Assembly (NCBI RefSeq): GCF_014646875.1
Contig: NZ_BMOC01000001.1
Coordinates: 62,001 to 126,000 of the forward strand
Length of the DNA stretch: 64,000 nucleotides
From: Halobellus salinus
GTDB lineage: Archaea > Halobacteriota > Halobacteria > Halobacteriales > Haloferacaceae
Direction: 5' to 3'
Below the pieces are notes generated by a model. The model had not been told where the DNA came from and searched no databases. It saw only the letters and a list, made by a program, of their open reading frames with translations. The translations under genes and the position numbers were made by a program. This document shows, piece by piece, positions 1 through 64,000 of the stretch (positions are counted from its first letter, which is position 1; the number at the start of each line of letters is the position of its first letter).

Positions 1-1601
1 CTGAACGACGTCATGTCGAACATCGACACCGCGTCGCGGGTGTGGAGGTGTTCGGCGGCCTCAATCGGCGAGCGGTTGATCCCGGTCCATCCGTCCTGCT
101 CGGGGATCAACTCCTCGTAGTCGTCGACGAGGTCGGCGTTCGAGTCGTACCACTGGGCGGTCTCCCACCCGCCGGACTGGTAGAACTCCGCGCCCAGCTC
201 CTGTTGGTGCTCGTAGAAGGGGCTGGTGCGGAGCCCGCGGTGCTCGCTGGGTTGCCACCGGGGTTCGACGATGCTGTAGACCTGCTGGTACCGCTTTGCG
301 CCCTTGTCGACGAAGTACTCCTTCTCGCCGGCGTGGGGCTCGAACCGGCGGACGTGGATCCCGCTGGTGTCGACGGGGCCGGAGGGAAGCCGGGGAACGC
401 CGTTCTCCATCCACTCGGCGACGATCCGGCCGTAGCCGCCGGAGTGAGTCCACCAGATCGCGAGCGCGCTCCAGAGGCCGTCGACCGCTGCCGTGGGGCC
501 GACCGCGGGCATTCCGTCCGGTGTGAACACGAAAATGCCGTTCTCGGTGGCGAGGTAGTCGGCGTCTTGGGTCGCCGGCAGGAGTTCGTCGAACGCCTGT
601 TTCGCCGACTTCTCGCGGTCGGCGTGGGTCGGTTGCTCCCAGTGTTCCGTCGTGAATCCGCGAACCGACGCCTGGTGGTCCTCCGTATTTTTGCCCATGT
701 CGTCGGGGTCGACCGAGAGCGTCTCGTGGTTGTACGATCCCAGCCCGATGGAGTCGCCGTGGTTGCGGAAGTACAGCGAGTTGTCCTGGTCGCGGCCGAC
801 CGGCTGTGTCGGGCCCTGGCTCATAGCCTCAGCGATCGTGCGCTCGCCGGGCACCTCCAGCCCGGTCGTGTTGTCACCGACCGAGCCGTCGACGTCCGCG
901 TACTCCTCCATCGGCTCGGTCACGACGTACTGGTGTTCGACCGGCGCGATCGGGAGGTCGAGCCCCGCCATCTGGGCGGTCTGGTACCCCCAGTTGTTGG
1001 TGGCCATCACGCACCGCTCGCACTCGATCGTGCCGCGGTCGGTCTCGACGGCGTTGACCTGCCCGCCCGCGACGTCGAGGTCCGCCACCTCGGTGTTGCC
1101 GTAGAAGTCGGCGTCGGAGTTGTCGACGTACCACTGGAGTGCGGAGATGCCGTCAACGCGGCCGTCGGTGGGCGAGTAGTAGCCGCCCAGGATCTCGTCT
1201 TCGTTCACCATCGGCAGGTGGTCGGTGACCTCCTCGGGCGAGAGGAGCTGTGGTTCGGGGAGGCCGTAGGACTCCGCCCACTCAACGCGGCGCCGGAGGA
1301 AATCCATCCGCTTCTCGCTGCGGGCGAGTTCGATCCCGCCGACCTCGTCGTAGACGCCGGCGTCGGAGAGGAGCCGGCTGGTGTAGTACGCCGTCTTGGT
1401 CTGGATCTTCGAGGGGGAGGTCTGGAACATGATCCCCGGCGCGTGGACCGATGACCCGCCGGTGACCGGCAGCGGACCCTGGTCGATCACGACGACGTTC
1501 TCGGCGCCCAACTCGGAGAGGTGGTAGGCCACGCTGCAGCCCACCGCACCCGCCCCGATGACGACGGTTTCGGCCTGTGACGGAAGTTCGGATGTACTCA
1601 T
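1..1601 (-). CDS. FAD-dependent oxidoreductase with GcvT domain, dimethylglycine/sarcosine dehydrogenase type (partial, 3' end outside window)
   Basis: About 533 codons are present; the C-terminus lies beyond the left edge. The N-terminus has a dinucleotide-binding motif (VIGAGAVG, residues 14-21), then TGGSSVHAPG around residue 53. Its histidine matches the covalent FAD-linking histidine known in dimethylglycine oxidases. DAO-type and FAO_M-type segments follow, and the visible end (DMTSF) is the beginning of a GcvT folate-binding domain. The family oxidatively demethylates dimethylglycine or sarcosine and transfers the C1 unit to tetrahydrofolate. The protein is a close paralogue, by eye, of the gene at 2003-4597 on the same strand. 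It has its own TATA-like box (1632-1639 on the minus strand), about 27 bases before a start only a few bases upstream of this ATG. The exact substrate cannot be told from sequence. Confidence 0.85.
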   Translation of the reverse strand, partial: MSTSELPSQAETVVIGAGAVGCSVAYHLSELGAENVVVIDQGPLPVTGGSSVHAPGIMFQTSPSKIQTKTAYYTSRLLSDAGVYDEVGGIELARSEKRMDFLRRRVEWAESYGLPEPQLLSPEEVTDHLPMVNEDEILGGYYSPTDGRVDGISALQWYVDNSDADFYGNTEVADLDVAGGQVNAVETDRGTIECERCVMATNNWGYQTAQMAGLDLPIAPVEHQYVVTEPMEEYADVDGSVGDNTTGLEVPGERTIAEAMSQGPTQPVGRDQDNSLYFRNHGDSIGLGSYNHETLSVDPDDMGKNTEDHQASVRGFTTEHWEQPTHADREKSAKQAFDELLPATQDADYLATENGIFVFTPDGMPAVGPTAAVDGLWSALAIWWTHSGGYGRIVAEWMENGVPRLPSGPVDTSGIHVRRFEPHAGEKEYFVDKGAKRYQQVYSIVEPRWQPSEHRGLRTSPFYEHQQELGAEFYQSGGWETAQWYDSNADLVDDYEELIPEQDGWTGINRSPIEAAEHLHTRDAVSMFDMTSF

Positions 1602-1631
1602 CGTTCTCGTCCGTCGGTGGTCCTGTCACGG

Positions 1632-1639
1632 GCATAAAG
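1632..1639 (-). promoter_or_regulatory. TATA-like box for the 5' paralogue of the FAD/GcvT pair
   Basis: The minus strand reads CTTTATGC here. Its centre is about 27 bases before a predicted transcript start near 1609, giving a leader of roughly 8 bases before the ATG at 1601. The gene therefore need not depend on read-through from the upstream paralogue. Confidence 0.45.
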
Positions 1640-1850
1640 ACAACGGTAAACCCGTGTTTCCGTGGATATTAGCTGTATCCGGGTCGGTGGTCGACGACGA
1701 CACACCGCGCACGCAGGCGCGAACCACAGCCTGACAGACCGGCGAGGTGACGGGTCGAAGGCAGGGGACGGCGAGGGGGTGGTGGTCGGATGCCGCGGGT
1801 CGCCGTCCGTCGGATTTGGTTGCGCGGTTGCTGCCGAGGAGCCGCTATCG

Positions 1851-1965
1851 GGTGGGACTGGAAGGGGCCGGGCGGTCGCGGGCGCTGACGACGCAAGCAC
1901 CACAGACCGGAGGCCGAGGAGCGCAGCGAGTCAGCGCCCGCGAGCGCGAGGGGGCTTCCGGGTTG
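1851..1965. repeat. Partial copy of an intergenic repeat related to the one at 32702-32867
   Basis: This part of the 401-base gap between the two FAD/GcvT genes contains GGTGGGACTGGAAGGGGCC, then ACGCAAGCACC, GAGCGCAGCGAG and GGGGGCTTCCGGG. The same words, in the same order and slightly changed, occur in the right half of the MITE-like element at 32702-32867. The left inverted arm of that element is not visible here, so this looks like a decayed or half copy. No gene is seen in 1602-2002. Confidence 0.45.
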
Positions 1966-2002
1966 CCCCCGCACTGTTTTCGGCGGTTTTAGACGCTGTT
2001 TC

Positions 2003-4597
2003 TTATACCAGCGGCTCTTCTCGAACTGTCGCCTCGTAGCGGTCGCCCTCGTAGAGGATCTCCACGTCGGTCCCGGGGGCCGCGAACTCCGGCGGGAGGT
2101 ACGTGTACGCCACGCACGCGCCCACGGAGTAGCCGTACTCCGCGCTGTGCACGTAGCCGAGGGTGTCGTCGTCGCCGGGCGCGAACACCGGACGGTGCGG
2201 GAGGATGGTCTCGTCGGTGTCGTCGAGGGTCAGACACGCGACCTGGTGGCGGGGTTCGCCGCCGTCGGCCGCGGCTGCCGGGGTCTCCCCGCCGGCGAGC
2301 GCCTCTTTCCCGATGAAGTCGGTGTCCATGTCGACCGCCCACCCGAGGCCGGCCTCCGATGGGGTGTGCTCGGTGTGGAGGTCCTCGCCCCACAACCGGA
2401 ACCCCTTCTCGATGCGGAGGGCGTTCAGCGCGCCGTTGCCGTACGGCCGGAGGCCGTGCTCCTCGCCGGCGTCGAGCAGGATCTCCCAGAGCCGCTCGCC
2501 GTACTCGGAGGGGGTGTACAGCTCCCATCCGAGTTCGCCGGCGTACGACACCCGCAGCGCCGTGACGGGCACGTTCTTCACGAAGAACTGCTGGCTGGTG
2601 AAGAACGGGAACGCGTCGTCCGAGAGGTCGACGTCCGTGACCTCCGAGAGGATCTTCCGGGCGTTGGGGCCGGTGCAGACCATCGCCGCGAGCGAGGAGG
2701 TCACGTCGTTGACCACCACGTCGTCGGGCGAGTGCTCCCGCACCCACGCGATGTGGTTGTTTCCGACCTCGCGGCCGGTGGTCAGGATCAGGTAGCGGTT
2801 CTCGTCGGTCCGGGTGACGGTGATGTCCGCGCGGACGCCGCCGGCCTCGTTACACATCAGCGTGTACTTCACGTCGCCGACGGCGAGGTCCATGTCGTTC
2901 GTACAGAGAGACTGGATGAACTCCCCGGCGTCGGCGCCGACGACCTCCATCTTGTTGAACGAGGTCATGTCGTGGAGGCCGGCGTTCTCGCGGACGTTCA
3001 GCGCTTCGGCGCCCTCGATCGGCGACCAGTACGTGCCGGTCCACTCGTCGCGGTCGGGGATCTGATCGCCGTATTCGGCGAGCAGGTCGGCGTTGGACTC
3101 GAACCACTGGGGCTCTTCCCACCCGGCTTCGGCCCACAGCTCCGCGTCGAGCTCTTTGTGGGAGTGGTACATCGGCGTCCGTCGGATGTCACGCTGATTC
3201 TCCGTCCACACCCACTTGGGGTGCATAATGTTGTAGACGATCCGGTACTCCTCGGCGCCGATGTCGCGAGCGAAGTCCCAGCTGCCCTCGTGGTCGTCGA
3301 ACCGGTTGACGTCGCAGTGGGCGACATCCATGGGCTCGCCGTCGAGCTTCGGAACGCCGTGCTCCATCCACGTTGCGAGCGCACGAGCCGCGCCGCCGGC
3401 GTGGGTGACCCAGGTCGCCAGGGCGGTCCACAGCCCGTCGTACTCCTCAACCGGCCCCAGGACCGGGAGGCCGTTCGGGGACTCCGCGAACATGCCGTTG
3501 TATTTGAACTCGAGATCTTTCCCCCCGGTCGCGGGCAGGAGCTCGTCGCTCGCCTGCCGCGGCGCCTTGTCCGGGCGGTCGGGGTGGGTGGCGTTGTCCA
3601 TGTGGTAGTCGGTGAACTCGTGGACCGATCCCTGCTCGCCGTCGGGGTCGTTGCCGCCGAGATCCTGTGGGTCCGGCACGATGGGGTCGTGGTTGTACGA
3701 CCCGATTCCGTAGGAGTCGCCGTGGGTCCGGAAGTACATCGCGTTGTCCTGGTCCCGAAGGATCGGGCGGTCCGGCCCAACGAGGAGGCGCGTTGCCTTC
3801 TCGCCGGAGACGTTCTCGTAGTTCTCGAACAGCGGGTGGTCGGTGATGTCGACCGCGGCGTCGGCGAGCTCGTCGAGCGACTCCGTCATGGTGTACTGGT
3901 GCTCGACCGGCGTCACCGGGAGGTGGACGCCGAGTCGCTCGCCGAGCTGGCGGGCCCAGATGTTGGTCGCCAGCACCACGTCGTCGGCCTCGATGGTGCC
4001 GTTCTCGGTCACGACCGCGGTGATCTCGCCGTTTTCGGTCTCGACATCTTCGGTCCGCGTGTGGGGAACGAACTCCGCGCCCCGCTCCATGGCCTCGCGA
4101 GCGAGGGCGTCGCACGCCACGACCCCCGACACCTGCCCGTCGGTCGGCGAGTAGTAGCCGCCCAGGATCTCGTCGGCGTCGACGAGGGGGAGTTTCTCCG
4201 TGACCTCCTCGGGCGAGAGGATCTGTGGGTCGTCGATCCCCCACGCCTTCGCGTGTTCGACGCGGCGCTGGAGGAAGTCCATCCGGTCTTCGGTGCGGGC
4301 GACCTCGATACCGCCGGTCTCGTTGTACGCCTGCTGGCCGTCTGCACCCTCCAGGTCGGAGTAGACCTGACGGCTGTAGTCGGCGAACTGTGAGAGCTCC
4401 TTGGGTTCGGCCGTCTGGAACATGATCCCCGGCGCGTGGGTCGACGACCCGCCGGTGGTTGGCATCGGTCCCTGGTCAACAACGACGACGTCGTCGCGGC
4501 CGAGTTTCGTGAGCTGGTAGGCGACGTTACACCCGACGATCCCGGCGCCGACGATCACGGTGCCGGCTCGTTCGGGTACGCTGTCTGTGGTCTTCAT
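2003..4597 (-). CDS. FAD-dependent oxidoreductase/GcvT fusion, dimethylglycine or sarcosine dehydrogenase type
   Basis: The 864-residue protein has the full family architecture: an N-terminal FAD-binding DAO domain (VGAGIVG at 16-22; GGSSTHAPG with His54 as probable covalent flavin site), a middle FAO_M-like segment around 405-460, a GcvT folate-binding domain around 465-745 and a GcvT C-terminal barrel to the end. Family members oxidise N-methyl groups of dimethylglycine or sarcosine and load the formaldehyde-level carbon on tetrahydrofolate. The nearby methylenetetrahydrofolate reductase-like and serine hydroxymethyltransferase genes fit that use. The ATG at 4597 follows a TATA-like box (4626-4633, minus strand) by about 30 bases. 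Whether the substrate is dimethylglycine, sarcosine or another N-methyl compound is open. Confidence 0.88.
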   Translation of the reverse strand: MKTTDSVPERAGTVIVGAGIVGCNVAYQLTKLGRDDVVVVDQGPMPTTGGSSTHAPGIMFQTAEPKELSQFADYSRQVYSDLEGADGQQAYNETGGIEVARTEDRMDFLQRRVEHAKAWGIDDPQILSPEEVTEKLPLVDADEILGGYYSPTDGQVSGVVACDALAREAMERGAEFVPHTRTEDVETENGEITAVVTENGTIEADDVVLATNIWARQLGERLGVHLPVTPVEHQYTMTESLDELADAAVDITDHPLFENYENVSGEKATRLLVGPDRPILRDQDNAMYFRTHGDSYGIGSYNHDPIVPDPQDLGGNDPDGEQGSVHEFTDYHMDNATHPDRPDKAPRQASDELLPATGGKDLEFKYNGMFAESPNGLPVLGPVEEYDGLWTALATWVTHAGGAARALATWMEHGVPKLDGEPMDVAHCDVNRFDDHEGSWDFARDIGAEEYRIVYNIMHPKWVWTENQRDIRRTPMYHSHKELDAELWAEAGWEEPQWFESNADLLAEYGDQIPDRDEWTGTYWSPIEGAEALNVRENAGLHDMTSFNKMEVVGADAGEFIQSLCTNDMDLAVGDVKYTLMCNEAGGVRADITVTRTDENRYLILTTGREVGNNHIAWVREHSPDDVVVNDVTSSLAAMVCTGPNARKILSEVTDVDLSDDAFPFFTSQQFFVKNVPVTALRVSYAGELGWELYTPSEYGERLWEILLDAGEEHGLRPYGNGALNALRIEKGFRLWGEDLHTEHTPSEAGLGWAVDMDTDFIGKEALAGGETPAAAADGGEPRHQVACLTLDDTDETILPHRPVFAPGDDDTLGYVHSAEYGYSVGACVAYTYLPPEFAAPGTDVEILYEGDRYEATVREEPLV

Positions 4598-4625
4598 ACT
4601 CTACTGCGACATAACGAGTGGGTCC

Positions 4626-4633
4626 ACAAATAG
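4626..4633 (-). promoter_or_regulatory. TATA-like box for the 864-residue FAD/GcvT oxidoreductase gene
   Basis: The minus strand reads CCTATTTG, centred about 27 bases before a predicted transcript start near 4603 and a very short leader to the ATG at 4597. Confidence 0.4.
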
Positions 4634-4746
4634 GTGCCGTCCGACCGCGCCGAACGCCCCGGAGAGCGCCCCTACCGACTCGCGGTGGGGGATCCGCTCC
4701 GACGGGTGTACTGGTACGGGGGTTTATGAACGGGACAAACGGATCG

Positions 4747-4864
4747 GCGGCGATTGGCGCTGGACGGCGCGGCCGACGAGCAGGCGGCGATTGGCGCTGG
4801 ACGGCGCGGCCGACGAGCAGGCGGCGATTGGCGCTGGACGGCGCGACCGGCGAGCAGGCGGCGA
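4747..4864. repeat. Three tandem copies of a 37-bp direct repeat
   Basis: Units lie at 4747-4783, 4784-4820 and 4821-4857, followed by a 7-base partial unit. Units 1 and 2 are identical and unit 3 differs at two bases. They touch without spacers, so this is not a CRISPR array. They sit in the 371-base gap between the oxidoreductase promoter and the 3' end of the creatininase-family gene. No gene was recognised in 4598-4968. A length of 37 is not a multiple of three, so copy-number change would break any reading frame. Confidence 0.9.
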
Positions 4865-4968
4865 CGCGTCGTACGGCGGCCGTTCCACGGCCGCACCGGG
4901 ACGCCGTTGCCCCGGTGTCGAGCCTTCGGCCGCGACGGCGTGTCGTTTCCTCGATGGGTTGTGTTTCA

Positions 4969-5703
4969 CTAATCGGTTCGTGAGGTCGGATCGCGGTCCC
5001 TGACGGCGTCGAAGAGATCGCACAGCGCCTCACTCGAGCGGTCTAAGAGTTCCTCGCCGAGGTCGGCGCTCGACTCGCGGGGGTCGCCGACGACACCGTT
5101 GTCAGTGAACTCGTCGGAGTCGACCGCGAGGTTGACCCGGCCCTGCCACTCGCCCCACCCGTCGGCGCCGTCGGCGGCGGCGGCTTCGAGGCGATCGTCG
5201 TGGACCGTCTCGGGGTCGGTGTTGCGGAGCATCGAGGTTTCGAGCGGCCCGGCGTGGCCCATGTCCGAGGTGTGTTCGCCGACCTCGTCGAACCACGTGA
5301 ACGGGACGGCGTAGGCGTCGTCGTGGCGCACGATCCGCGCCGTGACCTCCTTCAGCGCCGCGATGTTGCCGCCGTGGCCGTTGACGACCACCACGCGGTC
5401 CCACCCGTGGGCGGCGAGGCTGCCGACCACGTCGCGGACGTAGTCGCGGAAGGTCGACTCCGAGGTCCACAGCGTGCCGGAGAACCGGCGGTGCTCTTCG
5501 GCGATCCCCACGGGAATCGCGGGCGCGACCACGACGGGGTCGGTGTACCGGTCGGCACCTGCCTCGGCCACCGCCTCGGCGGTGAGCACGTCGGTCCCGA
5601 GCGGGTCGTGGGGGCCGTGCTGTTCGGTGCTTCCGACCGGGAGGACCGCGAGCGTGGTGTCGGCCGCGTCGGCGTCGGTCCAGGATTCGCGCGCCAGGTG
5701 CAT
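4969..5703 (-). CDS. Creatininase-family amidohydrolase
   Basis: This 244-residue protein has the creatininase metal-binding pattern: GSTEQHGPHDPLGTD gives Glu27, His29 and Asp38, with the same spacing as the known family ligands, and His110 lies in NGHGGN. The family includes creatinine amidohydrolase and the archaeal formamide hydrolase ArfB of the flavin/deazaflavin pathway, so the substrate is not fixed. A nearby sarcosine-dehydrogenase-type gene would suit creatinine breakdown, but that link is inference. I chose the ATG at 5703 over a longer frame because a TATA box at 5727-5734 is centred 27 bases upstream and the family N-terminus starts here. The gene is divergent from the deacylase gene at 5828. 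Confidence 0.82.
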   Translation of the reverse strand: MHLARESWTDADAADTTLAVLPVGSTEQHGPHDPLGTDVLTAEAVAEAGADRYTDPVVVAPAIPVGIAEEHRRFSGTLWTSESTFRDYVRDVVGSLAAHGWDRVVVVNGHGGNIAALKEVTARIVRHDDAYAVPFTWFDEVGEHTSDMGHAGPLETSMLRNTDPETVHDDRLEAAAADGADGWGEWQGRVNLAVDSDEFTDNGVVGDPRESSADLGEELLDRSSEALCDLFDAVRDRDPTSRTD

Positions 5704-5726
5704 ACGGGGACGTGGCCCAGCGGCCC

Positions 5727-5734
5727 GATAAAGA
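5727..5734 (-). promoter_or_regulatory. TATA box, leaderless start of the creatininase-family gene
   Basis: The minus strand reads TCTTTATC, centred 27 bases before the ATG at 5703. This decides the start codon. Confidence 0.5.
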
Positions 5735-5793
5735 CCGCGGCGTGGCGGCCGGTGGGTGAGTCGCCCGGTCGCCGGCGCCGAACCGGCCGTCAC

Positions 5794-5804
5794 GGGGTTT
5801 TTAC
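5794..5804 (+). promoter_or_regulatory. TATA-like box, leaderless start of the deacylase gene
   Basis: The plus strand reads GGGTTTTTACG, centred about 27 bases before the ATG at 5828. It argues against the longer in-frame start at 5756. Confidence 0.45.
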
Positions 5805-5827
5805 GCCGCGGCTTCCCCCAACGGCGT

Positions 5828-6781
5828 ATGGACTACGAACCCGTAACGCACACCGCGACCGACCGGGAGCTCGGGCACTTCCCCTCGGGGCGTGACGTCT
5901 CCGTGACCGTCCACAGATACGAGGGCGGGACGGGGCCGACGGTGTTCGTGCAGGCGGCCCAACACGGCATTGAGCTCAACGGACCGGCGGCGCTCCGTCG
6001 ACTCCACGCCCGCCTCGTCGACGCCGAGATCGCGGGGACAGTGGTGGCGGTTCCGGTGGCGAACCCGATCGCGTTCGACCACCGGTCGTATTTGACGCCG
6101 GAAGCGTACGACGCGTTCAACTCCAATTTCAACCGGATCTGGCCCGGCGACGCCACCGGGAGCTTCCAGGAGCGGCTCGTCGCCAACGTCTGGCCGCTCG
6201 TGGAGGCCGCCGACGCCGCGGTTGACCTCCACACCGGGATGCCGGAGATGCTCGAACACGTCCGGTTCGGCGCCGACGACGACGAGGCCCGCGCGCTCGC
6301 GAAGGCGTTCGGCACCGAGTTCCTGCTCGCGGACACCGATCCGGTCGGCGGTGACGACTTCGCGGGGAAGTTCCGACTGGCGGCCGCGAAAGCGGGGGTC
6401 CCCGCGATCACTGCAGAGCTTTCCAACAGCCGGACGGTCCAGCGGTCCGCGGTCGCGTCGGGCGTCGACGGGGTCTGGAACGTGTTCCGGGAACTCGGAG
6501 TGGTCGCGGAGTCACCCACTGCGACACCCGACCAGCGGCTCCTCCGCGACAACGCACCACGGGTGATCGCCCAGACATCGGGGCTGTTCGAGCTCCGACC
6601 GGACCAACACGTCGGCAAGGCGGTCACCGAAGGCGAAGCGCTCGGCGGCGTGTTCGACCCGTCGTCGTTCGAACGGCTGGAAACCGCCACCGCCGGTGCC
6701 GACGGCGTGATCTACTCGGCGGCCCGCGGTGGCGTCGTGGTAACGGGCGAGCGGATCGCGAGCATCGCAACGGAGCCCTAA
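5828..6781 (+). CDS. Succinylglutamate desuccinylase/aspartoacylase-family (M14-like) zinc deacylase
   Basis: The 317-residue protein shows the AspA/AstE zinc site: QHGIE (His46 and Glu49), NRIWPG with Asn102 and Arg103, and DLHTG with His135. The family removes acyl groups from N-acyl amino acids; examples are aspartoacylase, succinylglutamate desuccinylase and the ectoine-degradation enzyme DoeB. Position next to methyl-osmolyte genes makes an osmolyte-derived N-acyl amino acid plausible, but the substrate is unknown. The ATG at 5828 is preferred because of the TATA-like box at 5794-5804 and because the upstream extension is arginine-rich and unlike the family. Confidence 0.8.
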   Translation: MDYEPVTHTATDRELGHFPSGRDVSVTVHRYEGGTGPTVFVQAAQHGIELNGPAALRRLHARLVDAEIAGTVVAVPVANPIAFDHRSYLTPEAYDAFNSNFNRIWPGDATGSFQERLVANVWPLVEAADAAVDLHTGMPEMLEHVRFGADDDEARALAKAFGTEFLLADTDPVGGDDFAGKFRLAAAKAGVPAITAELSNSRTVQRSAVASGVDGVWNVFRELGVVAESPTATPDQRLLRDNAPRVIAQTSGLFELRPDQHVGKAVTEGEALGGVFDPSSFERLETATAGADGVIYSAARGGVVVTGERIASIATEP

Positions 6782-6916
6782 CCCACCTCCTGCGGGCCAT
6801 CTGCCTCGGGTTGGATCCGGGCGGGACGGGTCGCGCGGGCCCTTCCGAACTTGAAGACCCTCACCATTCCACACGCATCGTTAACCAATCACAATGTGTT
6901 AGTTTGTCGTAGTGAT

Positions 6917-8011
6917 ATGGCGACGCGGACACATTCTCCGTTCGAGACCCTCGCGCGAGTGATCGAGCACCTCGACGACGACGGTCGGTCCGTCCGCCGG
7001 ACCGAAGCGGCGGGGAGCGGCGGGGACGGGTCGCTGCGCGCCACCGTTACTGTTGCTGTGGGGGCGCCCGGCGACCTCGAACCGGCCGACGTGGCGGTCG
7101 GCGACGGCCTCTCGGTGACGTTCCGCGCGCCGGCGTTCCCGGACCCGGCCGAGGCGCTCCCGGCGGGGTATCCCCGTGTCTCAGTCGACCCCACCGACGT
7201 GCGCCTCGACGGGGACTCGCTTGTGGTGACACTCACCGTGACAATCGGCGACGACGGGGGTCGGAGCCGCGAGGGCGACACCGTCGGTGGCGACGACGCC
7301 TCAAGCACGACGAGCGATGAGGAGCCGGACGACGCGACCACAGACACGGGAGAACCCGGAAGCGACGACTCTACGATGGTGGCGGGGGGCACGCGTCTCG
7401 CTGCCGTCCGCGACGAGTCGGTTCCGGCGTACGACGACACGCCGTACCTCCGTCGGCTCTACGAGACCAGTGAGACGTTCGCCGAAATGAGTCGCCGGAT
7501 CGACATGGACGTCTCCGCGGAGACCGTCCGCCGGTACATGACCGAGGCGGGAGTCCACTCGCCGACCTCCTACGAAACCGCCGACGGGACGCGGGCAGCG
7601 TCCGACGAGGAACGTGGCGACGGCGGCACGGGCGCCGAGACGGCGACCGACACGGCGTCGGTCGACAGCGCCGGGGCCACAGATGGGACAGCGGAGCCAG
7701 CGGGTCAGGGCCGCCGGACCGACGACGGTACCGGAGCCACATCGTTGCCCGACGAACAACTGGTCGCCGACGGCATCGGGCTGCCGGACGCGCTCACCCT
7801 CCACGACGTCGTTGATGCCGTCGTTGACGCCAGAACGGTGCACGAAGTCCAGCGGGAAGTCGGCCTGGAGTACGACCGGACGCGGCAGCTCCTGACACAA
7901 CTCAACGTGTTGGATCTGGTGGTCGGTCGGGTCTCCGGCGACCCCGACCAACCCGCCACCGTCAACGTCGTCGCCGACCGGATCCGCCAGTGTGCGCCCG
8001 ACTCGGCTTGA
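6917..8011 (+). CDS. Haloarchaeal protein with helix-turn-helix-like segment, putative transcriptional regulator
   Basis: The 364-residue acidic protein has a beta-rich N-terminal part (residues about 1-120), a low-complexity Asp/Ser/Thr linker and a central helical block. That block contains PYLRRLYE, FAEMSRRI and SAETVRRYM, which reads as a helix-turn-helix. After a second low-complexity linker comes a C-terminal helical block (HEVQREVG...RQLLTQLNVLDLV), which could be a second winged-helix. I know this layout from haloarchaeal proteins of undefined function. The ATG at 6917 is preferred over an in-frame codon at 6851, because the intervening segment is not acidic and an AT-rich stretch (about 6881-6904) lies upstream. 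DNA binding is inference. Confidence 0.6.
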   Translation: MATRTHSPFETLARVIEHLDDDGRSVRRTEAAGSGGDGSLRATVTVAVGAPGDLEPADVAVGDGLSVTFRAPAFPDPAEALPAGYPRVSVDPTDVRLDGDSLVVTLTVTIGDDGGRSREGDTVGGDDASSTTSDEEPDDATTDTGEPGSDDSTMVAGGTRLAAVRDESVPAYDDTPYLRRLYETSETFAEMSRRIDMDVSAETVRRYMTEAGVHSPTSYETADGTRAASDEERGDGGTGAETATDTASVDSAGATDGTAEPAGQGRRTDDGTGATSLPDEQLVADGIGLPDALTLHDVVDAVVDARTVHEVQREVGLEYDRTRQLLTQLNVLDLVVGRVSGDPDQPATVNVVADRIRQCAPDSA

Positions 8012-8190
8012 GGTCCTCCCCGCCCTGAAGCGCGAACCGTTCGGCCTGGACTTTTCATAAGAATTTTGTCACCCCGTGGTTCAGAAGCTCAGATGGTCCC
8101 GTCAGTCGACGGCGCGAACCGCAAACTGTCGACAATCGTCGCCGAACGACGCCGGGGTGCCGGCGTGGACCATCCGCAGGGGTGGTGAAC

Positions 8191-8200
8191 CCATAAACAA
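8191..8200 (+). promoter_or_regulatory. TATA-like box for the metF-like gene
   Basis: CCATAAACAA lies about 30 bases before a start a few bases upstream of the ATG at 8228. No gene is seen in the 216-base gap 8012-8227. Confidence 0.4.
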
Positions 8201-8227
8201 AAGTGGGTCCCGCCCGTTCTTCCGATA

Positions 8228-9097
8228 ATGTCACTTGGAGCGCAACGCGGAGCCGAAACGTCCACTGCGGACGGCGCCGAATACCTCTTGACCAACGCCC
8301 GGTTCGAGCTGATGCCGTTCGACAGCTTCGAAGACGAGATCCAGCACCTCCCCGACGGAGCGAGCGTCGCGATCACAACCTCGCCCAAACTGGGTATCGA
8401 AAAGACCGTCGAGCGTTCCGAGGAGGCCGCCGCGCAGGGGTACGACGTCATTCCCCACATCGCCGCGCGGTATATCGAGGGCCCCGAACAGCTCGAGGAG
8501 ATCGCCCGTCGCCTCACCGAGGCCGGCGTCACCGACATCTTCGTGCCGGGCGGGGACAAAGAGGACCCGGTCGGGGAGTTCGAGTCCGCGTACGACCTGC
8601 TCGTCGCGCTTGACGATATCGACTACGAGTTCGACGAGGTCGGAATCACGGGCTACCCCGAGGGCCACGACTTCATCTCCGAGGACGAACTCACGGAGTC
8701 GATGGAAAAGAAGGCGCCGTACGCGACGTATATTGTGACGCAGCTGTGTTACGATTCAGAGGCGATCCTGGAGTGGATCGAGGAGATCCGCGCACGGGGG
8801 GTCGACCTCCCGGTCGAGATCGGGATCCCCGGCGTGATGAAATACGAGAAGCTCCTGAAGATCTCGCGAAAAGTCGGCGTCGGCGACTCGGTGAAGTTCC
8901 TGCGGAAGACCACCGGGCTCGTGGGCTTCGTCAAACAGTTCGTGGGGTCGCGCGGACGGTACAGGCCCGACGACCTGATCGACGGGCTGGGGCCGTACGT
9001 CGGCGACGACACCTACAACATCCACGGCCTCCACATCTATACGTTCAACCAGACGCCCGACCTCGAAGGGTGGCGGCGCGGTCGGCTCGAGGACTGA
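8228..9097 (+). CDS. Methylenetetrahydrofolate reductase-like protein (MetF family)
   Basis: The 289-residue protein has the MetF TIM-barrel features: SVAITTSPK near the N-terminus, then PHIAARYI, VPGGDK, a GITGYPEGH segment, TQLCYDSEAI and a PVEIGIPGVM strand. Enzymes of this family interconvert 5,10-methylene- and 5-methyl-tetrahydrofolate with a flavin. The ATG at 8228 is close to the predicted transcript start. Its neighbours are serine hydroxymethyltransferase downstream and folate-dependent demethylases on both sides, so it probably handles the C1 units released there, either toward methionine or oxidatively. The protein is divergent from bacterial MetF, so the exact reaction should be treated as likely rather than certain. 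Confidence 0.8.
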   Translation: MSLGAQRGAETSTADGAEYLLTNARFELMPFDSFEDEIQHLPDGASVAITTSPKLGIEKTVERSEEAAAQGYDVIPHIAARYIEGPEQLEEIARRLTEAGVTDIFVPGGDKEDPVGEFESAYDLLVALDDIDYEFDEVGITGYPEGHDFISEDELTESMEKKAPYATYIVTQLCYDSEAILEWIEEIRARGVDLPVEIGIPGVMKYEKLLKISRKVGVGDSVKFLRKTTGLVGFVKQFVGSRGRYRPDDLIDGLGPYVGDDTYNIHGLHIYTFNQTPDLEGWRRGRLED

Positions 9098-9267
9098 CAG
9101 GGTTGCCGTAGCCGGGTCGCGGCCGTCGTTCACACGGGTCGAGGGTGGCCGGTGAATCGGTAGTGTCCTCACTGTGGCGCGGGCGCTCGCTTGAGGGCTG
9201 TGCTGCGACCGACCACAACCGGTCGTTCGGGTGTCACACTGATCGGGAGTTGACTGTGCGGAAAGGC

Positions 9268-9276
9268 AGAATTATC
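9268..9276 (+). promoter_or_regulatory. TATA-like box, leaderless start of glyA
   Basis: AGAATTATC is centred about 27 bases before the ATG pair at 9297 and 9303, supporting a leaderless glyA message. Confidence 0.45.
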
Positions 9277-9296
9277 CGACTCGGACCCGTGTCAGT

Positions 9297-10550
9297 ATGT
9301 GTATGCCGAACGAAACCGTTCGCGACACCGATCCGGCCGTCGCCGACGCCCTTGATGGCGAGCGCAGGCGGCAGAACGAGACCCTCGCTATGATCGCAAG
9401 CGAGAACCACGCCTCCGAAGCCGTGATGGAAGCCCAGGGAAGTGCCCTCACGAACAAGTATGCCGAAGGATACCCCGGGGAGCGGTACTACGCGGGGTGT
9501 GAGTACGCCGACGAGGTCGAAGAACTCGCGATCGAGCGCGCCAAAGAGCTGTGGGGCGCCGACCACGTCAACGTCCAGCCCCACTCCGGCTCGCAGGCGA
9601 ACATGGGCGTCTACCTCGCGATGTTGGAGCCGGGCGATAAGATCCTCTCGCTCGACCTCACGCACGGTGGGCATCTCTCCCACGGCCACCCCGCCAACTT
9701 CGCCGGCCAGACCTACACCGTCGAGCAGTACGAGGTCGACCCCGACACCGGGTACGTCGACTTCGAGGGGCTCGAAGCGACCGCCGAGGAGTTCGAACCG
9801 GACATCGTCGTGTCGGGCTACTCCGCGTACCCCCGGGAGGTCGACTTCGGGCGGATCCAGGAGATCGCGGACGCGGTCGACGCCTACCACCTTGCGGACA
9901 TCGCCCACATCACGGGGCTCGTCGCGGCGGGCGTCCACGAGTCGCCGGTCGGTGTCGCGGACTTCGTGACGGGGTCGACCCACAAGACCATCCGCGCGGG
10001 CCGCGGCGGGATCATCATGTGCGACGAGGAGTACGCCGACGACATCGACAACGCGGTGTTCCCCGGCACACAGGGCGGTCCCGCCATGCACTGCATCGCC
10101 GGGAAGGCGGTCGGGTTCGGGGAGGCGCTCTCCGAGGAGTTCGAGGCGTACGCCCAACAGACAATCGACAACGCTACCGCAATGGCCGAGCGCCTCCAAG
10201 AGCACGGCCTCAGTCTCGTCTCGGGCGGCACCGACAACCACCTGATCCTGGCCGACCTCCGTCCGTCCCACCCCGACACCGCAGGGAAGGAAGTTGAGGA
10301 CGCGCTGGCGTCTGCAGGGGTTGTTATGAACGCCAACACGGTCCCGGGGGAGACCCGCTCTGCGTTCAACCCCAGCGGCATCCGGCTCGGAACGCCCGCG
10401 CTCACAACGCGCGGGTTCACGGAGTCGACCTGTCGGGAGGTCGCCGACCTGATCGTGAAGGTCGTCGACGACCCTCACAACGAGCGCGTCGTCGCCGACG
10501 TGGCGGCACGGGTCGAAGCGCTGACCGACGAGTACCCGCTGTACGACTGA
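9297..10550 (+). CDS. glyA: Serine hydroxymethyltransferase
   Basis: This is a full-length (417 residues) fold-type I PLP enzyme. It contains the signature ENHASEAVMEAQGS, HSGSQANMGVYLAML, DIAHITGL and the PLP-lysine motif TGSTHKTIRAGRGG with Lys230. It interconverts serine and glycine while moving a C1 unit to or from tetrahydrofolate in the cytoplasm. That makes it a natural partner for the glycine-producing demethylases and the MetF-like protein beside it. The ATG at 9297 fits the TATA box at 9268-9276; an in-frame ATG at 9303 is an equally short alternative. The stop is only about 30 bases before the left end of the IS605-type remnant. Confidence 0.96.
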   Translation: MCMPNETVRDTDPAVADALDGERRRQNETLAMIASENHASEAVMEAQGSALTNKYAEGYPGERYYAGCEYADEVEELAIERAKELWGADHVNVQPHSGSQANMGVYLAMLEPGDKILSLDLTHGGHLSHGHPANFAGQTYTVEQYEVDPDTGYVDFEGLEATAEEFEPDIVVSGYSAYPREVDFGRIQEIADAVDAYHLADIAHITGLVAAGVHESPVGVADFVTGSTHKTIRAGRGGIIMCDEEYADDIDNAVFPGTQGGPAMHCIAGKAVGFGEALSEEFEAYAQQTIDNATAMAERLQEHGLSLVSGGTDNHLILADLRPSHPDTAGKEVEDALASAGVVMNANTVPGETRSAFNPSGIRLGTPALTTRGFTESTCREVADLIVKVVDDPHNERVVADVAARVEALTDEYPLYD

Positions 10551-10611
10551 TACCGTGTCCCGCCGGGTGTCACCCCGTTACGGAGAATCGAGGAGAAAGC
10601 CCCTGCTTTAG

Positions 10612-11314
<703 letters not shown>

Positions 11315-11315
11315 G

Positions 11316-12689
11316 TTATTCGCCTTCGGCTTCCTTCCGGGCGTTGAGTTTGGCCTGCTCGCGGGCGCTCGGGTTGACCGACTCCTTGAACGGAACCTTT
11401 GCAACGGTGGCGAAGGTCGGCTCGCCGGATTCCTCGGAGTACTCGTCGGGGAGGTGGACCTCGAACTCCAAGTCGAGTTCCTCGTCGTAGATCTCGTCGT
11501 TGAGCGGCGTGTCGGTGACTTCCTCGATCTTCTCGGCGGGCACGTAGCCCATCGCGATGTTGGTCTCTAGGTCCGGGTTCCACCACGGCGAGGTGATGTA
11601 CCCGCACTCGTCGCCCGTTTCGGGGTCGGAGACGAGCCAGAAGTCCGGCGCGTAGTCGCGGATGGGTTCGCCGGCCATCTTGAGGCCGATGAGCTTGTGC
11701 GTGAACGGGTAGTCGCCGCTCTCGATCTGCTCTTTTTGCTCTTCGAGGGCCTCCTTGCCGATGTAGTCGGCGTCCTTGTCGTCGGGGACCTGGTAGCCCA
11801 GGTTGACCTGGAACGGGGAGGTCTCGAAGTCGAGGTCCTGCCCCCAGGACATGATCCCGGCCGCGATGCGGCGGTGGTGGCCGGGCGCGATCTGGCGGCC
11901 GCCGTGGTCAACGACGCTGTCGTGGACCGGGTCCCACACCTTCTCGGCGTCCTCGTGGGCGTCCTTGACGTAGACCTCGAAGCCCTCCTCGCCGGAGAAG
12001 CCGGTCTGGCTGATGAGAACGTCGGCACCGCCGATCTCGGCCTCCATCAGACCGTAGTACGGGACGTCTTTGACTTCTTCGCCGACGACGTCGACCATCA
12101 CATCGAGCGCCTTCGGCCCCTGGATCTGCATCGGGGTGACGTCGATCTCGTCGATTTCGACGTCGAAGTCGTTGTCGACGTTGACGCCCTGAAGCCACTG
12201 CATCAGGTTCGAGTCCGAAAGGGAGAACCAGAACTCGTCCTCCTCGGGGCGCAGCAGAACCGGGTCGTTGAGCACGCCGCCGTCCTCGTTACAGAGAATG
12301 ACGTACTTGCCGTCCATCGGGTCCATGCCGGTCACGTCGCGGGAGACGACGTAGTTCGTCAGCGCTTCGGCGTCGGGGCCCTTCACGCGGATCTGTCGCT
12401 CGACCGCGACGTCCCACAGCGTGACATCGTTAGTCAGTGCGTCGTACTCTTTCATCGCACCGCCGTCTTCGGGTTCGACGAGGCCGCGCGGGTGATAGAG
12501 CCGGTTATACACGGTACAGCGCCACGCGCTGTTCTCGTTGAACGACTTGTGGAAGAAGGGTGATTTACGGACGCGGGTCGAAACGAGCATCTCAATCCCC
12601 GGATCGCCCGTCTGGCGGAGGTTCCGTGGGACGGAACGATCGGACTGATCGACACTCGGAAAGTTCGGATGGTCAGCGTCTCCTGACAT
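11316..12689 (-). CDS. GcvT-family demethylase, DmdA-like (possible dimethylsulfoniopropionate demethylase)
   Basis: The 457-residue protein carries a GcvT fold from about residue 40. Segments NDVTLWDVAVERQ, KYVILCNEDGGVLNDPV and FWFSLSDSNLMQWLQGV closely follow DmdA, the tetrahydrofolate-dependent DMSP demethylase, rather than glycine-cleavage GcvT. A ~100-residue acidic tail beyond the usual DmdA length is odd. The folate enzymes nearby (MetF-like, GlyA) fit a THF-dependent methyl transfer. I chose ATG 12689 because the predicted transcript start near 12718 begins an eight-codon frame (12691-12717) that stops one base before it. An in-frame GTG at 12707 would add six residues. DMSP as substrate is inference from resemblance. 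Confidence 0.8.
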   Translation of the reverse strand: MSGDADHPNFPSVDQSDRSVPRNLRQTGDPGIEMLVSTRVRKSPFFHKSFNENSAWRCTVYNRLYHPRGLVEPEDGGAMKEYDALTNDVTLWDVAVERQIRVKGPDAEALTNYVVSRDVTGMDPMDGKYVILCNEDGGVLNDPVLLRPEEDEFWFSLSDSNLMQWLQGVNVDNDFDVEIDEIDVTPMQIQGPKALDVMVDVVGEEVKDVPYYGLMEAEIGGADVLISQTGFSGEEGFEVYVKDAHEDAEKVWDPVHDSVVDHGGRQIAPGHHRRIAAGIMSWGQDLDFETSPFQVNLGYQVPDDKDADYIGKEALEEQKEQIESGDYPFTHKLIGLKMAGEPIRDYAPDFWLVSDPETGDECGYITSPWWNPDLETNIAMGYVPAEKIEEVTDTPLNDEIYDEELDLEFEVHLPDEYSEESGEPTFATVAKVPFKESVNPSAREQAKLNARKEAEGE

Positions 12690-12690
12690 C

Positions 12691-12717
12691 TCATAGAGGG
12701 AGGACACAGATCCTCAT
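12691..12717 (-). CDS. Eight-codon leaderless leader peptide upstream of the DmdA-like gene
   Basis: The ATG at 12717 coincides with the transcript start predicted from the TATA box at 12741-12750. It encodes MRICVLPL, then TGA at 12691-12693, and the main ATG follows after a single base. The layout would let ribosomes that start leaderless at the cap of the message re-initiate at the demethylase. There is no protein evidence; a chance frame is possible. Confidence 0.4.
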   Translation of the reverse strand: MRICVLPL

Positions 12718-12740
12718 AAAACGTCACCCTGATAGTACCG

Positions 12741-12750
12741 TATTTTTATC
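12741..12750 (-). promoter_or_regulatory. TATA box of the DmdA-like gene (also AT-rich on the plus strand for the small membrane protein gene)
   Basis: The minus strand reads GATAAAAATA, a good archaeal TATA box, placing transcription start near 12718. The same AT-rich block is correctly placed for a plus-strand start near 12772 serving the divergent gene at 12813. Confidence 0.55.
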
Positions 12751-12812
12751 CCGGTCGCCAAGGGGAACACGGCCGACAAACGATGTATGACTGTCAGGTC
12801 CGTACACAACGT

Positions 12813-13067
12813 ATGGAAGACGAACGGCCCCCGCCCGACCCGGACGCCGACAGCGCGTACCGGTTTGGGGTGGTGGCCGGCGCGGTCCTCGGACTCATCA
12901 CGGTCGGGTCACTCCACTGGACCGGCGCCCTCACGCCGTTGGCTCTGGGGTACGTCCTCGCGGCGCTGTTCCCGGTGTATTTGATCGTGGCCGCGGTCGT
13001 GCTCGGCGCCTGGCTCGGATACGACAAAGGCGCCACCTCGCTGCGGCCGGTGGGCGGAACGAAATGA
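12813..13067 (+). CDS. Small two-helix membrane protein, unknown function
   Basis: The 84-residue protein has an acidic proline-rich N-terminus, then two hydrophobic segments (about 18-40 and 47-70) and a short basic tail. I do not recognise a family. The ATG at 12813 is preferred; an in-frame ATG at 12783 would add ten residues. It is probably co-transcribed with the MOSC gene 28 bases downstream, which has no TATA box of its own. Confidence 0.55.
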   Translation: MEDERPPPDPDADSAYRFGVVAGAVLGLITVGSLHWTGALTPLALGYVLAALFPVYLIVAAVVLGAWLGYDKGATSLRPVGGTK

Positions 13068-13095
13068 TGATGCCGGTATTCACCCATAGGGAGGT

Positions 13096-13872
13096 ATGGC
13101 GCGGCTCGAACGCCTCCGGATCTACCCGGTGAAGGGGTTGGACGGTATCGATGTCGACACCGCGAGCGTGCGGGCGGGTGGGACGCTCGGCGGCGACCGC
13201 GAGTACGCGCTCGGAGACGCGGACAACGACCCGCTCAACGGGAAACGAACCGCCGCGGTCCACGACCTCAACGCGGCGTTCGATCCCGAGTCCGGGACGC
13301 TGAGCGTCGGGACGGAGTCGAGGGAGACGGCGCAGTTCACCCTCCCGGCGGAACGGGACCGCGCGTCAGCGTGGTTTAGCGACGTCTTCGGCGACGGGAT
13401 CACGCTCGAACGGAACGAAGATCGGGGGTTCGTGGACCGTCCGGGAATGGGGCCATCGGTGGTCAGCACCGCGACGCTCGAAGCCGTGGCGTCGTGGTTC
13501 GACGGCCTAACCGTCGAGAGCGTCCGGCGCCGACTCCGCGCGAACGTCGAAGTGAGCGGCGTCCCCGCGTTCTGGGAGGACCGGTTCGTCGGCGACGACG
13601 CCCCGGCGTTCGCGGTCGGCGGCGTGCGGTTCGAGGGGATCACGCCGTGTGGCCGGTGTGTCGTGCCGTCGCGGGACCCCGACACGGGCGAGGCGGTGCC
13701 GGCGTTCAGACGGCGGTTCGTCCGGAAGCGCCGGGAGACGTTCCCGGAGTTCGCCGACCCCGACGCGTTCGAGCACTTCTTCGCGGTGATGATCCTCGCG
13801 CGGGTTCCGGAGGCCGCCAGCCGGCCGACGCTCCGGGTCGGGGACGCTGTGACCGACGTCAACAGGGACTGA
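13096..13872 (+). CDS. MOSC domain protein
   Basis: The 258-residue protein begins with the beta-barrel MOSC N-terminal domain (RLRIYPVKGLDGIDVD, then GDREYAL) followed by a MOSC domain containing the conserved cysteine region GITPCGRCVVPSRDPDTGE. MOSC proteins are sulfur-carrier or molybdenum-cofactor-dependent reductases, such as mARC and YcbX, that reduce N-hydroxylated compounds. Length and domain order match the YcbX/mARC-like two-domain form without a ferredoxin tail. The cofactor genes yqeC and mobA occur further along in this window. Substrate unknown. Confidence 0.82.
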   Translation: MARLERLRIYPVKGLDGIDVDTASVRAGGTLGGDREYALGDADNDPLNGKRTAAVHDLNAAFDPESGTLSVGTESRETAQFTLPAERDRASAWFSDVFGDGITLERNEDRGFVDRPGMGPSVVSTATLEAVASWFDGLTVESVRRRLRANVEVSGVPAFWEDRFVGDDAPAFAVGGVRFEGITPCGRCVVPSRDPDTGEAVPAFRRRFVRKRRETFPEFADPDAFEHFFAVMILARVPEAASRPTLRVGDAVTDVNRD

Positions 13873-13992
13873 CCCGGACGCGGGGGTGGCGGGGTCGCGA
13901 CCGCTCCGAACTCGGGGCGATCAGGGGCGAAAACGGGTCTCGGGAACCGCACCGAACACCGTGTGCGGCCCCGTGTCGGGCCCTCCGTCGAG

Positions 13993-14652
13993 TCACCCGG
14001 ACCGCTCGCGCTCGGCGATCGTGGCCGCGATGAGGTTCCGCATCCCGCGCCGGAGCCGACCGCTCATCGCGGTCGACGACAGCCCCATCCGATCGGCCAC
14101 CTCGCCAAGCGAGATGTCCCGAGGTTCGTTGAAGTAGCCCTCCGAGAACGCGAGTCGGAGCGCCGTCCGCTGTTCGTCGGTGAGGCCGTACGACGACTCC
14201 CCACCGGCGTCTTCGTTGCTGTAGATCTCGATAATGTCGAGGGCGATGTCGTTGGCGATCGCGTACTCCCAGATGGTGTTCAACGCGGCGCGGTCCGGCA
14301 GTAGCAGGTGGACCAACCACCCGGCGTCTTTGGTTTCGGTGTGGACCAGAAACCCGTTCTCCTCGGTGACGATACTGCTTATGAGCCGCGTCTGCGGCGT
14401 GTGCTGAATGTAGTAGATCGCGGTGTCGTCGGTGCGGTCGATCAACTCGAACGCCTCAACCGTCCCGTCCTCGGCGAGCGTCGCTTCGAGTGTCTCGGCG
14501 TCGTTGTACTCGATGAGAAACGGGAAGTACGTCGTCCCCGGGTCGGTCGTCCCCTGCGTGATCACGCGGATCTTGACACCGTCGAGAGCCCGCAGCGTGG
14601 GAGCGAGCGAGAGGTAGTCGTGCTTGATGTGGACTTTGGCTGTGATCGACAT
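13993..14652 (-). CDS. HTH_10 (bacterio-opsin activator-type) transcriptional regulator
   Basis: The 219-residue protein has a two-part sensory N-terminal domain (about 1-150) and the C-terminal HTH_10 domain typical of haloarchaeal Bat-like regulators: LTDEQRTALRLAFSEGYF, then PRDISLGEVADRMGLSS and a final helix rich in arginine. These proteins bind DNA in the cytoplasm and respond to unknown effectors. It stands alone, convergent with the MOSC gene. The 424-base gap 14653-15076 upstream shows a TATA-like TATACTA near 14801 and no gene I can support. Confidence 0.82.
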   Translation of the reverse strand: MSITAKVHIKHDYLSLAPTLRALDGVKIRVITQGTTDPGTTYFPFLIEYNDAETLEATLAEDGTVEAFELIDRTDDTAIYYIQHTPQTRLISSIVTEENGFLVHTETKDAGWLVHLLLPDRAALNTIWEYAIANDIALDIIEIYSNEDAGGESSYGLTDEQRTALRLAFSEGYFNEPRDISLGEVADRMGLSSTAMSGRLRRGMRNLIAATIAERERSG

Positions 14653-15039
14653 AGGCTTCAGTGGCCGCCGGTGTCACGTCAGGCCGAGATCGGCGCGGTC
14701 GAGCCGCCGTGGAGCGTCCGCGAGCGGTCGGAACGCGGTCGACGGTGCGGCCGGAGTGACGCGACGGCTGTCTTGCTGCCGGATTCGCAGCCCTCCCGTG
14801 TTATACTATCGGTTGCGCCGAGCGTCGTCGCTCCGGTAGTGTGATGCCGGGGACGCCATATCACCCCACGAGTGTCGGAACGGAAAACGTCCGACTCCCG
14901 TCGCCGAAGTCCTGTTTCGGTAGGAGCGGCCTCAGTGCGAATAGTGGGGAGACAGCGGTGCGAGCCCGCGGCCCGTTCGGGTCCCGCCCGCGTGGTTTGT
15001 CCGCCAACTTTCGCTCGGCGACCCACCGCCCGCGTAACG

Positions 15040-15050
15040 CCCGATTTATG
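15040..15050 (+). promoter_or_regulatory. TATA-like box for the MFS gene at 15077
   Basis: CGATTTATGTC is centred about 27 bases upstream of a start a few bases before the ATG at 15077. Confidence 0.45.
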
Positions 15051-15076
15051 TCTGCCGGGGCACAGACTCGGAAGCA

Positions 15077-16324
15077 ATGGCGCCCCAACGCGACGCGGTC
15101 GCCGACGGCGACGGCTCCGCAGACAGGGGTTCGGCCCCAGCCACAACCGACCGCGACTGGACGGCGTACGGTCTCGTCGTGGGGTCGGCGCTGGTGTCCG
15201 CCGGCATGGCGGCGTACGAGATCGCCCCCGCCAGCGTCACGCCGCTTGTCCGCGACTCCCTCGGGGTCGGGTCGACGCTGGCCGGGTTGCTCGTGGGGGC
15301 CATGTTCGGGACCGCGGTCGTCACGAGCCTCCCCGCGGGCGCGGTGCTCGACCGGACGGACTCCCGGCGGGTGATGGCGGCTGCGGTGTTCACGCTGTTC
15401 GTGGCCGGGGTGTGGGGGTGGGTCGCCGGACGCGCCGGGGGGTACTGGCCGTTGATCGCCTCTCGCATCGTTGCGGGCGTCGCGTACGTGGTCGTGTGGA
15501 ACGCCGGTATCGATATCGTTAGCCGCGCGGTCGAGCCCGCCCACCGGGCGACGGCGGTCGGGGTCTTCACCGCCAGCGGCCCGCTGGGGTTCGCGCTCGG
15601 CCAGAGCACCGGACCCCTCCTTGCGGCGCGGTTCGGGTGGCCCGCGATCTTTCCGGCGTACGCCGGCGTCGCGCTCGCCGGGTTCGGGCTGTTCTGGCAC
15701 ACCAGCCGCGGGTTGGGCGGCGCCCGCGCAGACGCCCCCACGCTCGGGGAGTTCGGGACCGTCCTTCGGAGCCGACCGGTGTGGATCGCCGGGGGTCTGG
15801 GGTTTCTGAGCTACGCGCTGTACCTGTTCGTCAACTCGTGGGGGTCCTCGTACCTGGCCGACCAAATCGAGCTGTCGCTGGCGGCCAGCGGGGCGATCAT
15901 CGCGGTGTTTCCCGCCGTGGGCGTGCTCTCGCGCGTCTCCAGCGGAGTGCTCTCGGATCGGGTGTTCGGCGGACGGCGGCGACCGGTCGTCCTCGGATCG
16001 TTCGGGGTGGCGGCGCCGCTGGTGTTGGCGTTCACCCGACTCGGGTCGGTGCCGGTGGTCGTCGGTGCCCTCCTGTGTGTGGGCTTTGCAATCCAGCTCA
16101 CGATCGGGCTCTCGTTTAGCTACGTCCGAGAGCTCGTCGACGCCAACGTGGCGGCGACCGCGGTGGCGTTCCAGACAAGCGTCGGGCTGGCGGGCGCGTT
16201 CGTCTCGCCCATCGTCGGTGGTGCCGTCGTCGACGCCGCGGGGTTCGATGTCGCGTTCCTGGTGGCGGGCGCCATAGCGGTCGCCGGGGCCGTATTGGCG
16301 TGGTGGGCACCCGAGCCCGCGTGA
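15077..16324 (+). CDS. Major facilitator superfamily transporter
   Basis: This 415-residue protein has about twelve hydrophobic segments after a short hydrophilic N-terminus. It carries the MFS loop motif between TM2 and TM3 (AGAVLDRTDSRR) and its repeat-half equivalent (GVLSDRVFGGRRR). It is an inner-membrane secondary transporter; the overall look is of the CynX/NimT or general anion class, but the substrate is unknown. No linked enzyme gene suggests a cargo. The convergent regulator upstream is separated by more than 400 bases. Confidence 0.85.
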   Translation: MAPQRDAVADGDGSADRGSAPATTDRDWTAYGLVVGSALVSAGMAAYEIAPASVTPLVRDSLGVGSTLAGLLVGAMFGTAVVTSLPAGAVLDRTDSRRVMAAAVFTLFVAGVWGWVAGRAGGYWPLIASRIVAGVAYVVVWNAGIDIVSRAVEPAHRATAVGVFTASGPLGFALGQSTGPLLAARFGWPAIFPAYAGVALAGFGLFWHTSRGLGGARADAPTLGEFGTVLRSRPVWIAGGLGFLSYALYLFVNSWGSSYLADQIELSLAASGAIIAVFPAVGVLSRVSSGVLSDRVFGGRRRPVVLGSFGVAAPLVLAFTRLGSVPVVVGALLCVGFAIQLTIGLSFSYVRELVDANVAATAVAFQTSVGLAGAFVSPIVGGAVVDAAGFDVAFLVAGAIAVAGAVLAWWAPEPA

Positions 16325-16491
16325 GGGGTGGAACCGGCCACTCCCCCGATCAGTCGCGGAGCCGACCTCGGCGCGCACGGTGTGGGACAGAGCACGCACG
16401 TCCCGCCGAACGCCGTCAACGGAGGTGGCGTTCGGCGGCAATCGTCGTGAGGCGGTAGTTTTTCGACTGCCCCTGGTGAATCCGCTGTCGG

Positions 16492-17181
16492 ATGTACATC
16501 GTCATCGTCGGGGCGGGGGACATCGGCAGCCCACTCGTCGAAATCGCCACCGAGAGCGGTAACGAGGTCGTCGTCATCGAACGCGACGAGGAACGGGCCG
16601 AACGGGCGTCACGCCAGTACGACTGCCTCGTGCTCAACAGCGACGCGACAACGAAGGAGACGCTGCTGGACGCCGGGACCGACCGTGCGGACGCGATCAT
16701 CTCGACGACCGACCAGGACGCGACGAACGTCATGGTCTGTCTGTTGGCGCTGGAACTCGATGTTCCGGAGGTGGTCTCGGTCGTCCACAACCCCGAGCAC
16801 ATGAGTCTCTTCCGGCAGATCGGCGTCAACACGATGCAGAACCCCCAGCGGCTCATCGCGGAGTATCTCTACCGCGCGGTCAGATACCCCTCCATCGTGG
16901 ACTTCATGCACATCGGCGAGAAGGCGGAGGTGTTCGAGATCGCCGCCGAGGCCGACGCGCCCATCACCGGCAAGACCCTTCGGGAGGCCAACAATGCCGG
17001 GCTTCTCGGGGGCGACACGCTGATCGTTGCCGTGGAACGTGACGGCGACGACGGGCCCGAACTGATCACGCCTCGCGGCAGCACCCGCATCCGAGCGGGC
17101 GACCTCCTCACCGTGTACGCCGGCGCGGGAGCGACTCCCGGGGTAACGGACGTGTTCGGCCACTTCGAGGACCACGGCTGA
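16492..17181 (+). CDS. trkA: TrkA potassium uptake regulatory protein
   Basis: The 229-residue cytoplasmic protein has an N-terminal Rossmann RCK domain (MYIVIVGAGDIGSPL; VVIERDEE; DATNVMVCLLA) and a C-terminal TrkA-C domain (TGKTLREANN ... RAGDLLTVYAG). It gates the TrkH channel in response to NAD(H) or nucleotides. The trkH gene starts two bases after the stop, so the pair is co-transcribed. High intracellular potassium is the salt-in strategy of haloarchaea, which explains the need. A TATA-like TAGTTTTTCG at 16455-16464 sits at a suitable distance. Confidence 0.92.
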   Translation: MYIVIVGAGDIGSPLVEIATESGNEVVVIERDEERAERASRQYDCLVLNSDATTKETLLDAGTDRADAIISTTDQDATNVMVCLLALELDVPEVVSVVHNPEHMSLFRQIGVNTMQNPQRLIAEYLYRAVRYPSIVDFMHIGEKAEVFEIAAEADAPITGKTLREANNAGLLGGDTLIVAVERDGDDGPELITPRGSTRIRAGDLLTVYAGAGATPGVTDVFGHFEDHG

Positions 17182-17182
17182 A

Positions 17183-18883
17183 ATGTCCGAACGGAGCCGT
17201 GGCGCGTTCCGGAGGGAGTTCCGGATCGTTGCGCGGGACATCGGGTCGCTGCTATTGATGACGGCAGGGCTGATGACGCTCACCACAGTCGTTGCACTCG
17301 GGGTCGGCGAGTACCACGCCGCGCTCGCGTTCCTGCTCGCAGGGGGCGTGACCGCGGGCGTCGGCGGCCTCGCCGCCCGCGGGTTCGCCGACGCGCCGGC
17401 GCCACAGATGAAACACGGGATGGTCATCGCCGCCGGCGGGTGGCTGCTGGTGGCTGTCTTCAGCGCGCTCCCCTTCGTCCTGGCCGCGTGGGTGACCCCG
17501 CCGGCGGTGATGGACACGTTCGTCCCTGCGGGGCTCGCCACGAGCGGATGGGAGCCGATCCGCGTCGGTGGAACCACCACGCGCTCCAGTCTGGCGTACT
17601 TCCGGAATCCGCTGCACGCCCTGTTCGAGTCGATGAGCGGGTGGACGGGCAGCGGCCTGACGATGGCGGTCCACGAGCCGTCGCTCCCGCGGACGCTCCA
17701 GTGGTGGCGGTCGTTCATCCAGTGGGTCGGCGGGGTCGGCGTGATCGTGCTGACCGTCTCGATCCTGTCGCGTCCGGGCAGCGGGAGCTACGCGCTCTAC
17801 CGGAGCGAGGCCCGCGAGGAGAAGATCCACCCGAGTATCGTCTCGACCGTCCGGACCGTGTGGAAGCTCGTGGTCGGGTACACCCTCGTTTCGTTCGTGC
17901 TCCTCTTCGGGGCGATCCGCGGCAGCGGCAGCGGCAGCGCGTACGCTGCGTCGCTGTCGGCCCCGGAGGCGGCGTGGCAGGCGCTCAACCACGCCATGAC
18001 CGGGCTCACGACCGGCGGGTTCTCCGTCACCGACAACTCGATCGCGACGTACAACGCCCCGCTGGTCGAGGTGGCGCTGCTCCCGATCATGACCGCGGGC
18101 GCGATCGCGTTTCCCGTCCACTACGTGGTGCTCCGGGACCGGAGCCTCCGGGAACTCGCGGCCGACCTCCAGACCCGGTGGCTGTTCGCGCTCTTTGGGG
18201 CGGGTGTGGTCGTCCTGTCCGTCCAGAACGTGACGTCGGTGTCGACGGTGCCGGACGCCTTCGCGACCCAGTCGGTGCTCCCGTTCGCCGTCGATCCGGT
18301 CTCGGCAGCCCAACTCGACGCGATCCGGGATTCGACGTTCCAGTGGATCAGCGCCCTGACTGCCACCGGGTTCCAGTCGGCGCCGATCGGGCGGTGGGTC
18401 GCCGGCGGAAAGATCCTGGTCGTGGGTGCGATGGTGCTCGGGGGCGCCGCCGGGTCGACCGTGGGCGGCATCAAGATCGTTCGGGGGTACACGGTCGCCC
18501 GCGGGATCGCCTGGCAGTTCTCGCGGGTGTTTCTCCCGACGGACGCGGTGATCACCGCCCGGATCGACGGCCGCGTGCTGGACCGCGAGACGATGGAACG
18601 GGAGTTCGGCGAGGCGGCGATCGTCACGATCCTGTGGCTGCTTGGGCTCGCCGTCGGGAGCCTCGTGCTTGTGAACGTCGCCGGTCCCGAGTTCGGCTAC
18701 GCCGACGCGCTGTTCGAGGTCGCGAGCGCACAGGGCAACGTCGGGCTGTCGTCGGGGATCACCGGCCCCACGATGTCGCCGGTGGCGGAGGGGATGTTCG
18801 TGCTGCACATGTGGATCGGCCGGCTGGAGATCATCCCGGTGCTCGTGTTCGTCCGGGCCGCGATTTCCGGGGTGGACCCGTAA
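17183..18883 (+). CDS. trkH: TrkH family potassium transporter
   Basis: The 566-residue integral membrane protein has the four pore-loop repeats of the Trk/Ktr/HKT superfamily, with filter glycines visible in SMSGWTGSGLT, AMTGLTTGGFS, ALTATGFQSAPIG and SAQGNVGLSSG. It forms the potassium-conducting subunit partnered by TrkA. The N-terminal hydrophilic part and first helices before the first pore loop are a little longer than in bacterial TrkH (about 480 residues). It is co-transcribed with trkA, two bases apart. Confidence 0.92.
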   Translation: MSERSRGAFRREFRIVARDIGSLLLMTAGLMTLTTVVALGVGEYHAALAFLLAGGVTAGVGGLAARGFADAPAPQMKHGMVIAAGGWLLVAVFSALPFVLAAWVTPPAVMDTFVPAGLATSGWEPIRVGGTTTRSSLAYFRNPLHALFESMSGWTGSGLTMAVHEPSLPRTLQWWRSFIQWVGGVGVIVLTVSILSRPGSGSYALYRSEAREEKIHPSIVSTVRTVWKLVVGYTLVSFVLLFGAIRGSGSGSAYAASLSAPEAAWQALNHAMTGLTTGGFSVTDNSIATYNAPLVEVALLPIMTAGAIAFPVHYVVLRDRSLRELAADLQTRWLFALFGAGVVVLSVQNVTSVSTVPDAFATQSVLPFAVDPVSAAQLDAIRDSTFQWISALTATGFQSAPIGRWVAGGKILVVGAMVLGGAAGSTVGGIKIVRGYTVARGIAWQFSRVFLPTDAVITARIDGRVLDRETMEREFGEAAIVTILWLLGLAVGSLVLVNVAGPEFGYADALFEVASAQGNVGLSSGITGPTMSPVAEGMFVLHMWIGRLEIIPVLVFVRAAISGVDP

Positions 18884-18962
18884 CTCCCTCCGGACCGTTC
18901 GACGTCGGCAAACGTCGCATCCTCCAACGTCCGACACCCGGCCGCGACGGTCGCAGCCGGTG

Positions 18963-18971
18963 TCTCTATCC
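18963..18971 (+). promoter_or_regulatory. TATA-like box, leaderless start of the beta-propeller lipoprotein gene
   Basis: TCTCTATCC is centred about 27 bases before the ATG at 18995 and favours that start over the GTG at 18980. Confidence 0.35.
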
Positions 18972-18994
18972 GCCCTGAGGTGGTATCACGACGC

Positions 18995-20293
18995 ATGTGC
19001 GACCACACTGCGGACCCGGTGCTCTACCCCAACCGCGGAACAGACGACATCGATCCGGACGACGACGGCGTCTCCCGGCGGACGCTGCTCGCGGGATCGG
19101 CAGCGGCGGGTGCCGCTGCAACCGCCGGGTGTTCCCGTTCGATCCCCGGGTCCGGGGACGCAGACGACGGGCCGGGGCCACCCACAGTGTACGTGTTCAA
19201 TACGGGCGACATGACCGTGAGCGTGATCGACACCGACGCCGACGACGTCGTGGCCACGACGTATCTGGGCGCGACGGCGTCGTTCCCCTCAAACCAGTAC
19301 CTTCCCGGGTTGCTTACCGACGGTGACGACGTCGTGTGGCTGAACGTCGACCGGGGGGTTCGGGCGGTCACCGCCGGGTCGCTGTCGGAGGTCGCGTCGC
19401 TGGACACCGGATCGGGGGCGAACTGGCAGGAGGTCACCCCGGACGGAAAGCACCTCGTGGTGAGCGCGCGGGAACCCGCCCACACACAGTACCGGGTGGA
19501 CGCCGACCCCACCTCCGACACCTTCGGCGAGGTGACGGCGGAACTCGACCGGACCGACGAGGGCGGCCGCGGCGACACCGACGGCCCCGGGCCGTGTGAC
19601 GTCTCGATCCACCCCGACGGACAGTACGCGTACGTCCCCGACATCTTCGGCGACACCCTGACCGTTATCGACTACGAGGACTTCGGGATCGTGACCCAGG
19701 TGTCGGTCGACCCCGACGCCGACGCCGACGCCGTCGCCCCGTGGATGAACACCGTCGCCTGGGACGGCAACACGCTGCTCGTGGAGAACAGCGGGGGTGA
19801 CACCGGGACCGAGAGCATCTGGGACGTGAGCGACCCGGAAGCCCCCGAGGAGGTGGTTCGGCTCACCGCCGACGACGGGTTGGGGGCGCGCCCGTTGACA
19901 AGCGAGATCGGGCCGGATTCGGAGTTCGGGTACGTCTTCACCCCCGGCTCCGACGACGTGACCGTGATCGACCTCGCCGCGCGCGAGGTCGCCGGCCGAA
20001 TCGATCTCGGCGGGTCGGGGTTCGTCGGCACGTGGGGTCCCGCCCGCGAGAAGCTCTACGTTCCGGTCCAGAGCGACGACGAAGTGAAAGTGATCGATCA
20101 CGCCGAGCGGGCGGTCGCGGGGACCATCCCGGTTGGGTCGAAGCCATACGGCGCGACCGCCGGTCGGGTCCGCCCCGACACCGACACCTCGAACGGCCTG
20201 CTCGCGTCGCTGGCGCGGTTGGGGGTGGCGCTCCCGGGCGGCGGCACCACGTACTGCATCGGCGAGTGCGCCTGCGGCCACGAACTCCGGTGA
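18995..20293 (+). CDS. Tat-exported beta-propeller lipoprotein (YVTN-type repeats)
   Basis: The 432-residue protein has a twin-arginine signal after a short acidic lead (VSRRTLLAGSAAAG) and a lipobox ending TAGC near residue 45, so it should be folded, exported and lipid-anchored. The rest is made of beta-propeller blades with phrases such as VYVFNTGDMTVSVID, PDGQYAYVPDIFGDTLTVID and GYVFTPGSDDVTVIDLA. It ends with a cysteine-rich CIGECACGH motif, which could bind a metal or form disulfides and is unusual for such propellers. Function unknown; many relatives are binding or scaffold proteins at the cell surface. Confidence 0.75.
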   Translation: MCDHTADPVLYPNRGTDDIDPDDDGVSRRTLLAGSAAAGAAATAGCSRSIPGSGDADDGPGPPTVYVFNTGDMTVSVIDTDADDVVATTYLGATASFPSNQYLPGLLTDGDDVVWLNVDRGVRAVTAGSLSEVASLDTGSGANWQEVTPDGKHLVVSAREPAHTQYRVDADPTSDTFGEVTAELDRTDEGGRGDTDGPGPCDVSIHPDGQYAYVPDIFGDTLTVIDYEDFGIVTQVSVDPDADADAVAPWMNTVAWDGNTLLVENSGGDTGTESIWDVSDPEAPEEVVRLTADDGLGARPLTSEIGPDSEFGYVFTPGSDDVTVIDLAAREVAGRIDLGGSGFVGTWGPAREKLYVPVQSDDEVKVIDHAERAVAGTIPVGSKPYGATAGRVRPDTDTSNGLLASLARLGVALPGGGTTYCIGECACGHELR

Positions 20294-20341
20294 CGGCCAG
20301 CGGGACACCGCCTGCCCCACCGACCCGCTCTCGCCCGGGCG

Positions 20342-21520
20342 TCACCGCCTCGCCAACAGCGCGGCCGCGGCGACCAGACAGACCACGAACCCGGCGAACG
20401 CGAGGTCGTAGCTGGCGTAGGTGGCGACGATGCCGACATACGCCGGCCCGATGGCGTTCGCGATCAGGAACAGCGCCCGCGCCGCCCCCAAATCGGCACC
20501 CGTTCCGTCGGCGGGCGCGCCGTCGAGGATGATGGCGTCCGCGAGCGGGAATCCGGTCTTGTACCCGAGCGCGAACACCCCGATCGCGACCCAGATCGCG
20601 AGGGTGGACCCAACGAGGATGAGTGCGGTCATCGCTGTTGCGGCGACCGACAGCCCCCCGACCGCGACCGCCCGCCGGGAGATCCGGTCGCCCAGGATCC
20701 CGGCGGCGGGTTTGACCGCGAACCCGACCGCGAAGACGATCGCGAACGTCAGTCCCGCGAGGCTCTCTGAGAACCCCTTCGCCCGCGCGAGGTAGGTCGG
20801 AACGAAGTTGATGAACCCGCCGACCATGAAATAAAACAGCGAAAAGGCGACGAGGGTCTCCCGCTGCCGGTTGCTCTCGACCAACCGGCCGACCGTACTC
20901 CGGAGGTCCAGCGTCGTCTCCCCCACGTGATACCCGTCCCGAGTCGTGACGGTGTAGACGACCGTGAGGGCTGCGAGTCCGACCGCGATCGGGAAGAAGG
21001 GCGTGCGCCACGTGAAGTACGTCAACGCGAGGACCGCGATGCCGGAGGACAACAGCCCGCCGGCGTCGGTGCCCGCGGCATAGATCCCGAGCGCGCGGCC
21101 GCGGTCATCGGTGAAGAGATCCGAGAGTAGCGCTCGCGAGGGGATGGCGAACAGCCCCTTCCCGAGACCGACAACCGTCGACGCGAGCAGGAACGTCACC
21201 AACCCGGTGGTGAGCCCGAAGAGCCCGAACCCAACCGCGATGACCACCATCCCGGGCACGATCAGCGTGGTCCGGTTCCACCGGTCGGAGTACTCTCCAC
21301 TGGGGTACTGGACCACGGCGTAAGAGCCCTGGAAGATCGCGAGCGCGATCCCCGCAGTGGCCTCGGTGATCCCGAGGTCGGTGATGATCGTCGGCAGCAG
21401 CGGTGACAGCAGGAACCGGCCGGTCTGGAGCGTCGCCCACCCCAGGGACACGACCACCAGCATCCGGCGCGCGTAGCCGGTCGCGTCCACCGACTCTCTC
21501 ACCCCGTTCGACTCGGTCAC
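20342..21520 (-). CDS. Major facilitator superfamily transporter
   Basis: The 392-residue protein has twelve predicted membrane helices and the MFS signature loop (GEYSDRWNR) after TM2, plus AAGILGDRISRR in the second half. I start it at the GTG (21520, VTESNGV) because the family's first helix follows about 25 residues later and the longer upstream frame is low-complexity threonine/arginine. It lies 64 bases after the solute-binding lipoprotein gene on the same strand and is probably co-transcribed with it, although MFS proteins do not use such binding proteins. Substrate unknown. Confidence 0.8.
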   Translation of the reverse strand: MTESNGVRESVDATGYARRMLVVVSLGWATLQTGRFLLSPLLPTIITDLGITEATAGIALAIFQGSYAVVQYPSGEYSDRWNRTTLIVPGMVVIAVGFGLFGLTTGLVTFLLASTVVGLGKGLFAIPSRALLSDLFTDDRGRALGIYAAGTDAGGLLSSGIAVLALTYFTWRTPFFPIAVGLAALTVVYTVTTRDGYHVGETTLDLRSTVGRLVESNRQRETLVAFSLFYFMVGGFINFVPTYLARAKGFSESLAGLTFAIVFAVGFAVKPAAGILGDRISRRAVAVGGLSVAATAMTALILVGSTLAIWVAIGVFALGYKTGFPLADAIILDGAPADGTGADLGAARALFLIANAIGPAYVGIVATYASYDLAFAGFVVCLVAAAALLARR

Positions 21521-21584
21521 GTCCTCGTGTCGGCGGGGCTCCCTGACGTGGTTTCCGATTCGCGGGCGCAGGACCGACCGCGCG

Positions 21585-22811
21585 TCAGGCCTCTGCCGGG
21601 ATCGCCGGCAGCGGGTCGGTTCGGAACACTTCGGTGTATCCGTAGTTGCCCTCGGGGTAGTGCGACGGTGGGTCGCCGGTGATGGTGCTGTACACCTGGA
21701 TCTGGTTTTTGAGCTCCCCGGAGTCGGCGTACTGGATCGGGTTCGCAAACAGCGTGTCAAACTCGATGGCGCGCGTCGCCTCCGTGACAGCCTCGGGGTC
21801 GGCCTCGCCGGCGTTCTCGATCGCCTGGGCGATGAGCTTGCCCGTGACGTATCCGTGGGCGGTGTGGGTGTTGAACTGCGCGCCCACCGCCCGGGCGTAC
21901 CGCTCTGCGACCTCGGCGAACTCGTCGCTGTACGGGTCGGCGAGGTGGACGTGGGTGAACCCGCGCTCGGAGTCCGCACCCAGCGTCGACCGCACCACGT
22001 CCGGCGGCCACGAGGAGCCGGTCACGACCTCGGGGTCGTAGCCCAACTCGTAGAGCTGCCGGGTGATCGTCAGCACGCCCGGCGGGTGTCCGCTCGTCAC
22101 CACCATCCCGACATCGTCGGGGATCTGCCGGACGTACGTGGAGAAGTCGCTCTCGGAGACGGGGGCCACCTGGATGTCCACGTCGACGGCGAAGGCCGCC
22201 TCGATCGCCGATCGAACGGAACGCCCCCACGCGTAGTCGGCGACAATGGCGCTGATCGACTCGTACCCCCGCGTCTCGGCGAGCGCCGCCTGTGCCCGCA
22301 TCGTCGGCTCTGCGGGGAGGAGCCCGACACGGAAGGCGTGCCGCGTCTCCGGGGTGATGGTGTCGCTCGATCCGGCCAGGTGCATGTACATCGGGATTCC
22401 GAGCTCCTCGGCGGTGCGGGCGGTGCGGATCCCCACGTCGGAGCTCACCGGTCCGGTGGCGGCTACAACCTCCTCCTGTTCGGCGAACCGCTCGAAGATC
22501 GACGCCGCCTCGGCGGGATCGCTCCCGGAGTCGGCTTCGATAACGTTCAGCTCCCGGCCGTCAAGCACGCCACCGTCCCGGTTGATTTCGTCGACGGCGA
22601 ACGCGAGCCCCGAGGCGTGGACCCGCCCCCACACCGAGAAGTTCCCCGAGAGCGGCTGTATCGCTCCGACCCTGATCGGTTCCTCGTCGCTGTCGCCGGC
22701 GTCGCCGGCTGTGGTGCCGTTGTCGTTGCTACAGCCCGCAATCGCCCCGACGCCGGCCGTCCCGGCCGCCGCCAGAAACTGCCGCCTGTCGACCGTCCCG
22801 TACGTTCTCAC
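21585..22811 (-). CDS. Tat lipoprotein, branched-chain amino acid-type ABC solute-binding protein (LivK-like)
   Basis: The 408-residue protein begins with a twin-arginine lipoprotein signal (DRRQFLAAAG ... IAGCSND) followed by a periplasmic-binding-protein type I fold: IRVGAIQPLSGNFSVWG, GLAFAVDEINRDGG, then GPVSSDVGIRTARTAEE and MVVTSGHPPG. Such proteins deliver amino acids or amides (urea, short amides) to ABC permeases outside the membrane. No permease or ATPase genes of the Liv type are next to it; an MFS gene follows instead, so it may work with a transporter elsewhere or act as a sensor. The start is GTG. Confidence 0.8.
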   Translation of the reverse strand: MRTYGTVDRRQFLAAAGTAGVGAIAGCSNDNGTTAGDAGDSDEEPIRVGAIQPLSGNFSVWGRVHASGLAFAVDEINRDGGVLDGRELNVIEADSGSDPAEAASIFERFAEQEEVVAATGPVSSDVGIRTARTAEELGIPMYMHLAGSSDTITPETRHAFRVGLLPAEPTMRAQAALAETRGYESISAIVADYAWGRSVRSAIEAAFAVDVDIQVAPVSESDFSTYVRQIPDDVGMVVTSGHPPGVLTITRQLYELGYDPEVVTGSSWPPDVVRSTLGADSERGFTHVHLADPYSDEFAEVAERYARAVGAQFNTHTAHGYVTGKLIAQAIENAGEADPEAVTEATRAIEFDTLFANPIQYADSGELKNQIQVYSTITGDPPSHYPEGNYGYTEVFRTDPLPAIPAEA

Positions 22812-22867
22812 AGTTATTTCGAGGTGTAGTGAACTGTTGAGGTTGACGGTCTGTCCCGGTCACTCCG

Positions 22868-23041
22868 ACCGACGAGGTCCGCCACCGCATCGGGGTCGGT
22901 GCTGTCGGCCGCGTGGTCGATCACGGTCGCCTCACCGGCCGCGTGGTCGATCACGGTCGCCTCACCGGCCGCGTGGTCCCGAACAGCCGCGATTGCGGCC
23001 GCGAGCCGCGCTTCGTCGCGACCGTTCAGCACGACGCCACA
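22868..23041 (-). pseudogene. Remnant of a short-chain dehydrogenase gene
   Basis: The minus strand reads VVLNGRDEARLAAAIAAV, then a ten-residue duplicated stretch (DHAAGEATVI twice) and DPDAVADLVG. This matches the region after the Rossmann GxxxGIG motif in SDR enzymes, where the arginine that binds NADP is followed by a DPxxV helix. The nucleotide-binding start and the whole catalytic half are missing. It fills much of the 471-base gap 22812-23282; the remainder shows nothing I recognise. Confidence 0.55.
22907..22978. repeat. Tandem 30-bp duplication inside the dehydrogenase remnant
   Basis: Units lie at 22907-22936 and 22937-22966, with a 12-base partial third unit. The unit length is a multiple of three, so it adds ten residues to the decayed frame. 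Confidence 0.9.
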
Positions 23042-23282
23042 AGCCGTCCACGACGAGCGCCCGCGCCGACACCGAGCGGGACTGTGCGGGTGTGTGAGGC
23101 CCTCCAACTCGGTCTCCCTACTGGTCCCGCCGGAAGCACTCCAAACGAAACAGCACTCACGGTCGGGTGCAGCACTCCCCGTTCGCCGGCTCCGCGGGCC
23201 GCCGGGCGACACCGACGGAACCCGCACGTCGCCGGGGCCGATGAGCAGCTATTTGTGTCCAGGCCGCGGCTGGGCAGAGACT

Positions 23283-23774
23283 GTGACCCGAACCGGCCCA
23301 GCGTACGTCGAATCCGAGTCGGAGCTGTTCGCCGATATCGACCGCAAGCGAGCGAACGGTGACGTCACCGCGGCGACCGCCGACGCGTTCGTCGAACTCT
23401 ACGAGTTCGCCACGGACATCGGCGACAGAGTGTCCATCGGGCAGGCGAAACACGCCAACTTCCAAGCGAAAGTGGATGCCCACCAGGCCGGCTACCGGAA
23501 CGACCCAAGCGTGTTCACCGCGAACGTCAGTGGGACGCTGAAAGTCTGGCCCGCGAGGATGGTGCTGGACAACGCTCCCGACGTTGACGCGGTCGGGTGG
23601 GACGCGGCGGACTACCACGAGTTCGAGCGGGCGTTCCAGTCCCTGCGGGGCGTGCCGCACGACGCGACGACCGTCCCGTTCGAGCGGGTCGGCTCCGACG
23701 TCGACGTCGCCGAGTTCGAATCGATCGTCGAGCGGTTCGTCGCGGCCTGCCGGCCTAAAGCCGGCGGGGCGTAG
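23283..23774 (+). CDS. Hypothetical protein, 163 residues
   Basis: I do not recognise the family. The protein is acidic with balanced composition, consistent third-position GC bias and an orderly alternation of helices and strands: a helical start (ESESELFADIDRKRANGD), a central segment GDRVSIGQAKHANFQAKV with SVFTANVSGTLKVWP, and a helical C-terminus (FESIVERFVAACRP). The GTG at 23283 is chosen because an AT-rich CTATTTG at 23249-23255 lies about 30 bases upstream; an in-frame ATG at 23241 is possible. It is convergent with the JAMM gene. Confidence 0.6.
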   Translation: MTRTGPAYVESESELFADIDRKRANGDVTAATADAFVELYEFATDIGDRVSIGQAKHANFQAKVDAHQAGYRNDPSVFTANVSGTLKVWPARMVLDNAPDVDAVGWDAADYHEFERAFQSLRGVPHDATTVPFERVGSDVDVAEFESIVERFVAACRPKAGGA

Positions 23775-23831
23775 CACGGTCGATTCCGCAGGGCCCGTCG
23801 CCGCCGACCGCCGGCGGGGAGGGTGCTCGAC

Positions 23832-24242
23832 CTACCCCTCGATGGCGACCCGCTCGCCCGCGAAGCCGCCGCCGCGCCACCGCCACGACCCCAGGAAGGG
23901 GTGGCCGTCGAACGCACAGATGGCGTAGGAGTACCCCCGCCACGTCGCGCGGTCGACGTCGGTCGTGCTGGGGTGTGTCGGCCCCGCGGGGTGGGTGTGG
24001 TAGAAGCCCACGACGTCCGATCCGGCGTCCTCGACGTGGTCGATCACCGCGAGGAGTTCCTCCGGGTCCATCGCGTACCGGGTCTGTGGGGTGTCAGCGG
24101 CGTTCTCGACGGGGGAGACGTCGGTGACGTGGCTCTCCCCGTCGCCGTAGTCGCCGGCGAGCACGCCGCAGACCTCTCTGTCGCCGCCGCCGTGCCCGTG
24201 GCGGACGATCGCGTCGTAGGCGTCGCGGGTGAACGAGAGCAC
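23832..24242 (-). CDS. JAMM/MPN+ metalloprotease, HvJAMM1-like desampylase candidate
   Basis: The 136-residue protein has the complete JAMM zinc site: Glu23 in REVCGVLAG and HTHPAGPTHPSTTD, giving His82, His84, Ser92 and Asp95 in the exact HxHx7SxxD spacing. Size and features match HvJAMM1 of Haloferax, which removes ubiquitin-like SAMP modifiers from proteins and from SAMP chains. The start is GTG at 24242. The rhodanese gene ends 11 bases upstream on the same strand, so the two are probably one transcript. Since SAMPs are also sulfur carriers, pairing a sulfurtransferase with a desampylase is meaningful. Confidence 0.85.
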   Translation of the reverse strand: MLSFTRDAYDAIVRHGHGGGDREVCGVLAGDYGDGESHVTDVSPVENAADTPQTRYAMDPEELLAVIDHVEDAGSDVVGFYHTHPAGPTHPSTTDVDRATWRGYSYAICAFDGHPFLGSWRWRGGGFAGERVAIEG

Positions 24243-24253
24243 GGAACTCGGTG

Positions 24254-24574
24254 TCAGTCGCCGGGTTCGAGGTCGTACGACCACTCCCGGTACCCGCCGG
24301 CCATGCTCTTGACCGACGCGTTGTCGACACCCTCGTAGCTCCCGATGAGCCGGGCGGCCTGGATCGACGACTGGCCGATGGGACACGCCACGACCACGTC
24401 GTCGCCCCACTCGACGTTGTCGACCCGGCGCGGGAGTTCCGCCAGCGGGATGTTCCTCGCGCCGGGGATGTGGCCGCGCTCGAACTCCGCGGGCGACCGG
24501 ATGTCGATGATCTGGGTGTCGGTCCCGTCGTCGATCCGTTGTTTGACGTCCTCGGTGGAGATTTCCTCGACCAT
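24254..24574 (-). CDS. Rhodanese-like sulfurtransferase (single domain)
   Basis: The 106-residue protein is a single rhodanese domain: IIDIRSPAEFERGHIPGARNIP and the active-site loop CPIGQSS with Cys64, which would carry the persulfide. The CPIGQSS loop has six residues after the cysteine, as in sulfurtransferases rather than Cdc25-type arsenate or phosphatase loops. It probably supplies sulfur to thiolation, for example SAMP/MoaD-type carriers or tRNA, in the cytoplasm. The ATG at 24574 is one base after the stop of a 38-codon frame that begins at the predicted transcript start. The JAMM protease gene follows. Confidence 0.82.
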   Translation of the reverse strand: MVEEISTEDVKQRIDDGTDTQIIDIRSPAEFERGHIPGARNIPLAELPRRVDNVEWGDDVVVACPIGQSSIQAARLIGSYEGVDNASVKSMAGGYREWSYDLEPGD

Positions 24575-24575
24575 G

Positions 24576-24692
24576 TTATTGCCCCGTCGGAGAGCGCCCG
24601 TTGTTCGTTGCACGCCCGTGCTGTTCGGCTGCGGCCCCGTCGCCGGTCGCGTGGCGGGGTTCGACGGCGACTGTCGGATCGGTGTCCGTCAT
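24576..24692 (-). CDS. Leaderless 38-residue small protein ahead of the rhodanese-JAMM operon
   Basis: The ATG at 24692 lies 27 bases after the centre of a TATA-like box (24714-24723), so it would be the leaderless first frame of the operon. It ends with TAA at 24576-24578, one base before the rhodanese ATG. The peptide starts MTDTDPTVAVEP and is hydrophilic, without a recognisable domain. It may be a real small protein or a leader whose translation feeds ribosomes to the rhodanese. Confidence 0.45.
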   Translation of the reverse strand: MTDTDPTVAVEPRHATGDGAAAEQHGRATNNGRSPTGQ

Positions 24693-24713
24693 ACCACCGC
24701 GTAGACGGCCTCC

Positions 24714-24723
24714 GAGTAAACCG
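24714..24723 (-). promoter_or_regulatory. TATA-like box of the small protein-rhodanese-JAMM operon
   Basis: The minus strand reads GGTTTACTCG, positioned for a transcript start at about 24691. Confidence 0.4.
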
Positions 24724-24799
24724 GTTTCGGAGCGCGCGACCCCGCCACCGGAGAGTCCGTGTATGCCGGGCTGTTCCGATCGGCGCTCAACGCGCGTCA

Positions 24800-24809
24800 G
24801 CTACATACC
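24800..24809 (+). promoter_or_regulatory. TATA-like box, leaderless start of msrA
   Basis: GCTACATACC is centred 27 bases before the ATG at 24832 and excludes the longer in-frame start at 24601. Confidence 0.4.
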
Positions 24810-24831
24810 GATCGGCACCCAAACGGCGCGT

Positions 24832-25359
24832 ATGCCAACCGAAGCCACATTCGGCGGCGGGTGTTTCTGGTGTACCGAGGCTGCGATGGACGTCCTCGAC
24901 GGCGTGGAGTCGGTCACGTCGGGGTATGCCGGCGGCGACACCGACGACCCCACCTACCGTGAGGTCTGTTCCGGCCGCACCGGCCACGCGGAGGTTGTCC
25001 AAGTGGAATACGACCCCGACCGGATCGGCTACGACGACCTGTTGGAGGTGTTCTTCGCGACCCACGACCCCACGCAGTTGAACCGCCAGGGGCCGGACGT
25101 GGGGTCGCAGTACCGCTCGATCGTGCTGTACCACGACGAGACCCAGCGCGAGCAGGCCGAGGCGTACATTGACGCGCTCGCCCCCGAGTACGACGACGCG
25201 GTCGTGACCGAGGTCGAACCCCTCGAACGGTTCTGGCGGGCCGAGGAGAAACACCAAGACTACTTCGAGAAGAACCCGCGCGACGCGTACTGCCGGATGC
25301 ACGCGAAGCCGAAAGTCGAGAAAGTGCGGAACCGGTTCGCGGAGAACGTCGCGCAGTAG
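24832..25359 (+). CDS. msrA: Peptide-methionine (S)-S-oxide reductase
   Basis: The 175-residue protein carries the MsrA active-site motif GGGCFWCTEA with catalytic Cys11 and a second cysteine at 14. It also has SGYAGG, YREVCSGRTGHAE and the C-terminal EEKHQDYFEKNP. It reduces methionine S-sulfoxide in oxidised proteins using thioredoxin-type reductants in the cytoplasm. Length is normal for the single-domain enzyme. The gene is divergent from the rhodanese operon, with about 140 bases between the two starts. Confidence 0.95.
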   Translation: MPTEATFGGGCFWCTEAAMDVLDGVESVTSGYAGGDTDDPTYREVCSGRTGHAEVVQVEYDPDRIGYDDLLEVFFATHDPTQLNRQGPDVGSQYRSIVLYHDETQREQAEAYIDALAPEYDDAVVTEVEPLERFWRAEEKHQDYFEKNPRDAYCRMHAKPKVEKVRNRFAENVAQ

Positions 25360-25390
25360 CGTCGGTCCCGGCGAAGCCGGGAGCCACCCC

Positions 25391-26434
25391 TCAGGTCCGT
25401 GGAAGCCGAACCTGGACGACGTTGCCGCCGTACGCGCTCTCCTCGAACGAGAGCTCCCCACCGGAGCGTTCTGTCACCCACTTCACCAGCCACAGCCCGA
25501 GTCCGCTGCCGTGTCGCGTCCGGGTCCGCTCCGCGTCGCCAGTCACCACCGCGCGCTCGTGCTCTGCGATCCGCGGCCCGTCATCGGCCACCCGGATGGC
25601 GGCCCACCGCGGGCCGAGCGCCGCCGCCGACACCTCGACGTACGGCGACTCGGAGGGGTTGTGGACGATCGCGTTGTCGATCAGGCCGTGGATCGCGGAT
25701 TCGAGGTGGCTGTCGCCACGGACAACCAGCCGCTCGGGGAGGTCCGCGACGACCTCCGCGCGCGGGAACAGCTGCCGGTGTTCCGACACCGCGTCGTAGA
25801 CGGCCGGGACGCAGTCGATCCCGCCGGCGTCCAACTCCGGGGCGGAGAGCAGCGAATCGATCTCGTCGGCCTCGCGGGTGAGTTTCTCCAGGTTCGCAGC
25901 CGCCGTCTCGATCGTGGCCGCCGCCCCGACCGCCTCCGTCGACGACGCGCCGAGTTGGTCGAGCAACCGGGCGGTGTGGCCCAGGATGACGTTCGACTCG
26001 TTCCGAAGGTTGTGCCGGAGCACCCGGGTCAGGACCTGGAGTCGGTGCTCGGTCCAGGTCAGCTCCGTGATGTCGGTGTACACCGCGAACCCGTCGAGTT
26101 CCGCCTCCCCCTCAGTGTAGGGAATCCCCCGGTAGCGGAACTCCCGAAGCCCCGTCGCGGTTTCGCGTTTCACCCGCTGGTGGTTGGTTTCTCCGGCGGC
26201 CGTCCGGCTGTCGAGGGCGCGGGCTTCCGCGTCGAGCCACTCCGGGACGATCCAGTCGTTGAGCGGTTCACCCCGGATGTCGTCGATGGCGTAGCCGAAC
26301 GTCTCGACGAACGCGGCGTTTGCCTCACGCACGATCGGGTCACCCTCAACGATCTCGAACTCCACGACCGAGTCTTGGACGTGCTCAAGGAGGTGGTCGT
26401 ACGGGGTGCCGTCGACCGTCTGTCGGTTTGACAC
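25391..26434 (-). CDS. PAS-domain histidine kinase
   Basis: The 347-residue soluble protein has one N-terminal PAS domain (about 10-120, containing VREANAAFVETFGY and GFAVYTDITEL), a dimerisation/phosphoacceptor helix with His141 in RVLRHNLRNESNVILGH and a C-terminal HATPase domain (GLIDNAIVHNP, RVADDGPRI, RHGSGLGLWLVKWV). The H-box form LRHNLRN is typical of haloarchaeal orphan kinases. There are no membrane segments, so it senses a cytoplasmic signal such as redox or light. No response-regulator gene is adjacent. The GTG at 26434 is chosen because the TATA box at 26467-26474 puts the transcript start near 26443. Confidence 0.85.
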   Translation of the reverse strand: MSNRQTVDGTPYDHLLEHVQDSVVEFEIVEGDPIVREANAAFVETFGYAIDDIRGEPLNDWIVPEWLDAEARALDSRTAAGETNHQRVKRETATGLREFRYRGIPYTEGEAELDGFAVYTDITELTWTEHRLQVLTRVLRHNLRNESNVILGHTARLLDQLGASSTEAVGAAATIETAAANLEKLTREADEIDSLLSAPELDAGGIDCVPAVYDAVSEHRQLFPRAEVVADLPERLVVRGDSHLESAIHGLIDNAIVHNPSESPYVEVSAAALGPRWAAIRVADDGPRIAEHERAVVTGDAERTRTRHGSGLGLWLVKWVTERSGGELSFEESAYGGNVVQVRLPRT

Positions 26435-26466
26435 GGTGTGACACCAACACACATCCACGGACGCGT

Positions 26467-26474
26467 GTTATATC
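26467..26474 (-). promoter_or_regulatory. TATA box of the PAS kinase gene
   Basis: The minus strand reads GATATAAC; the predicted transcript start near 26443 lies just upstream of the GTG at 26434. Confidence 0.45.
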
Positions 26475-26569
26475 CATCGGACAACCGCAACTCTCACCGG
26501 GTTAAACACGGGTGTATTCGCCTCCCAGTCACATAACCGGACGTTTGATCAACGGCCGGACAGGAGCGT

Positions 26570-26631
26570 CCGTGTTCCGTCGACCAGCGCCGGTCCCCGT
26601 CCGTGTTCCGTCGACCAGCGCCGGTCCCCGT
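26570..26631. repeat. Perfect 31-bp tandem duplication
   Basis: Two identical 31-base units, 26570-26600 and 26601-26631, lie in the spacer between the kinase promoter and the 3' end of proA. No coding function is seen in the spacer 26459-26646. Confidence 0.95.
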
Positions 26632-26646
26632 CCGTGGGACGAAGTA

Positions 26647-28011
26647 TCAGGCGTCCCGGTCCGACAGCCGCCCGGGTGTCCACGCCCCGTCGAACTCGGT
26701 GTGGGTGAACGGCCGGGGGTTCTCGCCGGCGTAGGCGGCGACCAACTGGCCGTCACCCTCCAGGTGGTATTTGTAGGTGGTCAGCCCCTCCAGTCCGACC
26801 GGGCCGCGGGCGTGGGTCTTGCCGGTGCTAATGCCGACTTCGGCGCCTAGCCCGAACCGGTAGCCGTCGGCAAACCGGGTCGAGGCGTTGTGGAACACGC
26901 TCGCGGCGTCGATGCCGCGCATAAACCGCGCCGCGGCGTCGTCGTCTTCGGTGATGATCGATTCGGTGTGTTTCGAGCCGTTGGCGTTGATGTGGCGGAT
27001 CGCATCGGCCACGGAGTCGACGACCGTGATCGCGAGGATCAGGTCGCCGTACTCGGTCCGCCAGTCGTCCTCTATTGCGACTTCGGCGTCGATGATCTCG
27101 CGGGTGCGCTCGTCGCCGCGGAGTTCGACGCCCGCCTCGCGGTACCGGTCAGCGATCTCCGGAAGGAACGTCTGCGCGACGGACTCGTGTACGAGCAGGG
27201 TCTCAACGGCGTTACACACCGCGGGATACTGGACCTTCGCGTCGTAGGCGACGTCTTCGGCCATCCCCAACTCCGCCTCGCTGTCGACGTAGACGTGACA
27301 GACACCTTCGGTGTGGCCGAGCACGGGAATCGAGGTGTTGTTCTGGACGTAGCTCACGAACGACGAGCTCCCGCGGGGCATGAGCAGGTCGACGGCGTCG
27401 TCGCGTTCGAGCAGCGTCCGGACGTCCTCTCGGGCCTCGATGAGCTGGGCCCACCCGTCCGACACCTCACCCCCGGCGTCGGCGGCGGCCTCAACGATGG
27501 TCTCGTGGAGGAGCCGGTTGGAGTGGGTGGCTTCGCTGCCGCCCTTGAGCACGACTGCATTCCCGGACTTGAGGCTGAGAGCGGCGATCTGTACCAGGGC
27601 GTCGGGGCGGGACTCGAACACCGCACCCAGGACGCCGATCGGCACCGACACCTTGTAGAGTTCGAGGTCGTCGTCGAGTTCGCGGGCCGCGAGCGTTCGC
27701 CCGAGGGGGTCGTCCTGGCCGGCGACGCTGCGGACCATCTCCGCGATGCCGTCGAGCTTCGACGCCGAAAGCGTCAGCCGGTCGACGAACGCCCGGGTGT
27801 ACTCGCCGGCTTCGAGCAGTTCCTCGGCGGCCTCGACGTCCCGGTTGTTGGCGTCGAGAATGGCGTCGGCGTTGTCTTCGATCGCGTCGGCGACCGCGTG
27901 CAGCGCGTCATTCCGGGTCGACTCGGGGAGGTTCGCGAGCGCTAAGGCCGCGGACTGTGCGTCGGTGATCTTGGCTTCGGCGGATCGATCGGTGGTGGTG
28001 TGTTCGCTCAT
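26647..28011 (-). CDS. proA: Glutamate-5-semialdehyde dehydrogenase
   Basis: The 454-residue protein has the ALDH-superfamily gamma-glutamyl phosphate reductase features: [56 protein letters not shown] and the catalytic cysteine in [16 protein letters not shown] (Cys266). It reduces gamma-glutamyl phosphate to glutamate semialdehyde with NADPH, the second step of proline synthesis. It is the last gene of a proC-proB-proA operon; its ATG overlaps the proB stop by four bases (ATGA), implying coupled translation. Confidence 0.96.
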
Positions 28012-28835
28012 ACGTGGTCGTTGACGGGGACGAATATGGTTCCGACGGACTGTTCGGTGGCGATGGCTTCGAGCACGTCAGGGCGGGTCGAGCGGGCGAT
28101 GATCGCGGGGATCCCGTGTTCGCTCACGGTTCGAGCCCCCTTGACTTTCGTCCGGATCCCGCCGAAGGAGCCGCTTGCGGTCTCCTCGACGATCCGCTCG
28201 ACTTCGTCGTAGTTCCGCCCGACTGCGTCGATCAGCTCCGCGTCGGAGTCGTCTTTGGGGTTGCTCGTATAGACGCCGTCGACGTCGGTCAGCGTGACCA
28301 GCAGGTCGGCGCCGACCGCGACTGATACCGACGCCGAAAGCATGTCGTTGTCGCCGATCCGGATCTCAGCTGTTGCGACCGCGTCGTTCTCGTTGATGAT
28401 CGGTACAACACCCCACGACAGGAGGGTCTCGATGGTGTTCTTGAAGTTGGTGAACCGCTCGGGGTCCTCGAGGTCGTTGTCAGTCACCAGGATCTGGGCG
28501 ACCGTCAACCCGTACCGCTCGAAGCTCTCGGTGTAGCGCCGCATAAGGTGGCTCTGGCCGATGGTCGAGACCGCTTGGGACTCCTCGACGGTGTCGTCGG
28601 GGTCGAATCCGACCCGCCCCTTGCCGGCGCCGATCGCCCCCGACGAGACCAAGACGGCCTCCTTGTCGCGAGCCATCAGGTCGGCGATGTCGTCGACCAG
28701 CTTGTCGAGTTTCCCGTCGTCGAGCTTCGAAGCGTCGTTCGTGAGGGAGTTGGTCCCGGCTTTGACCACGACCCGTCCGGCGTTCGCAGCGAGCGTTCGG
28801 GCGCGGGTCACCTCCTCGGCTGCGACGGCGTTCAT
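28008..28835 (-). CDS. proB: Glutamate 5-kinase
   Basis: The 275-residue amino acid kinase shows [42 protein letters not shown] and [33 protein letters not shown]. It phosphorylates glutamate to gamma-glutamyl phosphate, the first step of proline synthesis. It lacks the C-terminal PUA domain found in many bacterial ProB proteins. The ATG at 28835 overlaps the proC stop; the stop overlaps the proA start. The much longer upstream frame belongs to proC read in another frame. Confidence 0.95.
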
Positions 28836-29605
28836 TCCGCGTCCGCTCCCGCGAGTTCCTCCGAGCGTTTCCGGGCGGCGGTCAGGGCGTCGCCGACGGC
28901 GGTGTCGGCGTCGCTGTCGAACAGCACCTCCATCCCCTCGATGGTGGTCCCGCCGGGCGAGCAGACCGCGTCGATCAGCGAATCGAGGTCGCGATCGGAT
29001 CGGAGCACGGTCTCGGCGGCGCCGTTGAATGTCTGGGCGGCGAGCGTCCGGGCGTCGTCGGGGTCGAGCCCCTCCTCGACCGCACGCTCCTGCATCGCCT
29101 GGATCAGATAGAAAACGAACGCCGGGCCGCTGCCGTTCAGCGCGGTGGCGACGTGCATCAGGTCCTCGTCGACCTCGACGTACGCGCCGAGGTCTGAGAG
29201 CATCTGACCGACGTGCTCGTCGGGGTCGTCCCACGACACCGCCGCGGCCATCGCCCGCGTCTCCGCTGCGAGGTTGGGCATGATCCGGACGACCGTGGCG
29301 TCGGTCTCGGCACCGACTTGTGCGCGCGAGACGCCGGCGGCGATGGTGACGAGCGTCTGGCCCGGTCGGAGGTCGAGATCTTCGAGGACGAGCGGGACGA
29401 TATCGGGCTTCACCGCGAGCACGACGACCTCGGAATCGCGGACGTCACCGAGATCGGTCGTCGTCCGGTCGCAGTGCTCCGAGACCGCCTCGAGGGCGTC
29501 CGGGTCCACGTCGTAGGCCGTGATCCGGTAGCCGCCGGCCCGGGAGAGCCCCGTGAGCAGGGCGCCGCCCATGTTTCCGCAGCCGATCACGCTGACGTCG
29601 ATCAT
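28832..29605 (-). CDS. proC: Pyrroline-5-carboxylate reductase
   Basis: The 257-residue protein has the N-terminal Rossmann motif [17 protein letters not shown], the AVKPDIVP and SRAQVGAET segments and the C-terminal dimerisation signature [17 protein letters not shown] ... [12 protein letters not shown]. It reduces pyrroline-5-carboxylate to proline. It is the first gene of the operon, with a TATA box at 29631-29640 centred about 27 bases before a leaderless start at the ATG at 29605; this settles the start against a longer frame. The whole three-step pathway from glutamate is thus in one message. Confidence 0.96.
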
Positions 29606-29630
29606 TGTACTCTCCCGTAGGTGGGGCCGC

Positions 29631-29640
29631 CGATATACGA
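29631..29640 (-). promoter_or_regulatory. TATA box of the proCBA operon
   Basis: The minus strand reads TCGTATATCG, placed for a leaderless message starting at the proC ATG (29605). Confidence 0.5.
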
Positions 29641-29799
29641 ACTTTGGTTTCGCGCCGGGGACGGCGTGGCGCCGCACGGGTCTGCACGGGCTTCGATCGA
29701 ACGTGGCACACGATCTCACTGGGGGCGGGAGCCAGGCGCGTGCAACCGGCGGCGACTCCGAGGTCTGGGGGGGGAAGACGATCCCGGGGCCGTGCGAAT

Positions 29800-29960
29800 A
29801 CGAAGCGAATGGTTTGTTTGCTATATACATAGTTCAGCAGATATTTTCGTTCGGAAAATCAATCGAAACCGATCAAAAATTCTTCTAATTCGTAATTTTC
29901 ATTTTGGTGTTTCGATATTTTCTACGAACTGTTTGCTTAGAGATAAGATATTCGGCAGGG
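29800..29960. other. AT-rich island in an 866-base gap without recognisable genes
   Basis: The gap 29606-30471 contains a sharply AT-rich block here, unlike anything else in the window apart from short promoters and 38680-38790. It includes the near-palindrome CTATATACATAG and many A/T runs. Frames across the gap are short, arginine/glycine-rich and lack coding bias. Beyond the proC promoter, the putative promoter at 30083-30093 and the IclR promoter, I see nothing that encodes a protein. Confidence 0.6.
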
Positions 29961-30082
29961 AGCACCCCGTACGTGTCACAAGCACTTCCGGCCGTGTCGA
30001 AGCACCGATGCGGGCCGCCCGTTCGGGTCTGGGGCCCACAGCCTAACATAGGTACACATGTTACTGCGTCGTCGGTCGCGTG

Positions 30083-30093
30083 TTATATAAAAG
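30083..30093 (+). promoter_or_regulatory. Strong TATA box not followed by a credible gene
   Basis: TTATATAAAAG is one of the best TATA boxes in the window and would start a plus-strand transcript near 30115. The next 300 bases are G-rich and hold no protein-like frame. It could drive a non-coding RNA or a long leader for the IclR gene at 30472. Confidence 0.45.
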
Positions 30094-30108
30094 TTCGATG
30101 ATATCGAA
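30094..30108. promoter_or_regulatory. Palindrome TTCGAT-GAT-ATCGAA directly after a TATA box
   Basis: Perfect six-base arms with a three-base centre lie between the TATA box at 30083-30093 and the expected transcript start, a typical repressor position. The sequence resembles the palindrome over the IclR promoter at 30424-30437. Confidence 0.4.
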
Positions 30109-30423
30109 TAAGTGCGCTCCGGAGGGACCCAGGCCGGGAGGAGACAGCCCCGTAATGTGGGGTGGCCGGGGTGACATAGCATCGCGTCGGCAGGGGTGTC
30201 GGGAGGGGATTCGGTCTCCGGGTCGTTGCCACGGTGTGTGGGTGTGGCGTTCCGACAGGGTGGTGAACCGCAAGACTCCGGCAGGGTGGCCGGGGTGCTC
30301 TGACGGCGGCGGGCCCGACGACCACGGTCAACGGCGAAAACGGGACGGGGTTGGGTCGGAACACGGCTGGCCAGCGAGGACCCCGCGAGGTTGGAGAGTT
30401 CGGTTCTGTCGGTCGGGGAGTGG

Positions 30424-30437
30424 TTCGAATATACGAA
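30424..30437. promoter_or_regulatory. Palindrome TTCGAATATACGAA over the IclR promoter, candidate autoregulatory operator
   Basis: TTCG and CGAA arms flank an AT core and touch the TATA-like AAATTATTA at 30436-30444, which is about 27 bases before a start near 30468. IclR-type proteins often bind 14-15 base palindromes at their own promoters. Confidence 0.45.
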
Positions 30438-30471
30438 ATTATTAGTCACGTCGAGTGTGACGGCCACACGG

Positions 30472-31269
30472 ATGGCAGACCCCGATCAACGCACGGTGAA
30501 GACGACCCGGACATCGCTGGAGATCGTCGCCACGATCCGGGAGGCCGACGGCGCGCGGGTGTCCGACATCGTCGACGCCCACGGGATGGCGAAAAGCACC
30601 GCGCACAAGCACCTCACAACGCTCGAACGCGCCGGCTACCTCACCAAATCCGGGGCGGTGTACCACCTGGGGTTCAAATTCCTCAACCTCGGGGAGTACG
30701 CCCGGGAACGGTGGTACTGGTTCTCGGCGGTCAAAGCCGCCGTCGAGGATCTCGCCGAACGCACCGAAGAGGAGTGTGATTTCGTCGTCGACGATCACGG
30801 TCGGGTGATCACGGTCGCGGAGTCGTACCACAAGTGGGCGAAGTACGGGACCGAGGGCGGCTCCAAGCGGTATCGGGCGAACATCGGGACCTACTACCCG
30901 ATCCACGCCACCGGGTCGGGGCTCGCAATCCTGTCTGCGTACCCCCGGGAGCGCGTCGAGGCCATCGTCGACGAGTGGGGGTTGGCGTCGCTGACTGGCC
31001 ACACGATCACGTCCCGCGAAGACCTGTTCGAGGAACTCAGGCGGACCCGCAAACGGGGCTACGCCGTCGGGGACCGGTATTACACCGACGGACTCCGGAG
31101 CGTCGGACGGCCCGTGACCGGAGCCGACGGGACCGTTCTGGGGGCGCTCAGCGTCTCCGGGCCGACGTACCGGATCGACGGGCCGGTGCTCAACCGGGAG
31201 ATCCCGCGGGCGCTGGACGACGTCGTGGACTCGCTGGAATCCGAGCTCGCAGCCGCGACCGGGACGTAG
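30472..31269 (+). CDS. IclR-family transcriptional regulator
   Basis: The 265-residue protein has an N-terminal winged helix (TSLEIVATIREADGARVSDIVDAHGMAKSTAHKHLTTLERAGYL, broken here only for description) and a C-terminal IclR effector domain with HATGSGLAILSAYP, SREDLFEELRRTRKRGYAVGDRY and the late VGRPVTGADGTVLGALSVSGP. IclR proteins bind small carbon metabolites and control catabolic genes. The convergent neighbour is an iron alcohol dehydrogenase, and an aldehyde dehydrogenase plus amine importer lie beyond, which are plausible targets. The ATG at 30472 follows the TATA-like box and palindrome at 30424-30444. Confidence 0.88.
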   Translation: MADPDQRTVKTTRTSLEIVATIREADGARVSDIVDAHGMAKSTAHKHLTTLERAGYLTKSGAVYHLGFKFLNLGEYARERWYWFSAVKAAVEDLAERTEEECDFVVDDHGRVITVAESYHKWAKYGTEGGSKRYRANIGTYYPIHATGSGLAILSAYPRERVEAIVDEWGLASLTGHTITSREDLFEELRRTRKRGYAVGDRYYTDGLRSVGRPVTGADGTVLGALSVSGPTYRIDGPVLNREIPRALDDVVDSLESELAAATGT

Positions 31270-31315
31270 GCTGCGGCGCGGACATGAAACGGAATCGAAC
31301 GGACCGTTTCGGGTG

Positions 31316-32515
31316 TCAGTACGCGTCGCGGGCGACGTCGAGCAGGTCCTCGGCGTCGGCGTCGCGGGGGTTGTCGTGGATCTCGATCGTGTCGAGGGAT
31401 TTCTCGGCGATCTCCGGGAGGTCGGCCTCGTCGACGCCGAGTTCGCGCAGGCTGGACGGGAGGTCGACGTCGTCGATCAGAGCTTCAACAGCCTCAACCG
31501 CCTCGTGGGCGGCCTCGACGTCCGACAGCCCGTCGGTGTCCAGCCCCATCGCCTCGGCGACCTCGGCGTGCCGACCGGGGTACTCCTCCAGATTGTACCG
31601 CATCACCGGCGGCGTGAACACCGCGATGGCCTCGCCGTGCGGGATCTCGGGGTACATTCCGCCGGTCACCTCCGCCAGCGAGTGGATCGCGCCGAACCCG
31701 GCGAAGTTCTCACAGAACCCAGCCGTGTGCGATCCGAACAGCAGCTGCTCGCGAGCCTCCATGTCGCCCGTCTCGTACGCGTCGGGGAGGTACTCCGGGA
31801 CGAGCCCCATCACGTGTGTGGTGTAGGGTTTGACGAGTTCCGGAGCGCCCGCGGCGACGTGGTTCTCCAGGGCGTGGGAGAACGCGTCGAACCCGGTCGC
31901 GGCGGTCTGCCGCGGCGGCAGCGACGCGGTCAGTTCGGGGTCCACCAGCGAGATGTCGGCGCCGAGGTACGGGCCGTCGGGGTACAGCGGGGGCTGGCCG
32001 ATCGCCATCTTGAACTCCCTGTCGGGGGCGGTGATGACGGCCCAGTAGTCCACCTCACTCCCCGTTCCGGAGGTCGTCGGGATTGTGATGAGCGGGTGCG
32101 TGTGGTTGGCGATGCTGCCCGTGGTGACGTCTTCGGGGTCGTTCACCTCGTACTCCGAGAGCTCACCGGAGTTGGTCTTCAGAAGGGTCGCACACTTTGC
32201 GGTGTCGATGACGCTGCCGCCGCCCACCGCGACAACCACGTCGAAGCCGCCGGCGTTCAGCGTCTCCAGAGCGTCGTGAACCATCGCCACTGTCGGGTTG
32301 GGTTCGACATCGTCGTACACCTCGTAGTCGACCCCTGCGGCGGCAAGCGAGGACTCAACACCGTCGAGAATACCGGTCGCTCTGATCCCCTGGTCGGTGA
32401 CGACCAGCGCACTCTCCCACCCCTTCGCGTCGATCACCTCGCCGGTCCGTTCGCTCTTCCCGTTCCCGAACTCGACCCAGATCGGGAACGAGAAGGTGTA
32501 CTCGCCGAGGCTCAT
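31316..32515 (-). CDS. Iron-containing alcohol dehydrogenase
   Basis: The 399-residue protein belongs to the Fe-ADH family. It has VVAVGGGSVIDTAK, TIPTTSGTGSEV, the first metal ligands in GFDAFSHALE and further histidines in GAIHSLAEVTG and EIPHGEAIA. It oxidises an alcohol, or reduces an aldehyde, with NAD(P) in the cytoplasm. I use the ATG at 32515 because a 23-codon leaderless frame starting at 32583 ends in an ATGA overlap with it; the in-frame ATG at 32542 would add nine residues. With the downstream aldehyde dehydrogenase it could form a two-step alcohol-to-acid route under IclR control. Confidence 0.88.
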   Translation of the reverse strand: MSLGEYTFSFPIWVEFGNGKSERTGEVIDAKGWESALVVTDQGIRATGILDGVESSLAAAGVDYEVYDDVEPNPTVAMVHDALETLNAGGFDVVVAVGGGSVIDTAKCATLLKTNSGELSEYEVNDPEDVTTGSIANHTHPLITIPTTSGTGSEVDYWAVITAPDREFKMAIGQPPLYPDGPYLGADISLVDPELTASLPPRQTAATGFDAFSHALENHVAAGAPELVKPYTTHVMGLVPEYLPDAYETGDMEAREQLLFGSHTAGFCENFAGFGAIHSLAEVTGGMYPEIPHGEAIAVFTPPVMRYNLEEYPGRHAEVAEAMGLDTDGLSDVEAAHEAVEAVEALIDDVDLPSSLRELGVDEADLPEIAEKSLDTIEIHDNPRDADAEDLLDVARDAY

Positions 32516-32583
32516 CGCCCGCGCCTCCACGCGGACGGGCATTCCATGCTGCTCGTCGGACAGTTGCGGCTATGATGTCGCAT
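32512..32583 (-). CDS. Leaderless 23-residue leader peptide overlapping the iron alcohol dehydrogenase start
   Basis: The ATG at 32583 is two bases from the transcript start predicted from the TATA box at 32606-32617. The frame ends at TGA 32512-32514, overlapping the dehydrogenase ATG (32513-32515) as ATGA. The peptide begins MRHHSRNCPTSS and is basic with two cysteines, unlike ordinary proteins of this genome. A regulatory leader is the best guess; chance is possible. Confidence 0.4.
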   Translation of the reverse strand: MRHHSRNCPTSSMECPSAWRRGR

Positions 32584-32605
32584 CCGTATGTAAGCTCCGT
32601 TAACC

Positions 32606-32617
32606 CAGTTTAAAAAA
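32606..32617 (-). promoter_or_regulatory. TATA box of the iron alcohol dehydrogenase transcript
   Basis: The minus strand reads CTTTTTTAAACT, placing the transcript start near 32585. Confidence 0.45.
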
Positions 32618-32630
32618 GTATGTGATGAAG

Positions 32631-32642
32631 ACGTAATTACGT
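32631..32642. promoter_or_regulatory. Perfect 12-bp palindrome ACGTAATTACGT upstream of the iron alcohol dehydrogenase promoter
   Basis: The palindrome lies about 15-20 bases upstream of the TATA box, a position typical of archaeal activators. Confidence 0.45.
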
Positions 32643-32701
32643 GTTTATTGTCGGCAGGAAGCCCGTGTGGTAGTGTTCAGAGAAGCTGGTGACCCTGTGG
32701 C

Positions 32702-32867
32702 CACCTCGAAAGCCCCCGTTCAGTCCCGCCCATCGGCTGGCTAACCGGCCGCCGGCGGGGACTGAAAGGGGCGCTTCGCTGGAGGAAAGCGGGCGACACA
32801 AGCACGCGACCGCAGGGAGCGCGCGCAGCGAGCTCCCCGACTCAAGCGAAGCGGGGCTTTCGAGGTG
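32702..32867. repeat. 166-bp MITE-like element with 15-bp terminal inverted repeats
   Basis: CACCTCGAAAGCCCC (32702-32716) is the exact inverse complement of GGGGCTTTCGAGGTG (32853-32867). Nested inside, GCCCCCGTTCAGTCCCGCC (32712-32730) pairs with GGCGGGGACTGAAAGGGGC (32754-32772) with two or three mismatches. The right half shares ordered words with 1851-1965. It encodes no protein and lies between the divergent promoters of the iron alcohol dehydrogenase and the aldehyde dehydrogenase. No clear target duplication is visible. Confidence 0.65.
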
Positions 32868-32917
32868 TCTCCAGTCGCACCGCCCTCATCTGAACAGTGC
32901 CGCCCGTGTCGTGGGAA

Positions 32918-32929
32918 CTTTTTTCACTC
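32918..32929 (+). promoter_or_regulatory. TATA-like box of the aldehyde dehydrogenase gene
   Basis: AACTTTTTTCAC is centred about 26 bases before the ATG at 32949, indicating a leaderless message and excluding the in-frame start at 32865. Confidence 0.45.
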
Positions 32930-32948
32930 GGTGATGAAGAGAGGGTGT

Positions 32949-34463
32949 ATGGGAAGTTCAGAAGCGGATAGCAGCACGATCGCCGATCGCCACCGCTCGA
33001 AACACCGGGAGGCGACCGCCGACATCGAGTTCGGCGCGTGGATCGACGGCGAACGCCGGACCGACGGACCGAAGCGGGGAGTTGAGGACCCCGTGATCGG
33101 GGAGTCGATCGTCGGCGTGCCGCAGTGTGACGCCGGCGACGTCGACGACGCGGTCGACGCGGCGTGGGACGCCTTCGAGGGCGGCTGGGACGGCGCGAGC
33201 GTCCGCGACCGTTCGAAGCGGCTGTTCGAGTGGGCCGACGCGCTGGCGGACCACGTCGAGGAACTCACGCTGTTGGAGTGTCTGGACTGCGGCAAGCCGA
33301 TCTCGCAGGCCCGCGGCGAGGTCGAGGGCGCGATCGACACCCTGGAGTTCTACGCCTCGGCGGTTCGCGCACAGCGCGGCAGCGAGGTGCCGGCCGGCGA
33401 CGACCTCCACCTCTACACGAAACAGGAGCCGTACGGCGTCGTCGGGCAGATCGTGCCGTGGAACTACCCCCTGTGGGCGGCCGCGTGGAAACTCGGCCCC
33501 GCGCTCGCCGCGGGGAACGCCTGCGTGCTGAAGCCCGCGGGCGACACGCCGCTGTCGACGATCCGGGCCGCCCAACTTTCCGAGGGGATCTTCCCCGGCG
33601 GGGTGCTCAACGTCCTGCCGGGATCCGGAAGCGAAGTCGGGCAGGCGGTCGCCGGACACGACGACGTCCGGAAAATCTCGTTCACCGGCAGCACCGGCGT
33701 CGGTAGCGGGGTCATGCACGCGGCGGCCGACCGGGTCGCGCCGGTGACGCTCGAACTCGGTGGCAAATCCCCGTTCGTCGTCTTCCCCGACGCCGACCTC
33801 GACACGGTCGTACAGTCGGTCGCCGACGGCATCTTCTACAGCACCGGCGAGATCTGCGACGCGTTCTCCCGCGCGCTTGTCCACGAGTCGATCGCCGACG
33901 AGTTCACCGAGCGGTTCGTTGAGGCAGCCGAATCCTACGTCCTGGGCGACCCGCTCGAGGAGGAGACCACGATGGGGCCGCTGACCTCGGCGAGTCAGTT
34001 CGAGACGGTGACGGAGTACATCGAGACCGGCAAGCAGGAGGCCGAGTTGCTCTGCGGCGGCGGCACGCCCGACGATCCGGCGCTGGCCGGCGGTCACTAC
34101 GTCGAACCCACCGTCTTCGGCGGCGTGACGAACGACACGACCGTCGGGTCCGAGGAGATCTTCGGGCCGGTCCAGACCATCCAGACGTTCGAGACGTACG
34201 ACGAGGCGATCGAACTGGCGAACGACACGCAGTACGGGCTCGCGTCCGGGATCGGAACCGAGAGCACGTCGCTGGTCCACCAGACCGCCGACGACCTGGA
34301 CGCCGGCCTGGTGTACGTCAACGAGTACGGGCCGATCATGCCCGACGCCCCCTACGGCGGGTTCAAGCAGTCGGGCTTCGGGAAGGATCTGGGGCTGGAG
34401 GCGCTTGACCACTACCAGCGCCAGAAGAGCGTGTACGTGAACCTCGACGAACCCGAACTGTAG
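32949..34463 (+). CDS. NAD(P)-dependent aldehyde dehydrogenase, betaine/aminobutyraldehyde dehydrogenase type
   Basis: The 504-residue ALDH has VGQIVPWNYPLWAAAWK with the catalytic asparagine, GNACVLKPAGDTPLST, FTGSTGVG, the general-base glutamate in VTLELGGKSP and catalytic Cys303 in STGEICDAFSR. The C-terminus has PYGGFKQSGFGKDLG. The closest look is to betaine aldehyde and gamma-aminobutyraldehyde dehydrogenases. It is followed about 100 bases later by a polyamine-type importer, which makes an amine-derived aldehyde a good candidate, though choline-derived betaine aldehyde also fits the osmolyte theme. It probably has its own promoter. Confidence 0.9.
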   Translation: MGSSEADSSTIADRHRSKHREATADIEFGAWIDGERRTDGPKRGVEDPVIGESIVGVPQCDAGDVDDAVDAAWDAFEGGWDGASVRDRSKRLFEWADALADHVEELTLLECLDCGKPISQARGEVEGAIDTLEFYASAVRAQRGSEVPAGDDLHLYTKQEPYGVVGQIVPWNYPLWAAAWKLGPALAAGNACVLKPAGDTPLSTIRAAQLSEGIFPGGVLNVLPGSGSEVGQAVAGHDDVRKISFTGSTGVGSGVMHAAADRVAPVTLELGGKSPFVVFPDADLDTVVQSVADGIFYSTGEICDAFSRALVHESIADEFTERFVEAAESYVLGDPLEEETTMGPLTSASQFETVTEYIETGKQEAELLCGGGTPDDPALAGGHYVEPTVFGGVTNDTTVGSEEIFGPVQTIQTFETYDEAIELANDTQYGLASGIGTESTSLVHQTADDLDAGLVYVNEYGPIMPDAPYGGFKQSGFGKDLGLEALDHYQRQKSVYVNLDEPEL

Positions 34464-34526
34464 CGCGGCGTGTTCGCCACTTCCCCGTCACGGGCCGGAG
34501 GCCACGCTGTCCGTTCGACCACGGAC

Positions 34527-34541
34527 ACTTTTTTATAATAT
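34527..34541 (+). promoter_or_regulatory. TATA box of the polyamine-type ABC operon
   Basis: CACTTTTTTATAATA is centred about 27-30 bases before the ATG at 34565, consistent with a leaderless message for the binding protein and downstream genes. Confidence 0.5.
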
Positions 34542-34564
34542 GCTCCAAAGACAATCATATACCT

Positions 34565-35740
34565 ATGTCTGATGGTACCGAGCGTTCCGAGGGAGAGTCG
34601 ACAGACTACACCCGTTCCAGTCGTCGGACATTCCTGGCGGCCGCGGGTGCGGGGACCGCGACCGCACTCGCCGGCTGCTCCGCACTCGCCGGCGGGGGCG
34701 GTGGTGGCAACGGTGGCACAGCCGGTGACAGCGGGAGCGGCCCGGATTTCAGCGGCGAGACGCTCCGGGTGATGGTCTGGAGCGGAAACTACGCTGACCG
34801 CTTCGAGGAGACGATCAAACCGATGTACGAGGAGCGGACCGGCGGCACCCTCCAGGTCAACCGCGGGTGGAACGAGATCCTCGCGCAGATCCGGTCGGCG
34901 CCGGAGGACGAACCGCCGTTCGACGTCACGATCACCGAGGGATACTTCTATCTCCTCGGCCGCGCCGACGACCTCTTCCTGCCGGTCCGGTCGGAGAACG
35001 TCCCCAATATGGACGAGGTCATCGACTACTACACCGACTTCCGGACGACGGAATTCGGCGTTCCGATCGACGGCGCGCCGACGACGCTGATCTACCGGAA
35101 CGACCAGGACTTCGAGCCGACCGAGTGGTCGGACCTCGCCTCCGATACGGTCCAGAACAGTAACGGACTGGGGATCGACAAGGGCTTCTGGTGGTTCCCC
35201 CAGCACGACGCCGCGGTCGCGATGGACGACATAGAACTCGCCGGGGAGGTCTACGACGAGGAACTGTCGATGGAGGTCTTCGATTACATAGGGAGCGAGT
35301 GGCCGATCGAGGGGTGGGCCACCTCGGGCGAGGACATCTGGCAGTTCTTCGAGAACGGGATCATCGACTACGCCCAGTGGTACTACGAGCAGACCGCCTT
35401 CGACATCGACGACTACGACAACCTGAGCCACACCGCCCCCGAGCGGAACAGCGGGTTCGTCAACCACTGGTGTCCGGTCCGCGGCACCGACAAGCGGCGG
35501 ATGGCGGAGGACTTCCTCAACTTCCTGCTCGACGCCGACACCCAGACGGCGTGGTCGGAGAACAGCCCCACGCTGTTCACCAACGAGAACATGGAGTACG
35601 CTACCGACAAACTCGACGAAGACCTCCCGAACAACAGCGAGGAGGCCGAACTCATCGCGTGGCCCGACTTCGAGTACGTCAACTCGAACTTCGAGACGTT
35701 CGCCGACCGGATCTCGGAGATGGAGGCGAGCTCCAACTAG
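34565..35740 (+). CDS. Tat lipoprotein, polyamine-type ABC solute-binding protein (PotD-like)
   Basis: The 391-residue protein has a twin-arginine signal (SSRRTFLAAAGAG) with lipobox LAGC near residue 39, a glycine-rich linker and then a type II binding-protein fold beginning ETLRVMVWSGNYADRFEETI. Later come GVPIDGAPTTLIYRN and a C-terminal NFLLDADTQTAWSENS region typical of PotD/PotF. It should be anchored outside the membrane and bind putrescine, spermidine or a related cation or amine. It is the first gene of a four-gene importer; the ATPase starts 70 bases later. Confidence 0.88.
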   Translation: MSDGTERSEGESTDYTRSSRRTFLAAAGAGTATALAGCSALAGGGGGGNGGTAGDSGSGPDFSGETLRVMVWSGNYADRFEETIKPMYEERTGGTLQVNRGWNEILAQIRSAPEDEPPFDVTITEGYFYLLGRADDLFLPVRSENVPNMDEVIDYYTDFRTTEFGVPIDGAPTTLIYRNDQDFEPTEWSDLASDTVQNSNGLGIDKGFWWFPQHDAAVAMDDIELAGEVYDEELSMEVFDYIGSEWPIEGWATSGEDIWQFFENGIIDYAQWYYEQTAFDIDDYDNLSHTAPERNSGFVNHWCPVRGTDKRRMAEDFLNFLLDADTQTAWSENSPTLFTNENMEYATDKLDEDLPNNSEEAELIAWPDFEYVNSNFETFADRISEMEASSN

Positions 35741-35810
35741 GGATGTCTGGTGAGTTACTGTTACACGGCCGGATCGCACGCGGGAAGGCGTACTCACGGG
35801 GCAACACCAG

Positions 35811-36941
35811 ATGTCAAATATAACCTTAGAGGGGATCTCGAAGTCGTACGGGGACCTCCAGGCGGTCGACGACGTCGACCTGTCGATCCGCGACGGGGAG
35901 CTACTCTGCCTGCTGGGCCCCAGTGGGTGCGGGAAGTCGACGACGATGCGGATGATAAGCGGGCTCGAGACGCCCACGTCCGGCGAGGTGTACATCGGCG
36001 GCGAGAACGTCACCGATCAGGCGGCGTACGACCGCGACACCTCGATGGTGTTCCAGAACTGGGCGCTGTTCCCGTACAAGACCGTCTTAGAGAACGTCGC
36101 GTTCGGGCTCAAGATGCGCGGGGACGGCACGGACGAGCGCCAGCAGAAGGCGCGCGACATGCTCGAACGCGTCCACATGGACGGGTACGAGGAGCACAGT
36201 CCCACCGACCTCTCCGGGGGGCAGAAACAGCGCGTCGCCCTGGCCCGGTCGCTGGCGGTCGACCCTGACGTGCTCCTACTGGACGAACCGCTGTCGAACC
36301 TCGACAAGCGGCTCCGCGAGGAGATGCAGATCGAACTCAAGGACATCCACAAGGAGTTCGACAAGACGTTCGTCTACGTCACCCACAACCAGAACGAGGC
36401 GTTCACGCTCGCCGACCGGATCGGAATTATGAACGACGGCCGACTGGTGCAGGTCGGGGAACCGACCGAGGTGTACCGGAACCCGACGAACCGGTTCGTC
36501 GAGGAGTTCCTGGGCGACACCAACTTCGTTGCCGGCGAGGTGACCGACGTCAACGACCAGTACGGCCGCCTCTCCACGGAGTTCGGCGCGACGATCCGAG
36601 TGCCGGCGGCCGACGCAGTCGAGCCCGGAGCGTCGTTCACGGTCTCGCTCCGCCCGGAGTTTATGCAGATCCGACGGTCGAACGGGGCCAACGAGCGGGA
36701 GGGAACGGCGGCCCGCGCCGACGGGACCGGCGGTGACACCGTCGTCGGATCCGTCGAGAACACCATCTACCGCGGGTCGAGTATCCGTTACGTGGTCGAC
36801 ACCGGCGGCGAGCACCTGTTCGTCGAGCAGAGCGTGACCGACCAGACCGGGATCGAGGAGGGAGAGCAGGTCGAACTCGGGTGGAACACCGACGACATCC
36901 TGGTGTTCCGTCCCGACGGCAGCCGCGTGAGGGACGAGTGA
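35811..36941 (+). CDS. Polyamine-type ABC transporter ATP-binding protein (PotA-like)
   Basis: The 376-residue ATPase has Walker A GPSGCGKST (about 37-45), Q-loop VFQNWALFP, signature LSGGQKQRVALARSLA, Walker B LLLDEPLSN and switch histidine VTHNQNEA. A C-terminal TOBE_2 domain (about 285-375) follows. That domain layout is the PotA/MalK-type importer ATPase with a regulatory tail. The stop overlaps the ATG of the first permease by one base (TGATG), so expression is coupled. It energises uptake at the inner face of the membrane. Confidence 0.92.
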   Translation: MSNITLEGISKSYGDLQAVDDVDLSIRDGELLCLLGPSGCGKSTTMRMISGLETPTSGEVYIGGENVTDQAAYDRDTSMVFQNWALFPYKTVLENVAFGLKMRGDGTDERQQKARDMLERVHMDGYEEHSPTDLSGGQKQRVALARSLAVDPDVLLLDEPLSNLDKRLREEMQIELKDIHKEFDKTFVYVTHNQNEAFTLADRIGIMNDGRLVQVGEPTEVYRNPTNRFVEEFLGDTNFVAGEVTDVNDQYGRLSTEFGATIRVPAADAVEPGASFTVSLRPEFMQIRRSNGANEREGTAARADGTGGDTVVGSVENTIYRGSSIRYVVDTGGEHLFVEQSVTDQTGIEEGEQVELGWNTDDILVFRPDGSRVRDE

Positions 36942-37861
36942 TGAGCGTCGAAACCGGAAGTTCGACTCTGGATCGGCTCTGGGCGCCGTTCGAGGCCCAG
37001 TCGGGGTCCCGGCGGTCGTTGCTCCTCATGAGCCCGCTGATCCTGTTCGAGTTGCTGATCTTCGTCGTCCCGTTCGCGATGCTCGTCCGGATCAGCGTCA
37101 GCGAACAGTCCCAGAGTCTCCCGTACGCCGAGGGGACGTTCACGATCGCCTCGTACCTCGAGGTGTTGCAGTCGGGGCTCCTCCAGGGGATCATCGTCTA
37201 CTCGTTCCGACTCGGCATCATCGCGACCGCGGTGGCAGTCGTGCTCGCGACGTTCTACGCGTACGCGACGTGGCGCGCCGACGGCCTGCTCAAGTCGGCG
37301 CTGCTGTTTTCGGTCGTGCTCCCGCTCCTGACGACGCTCGTGATCAAGACGTACGCGTGGGTGCCGCTGCTCGCCCCGAACGGCACTGCCAACAACCTCC
37401 TGCTCGCGATCGGGCTGCTCAGCGCGCCGGTACAGGTCGTGCCGAACACGCTCGGCGTCGTCGTCGGGCAGGTGTACATCGTCTTCCCCTACGCTATGCT
37501 CGCAATCTACAGCGTTCTCTCGACTGTCGAGTGGGAACTCGTCGAGGCGGCGCGGGACCTCGGCGCCGGCCGCGCACGGTCGTTCTTCGAGGTTGTCCTC
37601 CCGGAGATTATGCCGGGGATCACCGTCGCGACCATCATCTCCTTCGCGTGGAGCGTCGGCGCGTACTCCGCCCCGGCACTGCTCGGCGCGGGGAGCGACC
37701 GGCCGTTCGCGCTGGAAGTCCAAGAGCAGATGCTGCTCAACTTCAACTGGCCGGTCGCGACCGCGCTGTCGACGATCATGCTCGTCCTGATGTTCGTGAG
37801 CATCGTGGTCATCTACGCCGTCCTCGGCCGGTTCGGGGGTGACGTCTCGGATGCGGCTTGA
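36941..37861 (+). CDS. Polyamine-type ABC transporter permease (PotB-like)
   Basis: The 306-residue membrane protein has six main hydrophobic segments and the BPD_transp_1 coupling motif in EAARDLGAGRARSFFEVVLPEIMPGI. N-terminal TM1 (LFELLIFVVPFAMLVRISV) is followed by a long external loop, as in PotB. The ATG at 36941 overlaps the ATPase stop. It pairs with the PotC-like gene, whose start overlaps its own end by about eleven bases, to form the membrane channel. Confidence 0.9.
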   Translation: MSVETGSSTLDRLWAPFEAQSGSRRSLLLMSPLILFELLIFVVPFAMLVRISVSEQSQSLPYAEGTFTIASYLEVLQSGLLQGIIVYSFRLGIIATAVAVVLATFYAYATWRADGLLKSALLFSVVLPLLTTLVIKTYAWVPLLAPNGTANNLLLAIGLLSAPVQVVPNTLGVVVGQVYIVFPYAMLAIYSVLSTVEWELVEAARDLGAGRARSFFEVVLPEIMPGITVATIISFAWSVGAYSAPALLGAGSDRPFALEVQEQMLLNFNWPVATALSTIMLVLMFVSIVVIYAVLGRFGGDVSDAA

Positions 37862-38660
37862 GTCAGACAGGTTGGGCGTCGCCGCGTTCCGGCTGGGGTA
37901 CGCCACGATCTTCGTGGCGATGCTCCTGCCGATTTTCATCGTGATCGCGACGTCCTTCTCGGCGTCGGGGAACCTCCAGTTCCCGCCGGAGGGTTTCTCG
38001 CTGCGGTGGTACGGCGCCTTCTTCGCCGACATCCAGTGGCTCAGGGCGTTCGACAACAGCTTCATAGTCGGGATCGGGACCACCGTCCTGGCGACGTTTA
38101 TGGGGATCACCGCTGCGTTCGGGCTCGAAGCCCGGAAGGGGCGGCTGGGTGGGTTGTTGACGCCGGTCGTGATCCTGCCGCTCCTGATCCCGCCGGTGAT
38201 CTTGGGGGTGACCCTGCTGGTGTACTTCAGCGCGCTGGGGCTGCAGTCGTCGTACATCGGAATCATCCTGGCTCACAGCCTGTGGGCGACGCCGCTGGTG
38301 TTCTTCGTTATGCAGTCGGTGTTCCAGCGCTTCGACTGGCAGCTGCGGGACGCCGGCATGGATCTGGGTGCGAACCCGATCCGGGCCTTCGTCCACGTGG
38401 TCCTCCCGAACGTCAAGAACGGCATCGTCGTGTCGGCGCTGCTCGCGTTCATCATCAGCCTCCAGGAGTTCGTGATGGCGCTGTTCCTGTCGAACTTCCA
38501 GACCCAGACCATCCCGGTGTTGGCGTGGAACTCCCTCCGACAGTCGCTCACGCCGACGGTGAGCGTTGTGTCGACGTTCCTCATCCTGATCTCCGTCGTC
38601 GGGCTCGCCGTGGCGGCGCTGGCGATGAACATCGATTTCGTCGCGAAGCGTCTCGGATGA
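37851..38660 (+). CDS. Polyamine-type ABC transporter permease (PotC-like)
   Basis: The 269-residue protein has six hydrophobic segments and the coupling motif in RDAGMDLGANPIRAFVHVVLPNVKNGI. The NLQFPPEGFSLRWYGAFF loop after TM1 is characteristic of PotC-type subunits. The ATG at 37851 lies within the end of the PotB-like frame; a GTG at 37839 is an alternative. It is the last gene of the importer operon; AT-rich DNA and palindromes follow. Confidence 0.9.
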   Translation: MRLESDRLGVAAFRLGYATIFVAMLLPIFIVIATSFSASGNLQFPPEGFSLRWYGAFFADIQWLRAFDNSFIVGIGTTVLATFMGITAAFGLEARKGRLGGLLTPVVILPLLIPPVILGVTLLVYFSALGLQSSYIGIILAHSLWATPLVFFVMQSVFQRFDWQLRDAGMDLGANPIRAFVHVVLPNVKNGIVVSALLAFIISLQEFVMALFLSNFQTQTIPVLAWNSLRQSLTPTVSVVSTFLILISVVGLAVAALAMNIDFVAKRLG

Positions 38661-38692
38661 GGTGACTGTGTCTCACCTCCGAATTATACATT

Positions 38693-38710
38693 TCAAAATA
38701 TGTATTTTGA
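38693..38710. other. AT palindrome TCAAAATA-TG-TATTTTGA after the importer operon
   Basis: Perfect eight-base arms lie about 35 bases downstream of the PotC-like stop, in an AT-rich block (38680-38790) within the 355-base gap 38661-39015. It may be a transcription-termination hairpin or a binding site. A second small palindrome, AGAAT-GT-ATTCT at 38775-38786, abuts a TATA-like CTATTTATAG at 38766-38776. Confidence 0.5.
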
Positions 38711-39015
38711 TCTAGTTGTATTCGTGCGATAGAATCGATCTGTTTCCAATATGCTGAAGAACCCTACTATTTATAGAATGTATTCTGTTCTGGTAGTTTT
38801 TGGAAAGCGCGACTGGGATTCCGGGACTTGTCGGTGACGGCGTTCGGTCCCGACTCCGGTCGTCTCCCGGCTGCCACGTGCCGCGGTTCCCCCGTACGAC
38901 GGTCCCCCGGTCGCCGTCGCACGGTGGCGCTGTCGGTTCGAACGTAGCGAAGGTGAAACCCGCAGTGCACCCATCCACACTTGTTAGTCGGTCGGATCCG
39001 AACCACTGGGTATCG

Positions 39016-39891
39016 ATGCCCTCCAGAAGTTCGGATCCGGCCGTCGAGGCGACTGACCTTCGGAAGACCTACGCCAGCGAGGTGGCGCTCGACGGCGTGT
39101 CGCTCTCGATTCCGACCGGGACGGTGTACGGCTTTCTCGGCCCGAACGGCGCAGGCAAGACCACCACGATGCGGATCCTGACCGGACTCGCGCGGCCCGA
39201 CGCCGGCACCGTCCGCATCGACGGCGTCAACGTCGCCGACCGCCGGGCGTTCGCGCCTCGCGTCGGGTATCTGCCCGAGACGCCGCCGCTGTACGAGGAG
39301 TTCAGCGCGCGCGAGCAACTGGAGTACGTCGCCGACCTCCGTGACCTCCCCGGCGACGTCGCCGCCGACCGGATCGACCGGTATCTGGACCGGTTCGACC
39401 TGACGGACGACGCCGACAAGCGGATCGGGGCGTACTCGAAGGGGATGAAACAGAAGACGGCGTTCGTCCAGACCGTCCTCCACGACCCCGACGTGGTGTT
39501 CTTAGACGAACCGACCTCGGGGCTCGATCCCCGGGCGGCCCGCCGCATCCGCGAGTCGGTCGTGGAGTTCCGCGACACCGGAACCACCGTGTTCCTCTCG
39601 ACGCACATCCTCCCGGTGATCGAGGCCGTCGCCGACACAGTCGGGGTGCTGTTCGACGGACGGGTCGTCGCGGAGGGCACACCCGAGGCGGTCCGCTCGC
39701 GCGCCGAGGGGGAGGGTGGCTCGCTCGAGGACGCGTTCCTCGCGGTCACCGGCGGCGCCGAACGACCAGACGACGACGGGCGGGACGAGCAGGCGACGAC
39801 GGACACGGGCGACACACCGGGCGACCCGGCGACGGCAGACGCGGATGACAGAACAGGTTCGCCCGGCGGCACGGGGACTGACGCGCGATGA
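39016..39891 (+). CDS. ABC-2-type transporter ATP-binding protein
   Basis: The 291-residue ATPase has Walker A GPNGAGKTTT, the Q-loop region YLPETPPLY, signature SKGMKQKTAF (a degenerate LSGGQ, common in this class), Walker B VVFLDEPTSGLD and switch STHILPV. A low-complexity Asp/Thr/Gly-rich tail follows residue 245. This is the CcmA/NatA-like class that powers exporters or membrane-protein insertion. The permease gene overlaps its stop by four bases (ATGA). The ATG at 39016 is chosen because the 70-odd codons before it are unlike the family, and a TGTTAGTC at 38980-38987 is placed as a promoter. Confidence 0.88.
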   Translation: MPSRSSDPAVEATDLRKTYASEVALDGVSLSIPTGTVYGFLGPNGAGKTTTMRILTGLARPDAGTVRIDGVNVADRRAFAPRVGYLPETPPLYEEFSAREQLEYVADLRDLPGDVAADRIDRYLDRFDLTDDADKRIGAYSKGMKQKTAFVQTVLHDPDVVFLDEPTSGLDPRAARRIRESVVEFRDTGTTVFLSTHILPVIEAVADTVGVLFDGRVVAEGTPEAVRSRAEGEGGSLEDAFLAVTGGAERPDDDGRDEQATTDTGDTPGDPATADADDRTGSPGGTGTDAR

Positions 39892-41492
39892 CGGTTCGGC
39901 GTGACCTGCGTCACGGCCGCCGCATCGCCCGTGCGGAGTTTCGCCGGAGCGTGCGCCGGGCCACCGCCGACTGGCGGCGGCTCGTGGGGTTCGCGGTCGC
40001 GGCCCTGTTCTTCGTCGGAGGCCTCGTGGTGACGCTTCCGACCACGTACCTGATCGGGCGCGCCGCGCGCTCGGTCTCCGCGATCCCGTTTTTCGCCCCT
40101 GCGGCGACACTCCTGCCGGTCTCCCTCGTCTCGATCGCGGCGTTCAGAACCGTCGAGCGGATCGGGGGGTCGGAGGCCGAGGCACTACTTTTGACCGCGG
40201 TGCACCCGCGTGCGGTCGTCGTCGGACTGATCGGGTCGGAGATCGTCCGCCTCTCGGTGTGGATCGGGCTGCCGGTCGCGGCGACAGTCGTCGCGTTCGC
40301 GCTCGGGCTCGGGTCGCCGACGCTCGTGGTGACGGCTGCGGCCGTCGCCGTCCCGACCGTCTGCTGGGCCGCCGTCTGGGGGTACGCCGTCGGGATCGCC
40401 GCGCTGCGCCTCCTCCGCCGGCTGCCCCGCGTCCGCCGCGTGGCGAAGTGGGTCGGCGTCGGGAGCGTGCTCCTCGCGGTCGCGGGATCACAGATGGCGG
40501 GGCAGTTGCTCGCGGACGACGCGACCGCGGTTGCGTCGCTCCTCGACACCGTCGCGGTCGCGCCGGTTACCGAGTACGTCGCGCTCGCGTTCGTGGGGAC
40601 GCCGCTGTCGCAGCCGGTCACCCCCGCTGCGGTCGCCGTCCTCGCCGGCGTTCTCGTGCTCACGCCCGTCGGGCTGACGGTGGCGGTCGGACAGGCGACG
40701 GCGCTGTGGTACAGCGACACGACGGTCGAGTCTGGGGGGACAGGCCGGACCGGCTCCGGCGGGTTCGACGCGCCGAGGCCGTTCGCTGCGACCCGGAGCG
40801 GGCGGATCGCGTGGGGGCATCTGGTTCGCGCTGTGCGGCATCCCCAGGAGGTCAGCCACCTCGTGATCGTGGTGTTCTTTTTCGGCCCGATCGGGTCGAC
40901 GGTCGTCCAGTCGTCCGGCGACGCCCTCGGCCTGCTGGTCGCCGGAACCGGAGCCGGCCTCGGGACGTACCTCGCGGGGGCGACGTTCGGACTGAACCCG
41001 CTGGGGGACGACCGGCCGCAGCTCCCCCTGCTGCTCCTCACCGGAACCGACGCTCGAACCATCGTCCGGGGACGGATGGTGGCCGGACTCGCGGTCGGAG
41101 TCCCGGTGGTCTGCCTGCTGTCGGGGATCGGGGCGTGGCTCGGTGCACCCCTCGCGGCCGCTGCGTTCGGAGTCGTGGGGAGCGTGCTGTGCCTCCCGGC
41201 GGCGGCCTTCGCCGTCGGCATCGGAACGGCGTATCCGATCTCCGAGGAACGGGAGTTCTGGGGGTCGGAGACCGTGGTCCCGTCCACGCTTGTCACGGTC
41301 TCGTACCTCGCGGTCGTCGGCGGCGGGACCGCGATCGCGCTCGTCGTCACGTGGTACGCCCTCTCTGGGGTCGCGCTCACAACGGCCACCACGGCCGGGC
41401 TCGCGGTGTATCTCCTGCTCACCCTGGGCGTCCCGTACGGGTGCTACCGGTACGCGGTCCGTCGGTACCGTCGGTACACGGTCGATCAGTAA
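39888..41492 (+). CDS. ABC-2-type exporter permease
   Basis: The 534-residue membrane protein has about twelve hydrophobic segments, a basic N-terminus (RRDLRHGRRIARAEFRRS) and no recognisable periplasmic domain. Together with the overlapping ATPase gene it forms a two-component ABC exporter. I know similar pairs from haloarchaea but not their cargo; antimicrobial, lipid or peptide export are all possible. The cargo is not indicated by neighbouring genes. Confidence 0.8.
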   Translation: MTVRRDLRHGRRIARAEFRRSVRRATADWRRLVGFAVAALFFVGGLVVTLPTTYLIGRAARSVSAIPFFAPAATLLPVSLVSIAAFRTVERIGGSEAEALLLTAVHPRAVVVGLIGSEIVRLSVWIGLPVAATVVAFALGLGSPTLVVTAAAVAVPTVCWAAVWGYAVGIAALRLLRRLPRVRRVAKWVGVGSVLLAVAGSQMAGQLLADDATAVASLLDTVAVAPVTEYVALAFVGTPLSQPVTPAAVAVLAGVLVLTPVGLTVAVGQATALWYSDTTVESGGTGRTGSGGFDAPRPFAATRSGRIAWGHLVRAVRHPQEVSHLVIVVFFFGPIGSTVVQSSGDALGLLVAGTGAGLGTYLAGATFGLNPLGDDRPQLPLLLLTGTDARTIVRGRMVAGLAVGVPVVCLLSGIGAWLGAPLAAAAFGVVGSVLCLPAAAFAVGIGTAYPISEEREFWGSETVVPSTLVTVSYLAVVGGGTAIALVVTWYALSGVALTTATTAGLAVYLLLTLGVPYGCYRYAVRRYRRYTVDQ

Positions 41493-41596
41493 CGATCACG
41501 TGATCTCGGTCCGCCGGGCGCTGTCGACGGGGGCAGCGCTCGGCGGGACACAGCGGGAGTGGTCGTTACAGGCCACCGGACCGATCGCCGCCCGGC

Positions 41597-42496
41597 TCAC
41601 CCGGTCGGCGTCCGGTAGAGTAGATCGTACTGGTGGGCGACGTAGGTCAACTCGCCGCGGGCGAGTTGGTCGCGGCGGGTCGAGAGCCAGTCGTCGAACG
41701 CCTCGACCGTCCGGTCACCGGCCGGGACCGTCCCCTCGACGAATCCGAGCAGCCGGTCGAGAAAGTACCGCTCGTCGGCCGGGTACTCGCCGCCGCGCGG
41801 GCGGACGATCCAGTCCGAACTCCCGACCGCGAGCAGGTCGCCATCGCGGCTCCGGCACAGGTCGATGAGGTGCCGCCCGGCCCGAACGTCCCGCCCCGGG
41901 CGGCCGTCGATGGCGGCGTGGTACGCCGCCTCAACCGCGTCGTCGGCCGGGTGGTCGGGCTGGACGATGGTGCCGCCGTCGAACGTGATCGGGAGGTACG
42001 CCACCCCGCCGGGCCGGAGCGCGGACTCGACCGCCGACACCAGTTCCGAAGGGGAAACCAGGTCGGCGAACGCCTGAGCGATCACCGCGTCGACGCCCTC
42101 GGCGGCCGACAGCGCCTCAAGCGCGTCGCCGGTCTCGAAGCCGACCGCGAGGCCCTCAACCGTGAACTCCGGGTCGGGGTCGGTCGAGCGGCCGGTCCCG
42201 TCTCCGGCCGGCGGCGACCCCTCCGAGACCGTATACCCCGCGCGGTTGAGGGACTTCGGGCGGACGCGACGCGCGAACGCAACGATCCGGTCGTCGGCGT
42301 CGACGCCGACGTACCGGCCGCCGTCGACGCCCCACGACACCAGTCGGGGCACGGTGACGCCCGTCCCGCACCCGGTTTCGAGGATGGTGGGCGCCGGCGG
42401 GAGCGCGTCGAGAAACCGGTCGCGAACCCGCATCGACAGCGCCCGCTCGTCGACCGACCGCTTCGACTCCAGATACCGCGGCAGGGCGTGCTCCAT
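41597..42496 (-). CDS. Class I SAM-dependent methyltransferase in a pterin-like operon
   Basis: The 299-residue protein has motif I ILETGCGTGVTVPRL near residue 38, the acidic VGVDADDRIVAFARR that holds the SAM ribose, and DAVIAQAFADLVSP followed by RPGGVAYLPITFDGGTI. Its substrate cannot be read. It is the last gene of an operon: its ATG lies four bases after the stop of the pterin-synthase-fold gene, which in turn overlaps the MDR dehydrogenase. I recall similar dehydrogenase, PTPS-like and methyltransferase combinations in some bacteria; a shared unknown pathway is inferred. Confidence 0.8.
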   Translation of the reverse strand: MEHALPRYLESKRSVDERALSMRVRDRFLDALPPAPTILETGCGTGVTVPRLVSWGVDGGRYVGVDADDRIVAFARRVRPKSLNRAGYTVSEGSPPAGDGTGRSTDPDPEFTVEGLAVGFETGDALEALSAAEGVDAVIAQAFADLVSPSELVSAVESALRPGGVAYLPITFDGGTIVQPDHPADDAVEAAYHAAIDGRPGRDVRAGRHLIDLCRSRDGDLLAVGSSDWIVRPRGGEYPADERYFLDRLLGFVEGTVPAGDRTVEAFDDWLSTRRDQLARGELTYVAHQYDLLYRTPTG

Positions 42497-42500
42497 CCGG

Positions 42501-42908
42501 CTACCCGTCGAGCCGTCGCGTGTGGCTCGCCCACGACGTGTCGTCCTCCCAGATCCGGACGGTCAGGTGCGTCGGCGTCGGGTTCGACAGGGCGCCGGCG
42601 ACGCGGTCGCCGAACAGCCGGGAGAAGTGTTCGATGCTGGGGTTCAGTCCCTCGAACTCCGGGAGGTCGTTGAGGAGCGTGTCCCGGTAGCGATCCGCCA
42701 GGGAGTCGAGGATGTCGTCCACCGCGTCGATGTCGACGAGGTAGCCGTACTCGCCGAGTTCCGGGCCGGCGAACCGGAGTTCCACCCTGAAGCGGTGGCT
42801 GTTGACCTCGCCCTCCGGCCCGGGGTTCGGGACCGTGAGGTAGTGCTGTGCGATGAACGCTCTGGTGACGGTCAGTTCGTACGCCTGGTCGGTGTGGGGT
42901 CGTGTCAT
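42501..42908 (-). CDS. 6-pyruvoyltetrahydropterin synthase/QueD-family protein with altered metal site
   Basis: The 135-residue protein has the T-fold landmarks: FIAQHYL near the start with the first metal histidine, VNSHRFRVEL where HxH is expected, GYLVDIDAVDDILD, NPSIEHFSRLF and the terminal pterin-anchoring glutamate in IWEDDTSWAS. The usual HGH is NSH here, so one zinc ligand seems replaced by Asn, and the catalytic cysteine of PTPS is not evident. It may therefore act on a different substrate from QueD or PTPS. Its ATG overlaps the upstream dehydrogenase stop (ATGA), so translation is coupled. Confidence 0.82.
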   Translation of the reverse strand: MTRPHTDQAYELTVTRAFIAQHYLTVPNPGPEGEVNSHRFRVELRFAGPELGEYGYLVDIDAVDDILDSLADRYRDTLLNDLPEFEGLNPSIEHFSRLFGDRVAGALSNPTPTHLTVRIWEDDTSWASHTRRLDG

Positions 42909-43918
42909 GAGTTCGAATACGTGAGAAGTACTTGGAGCACGTTGTCGTCGCGGTCGTTGAGGAGGCGGTACGCCTCGGGGGCGTCGGTGAACGGCACGCG
43001 GTGGGTAACGAGGTCGTCGGCGTTGATCTCCCGCAGGCGTTCGACCGCGGTCTCGGCCCGCCGCGGTTTGTCCCACCGGCCGCGGGCCTCGGGCGCGAGT
43101 GTGCTCACCTGGCTCGACTCGATTGAGATCCGGTCGCGGTGGAACGTCGACCCCAGGTCGAGGGTCGCCGGCTTGTCGCCGTACCACGACCCGACGATCA
43201 CGCGGCCGTCGTAGCCCGCCGCGGCCACCGCGTCGTCGAGCGCCGTCGGGGTGCCGGAGAGTTCGTACACCAGATCAGCGCCGTCGTGGTCGGCGTCAAC
43301 GTCGAGGACGCCGTCGAGGCGTCCGGGGGCGACCGCCGCGTCCGCGCCCATCTCCCGGGCCCGCTTCCGGCGGCTCTCGATGGGTTCGACCGCGATGAGG
43401 CGACCGAGCGGGAACGACGACAGGACGCCGATCGTACACAACCCGACAACGCCCGCGCCGAAGACCACCACCCGTTCGCCGACCCGTGGCCGGCCGTCGA
43501 GCACCAGCGACGTCGCCGTCTCCACCGACGGGAACGTCGCCATCGCCTCGGGGGCGACCGACTCCGGCACGGTCAGGAGCCGCTCGGGTGGCAACGAAAA
43601 GTGGGTTTCGTGGGGAGTGAACCCAAACACCGTCCGGCCGACCCACTCGTCGTCGACTTCGGAGCCGGTGTCAACCACGTCGCCGACGGCCGCGTACCCG
43701 TAGCGGACCGGAAAGGAGAGGTCGCCGTCGAGGGTGTCTAATGTTTCGTCGGCCGGCAGGTCGGTCGGGGCGTCGCCGCGATAGATGAGGAGTTCAGTCC
43801 CGGTGCTGATCCCCGAGACGCGCGTCTCCACGAGCACCTCGTCGGCGGCCACCTCGACCGATGTGGGCCTGATTGCCGCCGACGACGGACCGGTGAAATA
43901 AAGCGAGTGTCGGTTCAT
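42905..43918 (-). CDS. Zinc-less MDR-superfamily dehydrogenase (BchC-like subgroup)
   Basis: The 337-residue protein is a medium-chain dehydrogenase with a GroES-like N-terminal half and a Rossmann C-terminal half (VVVFGAGVVGLCTIGVL). Where classical alcohol dehydrogenases have the catalytic zinc cysteine, it reads SGISTGTELLIYRG. The structural-zinc cysteine loop is absent. This ISTGTE form resembles bacteriochlorophyllide dehydrogenase BchC and its relatives. It probably acts without zinc on the substrate of the PTPS-like and methyltransferase proteins encoded next. The ATG at 43918 overlaps the stop of a 30-codon frame. Confidence 0.82.
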   Translation of the reverse strand: MNRHSLYFTGPSSAAIRPTSVEVAADEVLVETRVSGISTGTELLIYRGDAPTDLPADETLDTLDGDLSFPVRYGYAAVGDVVDTGSEVDDEWVGRTVFGFTPHETHFSLPPERLLTVPESVAPEAMATFPSVETATSLVLDGRPRVGERVVVFGAGVVGLCTIGVLSSFPLGRLIAVEPIESRRKRAREMGADAAVAPGRLDGVLDVDADHDGADLVYELSGTPTALDDAVAAAGYDGRVIVGSWYGDKPATLDLGSTFHRDRISIESSQVSTLAPEARGRWDKPRRAETAVERLREINADDLVTHRVPFTDAPEAYRLLNDRDDNVLQVLLTYSNS

Positions 43919-44007
43919 CGCGTGAGGAGGAGGCGGGCGCCTTCGGGACACAGATCCAGGCGCACGACACCGGGCGGTCGTTCGGTTTGAACGAGTTCGA
44001 CACACAT
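43915..44007 (-). CDS. 30-residue small ORF overlapping the MDR dehydrogenase start
   Basis: The ATG at 44007 lies about ten bases after a transcript start predicted from a TATA-like box (about 44039-44048). The frame ends with TGA at 43915-43917, overlapping the dehydrogenase ATG (43916-43918). The peptide begins MCVELVQTERPPG and contains a second cysteine. It may be a small protein or a leader peptide that couples translation to the operon. Confidence 0.42.
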   Translation of the reverse strand: MCVELVQTERPPGVVRLDLCPEGARLLLTR

Positions 44008-44150
44008 ACGCCGTGGGTACTACAAGTCCGGGCCGCAGCGTTATGATGCTGTTGGCCACTGCGACGGGTGTCGTTCGAGCCCGACGTTAGTAATTCGGCG
44101 TCGGAATAGTACTAAGGAATATCATTCAGTCCGGGGGGAATAGCAGCTAC

Positions 44151-44158
44151 GTTAATAC
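44151..44158 (+). promoter_or_regulatory. TATA-like box, leaderless start of the metal P-type ATPase gene
   Basis: GTTAATAC is centred about 27 bases before the ATG at 44183. Confidence 0.45.
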
Positions 44159-44159
44159 G

Positions 44160-44178
44160 AGCCCAGCCGCTCTGGGCT
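44160..44178. promoter_or_regulatory. Inverted repeat AGCCCAG-N5-CTGGGCT between TATA box and start of the P-type ATPase gene
   Basis: Perfect seven-base arms with a five-base spacer occupy the space between TATA box and predicted transcript start, where a bound protein would block RNA polymerase. A metal-responsive repressor is the natural candidate. Confidence 0.5.
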
Positions 44179-44182
44179 AGTA

Positions 44183-46603
44183 ATGCCACCTTCGACACGG
44201 GACCGGGCGCGGAAGGGGCCGTCAGACAGCCCTGTGAACGGCGGCTCGGACCCCGGCGCGGGGGGCCGAGAGGCAGCGACCGCGCGGTTCGAGGTGCCGG
44301 GGATGGACTGCGCTTCGTGTGCGAACAAAGTCGAGGCCGCTCTCGACCGGGTTGAAGGAGTCTCCGACCGCGACACCGCCCCCGCAACCGGTCGGGTGAC
44401 GGTCACCTACGACGCCGGGTCGGTGTCGGTGCCGGACCTCGTCGACGCGGTCGGCGGGGCGGGGTACGAGGTGACCGAAACGGGACCCGAGGCCGACGCC
44501 GAGGGTGGAGGCGGACACAGCGGGTCGGTCTGGCGGAGCCCCCGCGCGGTGAAGACGTGGATCGGCGCGGTCGTCCTCGGGGTCGGCCTGCTCTTGGAGT
44601 TCCTCGTCACCGGGTCGAACGTCCAGGTCGGCTCGGTGCTCGGGAGCGAACTCCACCTTGCTGACGCCCTCTTCGTCCTCGCTGTCGCGGTGAGCGGCCA
44701 GGCGATCCTCAGGGGCGGCTACTACTCCGCGCGCCACCTGCAACTCGACATCGACTTCCTCATGTCGGTTGCGATCCTCGGGGCGCTGCTCGCAAGCGTC
44801 GGGTTCGGCGAGGCGCTGTACTTCGAGGCCGCGACGCTCGCGGTGCTTTTCAGCCTCGCCGAACTCCTCGAGAGATATTCGATGGACCGCGCCCGCGACT
44901 CCCTCAGGGAGCTGATGGACCTCTCCCCGGAGGAGGCCACGGTGAAACGGGACGGAACAGAGGCGACCGTCCCGGTCGACGCCGTCTCGTCCGGCGACGT
45001 CGTGGTGGTGCGGCCGGGGGGGAAGATCCCCGCCGACGGGCAGGTGGTCGGCGGCGACAGCGCGGTGAACCAGTCGCCGATCACCGGCGAGAGCGTCCCG
45101 GTGGATAAGACCACCGGTGACGACGTCTACGCCGGCACGCTCGTTGAGAACGGCTACCTCGAGGTCCGGGTCACCGCGGCCGCCACCGACACCACGCTCT
45201 CGCGGATCGTCGGGCTGGTTGAGGACGCCCAGGCCGACACGACCGACCGCGAGCAGTTCGTCGAGCGGTTCTCGGCGTACTACACGCCCGCGGTCGTCGC
45301 CTTCGCGATCGTTGTCACCCTGTCGACCCCGTTCGTGTTCGGCGTGACGTGGCCGACCGCGCTGGTCTACGGGCTGACGCTGCTCGTGTTGGCGTGTCCG
45401 TGTGCGTTCGTCATCTCGACGCCCGTTTCGGTGGTCTCTGGGATCACAAGCGCCGCGAAGAACGGCGTGTTGATCAAGGGCGGCACACACCTCGAAGCGA
45501 TGGGCGCGGTCGACACGGTCGCGTTCGACAAGACGGGCACGCTCACCACCGGCGAGCTCGCCGTGACCGACGTGATCGGCGTGAACGGGAATTCGGAGGA
45601 GGACGTGCTCCGGTGCGCCCGCGGGCTCGAAGCCCGGAGCGAACACCCGGTGGGGGAGGCGATCGTCGCCGCCGCGGGCGACGCCGGGATCGCCGAGTCG
45701 GCGGCACCCGACGTTGACAGGTTCGAGAGCCTCACCGGGAAGGGCGTCCGCGGTCGGCTGGACGACACCCCCCACGTGGCGGGCAAGCCGGGGCTGTTCG
45801 AGGAGCTCGGGTTCGACCTCTCGCACGTCCACGCCGCGACCGATGGCGGGACGGTGACGACGACCTCCCGACAGCTCTGCGAGCGGAACGACTGCGTCGA
45901 CCTTCTGGCGGGGATCGTCCCCGAACTCCAGTCGGAGGGCAAGACGGTCGTCTTGGTCGGCAGAGCCGGGCACGGCCCGGCAGGCCGCCGGACGCAGTCC
46001 GGCGATACCGACACCGAGATCGAGGGGGTGATCGCGGTCGCCGACGAAGTCAGACCCGGTGCCGCCCGCGCGGTCGCCCGGCTGCGCGACGTCGGCGTTT
46101 CGCGGACGGTGATGCTGACCGGCGACAACGAGCGGACCGCCCGCGCGGTCGCCAGCGAGGTCGGGGTCGACGGGTTCCGCGCGGAACTCCTGCCCGACGA
46201 GAAGGTCGCGGCGATCGATGACCTCGTCAACGGGCGCGACGGCGGTGGCGGCGTCGCAATGGTCGGCGACGGCATCAACGACGCGCCGGCGCTGGCGACG
46301 GCGACGGTCGGTATCGCGATGGGTGCGGCGGGAACCGACACCGCGTTGGAGACCGCCGACATCGCGCTACTGGCCGACGACCTCTCGAAGCTCCCGTACC
46401 TCTACGAACTCGCGGGCGACGCCACCAGGGTGATTCGGCAGAACGTCTGGGCCAGCCTGGGCGTAAAAGCGCTGCTCGCGGTCGGAGTGCCGTTCGGCTA
46501 CGTCCCGATCTGGCTCGCGGTGCTCGCGGGCGATGCCGGGATGACCGTCGGCGTGACCGCAAACGCGATGCGGCTGTCGCGGTTGCGGCCCGAGAGGGAG
46601 TGA
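44183..46603 (+). CDS. P1B-type heavy-metal ATPase, Zn/Cd/Pb-exporter type
   Basis: The 806-residue protein has one N-terminal HMA domain (GMDCASC, Cys43 and Cys46), then membrane helices and the metal motif CPC (Cys405-Pro-Cys407) in LACPCAFVISTPVSVVSG. It also has the phosphorylation motif DKTGT with Asp449, the TGES actuator motif and GDGINDAPAL. The TPVSVVSGITSAAKNGVLIKGG stretch after CPC is typical of ZntA/CadA rather than copper pumps. It should export Zn2+, Cd2+ or Pb2+ across the membrane. The promoter contains a palindrome at 44160-44178 that may bind a metal sensor; no regulator gene is adjacent. Confidence 0.9.
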   Translation: MPPSTRDRARKGPSDSPVNGGSDPGAGGREAATARFEVPGMDCASCANKVEAALDRVEGVSDRDTAPATGRVTVTYDAGSVSVPDLVDAVGGAGYEVTETGPEADAEGGGGHSGSVWRSPRAVKTWIGAVVLGVGLLLEFLVTGSNVQVGSVLGSELHLADALFVLAVAVSGQAILRGGYYSARHLQLDIDFLMSVAILGALLASVGFGEALYFEAATLAVLFSLAELLERYSMDRARDSLRELMDLSPEEATVKRDGTEATVPVDAVSSGDVVVVRPGGKIPADGQVVGGDSAVNQSPITGESVPVDKTTGDDVYAGTLVENGYLEVRVTAAATDTTLSRIVGLVEDAQADTTDREQFVERFSAYYTPAVVAFAIVVTLSTPFVFGVTWPTALVYGLTLLVLACPCAFVISTPVSVVSGITSAAKNGVLIKGGTHLEAMGAVDTVAFDKTGTLTTGELAVTDVIGVNGNSEEDVLRCARGLEARSEHPVGEAIVAAAGDAGIAESAAPDVDRFESLTGKGVRGRLDDTPHVAGKPGLFEELGFDLSHVHAATDGGTVTTTSRQLCERNDCVDLLAGIVPELQSEGKTVVLVGRAGHGPAGRRTQSGDTDTEIEGVIAVADEVRPGAARAVARLRDVGVSRTVMLTGDNERTARAVASEVGVDGFRAELLPDEKVAAIDDLVNGRDGGGGVAMVGDGINDAPALATATVGIAMGAAGTDTALETADIALLADDLSKLPYLYELAGDATRVIRQNVWASLGVKALLAVGVPFGYVPIWLAVLAGDAGMTVGVTANAMRLSRLRPERE

Positions 46604-46775
46604 CGACGAGGCGCTCCGGTCGGTAACGCCGCTCAACGACGCGATCAATCCCGCCGGCGACGACGTGTCGCCGTACACGGGTGGCGAGCGAGCCGGCACG
46701 CCCGCCAACATCGGGACCCTCGTTGTCCAGGAGTCGGCCACCCAGACCGCGACTGCCACCGTGAGGGCCGACCGG

Positions 46776-46789
46776 ACAAATATAATACC
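46776..46789 (+). promoter_or_regulatory. TATA box, leaderless start of cysE
   Basis: ACAAATATAATACC is centred about 27 bases before the ATG at 46810 and favours this over an upstream in-frame GTG at 46798. Confidence 0.5.
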
Positions 46790-46809
46790 GTCCTGGAGTG
46801 AATGGACGT

Positions 46810-47682
46810 ATGGAGTACCGATACGACGGTGACGCACACGAGCGGCTCTCTGCCGCCTACGAGGACGATTCCGAGCCGTTCCCGACCGGCGTGACGGCGT
46901 GCTTTCCGGACCGTAACCACCGTCGGGAGGAGGTCGAGCTACTACAGGAACTGCTGTTTCCCACCTGCTGGAACGCCCCCGAACTCGCCCGCGACGAACT
47001 CGCGGTGTTGGACCACCTCGATACGATCGGCGACCTGTTCAGGGCGGGTATCTGTCCGTACTCCGACGGCGAGACGCGTCCGCGCGAGACGGTGTCGGCG
47101 CTCCTCGACAGCCTGCCCCGGATCCGCCGCGTGCTGAAACGCGACGTCGAGGCGGCGTACAAGGGTGATCCCGCCGCGAAGACGTACATGGAGATCGTCC
47201 GATCGTATCCAGGGTTCCTGGCGATCACGGTCCAGCGGGTCGCCCACGTGCTCTACGACATCGGCGCCGAGGAGTACGCCCGCGAGTTGACCGAGTACGC
47301 CAAGACCCGGACCGGGATCGACATCCACCCGGGTGCGGAGATCGGCGAATACTTCTTTATCGATCACGGCACGGGCGTTGTCATCGGCGAGAGCGCGACC
47401 GTCGGGGAGTGGGTCCGGCTCTATCAGGACGTGACCCTGGGGGCGCTCCATTTCGAGGAGGAAGAGGGCGACGAACACGCGCTCAAGAAGGACTACAAAC
47501 GCCACCCCGACATCGGCGACCACGTCGTGATCGGTGCGGGCACGAAGGTCCTCGGGTCGATCACGGTGGGCGACCACGTCAGCATCGGCGCCAACTCCTG
47601 GATCACTGAGGACGTGCCGGACCACACCAAGGTGTATATCAAGGATCACCCGACCCAAGAGCGGAAGCGCTACCAGGGGTAG
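46810..47682 (+). CDS. cysE: Serine O-acetyltransferase
   Basis: The 290-residue protein has a helical N-terminal domain (EELLQELLFPTCW region through SYPGFLAITVQRVAHVLY) and a left-handed beta-helix with hexapeptide repeats: GIDIHPGAEIGEYFFIDHGTGVVIGESA, then IGDHVVIGAGTKVLGSITVGDHVSIGANS (described in parts). The HGTGVVIG segment is the CysE signature. It makes O-acetylserine from serine and acetyl-CoA, the first step of cysteine synthesis. An insertion with EEEEGDEHALKKDYKRH before the last repeats is as in EpsC-type enzymes. The leaderless start is fixed by the TATA box. Confidence 0.92.
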   Translation: MEYRYDGDAHERLSAAYEDDSEPFPTGVTACFPDRNHRREEVELLQELLFPTCWNAPELARDELAVLDHLDTIGDLFRAGICPYSDGETRPRETVSALLDSLPRIRRVLKRDVEAAYKGDPAAKTYMEIVRSYPGFLAITVQRVAHVLYDIGAEEYARELTEYAKTRTGIDIHPGAEIGEYFFIDHGTGVVIGESATVGEWVRLYQDVTLGALHFEEEEGDEHALKKDYKRHPDIGDHVVIGAGTKVLGSITVGDHVSIGANSWITEDVPDHTKVYIKDHPTQERKRYQG

Positions 47683-47744
47683 TCAGGGTCGCCCCCGACA
47701 CCGCGGACGAAAAACCGAAGCCACTCGCCCGCATCGGGACACCT

Positions 47745-48116
47745 ATGTCAAACGGTTCGACGCCCGTTCGCGACGTGATGTCGACGCCGCTCGTGACCAT
47801 CACCCCGGACGCGAGTGTCGCTGAGGCCGCGAGCCTGATGCGTGATGAGGGCATCAACGCGCTCCTGGTCCCGACGACCGAGGTCGGTATCGTGACCAGC
47901 ACTGACGTGATCGACACCGTCGCACAGGGGGTAGATCCCGCGGATACCCCCGTCTCGGCGGTGATGACAGACGCCGTCGAGACCGTGCCGCCGGGGTTGC
48001 GGCTCACCGAGGCGGCTGCGATGATGGAGAACTTCGGCATCAGCCACCTCCCGGTTGTCGACGACGACTTCGTCGGCATGGTCTCCTCGACGGATATCAC
48101 CGCGGAGATCTCGTAG
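47745..48116 (+). CDS. Two-CBS-domain protein
   Basis: The 123-residue protein consists of two CBS repeats: VRDVMSTPLVTITPDASVAEAASLMRDEGINALLV and VSAVMTDAVETVPPGLRLTEAAAMMENFGISHLPVVDDDFVGMVSSTDI (cited in parts). Such stand-alone CBS pairs bind adenine nucleotides and regulate partner proteins. No partner is evident from neighbours. An ACGAAAAACC at 47708-47717 is a weak promoter candidate. Confidence 0.88.
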   Translation: MSNGSTPVRDVMSTPLVTITPDASVAEAASLMRDEGINALLVPTTEVGIVTSTDVIDTVAQGVDPADTPVSAVMTDAVETVPPGLRLTEAAAMMENFGISHLPVVDDDFVGMVSSTDITAEIS

Positions 48117-48200
48117 GCGGCGCCGAGACCGGGTCGGTCCGCGGTGCGGGTCGCTGTCGCCGACCACACGATTCAAGCGGGCCGGCGGCGTGACACGGGT

Positions 48201-48938
48201 ATGGACATCGTCGGCGCGCTCGGAGCCGCCACGGGGACGACCTGTGTTGTCGGCGCTGGGGGCAAAAAAACCACGATGGCGGCGCTCGGCGGACGGTTGG
48301 ACCGTGCGGTCGTCACCGCGACCGTCCGGATCCCCATCTTCGACGAGTGGGCGGGACGGGTCGTGATCACCGAGGACCCCGTCGGGACCGTCGAGGCCGC
48401 ACTCGACCGGTCCGACCCCGACGAGTGGCCGCTCGGGGTCGTGCCCGAGCAGGAACGCGAGGACCGGTACCGCGGGTACGACCCCGACACCATCGACCGC
48501 GTCGCCGACTTCGACGTGCCGATGCTGGTGAAGGCCGACGGCGCCCGGATGCGGCGGTTCAAAGCGCCCGACGACCACGAACCACGGCTCCCCGAAACGG
48601 CCGACACGGTGGTTGCAATCGCGAGCGCTCACGTCGTCGGCGAACCGCTCTCGGAGGGGTTGGTCCACCGGGTCCCGGAGGTGAACCGGATCACCGGGCT
48701 GGAACCGGGCGAGGAGATCACGGCCGCGGCCGTGGCGGACGTGTTCGCGAGCGACCGCGGCGGCCGGAAGGACGTGCCGAACGGCGCGACGTACGTTCCA
48801 CTACTGAACATGGTCGACGACTCCGACCTCGAAGCGAGCGCGCGCGAGGTCGCCAGGGAGATCCACGACCGGGTCAACGTGCCGCGGGTCGTGCTCGCGG
48901 AGATGCGCGCCGCGGATCCCGTCGTCGACGTGGTGTGA
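48201..48938 (+). CDS. yqeC: YqeC-family protein, molybdenum hydroxylase maturation
   Basis: The 245-residue protein has the P-loop-like start VVGAGGKKTTMAALGGRL, then VVTATVRIPIFDEW, VLVKADGARMRRFKAPDDHEP and VVAIASAHVVGEPL ... VHRVPEVNRITGL. These match the YqeC family linked to selenium-dependent molybdenum hydroxylases. The precise reaction is unknown. The next gene, mobA, is convergent on the other strand and modifies molybdopterin, so the context fits cofactor maturation. The ATG at 48201 is preferred over an in-frame codon at 48144, since the family begins just here. Confidence 0.82.
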   Translation: MDIVGALGAATGTTCVVGAGGKKTTMAALGGRLDRAVVTATVRIPIFDEWAGRVVITEDPVGTVEAALDRSDPDEWPLGVVPEQEREDRYRGYDPDTIDRVADFDVPMLVKADGARMRRFKAPDDHEPRLPETADTVVAIASAHVVGEPLSEGLVHRVPEVNRITGLEPGEEITAAAVADVFASDRGGRKDVPNGATYVPLLNMVDDSDLEASAREVAREIHDRVNVPRVVLAEMRAADPVVDVV

Positions 48939-48967
48939 CCGGGGCGCCGGTGGCCGGTCGGACCCGC

Positions 48968-49582
48968 CTACGCCTCCCGGAATCGGTCGTTCGCCGCCGC
49001 GAACTCCTCGCGGGTGTTGATATTGTCGAAGGTGTCGGCGGCCGCGACGCGGTCGACTTCGTCGCCGTCGATCACGACTTCGTCGAGGTCTGCGAGCGGC
49101 GCGACGATCCGGTGTGCGTCGCGGTCGAGCGCCCGCCGGCACGCCGCCGCCATCGCGTCGGTCCGGTAGACCGCTTGTGTGGTCTGGTACCACTCGTCGG
49201 GGCGCGGCACCGCGGCGTCGCGGCCGGCGGCCCGCTCGAACAGGAACTCCACGAACGCGGGGTCGACGAACGGCATATCGCAGGCGACCACGAACGTGTA
49301 CGCCGCGGAAACCGCTTCCAACCCGCGGGCGATCCCCGCCATCGGCCCCTCGTCTGGGTCTCTGTCGACCGCGAACGCCGGGTCGAAACCGCTCCCACCC
49401 AGGGCGTCGCGGATGACGTCGACCTGATCGGCGCGGCAGTTGATAACCACTTCGTCGACGGCGCCTGCAACCCTGTCGACCACCCGGCGGATCATCGGGG
49501 TCCCCGCGAGCTCGGCGACCGCCTTGTCGGCGTCGCCGAACCGCGTCGAGCGACCGCCCGCGAGTACGAGGCTTGCGCGCAT
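48968..49582 (-). CDS. mobA: Molybdenum cofactor guanylyltransferase-like NTP transferase
   Basis: The 204-residue protein has the nucleotidyltransferase signature SLVLAGGRSTRFGDADKAVAEL, the metal-binding DMPFVDP and the central PMAGIARGLEAV. It transfers GMP (or possibly CMP) from NTP to molybdopterin in the cytoplasm. The LAGGxSTRFG-DKA form is closer to MobA than to the cytidylyltransferase MocA, but with yqeC next door a cytidylyltransferase role for a hydroxylase is not excluded. The ATG at 49582 is divergent from the gene at 49698. Confidence 0.85.
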   Translation of the reverse strand: MRASLVLAGGRSTRFGDADKAVAELAGTPMIRRVVDRVAGAVDEVVINCRADQVDVIRDALGGSGFDPAFAVDRDPDEGPMAGIARGLEAVSAAYTFVVACDMPFVDPAFVEFLFERAAGRDAAVPRPDEWYQTTQAVYRTDAMAAACRRALDRDAHRIVAPLADLDEVVIDGDEVDRVAAADTFDNINTREEFAAANDRFREA

Positions 49583-49664
49583 ACCCGAACTTCCCGACCG
49601 TGGCGCAAGAAAGTGACGAGTGACGGGTCGCGGTGGCGGCCGCGGGTCGGCGCCGACACCCGAG

Positions 49665-49674
49665 TTCATATATC
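49665..49674 (+). promoter_or_regulatory. TATA box, leaderless start of the gene at 49698
   Basis: TTCATATATC is centred 27-28 bases before the ATG at 49698 and rules out the in-frame codon at 49620. Confidence 0.5.
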
Positions 49675-49697
49675 CGCGCGGAGACTCCCTTCCGACG

Positions 49698-50285
49698 ATG
49701 CGGGAGGACGAACTGGCGACGGCGGTGGTCGACCATTTCGAGGCTACGTTCGACGACCCCGAAATCCGGCTGGAGGAGCCGTACAACCACTACGGCACCC
49801 GGGGCGTTGTCGACGTCTACGCCCGCACTGCGCCGCCGGAACGGGTGAGTTACCTCGCGGAGTTGAAGGCCGATCCCGCCGTCCGGATGGCGTCGGGAGC
49901 CAACGAGATCCTCCGGCAGTACCGACGGGCCGAACGGTACTTCTTCCGGGATGACGCCCACGACCTCCGAACCCGGCTGGGTCGTGACGGTCCCGGGCTT
50001 CGTTTGCTTTTGCTTTTTGCGCCGACAGTCGGGTGTGTCGAACACGTGCTTGAGCACCGGTCGCTCTACGCCTCAGTTGCCCCCGAACTCTCGGTCGATG
50101 GGGTCTCCGCCGCCCGGACGGTGGCGTTTCTAGTAAACCTCGATAACGCGTCTCACGGCGGGCTCGGCTTCTGCTCGGTCAACGGTGACGTCGACGTGCA
50201 GTCGGCCGCGTTCCGCGAGGCCGTCCCCGAGGGGTCGCGGCTGGCGGCGGCGATCGACGAGGCCGACGTAGACGCCGACGCCTGA
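49698..50285 (+). CDS. Unknown protein with PD-(D/E)XK nuclease-like core
   Basis: I do not recognise a named family for this 195-residue protein. Residues 34-60 read GTRGVVDVYA ... YLAELKAD, giving Asp39 and Glu55-x-Lys57 on adjacent strands, the classic PD-(D/E)XK arrangement. A following helix QYRRAERYFF has the conserved Q-R flavour of that fold. The middle strand LRLLLLFAP and the rest are compatible with a small single-domain nuclease or a nuclease-derived binding protein. It is not next to a methyltransferase or helicase, so restriction or repair roles cannot be assigned. Start set by the TATA box. Confidence 0.6.
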   Translation: MREDELATAVVDHFEATFDDPEIRLEEPYNHYGTRGVVDVYARTAPPERVSYLAELKADPAVRMASGANEILRQYRRAERYFFRDDAHDLRTRLGRDGPGLRLLLLFAPTVGCVEHVLEHRSLYASVAPELSVDGVSAARTVAFLVNLDNASHGGLGFCSVNGDVDVQSAAFREAVPEGSRLAAAIDEADVDADA

Positions 50286-50300
50286 CCCGTGTTCGGGACG

Positions 50301-51515
50301 CTACCACGCGTTGTCGAGGACCGACTCGATCCCGTCGATGCTCGGGTCGATCCCGTCGGGCGCGACACCGAGCAGGTCGTCGGCGCGGATCGCTCGGGCG
50401 ATCGACGGGAGATCCGCCCGCTCGACGCCATTGAGGTCGCGGAGCCGGGCGGGGAGCTCGAGGTCGTCACGGACGCCCGCGACGGCGTCGATGGTGGCCT
50501 CAGCGGGATCCGCGTCGGCGCCTGCAACGCCGAGCGCCGACGCCAACAGGTCCCGACGGCCGTCGACCCGGTCGAAGACGTACCGGAGCACGTGGGGGGC
50601 GACGATCCCGTGGATGGTGCCCTGGTGGACGCCGGAGCCGTGGGAGAAGCCGTGGCCGAACGCGTGAATGATCGACGCGCGGTACCCCTCCGTGCCGGCG
50701 AGGCCGTACTGGACGGCCACGACCCCCGCGAGCACGTCGGCCAGTCGGTCGCCGTCCATCGGATCGTCGAGAAGGGTCCCGAGTCCTGACCGGAGCAATC
50801 GGAGGCCGCGGGCGGCCGTGCCATCGGTGATCGGGGTCGAAAGCGGGGAGTACAGCATTTCGACGCCCTTGTCGAAGCCGTTCATCGCCGACGCCGCGAG
50901 GACGGGGGTCGGGGTGGTCCGGTAGCGGTCGGCGTCGTAGAACAGCGCCGTCGGCATCAGCCGCGGGTCGCGGACGCCGCCGCTCGGAGGGGTTCGGTTC
51001 CCGGTGACCTCGCGGTCGAGGGTGAGCGTGATCCCTGCCAGATCCGAGAGGTCCGCACCCGCGAGCGTTGTCGGGACGGCGAGCATCGGGAGGGGGTCGG
51101 CGTCGTCCGCAACCGAGAGGTGGCCCGTTTCGACCGCCTCCTCGGCGACCTGTGCGGCGGCGTCGCCGTGCGTCGAGAGGGCACACAGTACTTTCGCGGT
51201 GTCGAGCGTGCTGCCGCCGCCGACCGTGACGACCGCGTCGGCGTCGTGTGCCCGTGCCGCCCGGAGCCCCGCGAGCGCGGTGCCGAGCGTCTTGTCGGGG
51301 GTCGTCTCCGGGAACTCCCCGACGAGTCGGTCACCGACACCGGCCCGGATCGGGTCGACGACCGCAGGGGTCGTACCGACGGTCCGCCCCGCCACGAGCA
51401 GCGCCCGGTCGAGCCCGCGGCTGCCGAGTTCCGCGCCCAGTTCGTCGACACACCCGGTGCCGACCCGGATCGTGCCCGGGCGATAGTCAAACCTGAACCC
51501 GTCAGTCGCGTGCAT
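50301..51515 (-). CDS. Iron-containing alcohol dehydrogenase
   Basis: The 404-residue protein has VVTVGGGSTLDTAKVL, VPTTLAGADLSD and the metal-ligand region FDKGVEM with IIHAFGHGFSHGSGVHQGTIHGIVAPH, which supplies the histidines. It is an NAD(P)-dependent alcohol or glycerol-type dehydrogenase of the Fe-ADH family, distant from the one at 31316-32515. The loop with LAGADLS in place of SGTGSE suggests a different substrate. The ATG at 51515 is preferred, since upstream codons are arginine-rich and unlike the family. No operon partner on this strand is obvious; it lies after the fragment at 51548. Confidence 0.82.
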   Translation of the reverse strand: MHATDGFRFDYRPGTIRVGTGCVDELGAELGSRGLDRALLVAGRTVGTTPAVVDPIRAGVGDRLVGEFPETTPDKTLGTALAGLRAARAHDADAVVTVGGGSTLDTAKVLCALSTHGDAAAQVAEEAVETGHLSVADDADPLPMLAVPTTLAGADLSDLAGITLTLDREVTGNRTPPSGGVRDPRLMPTALFYDADRYRTTPTPVLAASAMNGFDKGVEMLYSPLSTPITDGTAARGLRLLRSGLGTLLDDPMDGDRLADVLAGVVAVQYGLAGTEGYRASIIHAFGHGFSHGSGVHQGTIHGIVAPHVLRYVFDRVDGRRDLLASALGVAGADADPAEATIDAVAGVRDDLELPARLRDLNGVERADLPSIARAIRADDLLGVAPDGIDPSIDGIESVLDNAW

Positions 51516-51547
51516 TGTCGTCCTGTACGCCGGCCGACCGCAAAGGG

Positions 51548-51694
51548 TTACGCGTCGGTGTCGTCGGTGCCGGAACCCGCGTCGGCCGCCAGTGCCGCGA
51601 TCGCGTCGTCGAACGCATCCCGAGTGGCGTCGTCCGCCGACTCCTCGGGATACGCCTCCCGAAGCGCCGGGACTGCCTCGGATGCACCGAGCAC
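51548..51694 (-). pseudogene. Possible fragment of a HEAT-repeat-like gene
   Basis: A frame with native codon bias ends at 51548 and can be read back through ASEAVPALREAYPEES and ATRDAFDDAIAALAA, which has the look of a HEAT repeat. No good start codon is present apart from a GTG at 51694; in the same frame the pattern continues up to the phosphatidyltransferase stop. It may be a 48-residue protein or a gene remnant. Confidence 0.3.
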
Positions 51695-51728
51695 ACGGAG
51701 CCCGTCGGCGGCCCACGAGGGGTAGCCG

Positions 51729-52607
51729 TTACATATCCCCCGTCCGGTACACCCCGGCGACGACGAGGGAGTCACGAACGAACACCGCAAGCGACGCCGT
51801 AAGCACCACCGCAGCCAGCGGTGTGACGATCGAGAGCGGCGCGATCGGCATCAGCGCGAATGTGATGAACGCCATCTGTGTCCCCGCAAGCGGCCGCCGG
51901 AGGAGACTGGGCGGTAGATCGAACACCGGCTTTCCCTGCCGACGGCGATTCCAACACCCGAGTTTGAACAGGTAGCGCGCCACCGACAGCGACAGATACC
52001 AGACCGGAAGTTGGTCCCAGAGCACCCCCACCACCGGTGCCACGAAGAATCCGGTGGTGTCGATTGCCATGTCCAGTTTCGCGCCGAGGAGCGTGGTGCG
52101 CTCGGTCCGGCGCGCGAGGAACCCGTCCACGGAGTCCAGCCCACAGGCCGCCCCGTAGAGCACCGCCGGGAGCCACGCGATCTCGGGGCGGGGTGTGAGC
52201 GTCCCGAACCCCACGACCGCGGCCACCAACGCCCCTCGCCCCAGAGTGATGAGGTTCGGGATCCCCAACGACCGGTGGACCGGGACCGGCGTATCCCTTC
52301 CGTCCGGCCGGTTGGCGTCCAGGTGGCGGTAGGCGAACCACAGTTGGAACGCCGACACCGCCGCAACGGGAGTGAGCCACCGCACCGACGCGAACCCGGT
52401 GGCGATCCAGATCGCGTCCGCGAAGTCGACGATCCCCCGCGCCGAGAGCCGGATCAGGTCGGCCAAAACCTCAAGCAGAACAGCACCCTGGCCGTCGAGC
52501 GTCAGCGCCACGAGCCACGCGCCGCCGACCACGAGAAACGCCATCGCGGCCGCGACCGCCGCCCACTCCCGCCGGAGTGTCGTCGGAACTGCCGTGGTGT
52601 CGGTCAT
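51729..52607 (-). CDS. CDP-alcohol phosphatidyltransferase family protein
   Basis: The 292-residue membrane protein has the full CDP-alcohol phosphotransferase motif: Asp158, Asp161-Gly162, Ala165-Arg166, Gly175, Asp179 and Asp183 in GLDSVDGFLARR...GAKLDMAID. About seven hydrophobic segments surround it, including two before the motif that are extra to the minimal fold. It transfers a phosphoryl-alcohol from a CDP-activated lipid or small alcohol at the membrane. Its ATG overlaps the stop of the Gfo/Idh-AKR fusion gene (ATGA), so both are translated together, suggesting the fusion makes or modifies the polar alcohol. Confidence 0.88.
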   Translation of the reverse strand: MTDTTAVPTTLRREWAAVAAAMAFLVVGGAWLVALTLDGQGAVLLEVLADLIRLSARGIVDFADAIWIATGFASVRWLTPVAAVSAFQLWFAYRHLDANRPDGRDTPVPVHRSLGIPNLITLGRGALVAAVVGFGTLTPRPEIAWLPAVLYGAACGLDSVDGFLARRTERTTLLGAKLDMAIDTTGFFVAPVVGVLWDQLPVWYLSLSVARYLFKLGCWNRRRQGKPVFDLPPSLLRRPLAGTQMAFITFALMPIAPLSIVTPLAAVVLTASLAVFVRDSLVVAGVYRTGDM

Positions 52608-54613
52608 CGGTCGAACTCCGGGTCCGCGAGGTCTGCGAGCCGGTCGCGGTCGGCGTCGGTCAGCCGGAGCCGCGCGGCCGCGAGGTTCGCGGCGATGTGG
52701 TCGGGGTCGTCGCTTGCGGGAATCGGAACGACCCCCCGGTCGACGTGGAACGCGACCGCGACCGCCGCGGGCGTCGTCCCGTGTTCGGCGGCGATCTCAG
52801 CCAGAACCGGTTCCGCAAGCAGCCCCGGCGCCGACAGTGGGGAGTGAGCGAGCACTCGGATCCCCGCGGCGTGACACGCCTCGATCAGGTCGGTTCTGGG
52901 GCGGTAGGGGTGGGATTCGACCTGCACAATCGCGGGCGGCACGCGGGCGGCGTCGAGGATCGTCTCCAGTTGGTCGGAAGAGACGTTACAGACGCCGATC
53001 GTCCGAGCGAGCCCCTGGTCGTGGACGCGTTCGAGTCGCCGCCACGTGTCGACAATGGACGCGTCGACGGTTTCGGGGTCGCCGTCGCCGTCGGTCGGGA
53101 ACGTCACCGCCTCCTGGTCGTCGGGCGGGAGCTCCGCGAGCTCCGACAGCGGCCCCTGGTAGGCCCACGCGTCGGGCCAATGCAGGAGGTACGCGTCGAG
53201 GGCGCCGACCCCGAGTTCGTCGAGGCTGCCGCGGCAGGCTTCTGCAACGTGTTCGTGGTTGGTGTTCCAGAGTTTGCTGACCAGGAACACCCCCTCGCGG
53301 TCGGGTGACCCGGGCGCGTCGAACAGGTCGCCGATCCGCGCCTCGTTGCCGTACAGTTCCGCCGAATCGAACAGCCGATACCCCGCATCGACCGCGGTTG
53401 CAATGGAGTCGATCCGGTCGACGTACTCGTCGTCCCGGTACCGCGAGCACCCGAAGCCGACGGGGGGAAGCCGGAGCGCGGCGGGGCGAGCGGGGGCGTC
53501 GGCCGCTCGGTCCGTCTCCGGGGGCCGGATACGCTCCGACGGCGGTGTCGGCCGGACCCGCGGCGACCGAGTGTCAGGAGTCCGAGGCTCCAGGTCGCCC
53601 GGGGGGACGTCGACCGCTCCGCCGGCGTCGGCCGCGCGCTCGACGGCGTTACACACGGCGACAACGTGGGCCGCGCGCTCGGCGCTGTCGGTCGGGCGGT
53701 CCCCACGCCCGATAGCGGTGGCCACCCGTTCGGGGCCTGAGAGGTACGGCCGGGCCCGGCGCGGCGCCGGGTGGGGGGCGGCGACGTACGGCCGGCCCGC
53801 GCCGCCGACGCGCACCGTCTCGGGGTCGGCGGCGAGTGCGCCCGCGTCCGCAAGGTAGATCGACCCGTCGTCGCCGTGGAGTTCGAGGCTGGTGAACTCG
53901 CGGCTCCGGTGCGGGGCGTAGAGGCTCGCAGTGAGTCGGATCGCGGGGCCGGCAGCGAACTGGAGGGTCGCCTCAACGTGAGCAGGGCGGTCGGGCCGTC
54001 GTGACTCCCGGTCGGGCCAGACATCGACGGCGTCGGCGGTCCGCACGCGGTCGACGGGGCCGAACCACGCGGCCAGAAGCGACAGCGGGTAGACCGCGCC
54101 GTCGTAGAGCGGCCCGACCGAGAGGAACGAATCGGGGCTGTCGTGCCACGCCGTGACCCGACCGACGTGGGCGTGGACGTACCCCAACTGGATCGGGCCG
54201 AACCGACCGTCCGAGAGGAGCGAGGCGGCGTGACGCTGGGCGTCACACCGGTGGTTGATCGGCGCACACCCCAGCGCGACCCCGCGGTCATCGGCGGTGG
54301 CGACGAGGTCGGCCGCCCGGTCGGCGTCGAGCGCGAGCGGCTTCTCGCTGAAGACGTGCCGGTCGGCGCGGAGACATGTTTCGGTGACGTCGGCGTGGGC
54401 GGCGTGGCTGGTGAGGTTCACGACGAGTGGGAGCGACTCGGCGGCCAGAAGCGAGTCGAGGTCGGTGTACGCCGCGGCGCCGTGTGCCCCCGCCAGCGAC
54501 TCGGCACGCGCTGCGTCGAGGTCACAGACGGCGGCGAGGTTGAGCGGGGAGTCGCCGAGGGCGGTGGCGTACTGCTCCGCCACCGCGCCCGCGCCGACGA
54601 ACGCACACTTCAT
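52604..54613 (-). CDS. Fusion of Gfo/Idh/MocA oxidoreductase and aldo/keto reductase
   Basis: The 669-residue protein joins two complete enzymes. Residues about 1-330 are Gfo/Idh/MocA: KCAFVGAGAVAEQYA at the start, EKPLALDADRAADLV near 100 and a C-terminal beta-sheet domain. After a proline/arginine-rich linker (about 335-380) comes an aldo/keto reductase barrel: VGFGCSRYRDDEYV, RLFDSAELYGNE with catalytic Asp and Tyr, FLVSKLWNTNH with the lysine, and LLHWPDAW with the histidine. Both halves usually act on sugars or polyols with NAD(P)H. The fusion should perform two successive redox steps on one substrate. It is coupled by ATGA overlap to the phosphatidyltransferase. Start at 54613 fits a TATA-like GCTTTTGAG at 54637-54645. 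Confidence 0.88.
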   Translation of the reverse strand: MKCAFVGAGAVAEQYATALGDSPLNLAAVCDLDAARAESLAGAHGAAAYTDLDSLLAAESLPLVVNLTSHAAHADVTETCLRADRHVFSEKPLALDADRAADLVATADDRGVALGCAPINHRCDAQRHAASLLSDGRFGPIQLGYVHAHVGRVTAWHDSPDSFLSVGPLYDGAVYPLSLLAAWFGPVDRVRTADAVDVWPDRESRRPDRPAHVEATLQFAAGPAIRLTASLYAPHRSREFTSLELHGDDGSIYLADAGALAADPETVRVGGAGRPYVAAPHPAPRRARPYLSGPERVATAIGRGDRPTDSAERAAHVVAVCNAVERAADAGGAVDVPPGDLEPRTPDTRSPRVRPTPPSERIRPPETDRAADAPARPAALRLPPVGFGCSRYRDDEYVDRIDSIATAVDAGYRLFDSAELYGNEARIGDLFDAPGSPDREGVFLVSKLWNTNHEHVAEACRGSLDELGVGALDAYLLHWPDAWAYQGPLSELAELPPDDQEAVTFPTDGDGDPETVDASIVDTWRRLERVHDQGLARTIGVCNVSSDQLETILDAARVPPAIVQVESHPYRPRTDLIEACHAAGIRVLAHSPLSAPGLLAEPVLAEIAAEHGTTPAAVAVAFHVDRGVVPIPASDDPDHIAANLAAARLRLTDADRDRLADLADPEFDR

Positions 54614-54710
54614 AAGCGTGTAGTCGGACCCGACGCTCAAAAGCACGCGGGCCGCGTTCCGCCGACGTCAACGCCGACGCCAACATTGACGAGGTGGCCG
54701 AAACCCCGAC

Positions 54711-54720
54711 GGTATATCCC
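54711..54720 (+). promoter_or_regulatory. TATA box, leaderless start of the GT4 glycosyltransferase gene
   Basis: GGTATATCCC is centred about 27 bases before the ATG at 54742. Confidence 0.5.
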
Positions 54721-54741
54721 GCCGCCGCCGGTAGAACGGGT

Positions 54742-55857
54742 ATGGCCCGGGTCGCGATCCTTCACAACACGCTTGACTTCCAAGGCGGCGCCGACGTGGT
54801 GTGTCTGTCGGCGTGTGCGGCACTCCAGGCCGAACACTCGGTCACCCTGTATACGATCTCGGAGAGCGATCCCGGCGACCTCGCGGCGCGGTTCGGGATC
54901 GACCTCGACACGGCGTCGCTCGACGTTCGGATGCCGACCGGCGCGGAACCCCTCGCGCGGATGCTGTCGGCGGGTGCCCCCGCGGTCGGCCCGCAGCTGG
55001 CGCTCCGGAGCGTCCTGCTCCGCCGGGCCGTCGGTAGGCAACTGGGCGCGTTCGACCTCGTGGTGAGCACCGCAAACGAGGTGTCGCTGCCGACCCCGTC
55101 GGTCCAGTACGTCCACTACCCGCAGTTCCGGACCCACCGACTCCCCGACGGCGACGGTGGGGGGCTGAACCGCGTGTGGAGTCGACTCGGAGCCCCCCGA
55201 TCCGACGACCTCGACGACGAGACGACGCTGCTCGCGAACTCGGCGTGGACCGCGCGCGTGACCGAGACCGTCTACGGGGTCCGGCCGTCGGTGCTTCACC
55301 CGCCGGTGGATCCGATCGCGGGGCGGAACGCGTGGGGCGAGCGCCGGGACGGGATCGTCGTCGTCGGGCGGCTCGCGCCCGACAAGCGGATCGGAGACGC
55401 CGTCCGGATCGTCGACGGGGTCAGGGCGCGCGGTCACGACCTCTCGCTTCAGGTTGTCGGCGCCGCGCCGCGGTCGTACCGCCGGTACGTCCGGCGTGTC
55501 GAGTCGATGGCCGACAAGCGCCCGTACGTGACAGTCGAGCAGAACGCCCCGCGGGCGCGGTTGGAGGAACTGTTGTGCACCCACAAATACGGGCTGAACT
55601 GCAAACCGCGGGAGCATTTCGGGATGTCGGTCGCGGAGTACGTCGCAAGCGGCATGGTTGCGTTCGCCCCCGATAGCGGCGGCCAGCGCGAGGTGCTCAA
55701 CGGCCGCGAAAACCGGCTGTTCGGATCGGTCGATGAGGCGATCGACCTGGTCGCGGCGGCCGCTGCGGCCGACGACCCGCCCGTGCTGCCACCGGACCGG
55801 TTCGGGAGCGAGCGGTTTCGGCGCGGGATCAGCGACGCTGTGGCTCGAGCGCTGTGA
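54742..55857 (+). CDS. GT4-family glycosyltransferase
   Basis: The 371-residue protein has the GT-B fold: an N-terminal ARVAILHNTLDFQGGADVV loop for acceptor binding, NSAWTARVTETVYG before the second domain, DGIVVVGRLAPDKRI and the C-terminal EHFGMSVAEYVASGMVAFAPDSGG. That last segment contains the conserved E-x7-E that holds the nucleotide sugar. The ALG11/capM-like N-terminus suggests a lipid-linked or glycolipid acceptor. It is divergent from the Gfo/Idh-AKR and phosphatidyltransferase operon, 128 bases away, and could use the same polar lipid. Leaderless start fixed by the TATA box. Confidence 0.88.
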   Translation: MARVAILHNTLDFQGGADVVCLSACAALQAEHSVTLYTISESDPGDLAARFGIDLDTASLDVRMPTGAEPLARMLSAGAPAVGPQLALRSVLLRRAVGRQLGAFDLVVSTANEVSLPTPSVQYVHYPQFRTHRLPDGDGGGLNRVWSRLGAPRSDDLDDETTLLANSAWTARVTETVYGVRPSVLHPPVDPIAGRNAWGERRDGIVVVGRLAPDKRIGDAVRIVDGVRARGHDLSLQVVGAAPRSYRRYVRRVESMADKRPYVTVEQNAPRARLEELLCTHKYGLNCKPREHFGMSVAEYVASGMVAFAPDSGGQREVLNGRENRLFGSVDEAIDLVAAAAAADDPPVLPPDRFGSERFRRGISDAVARAL

Positions 55858-55925
55858 GTGTTGAAGACGGCCCCACGAAAACTACCGTCGGACCGAGCGG
55901 GACGCGGGCGTCGGCCGCTGCCGGG

Positions 55926-56210
55926 CTACTCGATGTGTCCTTCTTCGCGGAGCTGTTCGGCGTCCTGCTCGGAGTACCGCCACTCGATGTTGGCCTTCTC
56001 GTCCTGCCAGTCCCACGGCTCCACGAGGACGACGTCGCCCTCGTTGATCCAGGTGCGGTATTTCATGCGGCCGGGGATCCGACCCATCCGGTTTGTGCCG
56101 TCCGCACACCGGACGCGGACGTGGTTCCCGCCGTTGTGTTCGGTAACCACGGCGAACAGCTCGTCGTCGTTGGGCATTCGAAGGTTCCGACGCCCTGATT
56201 CTTCAGTCAC
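55926..56210 (-). CDS. eif1a: Translation initiation factor eIF1A
   Basis: The 94-residue OB-fold protein begins [21 protein letters not shown] and has [33 protein letters not shown] and the C-terminal [18 protein letters not shown]. It helps place the initiator tRNA and scan the ribosomal start site. The GTG at 56210 matches known haloarchaeal N-termini and lies 27 bases after a TATA box at 56234-56241, so the message is leaderless. A shorter ATG start at 56177 would remove the conserved basic lead. Confidence 0.95.
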
Positions 56211-56233
56211 ATCTCAACTACGGCAGGCGCCCC

Positions 56234-56241
56234 CATAAATG
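56234..56241 (-). promoter_or_regulatory. TATA box, leaderless start of eif1a
   Basis: The minus strand reads CATTTATG, centred 27 bases before the GTG at 56210. Confidence 0.5.
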
Positions 56242-56288
56242 ACCGGTTACGGGGCGCGGCGCGGCGGCGTGTCGCCCCCGATCGCCGG

Positions 56289-56936
56289 CTACAGTTCCTC
56301 GTACGGCTGGACGACCACGAAGCCGTCCGGCCCCTCGAATGTCATCTGGTAGCGCTCGCCGGACTCCTGACCGACCATGTCCGAGAGGCTGCGGTTCACC
56401 TCGACCGTCGGGGAGGTGTCACTCCACGCCACGGTCGCCGCCGGGTCGGTCGAGACCGGCGGTTCGACCACGACCGGGTCGCCGTGGGTCGTGATCGCGA
56501 CGGCTCCGGGACCTTGGAGGTAGACGTTGGTGAAGCCTCCCGCGAAGGACCCGGCGAGGCTGTCGATCGTGTTGATTTCGTAGTCGACGCCCGAGTCGAA
56601 CGCCAGAACGTCCTCGCCGTTGACCGTGATGGCGTCGCCGTCGGCAAGTGTGAGCACCTGCACCTTCTTGCCGTGGTCGGCGAGGTAGACGGTTCCGGAC
56701 CCCTCGATCGCCATGACGGGCGTGCCTTCACCGGTCGCGGCCTCCTTGAGGAATCCGGTAATGCCGCCTTCAGCGCTCGCTTGGCCGGTGAACGACAGGT
56801 CGCCGGTGTAGGCGACCATCGAGCCGGCCTTGGCCATCACCGTGCCGTCAACCGCAGCGTCGAGCGTGTAGCTGTTTTCGAGTCGAAACGTCTCGTCGTC
56901 GGGGGTAGTGGCGGATTCGAACTGTTCGGTGTCCAT
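56289..56936 (-). CDS. AIM24 family protein
   Basis: The 215-residue all-beta protein belongs to the AIM24/TsaC-unrelated beta-sandwich family: VMAKAGSMVAYTGDLSF, GTPVMAIEGSGTVYLADHGKKVQVLTL and FTNVYLQGPGAVAITTHGDP (in parts). Yeast AIM24 is a mitochondrial membrane-organising protein; prokaryotic roles are unknown. The ATG at 56936 is chosen because residues before it are basic and unlike the family. A TATA-like CATAAAG at 56988-56994 places transcription start near 56964. Confidence 0.85.
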   Translation of the reverse strand: MDTEQFESATTPDDETFRLENSYTLDAAVDGTVMAKAGSMVAYTGDLSFTGQASAEGGITGFLKEAATGEGTPVMAIEGSGTVYLADHGKKVQVLTLADGDAITVNGEDVLAFDSGVDYEINTIDSLAGSFAGGFTNVYLQGPGAVAITTHGDPVVVEPPVSTDPAATVAWSDTSPTVEVNRSLSDMVGQESGERYQMTFEGPDGFVVVQPYEEL

Positions 56937-57118
56937 TGGTGCACCGAGCCGAACGGAGGGCGGCTCGGTCGAATCCACCACCTTCCGCATAAAGAATCTG
57001 GCGGGACGGATCGGCCGCAGCGGCCGCACCCGCGGCCGTGGTGGGACCTCCTACGAACGGTGGTGGTCAGGTGCCGGAGACGCGGTGGACGACCGGCGGT
57101 TCAGTACGCGACTCCGTT

Positions 57119-59443
<2,325 letters not shown>

Positions 59444-59475
59444 TTAGGATGACGAGCGATGAACGGTCGTTTGGA

Positions 59476-60588
59476 ATGGAAATACAGGCCGCGGTCACCA
59501 ACGAGGAAGGCGCACCGTTCACGATCGAGACGGTCGAACTCGAGGAGCCGCAGGACAACGAGGTTCTCGTACGAGTAGTTGGCGCGGGGGTCTGTCACAC
59601 GGATATGATCGTGCGTGATCAGATGTATCCGACACCGCTCCCCGCGGTACTGGGCCACGAGGGCTCCGGTGTCGTCGAGCGGGTCGGCGACAATGTCACG
59701 CACGTGGAACCCGGCGACCGCGTGGTGCTGAGTTTCGACTCCGACCAGGAGTGCACTAGTTGTAACGCCGGCCACCCGGCGTACTGTGAGGACTTCTTCG
59801 CGCACAACTTCGGCGGCGCCCGTCCGGAGGACGGCACGTCGCCGCTGTCCCGCGGCGACGAGGCGATCAGCGGTCGATTTTTCGGCCAATCATCGTTTGC
59901 GACCCACGCGATCGCGACCGAACGAAACGTCGTCCCCGTCGCCGACGACGTTCCCCTCGAACTCCTCGGGCCGCTCGGGTGCGGAATCCAGACGGGCGCG
60001 GGCGCCGTGATCAACACCCTCAACCCCCAGGCGGGGTCGTCGATCGCGATCTTCGGCGCCGGATCGGTCGGGCTATCGGCGCTGCTCGGCGCGAACATCA
60101 AGGGCTGTACCGACATCGTCTCGGTCGACCTCGAGGAGAGCCGGTTGGCGAAGGCCGAGGAACTCGGCGCGACCGCGACTGTCAATCCCGGCGAGGTTGA
60201 CGACGTCGTGGAGGCGGTCCGCGAGGAGACCGGCGGCGGCGTCGACCACGCCGTCGAGTCCACGGGCGTCCCAGACGTGGCCGAGCAGGCCATCGAGACG
60301 CTGGCTCAGCGGGGGGAACTCGCGGTCGTCGGGGCGCCGGCGCTCGGCACCCGCGCGAGCTTCGACGTCAACGACCTCATCCTCAACGGCCGGTCGATCA
60401 CGGGCGTCGTGGAGGGCGACAGCAACCCCAAGGAGTTCATCCCCGACCTGATCGAACTCTACCGCCAGGGGCGGTTCCCGTTCGACGAACTCGTGTCCTA
60501 CTACGACTTCGACGAGATCCAAGACGCCGTCGAGGCCTCTGAGGACGGCAGCGCGATCAAGCCCGTCCTCCGCGTGAGCGAACCGTAG
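59476..60588 (+). CDS. Zinc-type alcohol dehydrogenase, aryl-alcohol dehydrogenase-like
   Basis: The 370-residue MDR enzyme has the catalytic zinc cysteine in GAGVCHTDMIVRDQ, LGHEGSGVVERVG, and the distant GCGIQTGAGAVIN with the third ligand region. The Rossmann motif is IFGAGSVGLSALLGA. In the structural-zinc loop the first cysteine seems replaced: DQECTSCNAGHPAYC has three cysteines where CxxCxxCx7C is usual, with Asp at the first place. Closest resemblance is to benzyl-alcohol and related class III-like dehydrogenases. It interconverts an alcohol and aldehyde with NAD(P). Start at 59476 fits the promoter. Confidence 0.85.
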   Translation: MEIQAAVTNEEGAPFTIETVELEEPQDNEVLVRVVGAGVCHTDMIVRDQMYPTPLPAVLGHEGSGVVERVGDNVTHVEPGDRVVLSFDSDQECTSCNAGHPAYCEDFFAHNFGGARPEDGTSPLSRGDEAISGRFFGQSSFATHAIATERNVVPVADDVPLELLGPLGCGIQTGAGAVINTLNPQAGSSIAIFGAGSVGLSALLGANIKGCTDIVSVDLEESRLAKAEELGATATVNPGEVDDVVEAVREETGGGVDHAVESTGVPDVAEQAIETLAQRGELAVVGAPALGTRASFDVNDLILNGRSITGVVEGDSNPKEFIPDLIELYRQGRFPFDELVSYYDFDEIQDAVEASEDGSAIKPVLRVSEP

Positions 60589-60603
60589 CGGCGTACTGAA
60601 AAC

Positions 60604-60612
60604 GTTTATAAG
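60604..60612 (+). promoter_or_regulatory. TATA box of the small ORF-aCPSF1 transcript
   Basis: GTTTATAAG is centred about 26 bases before the GTG at 60632, not before the aCPSF1 ATG at 60742, so the transcript either has a 108-base leader or begins with the small frame. Confidence 0.5.
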
Positions 60613-60631
60613 CCCCGTGAGGTAAGATTCG

Positions 60632-60745
60632 GTGAGCGAACTCGTCAGACCGGCCGGAGCCGGCGGGGCCGACGCCTCGACCGCAACCGGCGATGCGACC
60701 TCGACTTCTGGTGGCTCCGGCCGACGACGTTCCAGACACGTATGA
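60632..60745 (+). CDS. Leaderless 37-residue small ORF overlapping the aCPSF1 start
   Basis: GTG at 60632 coincides with the predicted transcript start. The frame begins MSELVRPAGAGG, is Gly/Ala/Thr/Ser-rich and ends with TGA 60743-60745, overlapping the aCPSF1 ATG as ATGA. Whether the peptide is functional or only couples translation is unknown. Confidence 0.42.
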   Translation: MSELVRPAGAGGADASTATGDATSTSGGSGRRRSRHV

Positions 60746-62661
60746 GCACGAACGACACCACGGATCCGCTCGAATCCGTCAGAGCACGCCTCGAAGACGA
60801 GATCCCGGACGACCTCGTGGTCTCTCGGGTCGCCTACGAGGGCCCGAAACTCGTTGTCTACACCGAGACGCCGAAGAAGTTCGCCGAGCGCGACGGCCTG
60901 ATCCGTCGGCTCGCGAGCGTTCTCCGCAAGCGGATCACCGTCCGCCCCGCCGCGGGGGTACAGCTCGACCCCGCGGAGGCGAAGCGCAAGATTCTGAGTC
61001 TGATCCCCGACGACGCGGGGATCACCAACCTGGAGTTCTACCCCGCGACCGGCGAGGTCCTGATCGAAGCCGAAAAGCCCGGGCTGGTGATCGGCCGCCG
61101 CGCCAGCACCCTCCGGGAGATTACTCAGGAAGTCGGGTGGACGCCCGAAGTCCTCCGAACGCCGCCGATGGAGTCTTCGACCGTCGACAACGTCCGGAAC
61201 TTCCTCATGCAGGAGCGCGACGGCCGTCGGGACTTCCTCGAACGCGTCGGTCGGGAGATCCACCGGCAGGGGACCGACGACACCGACTGGGCTCGGGTGA
61301 CCACACTCGGGTGTTGCCGGGAGGTGGGGCGCGCAGCGTTTGTGCTCTCGACGCCCGAAAGCCGGGTGCTGATCGACTGCGGCGACAAGCCCGGCGCCGA
61401 GGGTGAGGTCCCGTACCTCCAAGTCCCCGAGGCCAACCCCATCGCTGACCTTGACGCGGTCGTGTTGACCCACGCCCACCTGGACCACAGCGCGCTTCTG
61501 CCCTTGCTCTTCAAATACGGCTACGACGGCCCCATCTACACCACTGAACCCACCCGGGACCTGATGGGGCTGCTCCAGCTCGACTACCTCGACGTCGCCG
61601 CCAAGGAGGGGCGGACGCCGCCGTACACCTCCGAGATGGTGCGCGAGGAGCTGAAACACACCATCACCGTCGACTACGGCGATGTGACCGACATCGCGCC
61701 GGACATCAAGCTCACGTTCCACAACGCCGGTCACATCCTCGGCAGCGCAGTCACACACTTCCACATCGGCGACGGCTTTCACAACGTCGTGTTCTCCGGG
61801 GACATCCACCACACCGACACCCGGCTGTTCAACGGTGCCTCGAACGATTTCCCCCGCGTTGAGACGCTGGTGATGGAGTCGACATACGGCCGCCGCGACG
61901 ACTACCAGACCGACCAGGACGATTCCGAACAGCGGCTGGTCGAACTCGTCCGAGAGACCGCGGCGACGGACGGCACCGTAGTCATCCCCGCGTTCGCGGT
62001 CGGGCGGTCACAGGAGCTTATGCTCGTCTTAGAGGAGGCGATGCGGACGGGGAAGCTCCCGACAATGCCCATCTACCTCGACGGCATGATCCGGGAGGCC
62101 ACCGCGATCCACACCGCGTATCCGGAGTTCCTCCGCGATGGCCTCCGCGACCGGATCCTCCACGACGAGGAGAACCCGTTCCTCGCCGACCAGTTCCAGC
62201 AGGTCGACGGGGGCCAGGAGATGCGCGAGGACATCGCGGGCGGGGAGCCCTGCATCATCCTCTCGACGTCGGGGATGGTCACCGGCGGGCCGATCATGTC
62301 GTGGCTTGAGCTCCTCGGCGACGACCCCGGCAACCGGCTGATCTTCGTGGGCTACCAGGCACAGGGCACGCTCGGCCGTCGTATCCAGAGCGGCCGCCGG
62401 GAGATTCCCTTCTCCGACCGCGGCGGCCGGAGCGAGCAGTTGACCCTCCGACTCGACGTCGAGACGGTCAGCGGGTTCTCCGGCCACGCCGACCGGCAGG
62501 GATTGGAGGACTTCGTCGGGAGTATGAATCCCCGGCCGGAGGAAGTCATCTGCGTCCACGGCGACGAGGCCTCCACCGACCAGTTCTCCTCGGGGCTCTA
62601 CCAGGAGTTCGGGATGCGCACGTACGCCCCGCGGAACCTCGAGACGTTCCGGTTCGATTAG
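60742..62661 (+). CDS. aCPSF1/FttA, beta-CASP transcription-termination nuclease
   Basis: The 639-residue protein has two N-terminal KH domains (about 1-145; GLVIGRRASTLREI is the second GxxG-type loop), a metallo-beta-lactamase core with LTHAHLDHSALLPLL (the HxHxDH motif), GHILGSAV and FSGDIHH, and the inserted beta-CASP domain. The C-terminal end has SGFSGHADRQGL and VHGDEAST. It cuts RNA and ends transcription by archaeal RNA polymerase; it is a general, probably essential factor. The TATA box is too far upstream for a leaderless start at this ATG, and a small frame bridges the interval. Confidence 0.95.
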   Translation: MSTNDTTDPLESVRARLEDEIPDDLVVSRVAYEGPKLVVYTETPKKFAERDGLIRRLASVLRKRITVRPAAGVQLDPAEAKRKILSLIPDDAGITNLEFYPATGEVLIEAEKPGLVIGRRASTLREITQEVGWTPEVLRTPPMESSTVDNVRNFLMQERDGRRDFLERVGREIHRQGTDDTDWARVTTLGCCREVGRAAFVLSTPESRVLIDCGDKPGAEGEVPYLQVPEANPIADLDAVVLTHAHLDHSALLPLLFKYGYDGPIYTTEPTRDLMGLLQLDYLDVAAKEGRTPPYTSEMVREELKHTITVDYGDVTDIAPDIKLTFHNAGHILGSAVTHFHIGDGFHNVVFSGDIHHTDTRLFNGASNDFPRVETLVMESTYGRRDDYQTDQDDSEQRLVELVRETAATDGTVVIPAFAVGRSQELMLVLEEAMRTGKLPTMPIYLDGMIREATAIHTAYPEFLRDGLRDRILHDEENPFLADQFQQVDGGQEMREDIAGGEPCIILSTSGMVTGGPIMSWLELLGDDPGNRLIFVGYQAQGTLGRRIQSGRREIPFSDRGGRSEQLTLRLDVETVSGFSGHADRQGLEDFVGSMNPRPEEVICVHGDEASTDQFSSGLYQEFGMRTYAPRNLETFRFD

Positions 62662-62713
62662 CCGGCCGGTTGCGCATCGCACCCTTCTTGTCGCCGACGA
62701 CCTATCGCTGAAT

Positions 62714-63316
62714 ATGGACTCGTGGGGTTCGCTGTTCGAGCGCGCAGCCGAGGTTGACGCCGACGAGCGCGCGGTCCGTGACGCGCTCGCGTCGGTTCGG
62801 GCGGGGAACGGAGCGGACACGGACCCCGAATCGCCGGTGTCGCCGCCGGCTGATGCCGGCCCCGCCCGCGTTGTCGCCGACGCCGACATACTCGCGGCGG
62901 ACCTCCTCGTCGGCGGCGACGCCCGGAACGCGCTCGACCCTCTCCGGAGCCACAGTTGGACCACGCTGCTCGCGAGCGACCCACTTCTGGACGACGCCGC
63001 GGCGGCCGTCGCCGACCTCGCCGACGCGGCCCTCGCAACGGCGTGGCGCGAGCGGGTGGAAGCGTGGCGGGAACCCGTCTCACATCCCCCCGGAGACAAC
63101 CCCGCCTTGGGGAGCGCCTACCGCGGCGGCGCGATGCACCTCCTCACGTTCGACGACCAACTCCGCTCGGCGAAGGCGGGCGCGACCCTCGGGACGGATC
63201 TCACGGTGAGCGCACGCCACCCGGAGGCGTTCGCGGCGCTGTTCGACGCCGGGAGTCTGTACCCGGAGGTCGTCGGCGGGGCGTACCCCGGACCGGATCT
63301 GGACCCGCGGGGGTAG
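62714..63316 (+). CDS. Hypothetical protein, possibly PIN-like
   Basis: The 200-residue acidic protein has a low-complexity start (VRAGNGADTDPES) and a helical core that reads VVADADILAADLLVGGDARNAL and, near the end, GGAMHLLTFDDQLRSAKAG. An Asp near the first strand and an Asp pair before the last helix resemble a PIN-domain layout, but the middle acidic residues are not clearly conserved. It lies 52 bases after aCPSF1, probably co-transcribed. If it is PIN-like, an RNA-processing link with aCPSF1 would be attractive; this is inference. Confidence 0.55.
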   Translation: MDSWGSLFERAAEVDADERAVRDALASVRAGNGADTDPESPVSPPADAGPARVVADADILAADLLVGGDARNALDPLRSHSWTTLLASDPLLDDAAAAVADLADAALATAWRERVEAWREPVSHPPGDNPALGSAYRGGAMHLLTFDDQLRSAKAGATLGTDLTVSARHPEAFAALFDAGSLYPEVVGGAYPGPDLDPRG

Positions 63317-63654
63317 GCTGTTGATTCGGGTACGTTATCGGCGCCTCTCGTGGACGGTGTCCACTCCGTGACGGAAGAATCGGGAGAGTAATCGTCGTCA
63401 AACGTCCGCGAGCGAACGCAGTGAGCGAGCGGTTCACGCCGACGAGCGGCCGGAGTTCCCGTGAGCCGGAGGCGAACGGGAGCACGGAAGAGCTTGCTCT
63501 TCCGAAGGCCGCGATGTCGGCGAATTTTTTGGTCCACCGTGAGGCGCAGGCGCCTCACGAGCCTCGCTTCGCTCCGCTCAGCGAGACAGATTTTTTGCCC
63601 GGGGTCGAGCGCCGCCGAAGGCGGTGCGAGGCCCCGGTGAAAAAAGGTGGGTTC
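63317..63654. other. Gene-free stretch packed with perfect inverted repeats
   Basis: The 338-base gap downstream of the convergent 200-residue gene and L15e holds several exact hairpins. GGAAGAGC-TT-GCTCTTCC is at 63486-63503 and GTGAGGCGC-AG-GCGCCTCAC at 63539-63558. Looser inverted words such as GCGAGCG/CGCTCGC occur at 63400-63430 and 63560-63586. T-runs follow some of them (63525-63530 and 63590-63596), which suits transcription termination. I see no gene. Confidence 0.6.
63639..63646 (-). terminator. U-rich terminator downstream of L15e
   Basis: Six consecutive T residues occur on the minus strand about nine bases after the L15e stop, typical of archaeal intrinsic termination. Confidence 0.5.
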
Positions 63655-64000
63655 CTACTTCCCGCGCCGCTTCTCGGCGCCGATGCTGGGCCGGGTGTGC
63701 TCGGCGCCCTTCCCGCGGTTCTGGAGCCCGCGGTTGGAGCGACCGGCGTTGGTGAGGCCACGGAACGCCCGCCCCTTGTGGTCGTCGCTGCAGATCCACG
63801 AGAGGTCGTCGTCGTTCTCGATCGCGGGGTGTTCGGGGTCTACGAGGATCACCTCGTGCCACTTCTGGGAGCCGTCCTCGCCGACCCAGTACGAAGCGAG
63901 CGTCCGGAGGTTGGGGTATTTCCGGGCGACGCGCTCCTCGGCGATGCGCTGGATGCTCTTCCGGCGGCCGATCCGGTTGACGCCCTGGCGCTTGCTGCGG
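63655..64000 (-). CDS. rpl15e: Ribosomal protein L15e (3' part; start beyond window)
   Basis: The last 115 codons are present. The visible part reads [54 protein letters not shown] and [27 protein letters not shown], ending KRRGK; these are L15e hallmarks (cited in parts). It is a large-subunit ribosomal protein of archaea and eukaryotes. The 5' end lies outside the right edge. Confidence 0.93.

Follow-up and report, generated by a model that had tools for sequence, protein, structure and literature searches.

A zinc-less dehydrogenase, an altered PTPS-fold protein and a methyltransferase in Halobellus salinus as the middle of a conserved gene set with a proposed role in pteridine biosynthesis

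What pathway is served by a group of genes in Halobellus salinus whose products belong to well-known enzyme families but have lost the residues of the textbook reactions? In the window, the whole stretch of 64,000 nucleotides analyzed here, three genes lie on the minus strand at positions 41597 to 43918, in the order dehydrogenase, PTPS-fold protein, methyltransferase. They encode a zinc-less dehydrogenase of the MDR superfamily (42905..43918; 337 aa), a PTPS-fold protein (42501..42908; 135 aa) and a class I SAM-dependent methyltransferase, or MT (41597..42496; 299 aa), with an intact motif I (ETGCGTG). The trio put forward in a preliminary description is real, as judged from the open reading frames and from the Pfam matches to ADH_zinc_N (PF00107, 3.6e-13), PTPS (PF01242, 4e-23) and Methyltransf_25 (7e-8), and its retention in both archaea and bacteria goes beyond chance. 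The dehydrogenase starts at 43918 (MNRHSLYFTGP, which fits the family N terminus MxxRxLYFTxP); the start given earlier, at 44007, places it about 30 codons too early. The frames had been described as overlapping, but only those of the dehydrogenase and the PTPS-fold protein overlap, by 4 nt (ATGA), whereas the PTPS-fold and methyltransferase genes are 4 nt apart. The overlap suggests translational coupling of the first two genes, and the fixed stoichiometry claimed earlier read too much into such a hint.

The dehydrogenase had been noted for STGTE in place of the zinc cysteine. An alignment of 32 family members from archaea and bacteria confirmed this as a family-wide trait. In all of them, SxGTE (SxGSE in one) replaced the zinc-Cys motif, GYA, GYS, GYC or GYL stood in place of GHE, and the cysteines for structural zinc were gone. 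A zinc-dependent MDR alcohol dehydrogenase was rejected on account of these losses. The pattern SxGTE...YGY...PH was constant across the relatives, with S-A/G-I-S-x-G-T-E ... YGYAxVG ... PH as the family motif, and the invariant Gly columns remained. The ADH_zinc_N/Rossmann domain with its GxGxxG, kept in the window protein, places it in the MDR superfamily. Its best NCBIfam match was BchC, a bacteriochlorophyllide dehydrogenase, but the score of 73.4 bits was far under the cut-off of the equivalog TIGR01202 (291.25 bits), and this identity was rejected as well. The Rossmann domain is shared with threonine and polyol MDRs (Tdh, RspB and sorbitol dehydrogenase); in the window protein, however, the ligands that hold catalytic zinc in the polyol enzymes are missing. 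Among zinc-free MDRs, reduction of C=C or C=N is commoner than alcohol oxidation.

The active site of the PTPS-fold protein was compared with those of 81 aligned PTPS relatives. The catalytic-Cys position was occupied by an invariant Glu (E32 in the window protein), which bore out the earlier remark that no catalytic cysteine is evident. NSH in place of HxH was correctly described for the window protein (N36-S-H38 at the HGH position), but it is found in only 7 of the 81 relatives, the window protein among them; the family norm is HSH (74/81). At the position of the Asp-His dyad, the family mostly has Arg-Asp, which is R75-D76 in the window protein; the earlier description mentions neither this change nor the Glu. 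H22, H38, E121 and E32 were conserved in this ExxxHSH family, and E121 aligned with the Glu (ET/ES) of QueD-like paralogues, which we take to be the pterin anchor that holds the 2-amino-4-oxopyrimidine edge. Because the altered sites recur throughout the dehydrogenase and PTPS families, the alignments indicate retained family traits and not local decay. With the zinc ligands gone in one protein and both the Cys and the Asp-His dyad gone in the other, it would fit that neither carries out the textbook reaction, as had been suggested. The predicted structure of the PTPS-fold protein (AF2, pLDDT 92.4) had a PTPS fold; the closest structures were first SCO6650 of Streptomyces coelicolor, a PTPS-IV protein (PDB 3d7j; TM 0.81), and then QueD (TM about 0.73), and Plasmodium PTPS E37 structures were also matched.

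One reading of this protein is a diverged QueD/archaeosine enzyme or a folate PTPS-III enzyme in a chance neighborhood. The PTPS fold is consistent with this, as is the fact that the altered protein is the single PTPS of the source genome (54 contigs, 99.26% complete). QueD (PTPS-I, 6-carboxytetrahydropterin synthase) shares with it the fold, H22, H38 and the substrate-anchoring Glu (E121). However, QueD and PTPS-I are defined by a CxxxHGH motif (PMC5041015), and the corresponding sequence is ExxxNSH in the window protein and ExxxHSH in its family. The window protein has no Cys, has Asn for the first His of HGH and R75-D76 for the catalytic Asp-His, lies among other neighbors and scored 34.1 bits against a cut-off of 89.25 bits for the QueD equivalog TIGR03367. 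PTPS-III (folate, e.g., Plasmodium) likewise has a Glu replacing the catalytic Cys, but within ExxHGH; in the window family, an extra residue separates the Glu from the His motif (HSH or NSH), and riboflavin-branch genes are nearby. Furthermore, most of the operon-bearing genomes examined had a separate canonical PTPS/QueD-like paralogue, and those read had HGH and Asp-His, with Cys in nearly all. Since such a paralogue coexists, the operon protein is not QueD. In the source genome, no full-length QueC was found, only partial matches of about 60 residues at 22 to 23 bits, and the neighborhood was far from random across 80 loci. We find a diverged QueD or PTPS-III hardly credible. Both the source genome and a Halobellus relative (G001) had the altered PTPS only, with no canonical QueD-like paralogue found; de novo preQ0/archaeosine synthesis seems to have been lost or replaced by salvage in these two genomes.

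SCO6650 was the nearest solved structure not only by fold but also by profile, with a match of 4e-42 when PTPS-IV rows were in the profile and of 7e-6 with the window protein alone. Identity between PTPS-IV (a subfamily of COG0720) and the window protein was about 20 to 24%. In a tree, a branch with 95/92 support set the operon PTPS together with PTPS-IV against ten canonical PTPS/QueD-like proteins encoded in the same genomes, although long branches weaken the join. The same MDR, GT4 and MT neighbors were found for PTPS-IV in Streptomyces, Thiodictyon, Methylosinus and Neorhizobium, with GTP cyclohydrolase II (GCHII), RibD_C, creatininase or CDP-alcohol phosphotransferase genes nearby depending on the locus; one Streptomyces plasmid copy of PTPS-IV stands alone. 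A PTPS-IV neighborhood with GCHII and RibD_C has already been reported (PMC5445326), and it was present in the bacterial relatives, while haloarchaea had ArfA instead. The motifs differed: PTPS-IV has FGPAQ...HGA and YRN, whereas the window family has ExxxHSH (NSH) and RxD, with GPEG or GPEN in place of FGPAQ, which was confined to the Streptomyces/Proteobacteria branch. The window family represents a second branch of this subfamily, about which little is known, and belongs to an operon shared across domains. A literature search found no published function for PTPS-IV-like proteins, whose usual annotation is 6-carboxytetrahydropterin synthase (QueD), and searches on the cluster as a whole, on SCO6650/SCO6655 and on halopterins yielded nothing of use. 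Two further genes were seen at PTPS-IV loci: one without annotation, flanked by the methyltransferase and creatininase genes of a Streptomyces cluster (L087:12605-13645) and encoding an LPG_synthase_TM domain, and an MdoH-like membrane glycosyltransferase gene adjoining the operon in Methylosinus and Neorhizobium (L089:7079-8881 and L092:5098-7011).

PTPS-IV has been stated, as unpublished work, to act in F420 synthesis (PMC5041015), and the operon as a whole might serve this coenzyme. Haloarchaea have CofH-like genes, and the ribitylaminopyrimidine branch is shared. However, eight operon-bearing bacterial genomes of Salinibacter, Deltaproteobacteria and Chloroflexota (G011 and G013 to G019) lacked a real CofH, as matches, where there were any, did not exceed 37 bits. 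This contradicts F420 as a general purpose of the operon, and the FGPAQ motif of PTPS-IV is missing from the window protein. We consider a role in F420 synthesis very unlikely.

A neighborhood survey of the three families covered 80 loci in GTDB genomes. The dehydrogenase gene was present with the PTPS gene in 73 loci and a methyltransferase gene was present in 72, so the trio is kept together elsewhere. Seven loci had no dehydrogenase gene: in four of them the contig broke off less than 3 kb upstream of the PTPS gene, and the other three (L050, L054 and L079) had full flanks. In most loci, a GT4 glycosyltransferase gene was found between PTPS and MT (38/60 haloarchaeal and 17/20 bacterial loci). 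The MDR-PTPS-GT4-MT set was common to haloarchaea, Salinibacter, Deltaproteobacteria and Chloroflexota. In 30 short loci of the Caldilineaceae (Chloroflexota), the same order was seen, with MDR adjoining PTPS in all 30, GT4 in 29 and RibD_C in 26. Of 147 haloarchaeal relatives, 107 had a member of the PTPS family, as did every same-genus genome searched. GT4 was missing from the trio in the clade of the window, and MT was missing from several loci. The methyltransferase model matched generic class I methyltransferases only; therefore, its substrate cannot be read from the fold. This co-retention in archaea and bacteria, with riboflavin-branch genes nearby, fits the earlier idea of an uncharacterized cofactor or pterin-derived pathway. 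The GT4 partner, the early riboflavin-branch genes, the remainder of the cluster 8 to 12 kb away and the sister group PTPS-IV go beyond that description.

ArfA was found within 10 kb of the operon in 29 of 60 haloarchaeal loci; chance alone would give about 1.3% per locus. In H. elongans (L035), for instance, the operon genes lie beside arfA. Several genomes had two ArfA genes, one of them inside the operon. In a tree built without the sequences of L157, L160, L161 and L164, the operon-only ArfA proteins formed a divergent paralogue clade (support 100/99), distinct from ordinary riboflavin ArfA and found in lineages near that of the window (operons L009 to L026). In other lineages, the ordinary ArfA adjoins the operon. 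The bacterial loci had RibD_C (16/20) and GCHII (11/20), often fused to each other, and no deaminase domain was found in the Salinibacter GCHII-RibD_C fusion, the one fusion scanned. Some Chloroflexota genomes had no GCHII besides that of the operon, so the operon enzyme also serves riboflavin there. At a Streptomyces plasmid PTPS-IV locus, GCHII and a creatininase-family gene were also present. The window itself has a gene for a creatininase-family protein at 4969..5793 (minus strand), a family to which HVO_1235 presumably belongs. HVO_1235 is listed as a candidate for the deformylase ArfB (PMC8305020), and the link of the window gene to the pathway is putative. Near it, at 2003-4597, is a gene read from its sequence as encoding an FAD-dependent dehydrogenase/aminomethyltransferase-like protein of 864 aa. 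The riboflavin-branch enzymes encoded near the operons would together make 2,5-diamino-6-ribosyl/ribitylamino-pyrimidinone phosphates. Because ArfA, RibD_C or GCHII is found near the operon, the pathway probably starts from a diaminopyrimidine of the riboflavin branch and not from a GTP-cyclohydrolase-I pterin.

The remaining part of the haloarchaeal cluster spans positions 51729-55857 of the window. It consists of a gene for a fusion of a Gfo/Idh/MocA oxidoreductase with an aldo/keto reductase (Gfo-AKR; 52604..54616, minus strand), which in many relatives directly adjoins the trio; a CDP-alcohol phosphotransferase gene (51729..52607, minus strand), which shares 4 nt with the gene before it and whose product has an intact DxxDGxxAR...GxxxDxxxD motif; and a second GT4 glycosyltransferase gene (54694..55857, plus strand), divergent from the Gfo-AKR gene. 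An iron-containing alcohol dehydrogenase gene follows the phosphotransferase gene (50301..51512, minus strand); its membership is doubtful, with one weak match in one congener only. In Halorubrum, Halosimplex, Halocatena and others, the genes of this second half lie directly upstream of (ArfA-)MDR-PTPS-MT. In the window and in a congener with the same arrangement (L095), the halves are split by several kilobases of unrelated genes; those of the window (44183..50285), for a copper-type P-ATPase, serine acetyltransferase-like and MobA-like proteins and others, are outside the pathway. The second GT4 was present in 11 of 22 loci without the operon GT4 and in none of the 38 with it, an exclusion confounded by kinship; it may replace the operon GT4.

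The CDP-alcohol phosphotransferase gene was found in 26 of 60 haloarchaeal loci and also near PTPS-IV in Streptomyces and Thiodictyon. Together with the Streptomyces LPG_synthase_TM protein and the riboflavin-branch precursor genes, it is consistent with a product that keeps the ribityl chain, i.e., an 8-ribityl pteridine, a lumazine-like chromophore or a lipid-linked pyrimidine, with the dehydrogenase and the PTPS-fold protein reducing or cyclizing around the chain. However, the phosphotransferase may be part of a module of its own, and we hold a ribityl-retaining product to be possible but doubtful.

Our preferred reading, to which we assign a probability of roughly 0.6, is that the trio forms the middle of a conserved biosynthetic set that turns an early riboflavin-branch intermediate into a modified pteridine or a related bicyclic pyrimidine. 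From the observed gene content, order, conservation and loss of zinc and Cys chemistry, we infer every reaction that follows. GTP would be opened by ArfA in haloarchaea or GCHII in bacteria, with deformylation by a creatininase-family enzyme where needed. ArfC/RibD_C would then reduce the intermediate without deamination to 2,5-diamino-6-ribitylamino-pyrimidinone 5'-phosphate. The zinc-less dehydrogenase, a distant BchC/Tdh relative, might use NAD(P) to oxidize or reduce either the side chain or a ring derived from it. The PTPS-fold protein, with E121 and the zinc-type His kept and Glu32 in place of Cys, might catalyze a cyclization, isomerization or aldol-type step; since its sister PTPS-IV lacks even this Glu (HGA, YRN), it might instead bind rather than catalyze. 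GT4 would glycosylate and the MT would methylate the product, proposed to be a glycosylated, methylated pteridine, and the CDP-alcohol phosphotransferase may attach it through a phosphodiester, perhaps to a lipid. Against this pathway, the neighborhood leaves the order of reactions unfixed, and not every step is universal, as the absences of GT4 and MT show.

A more specific version of this pathway is a pterin route free of GTP cyclohydrolase I, which in haloarchaea would lead to a pterin carrying glycosyl and methyl groups, and in Caldilineaceae without FolE to folate. The dehydrogenase would oxidize the ribityl 2'-OH of 2,5-diamino-6-ribitylaminopyrimidinone phosphate, and the 5-amino group would close on the ketone to give 7,8-dihydroneopterin phosphate, so that a reductase and a dehydrogenase would take over what GTP cyclohydrolase I achieves by its Amadori step. 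Next, the Glu-type PTPS would cleave the side chain in the manner of PTPS-III, and the glycosyltransferase and methyltransferase would decorate the product. By our own reasoning this chemistry is self-consistent, and the neighborhood of RibD_C or ArfA with MDR and PTPS agrees with it. A catalytic Glu has a precedent in the Plasmodium PTPS E37 structures; however, oxidation of a polyol by a zinc-less MDR would be unusual. FolE was absent from 38 of 46 Caldilineaceae genomes; the operon PTPS was found in 32 of these 38 and in 4 of the 8 with FolE (Fisher p 0.055, a value that ignores kinship). The six remaining FolE-less genomes had no operon PTPS. One genome of the family (G015), the one covered by the FolE2 search, had neither FolE nor FolE2 and yet had a FolK-FolP fusion and the operon. 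In contrast, FolE2 was kept in all 12 haloarchaea tested and FolE in some operon bearers, so the route is not needed for folate there. Overall, we judge this specific version unlikely. If true, it would show how Chloroflexota without FolE might obtain folate by synthesis.

For the broader pathway from a riboflavin-branch intermediate to a modified pteridine, a four-gene core and its precursor genes are now defined and are open to experiment in haloarchaea that grow in culture. Should the product be a new pteridine, or one linked to lipid, it would be a widespread unknown metabolite.
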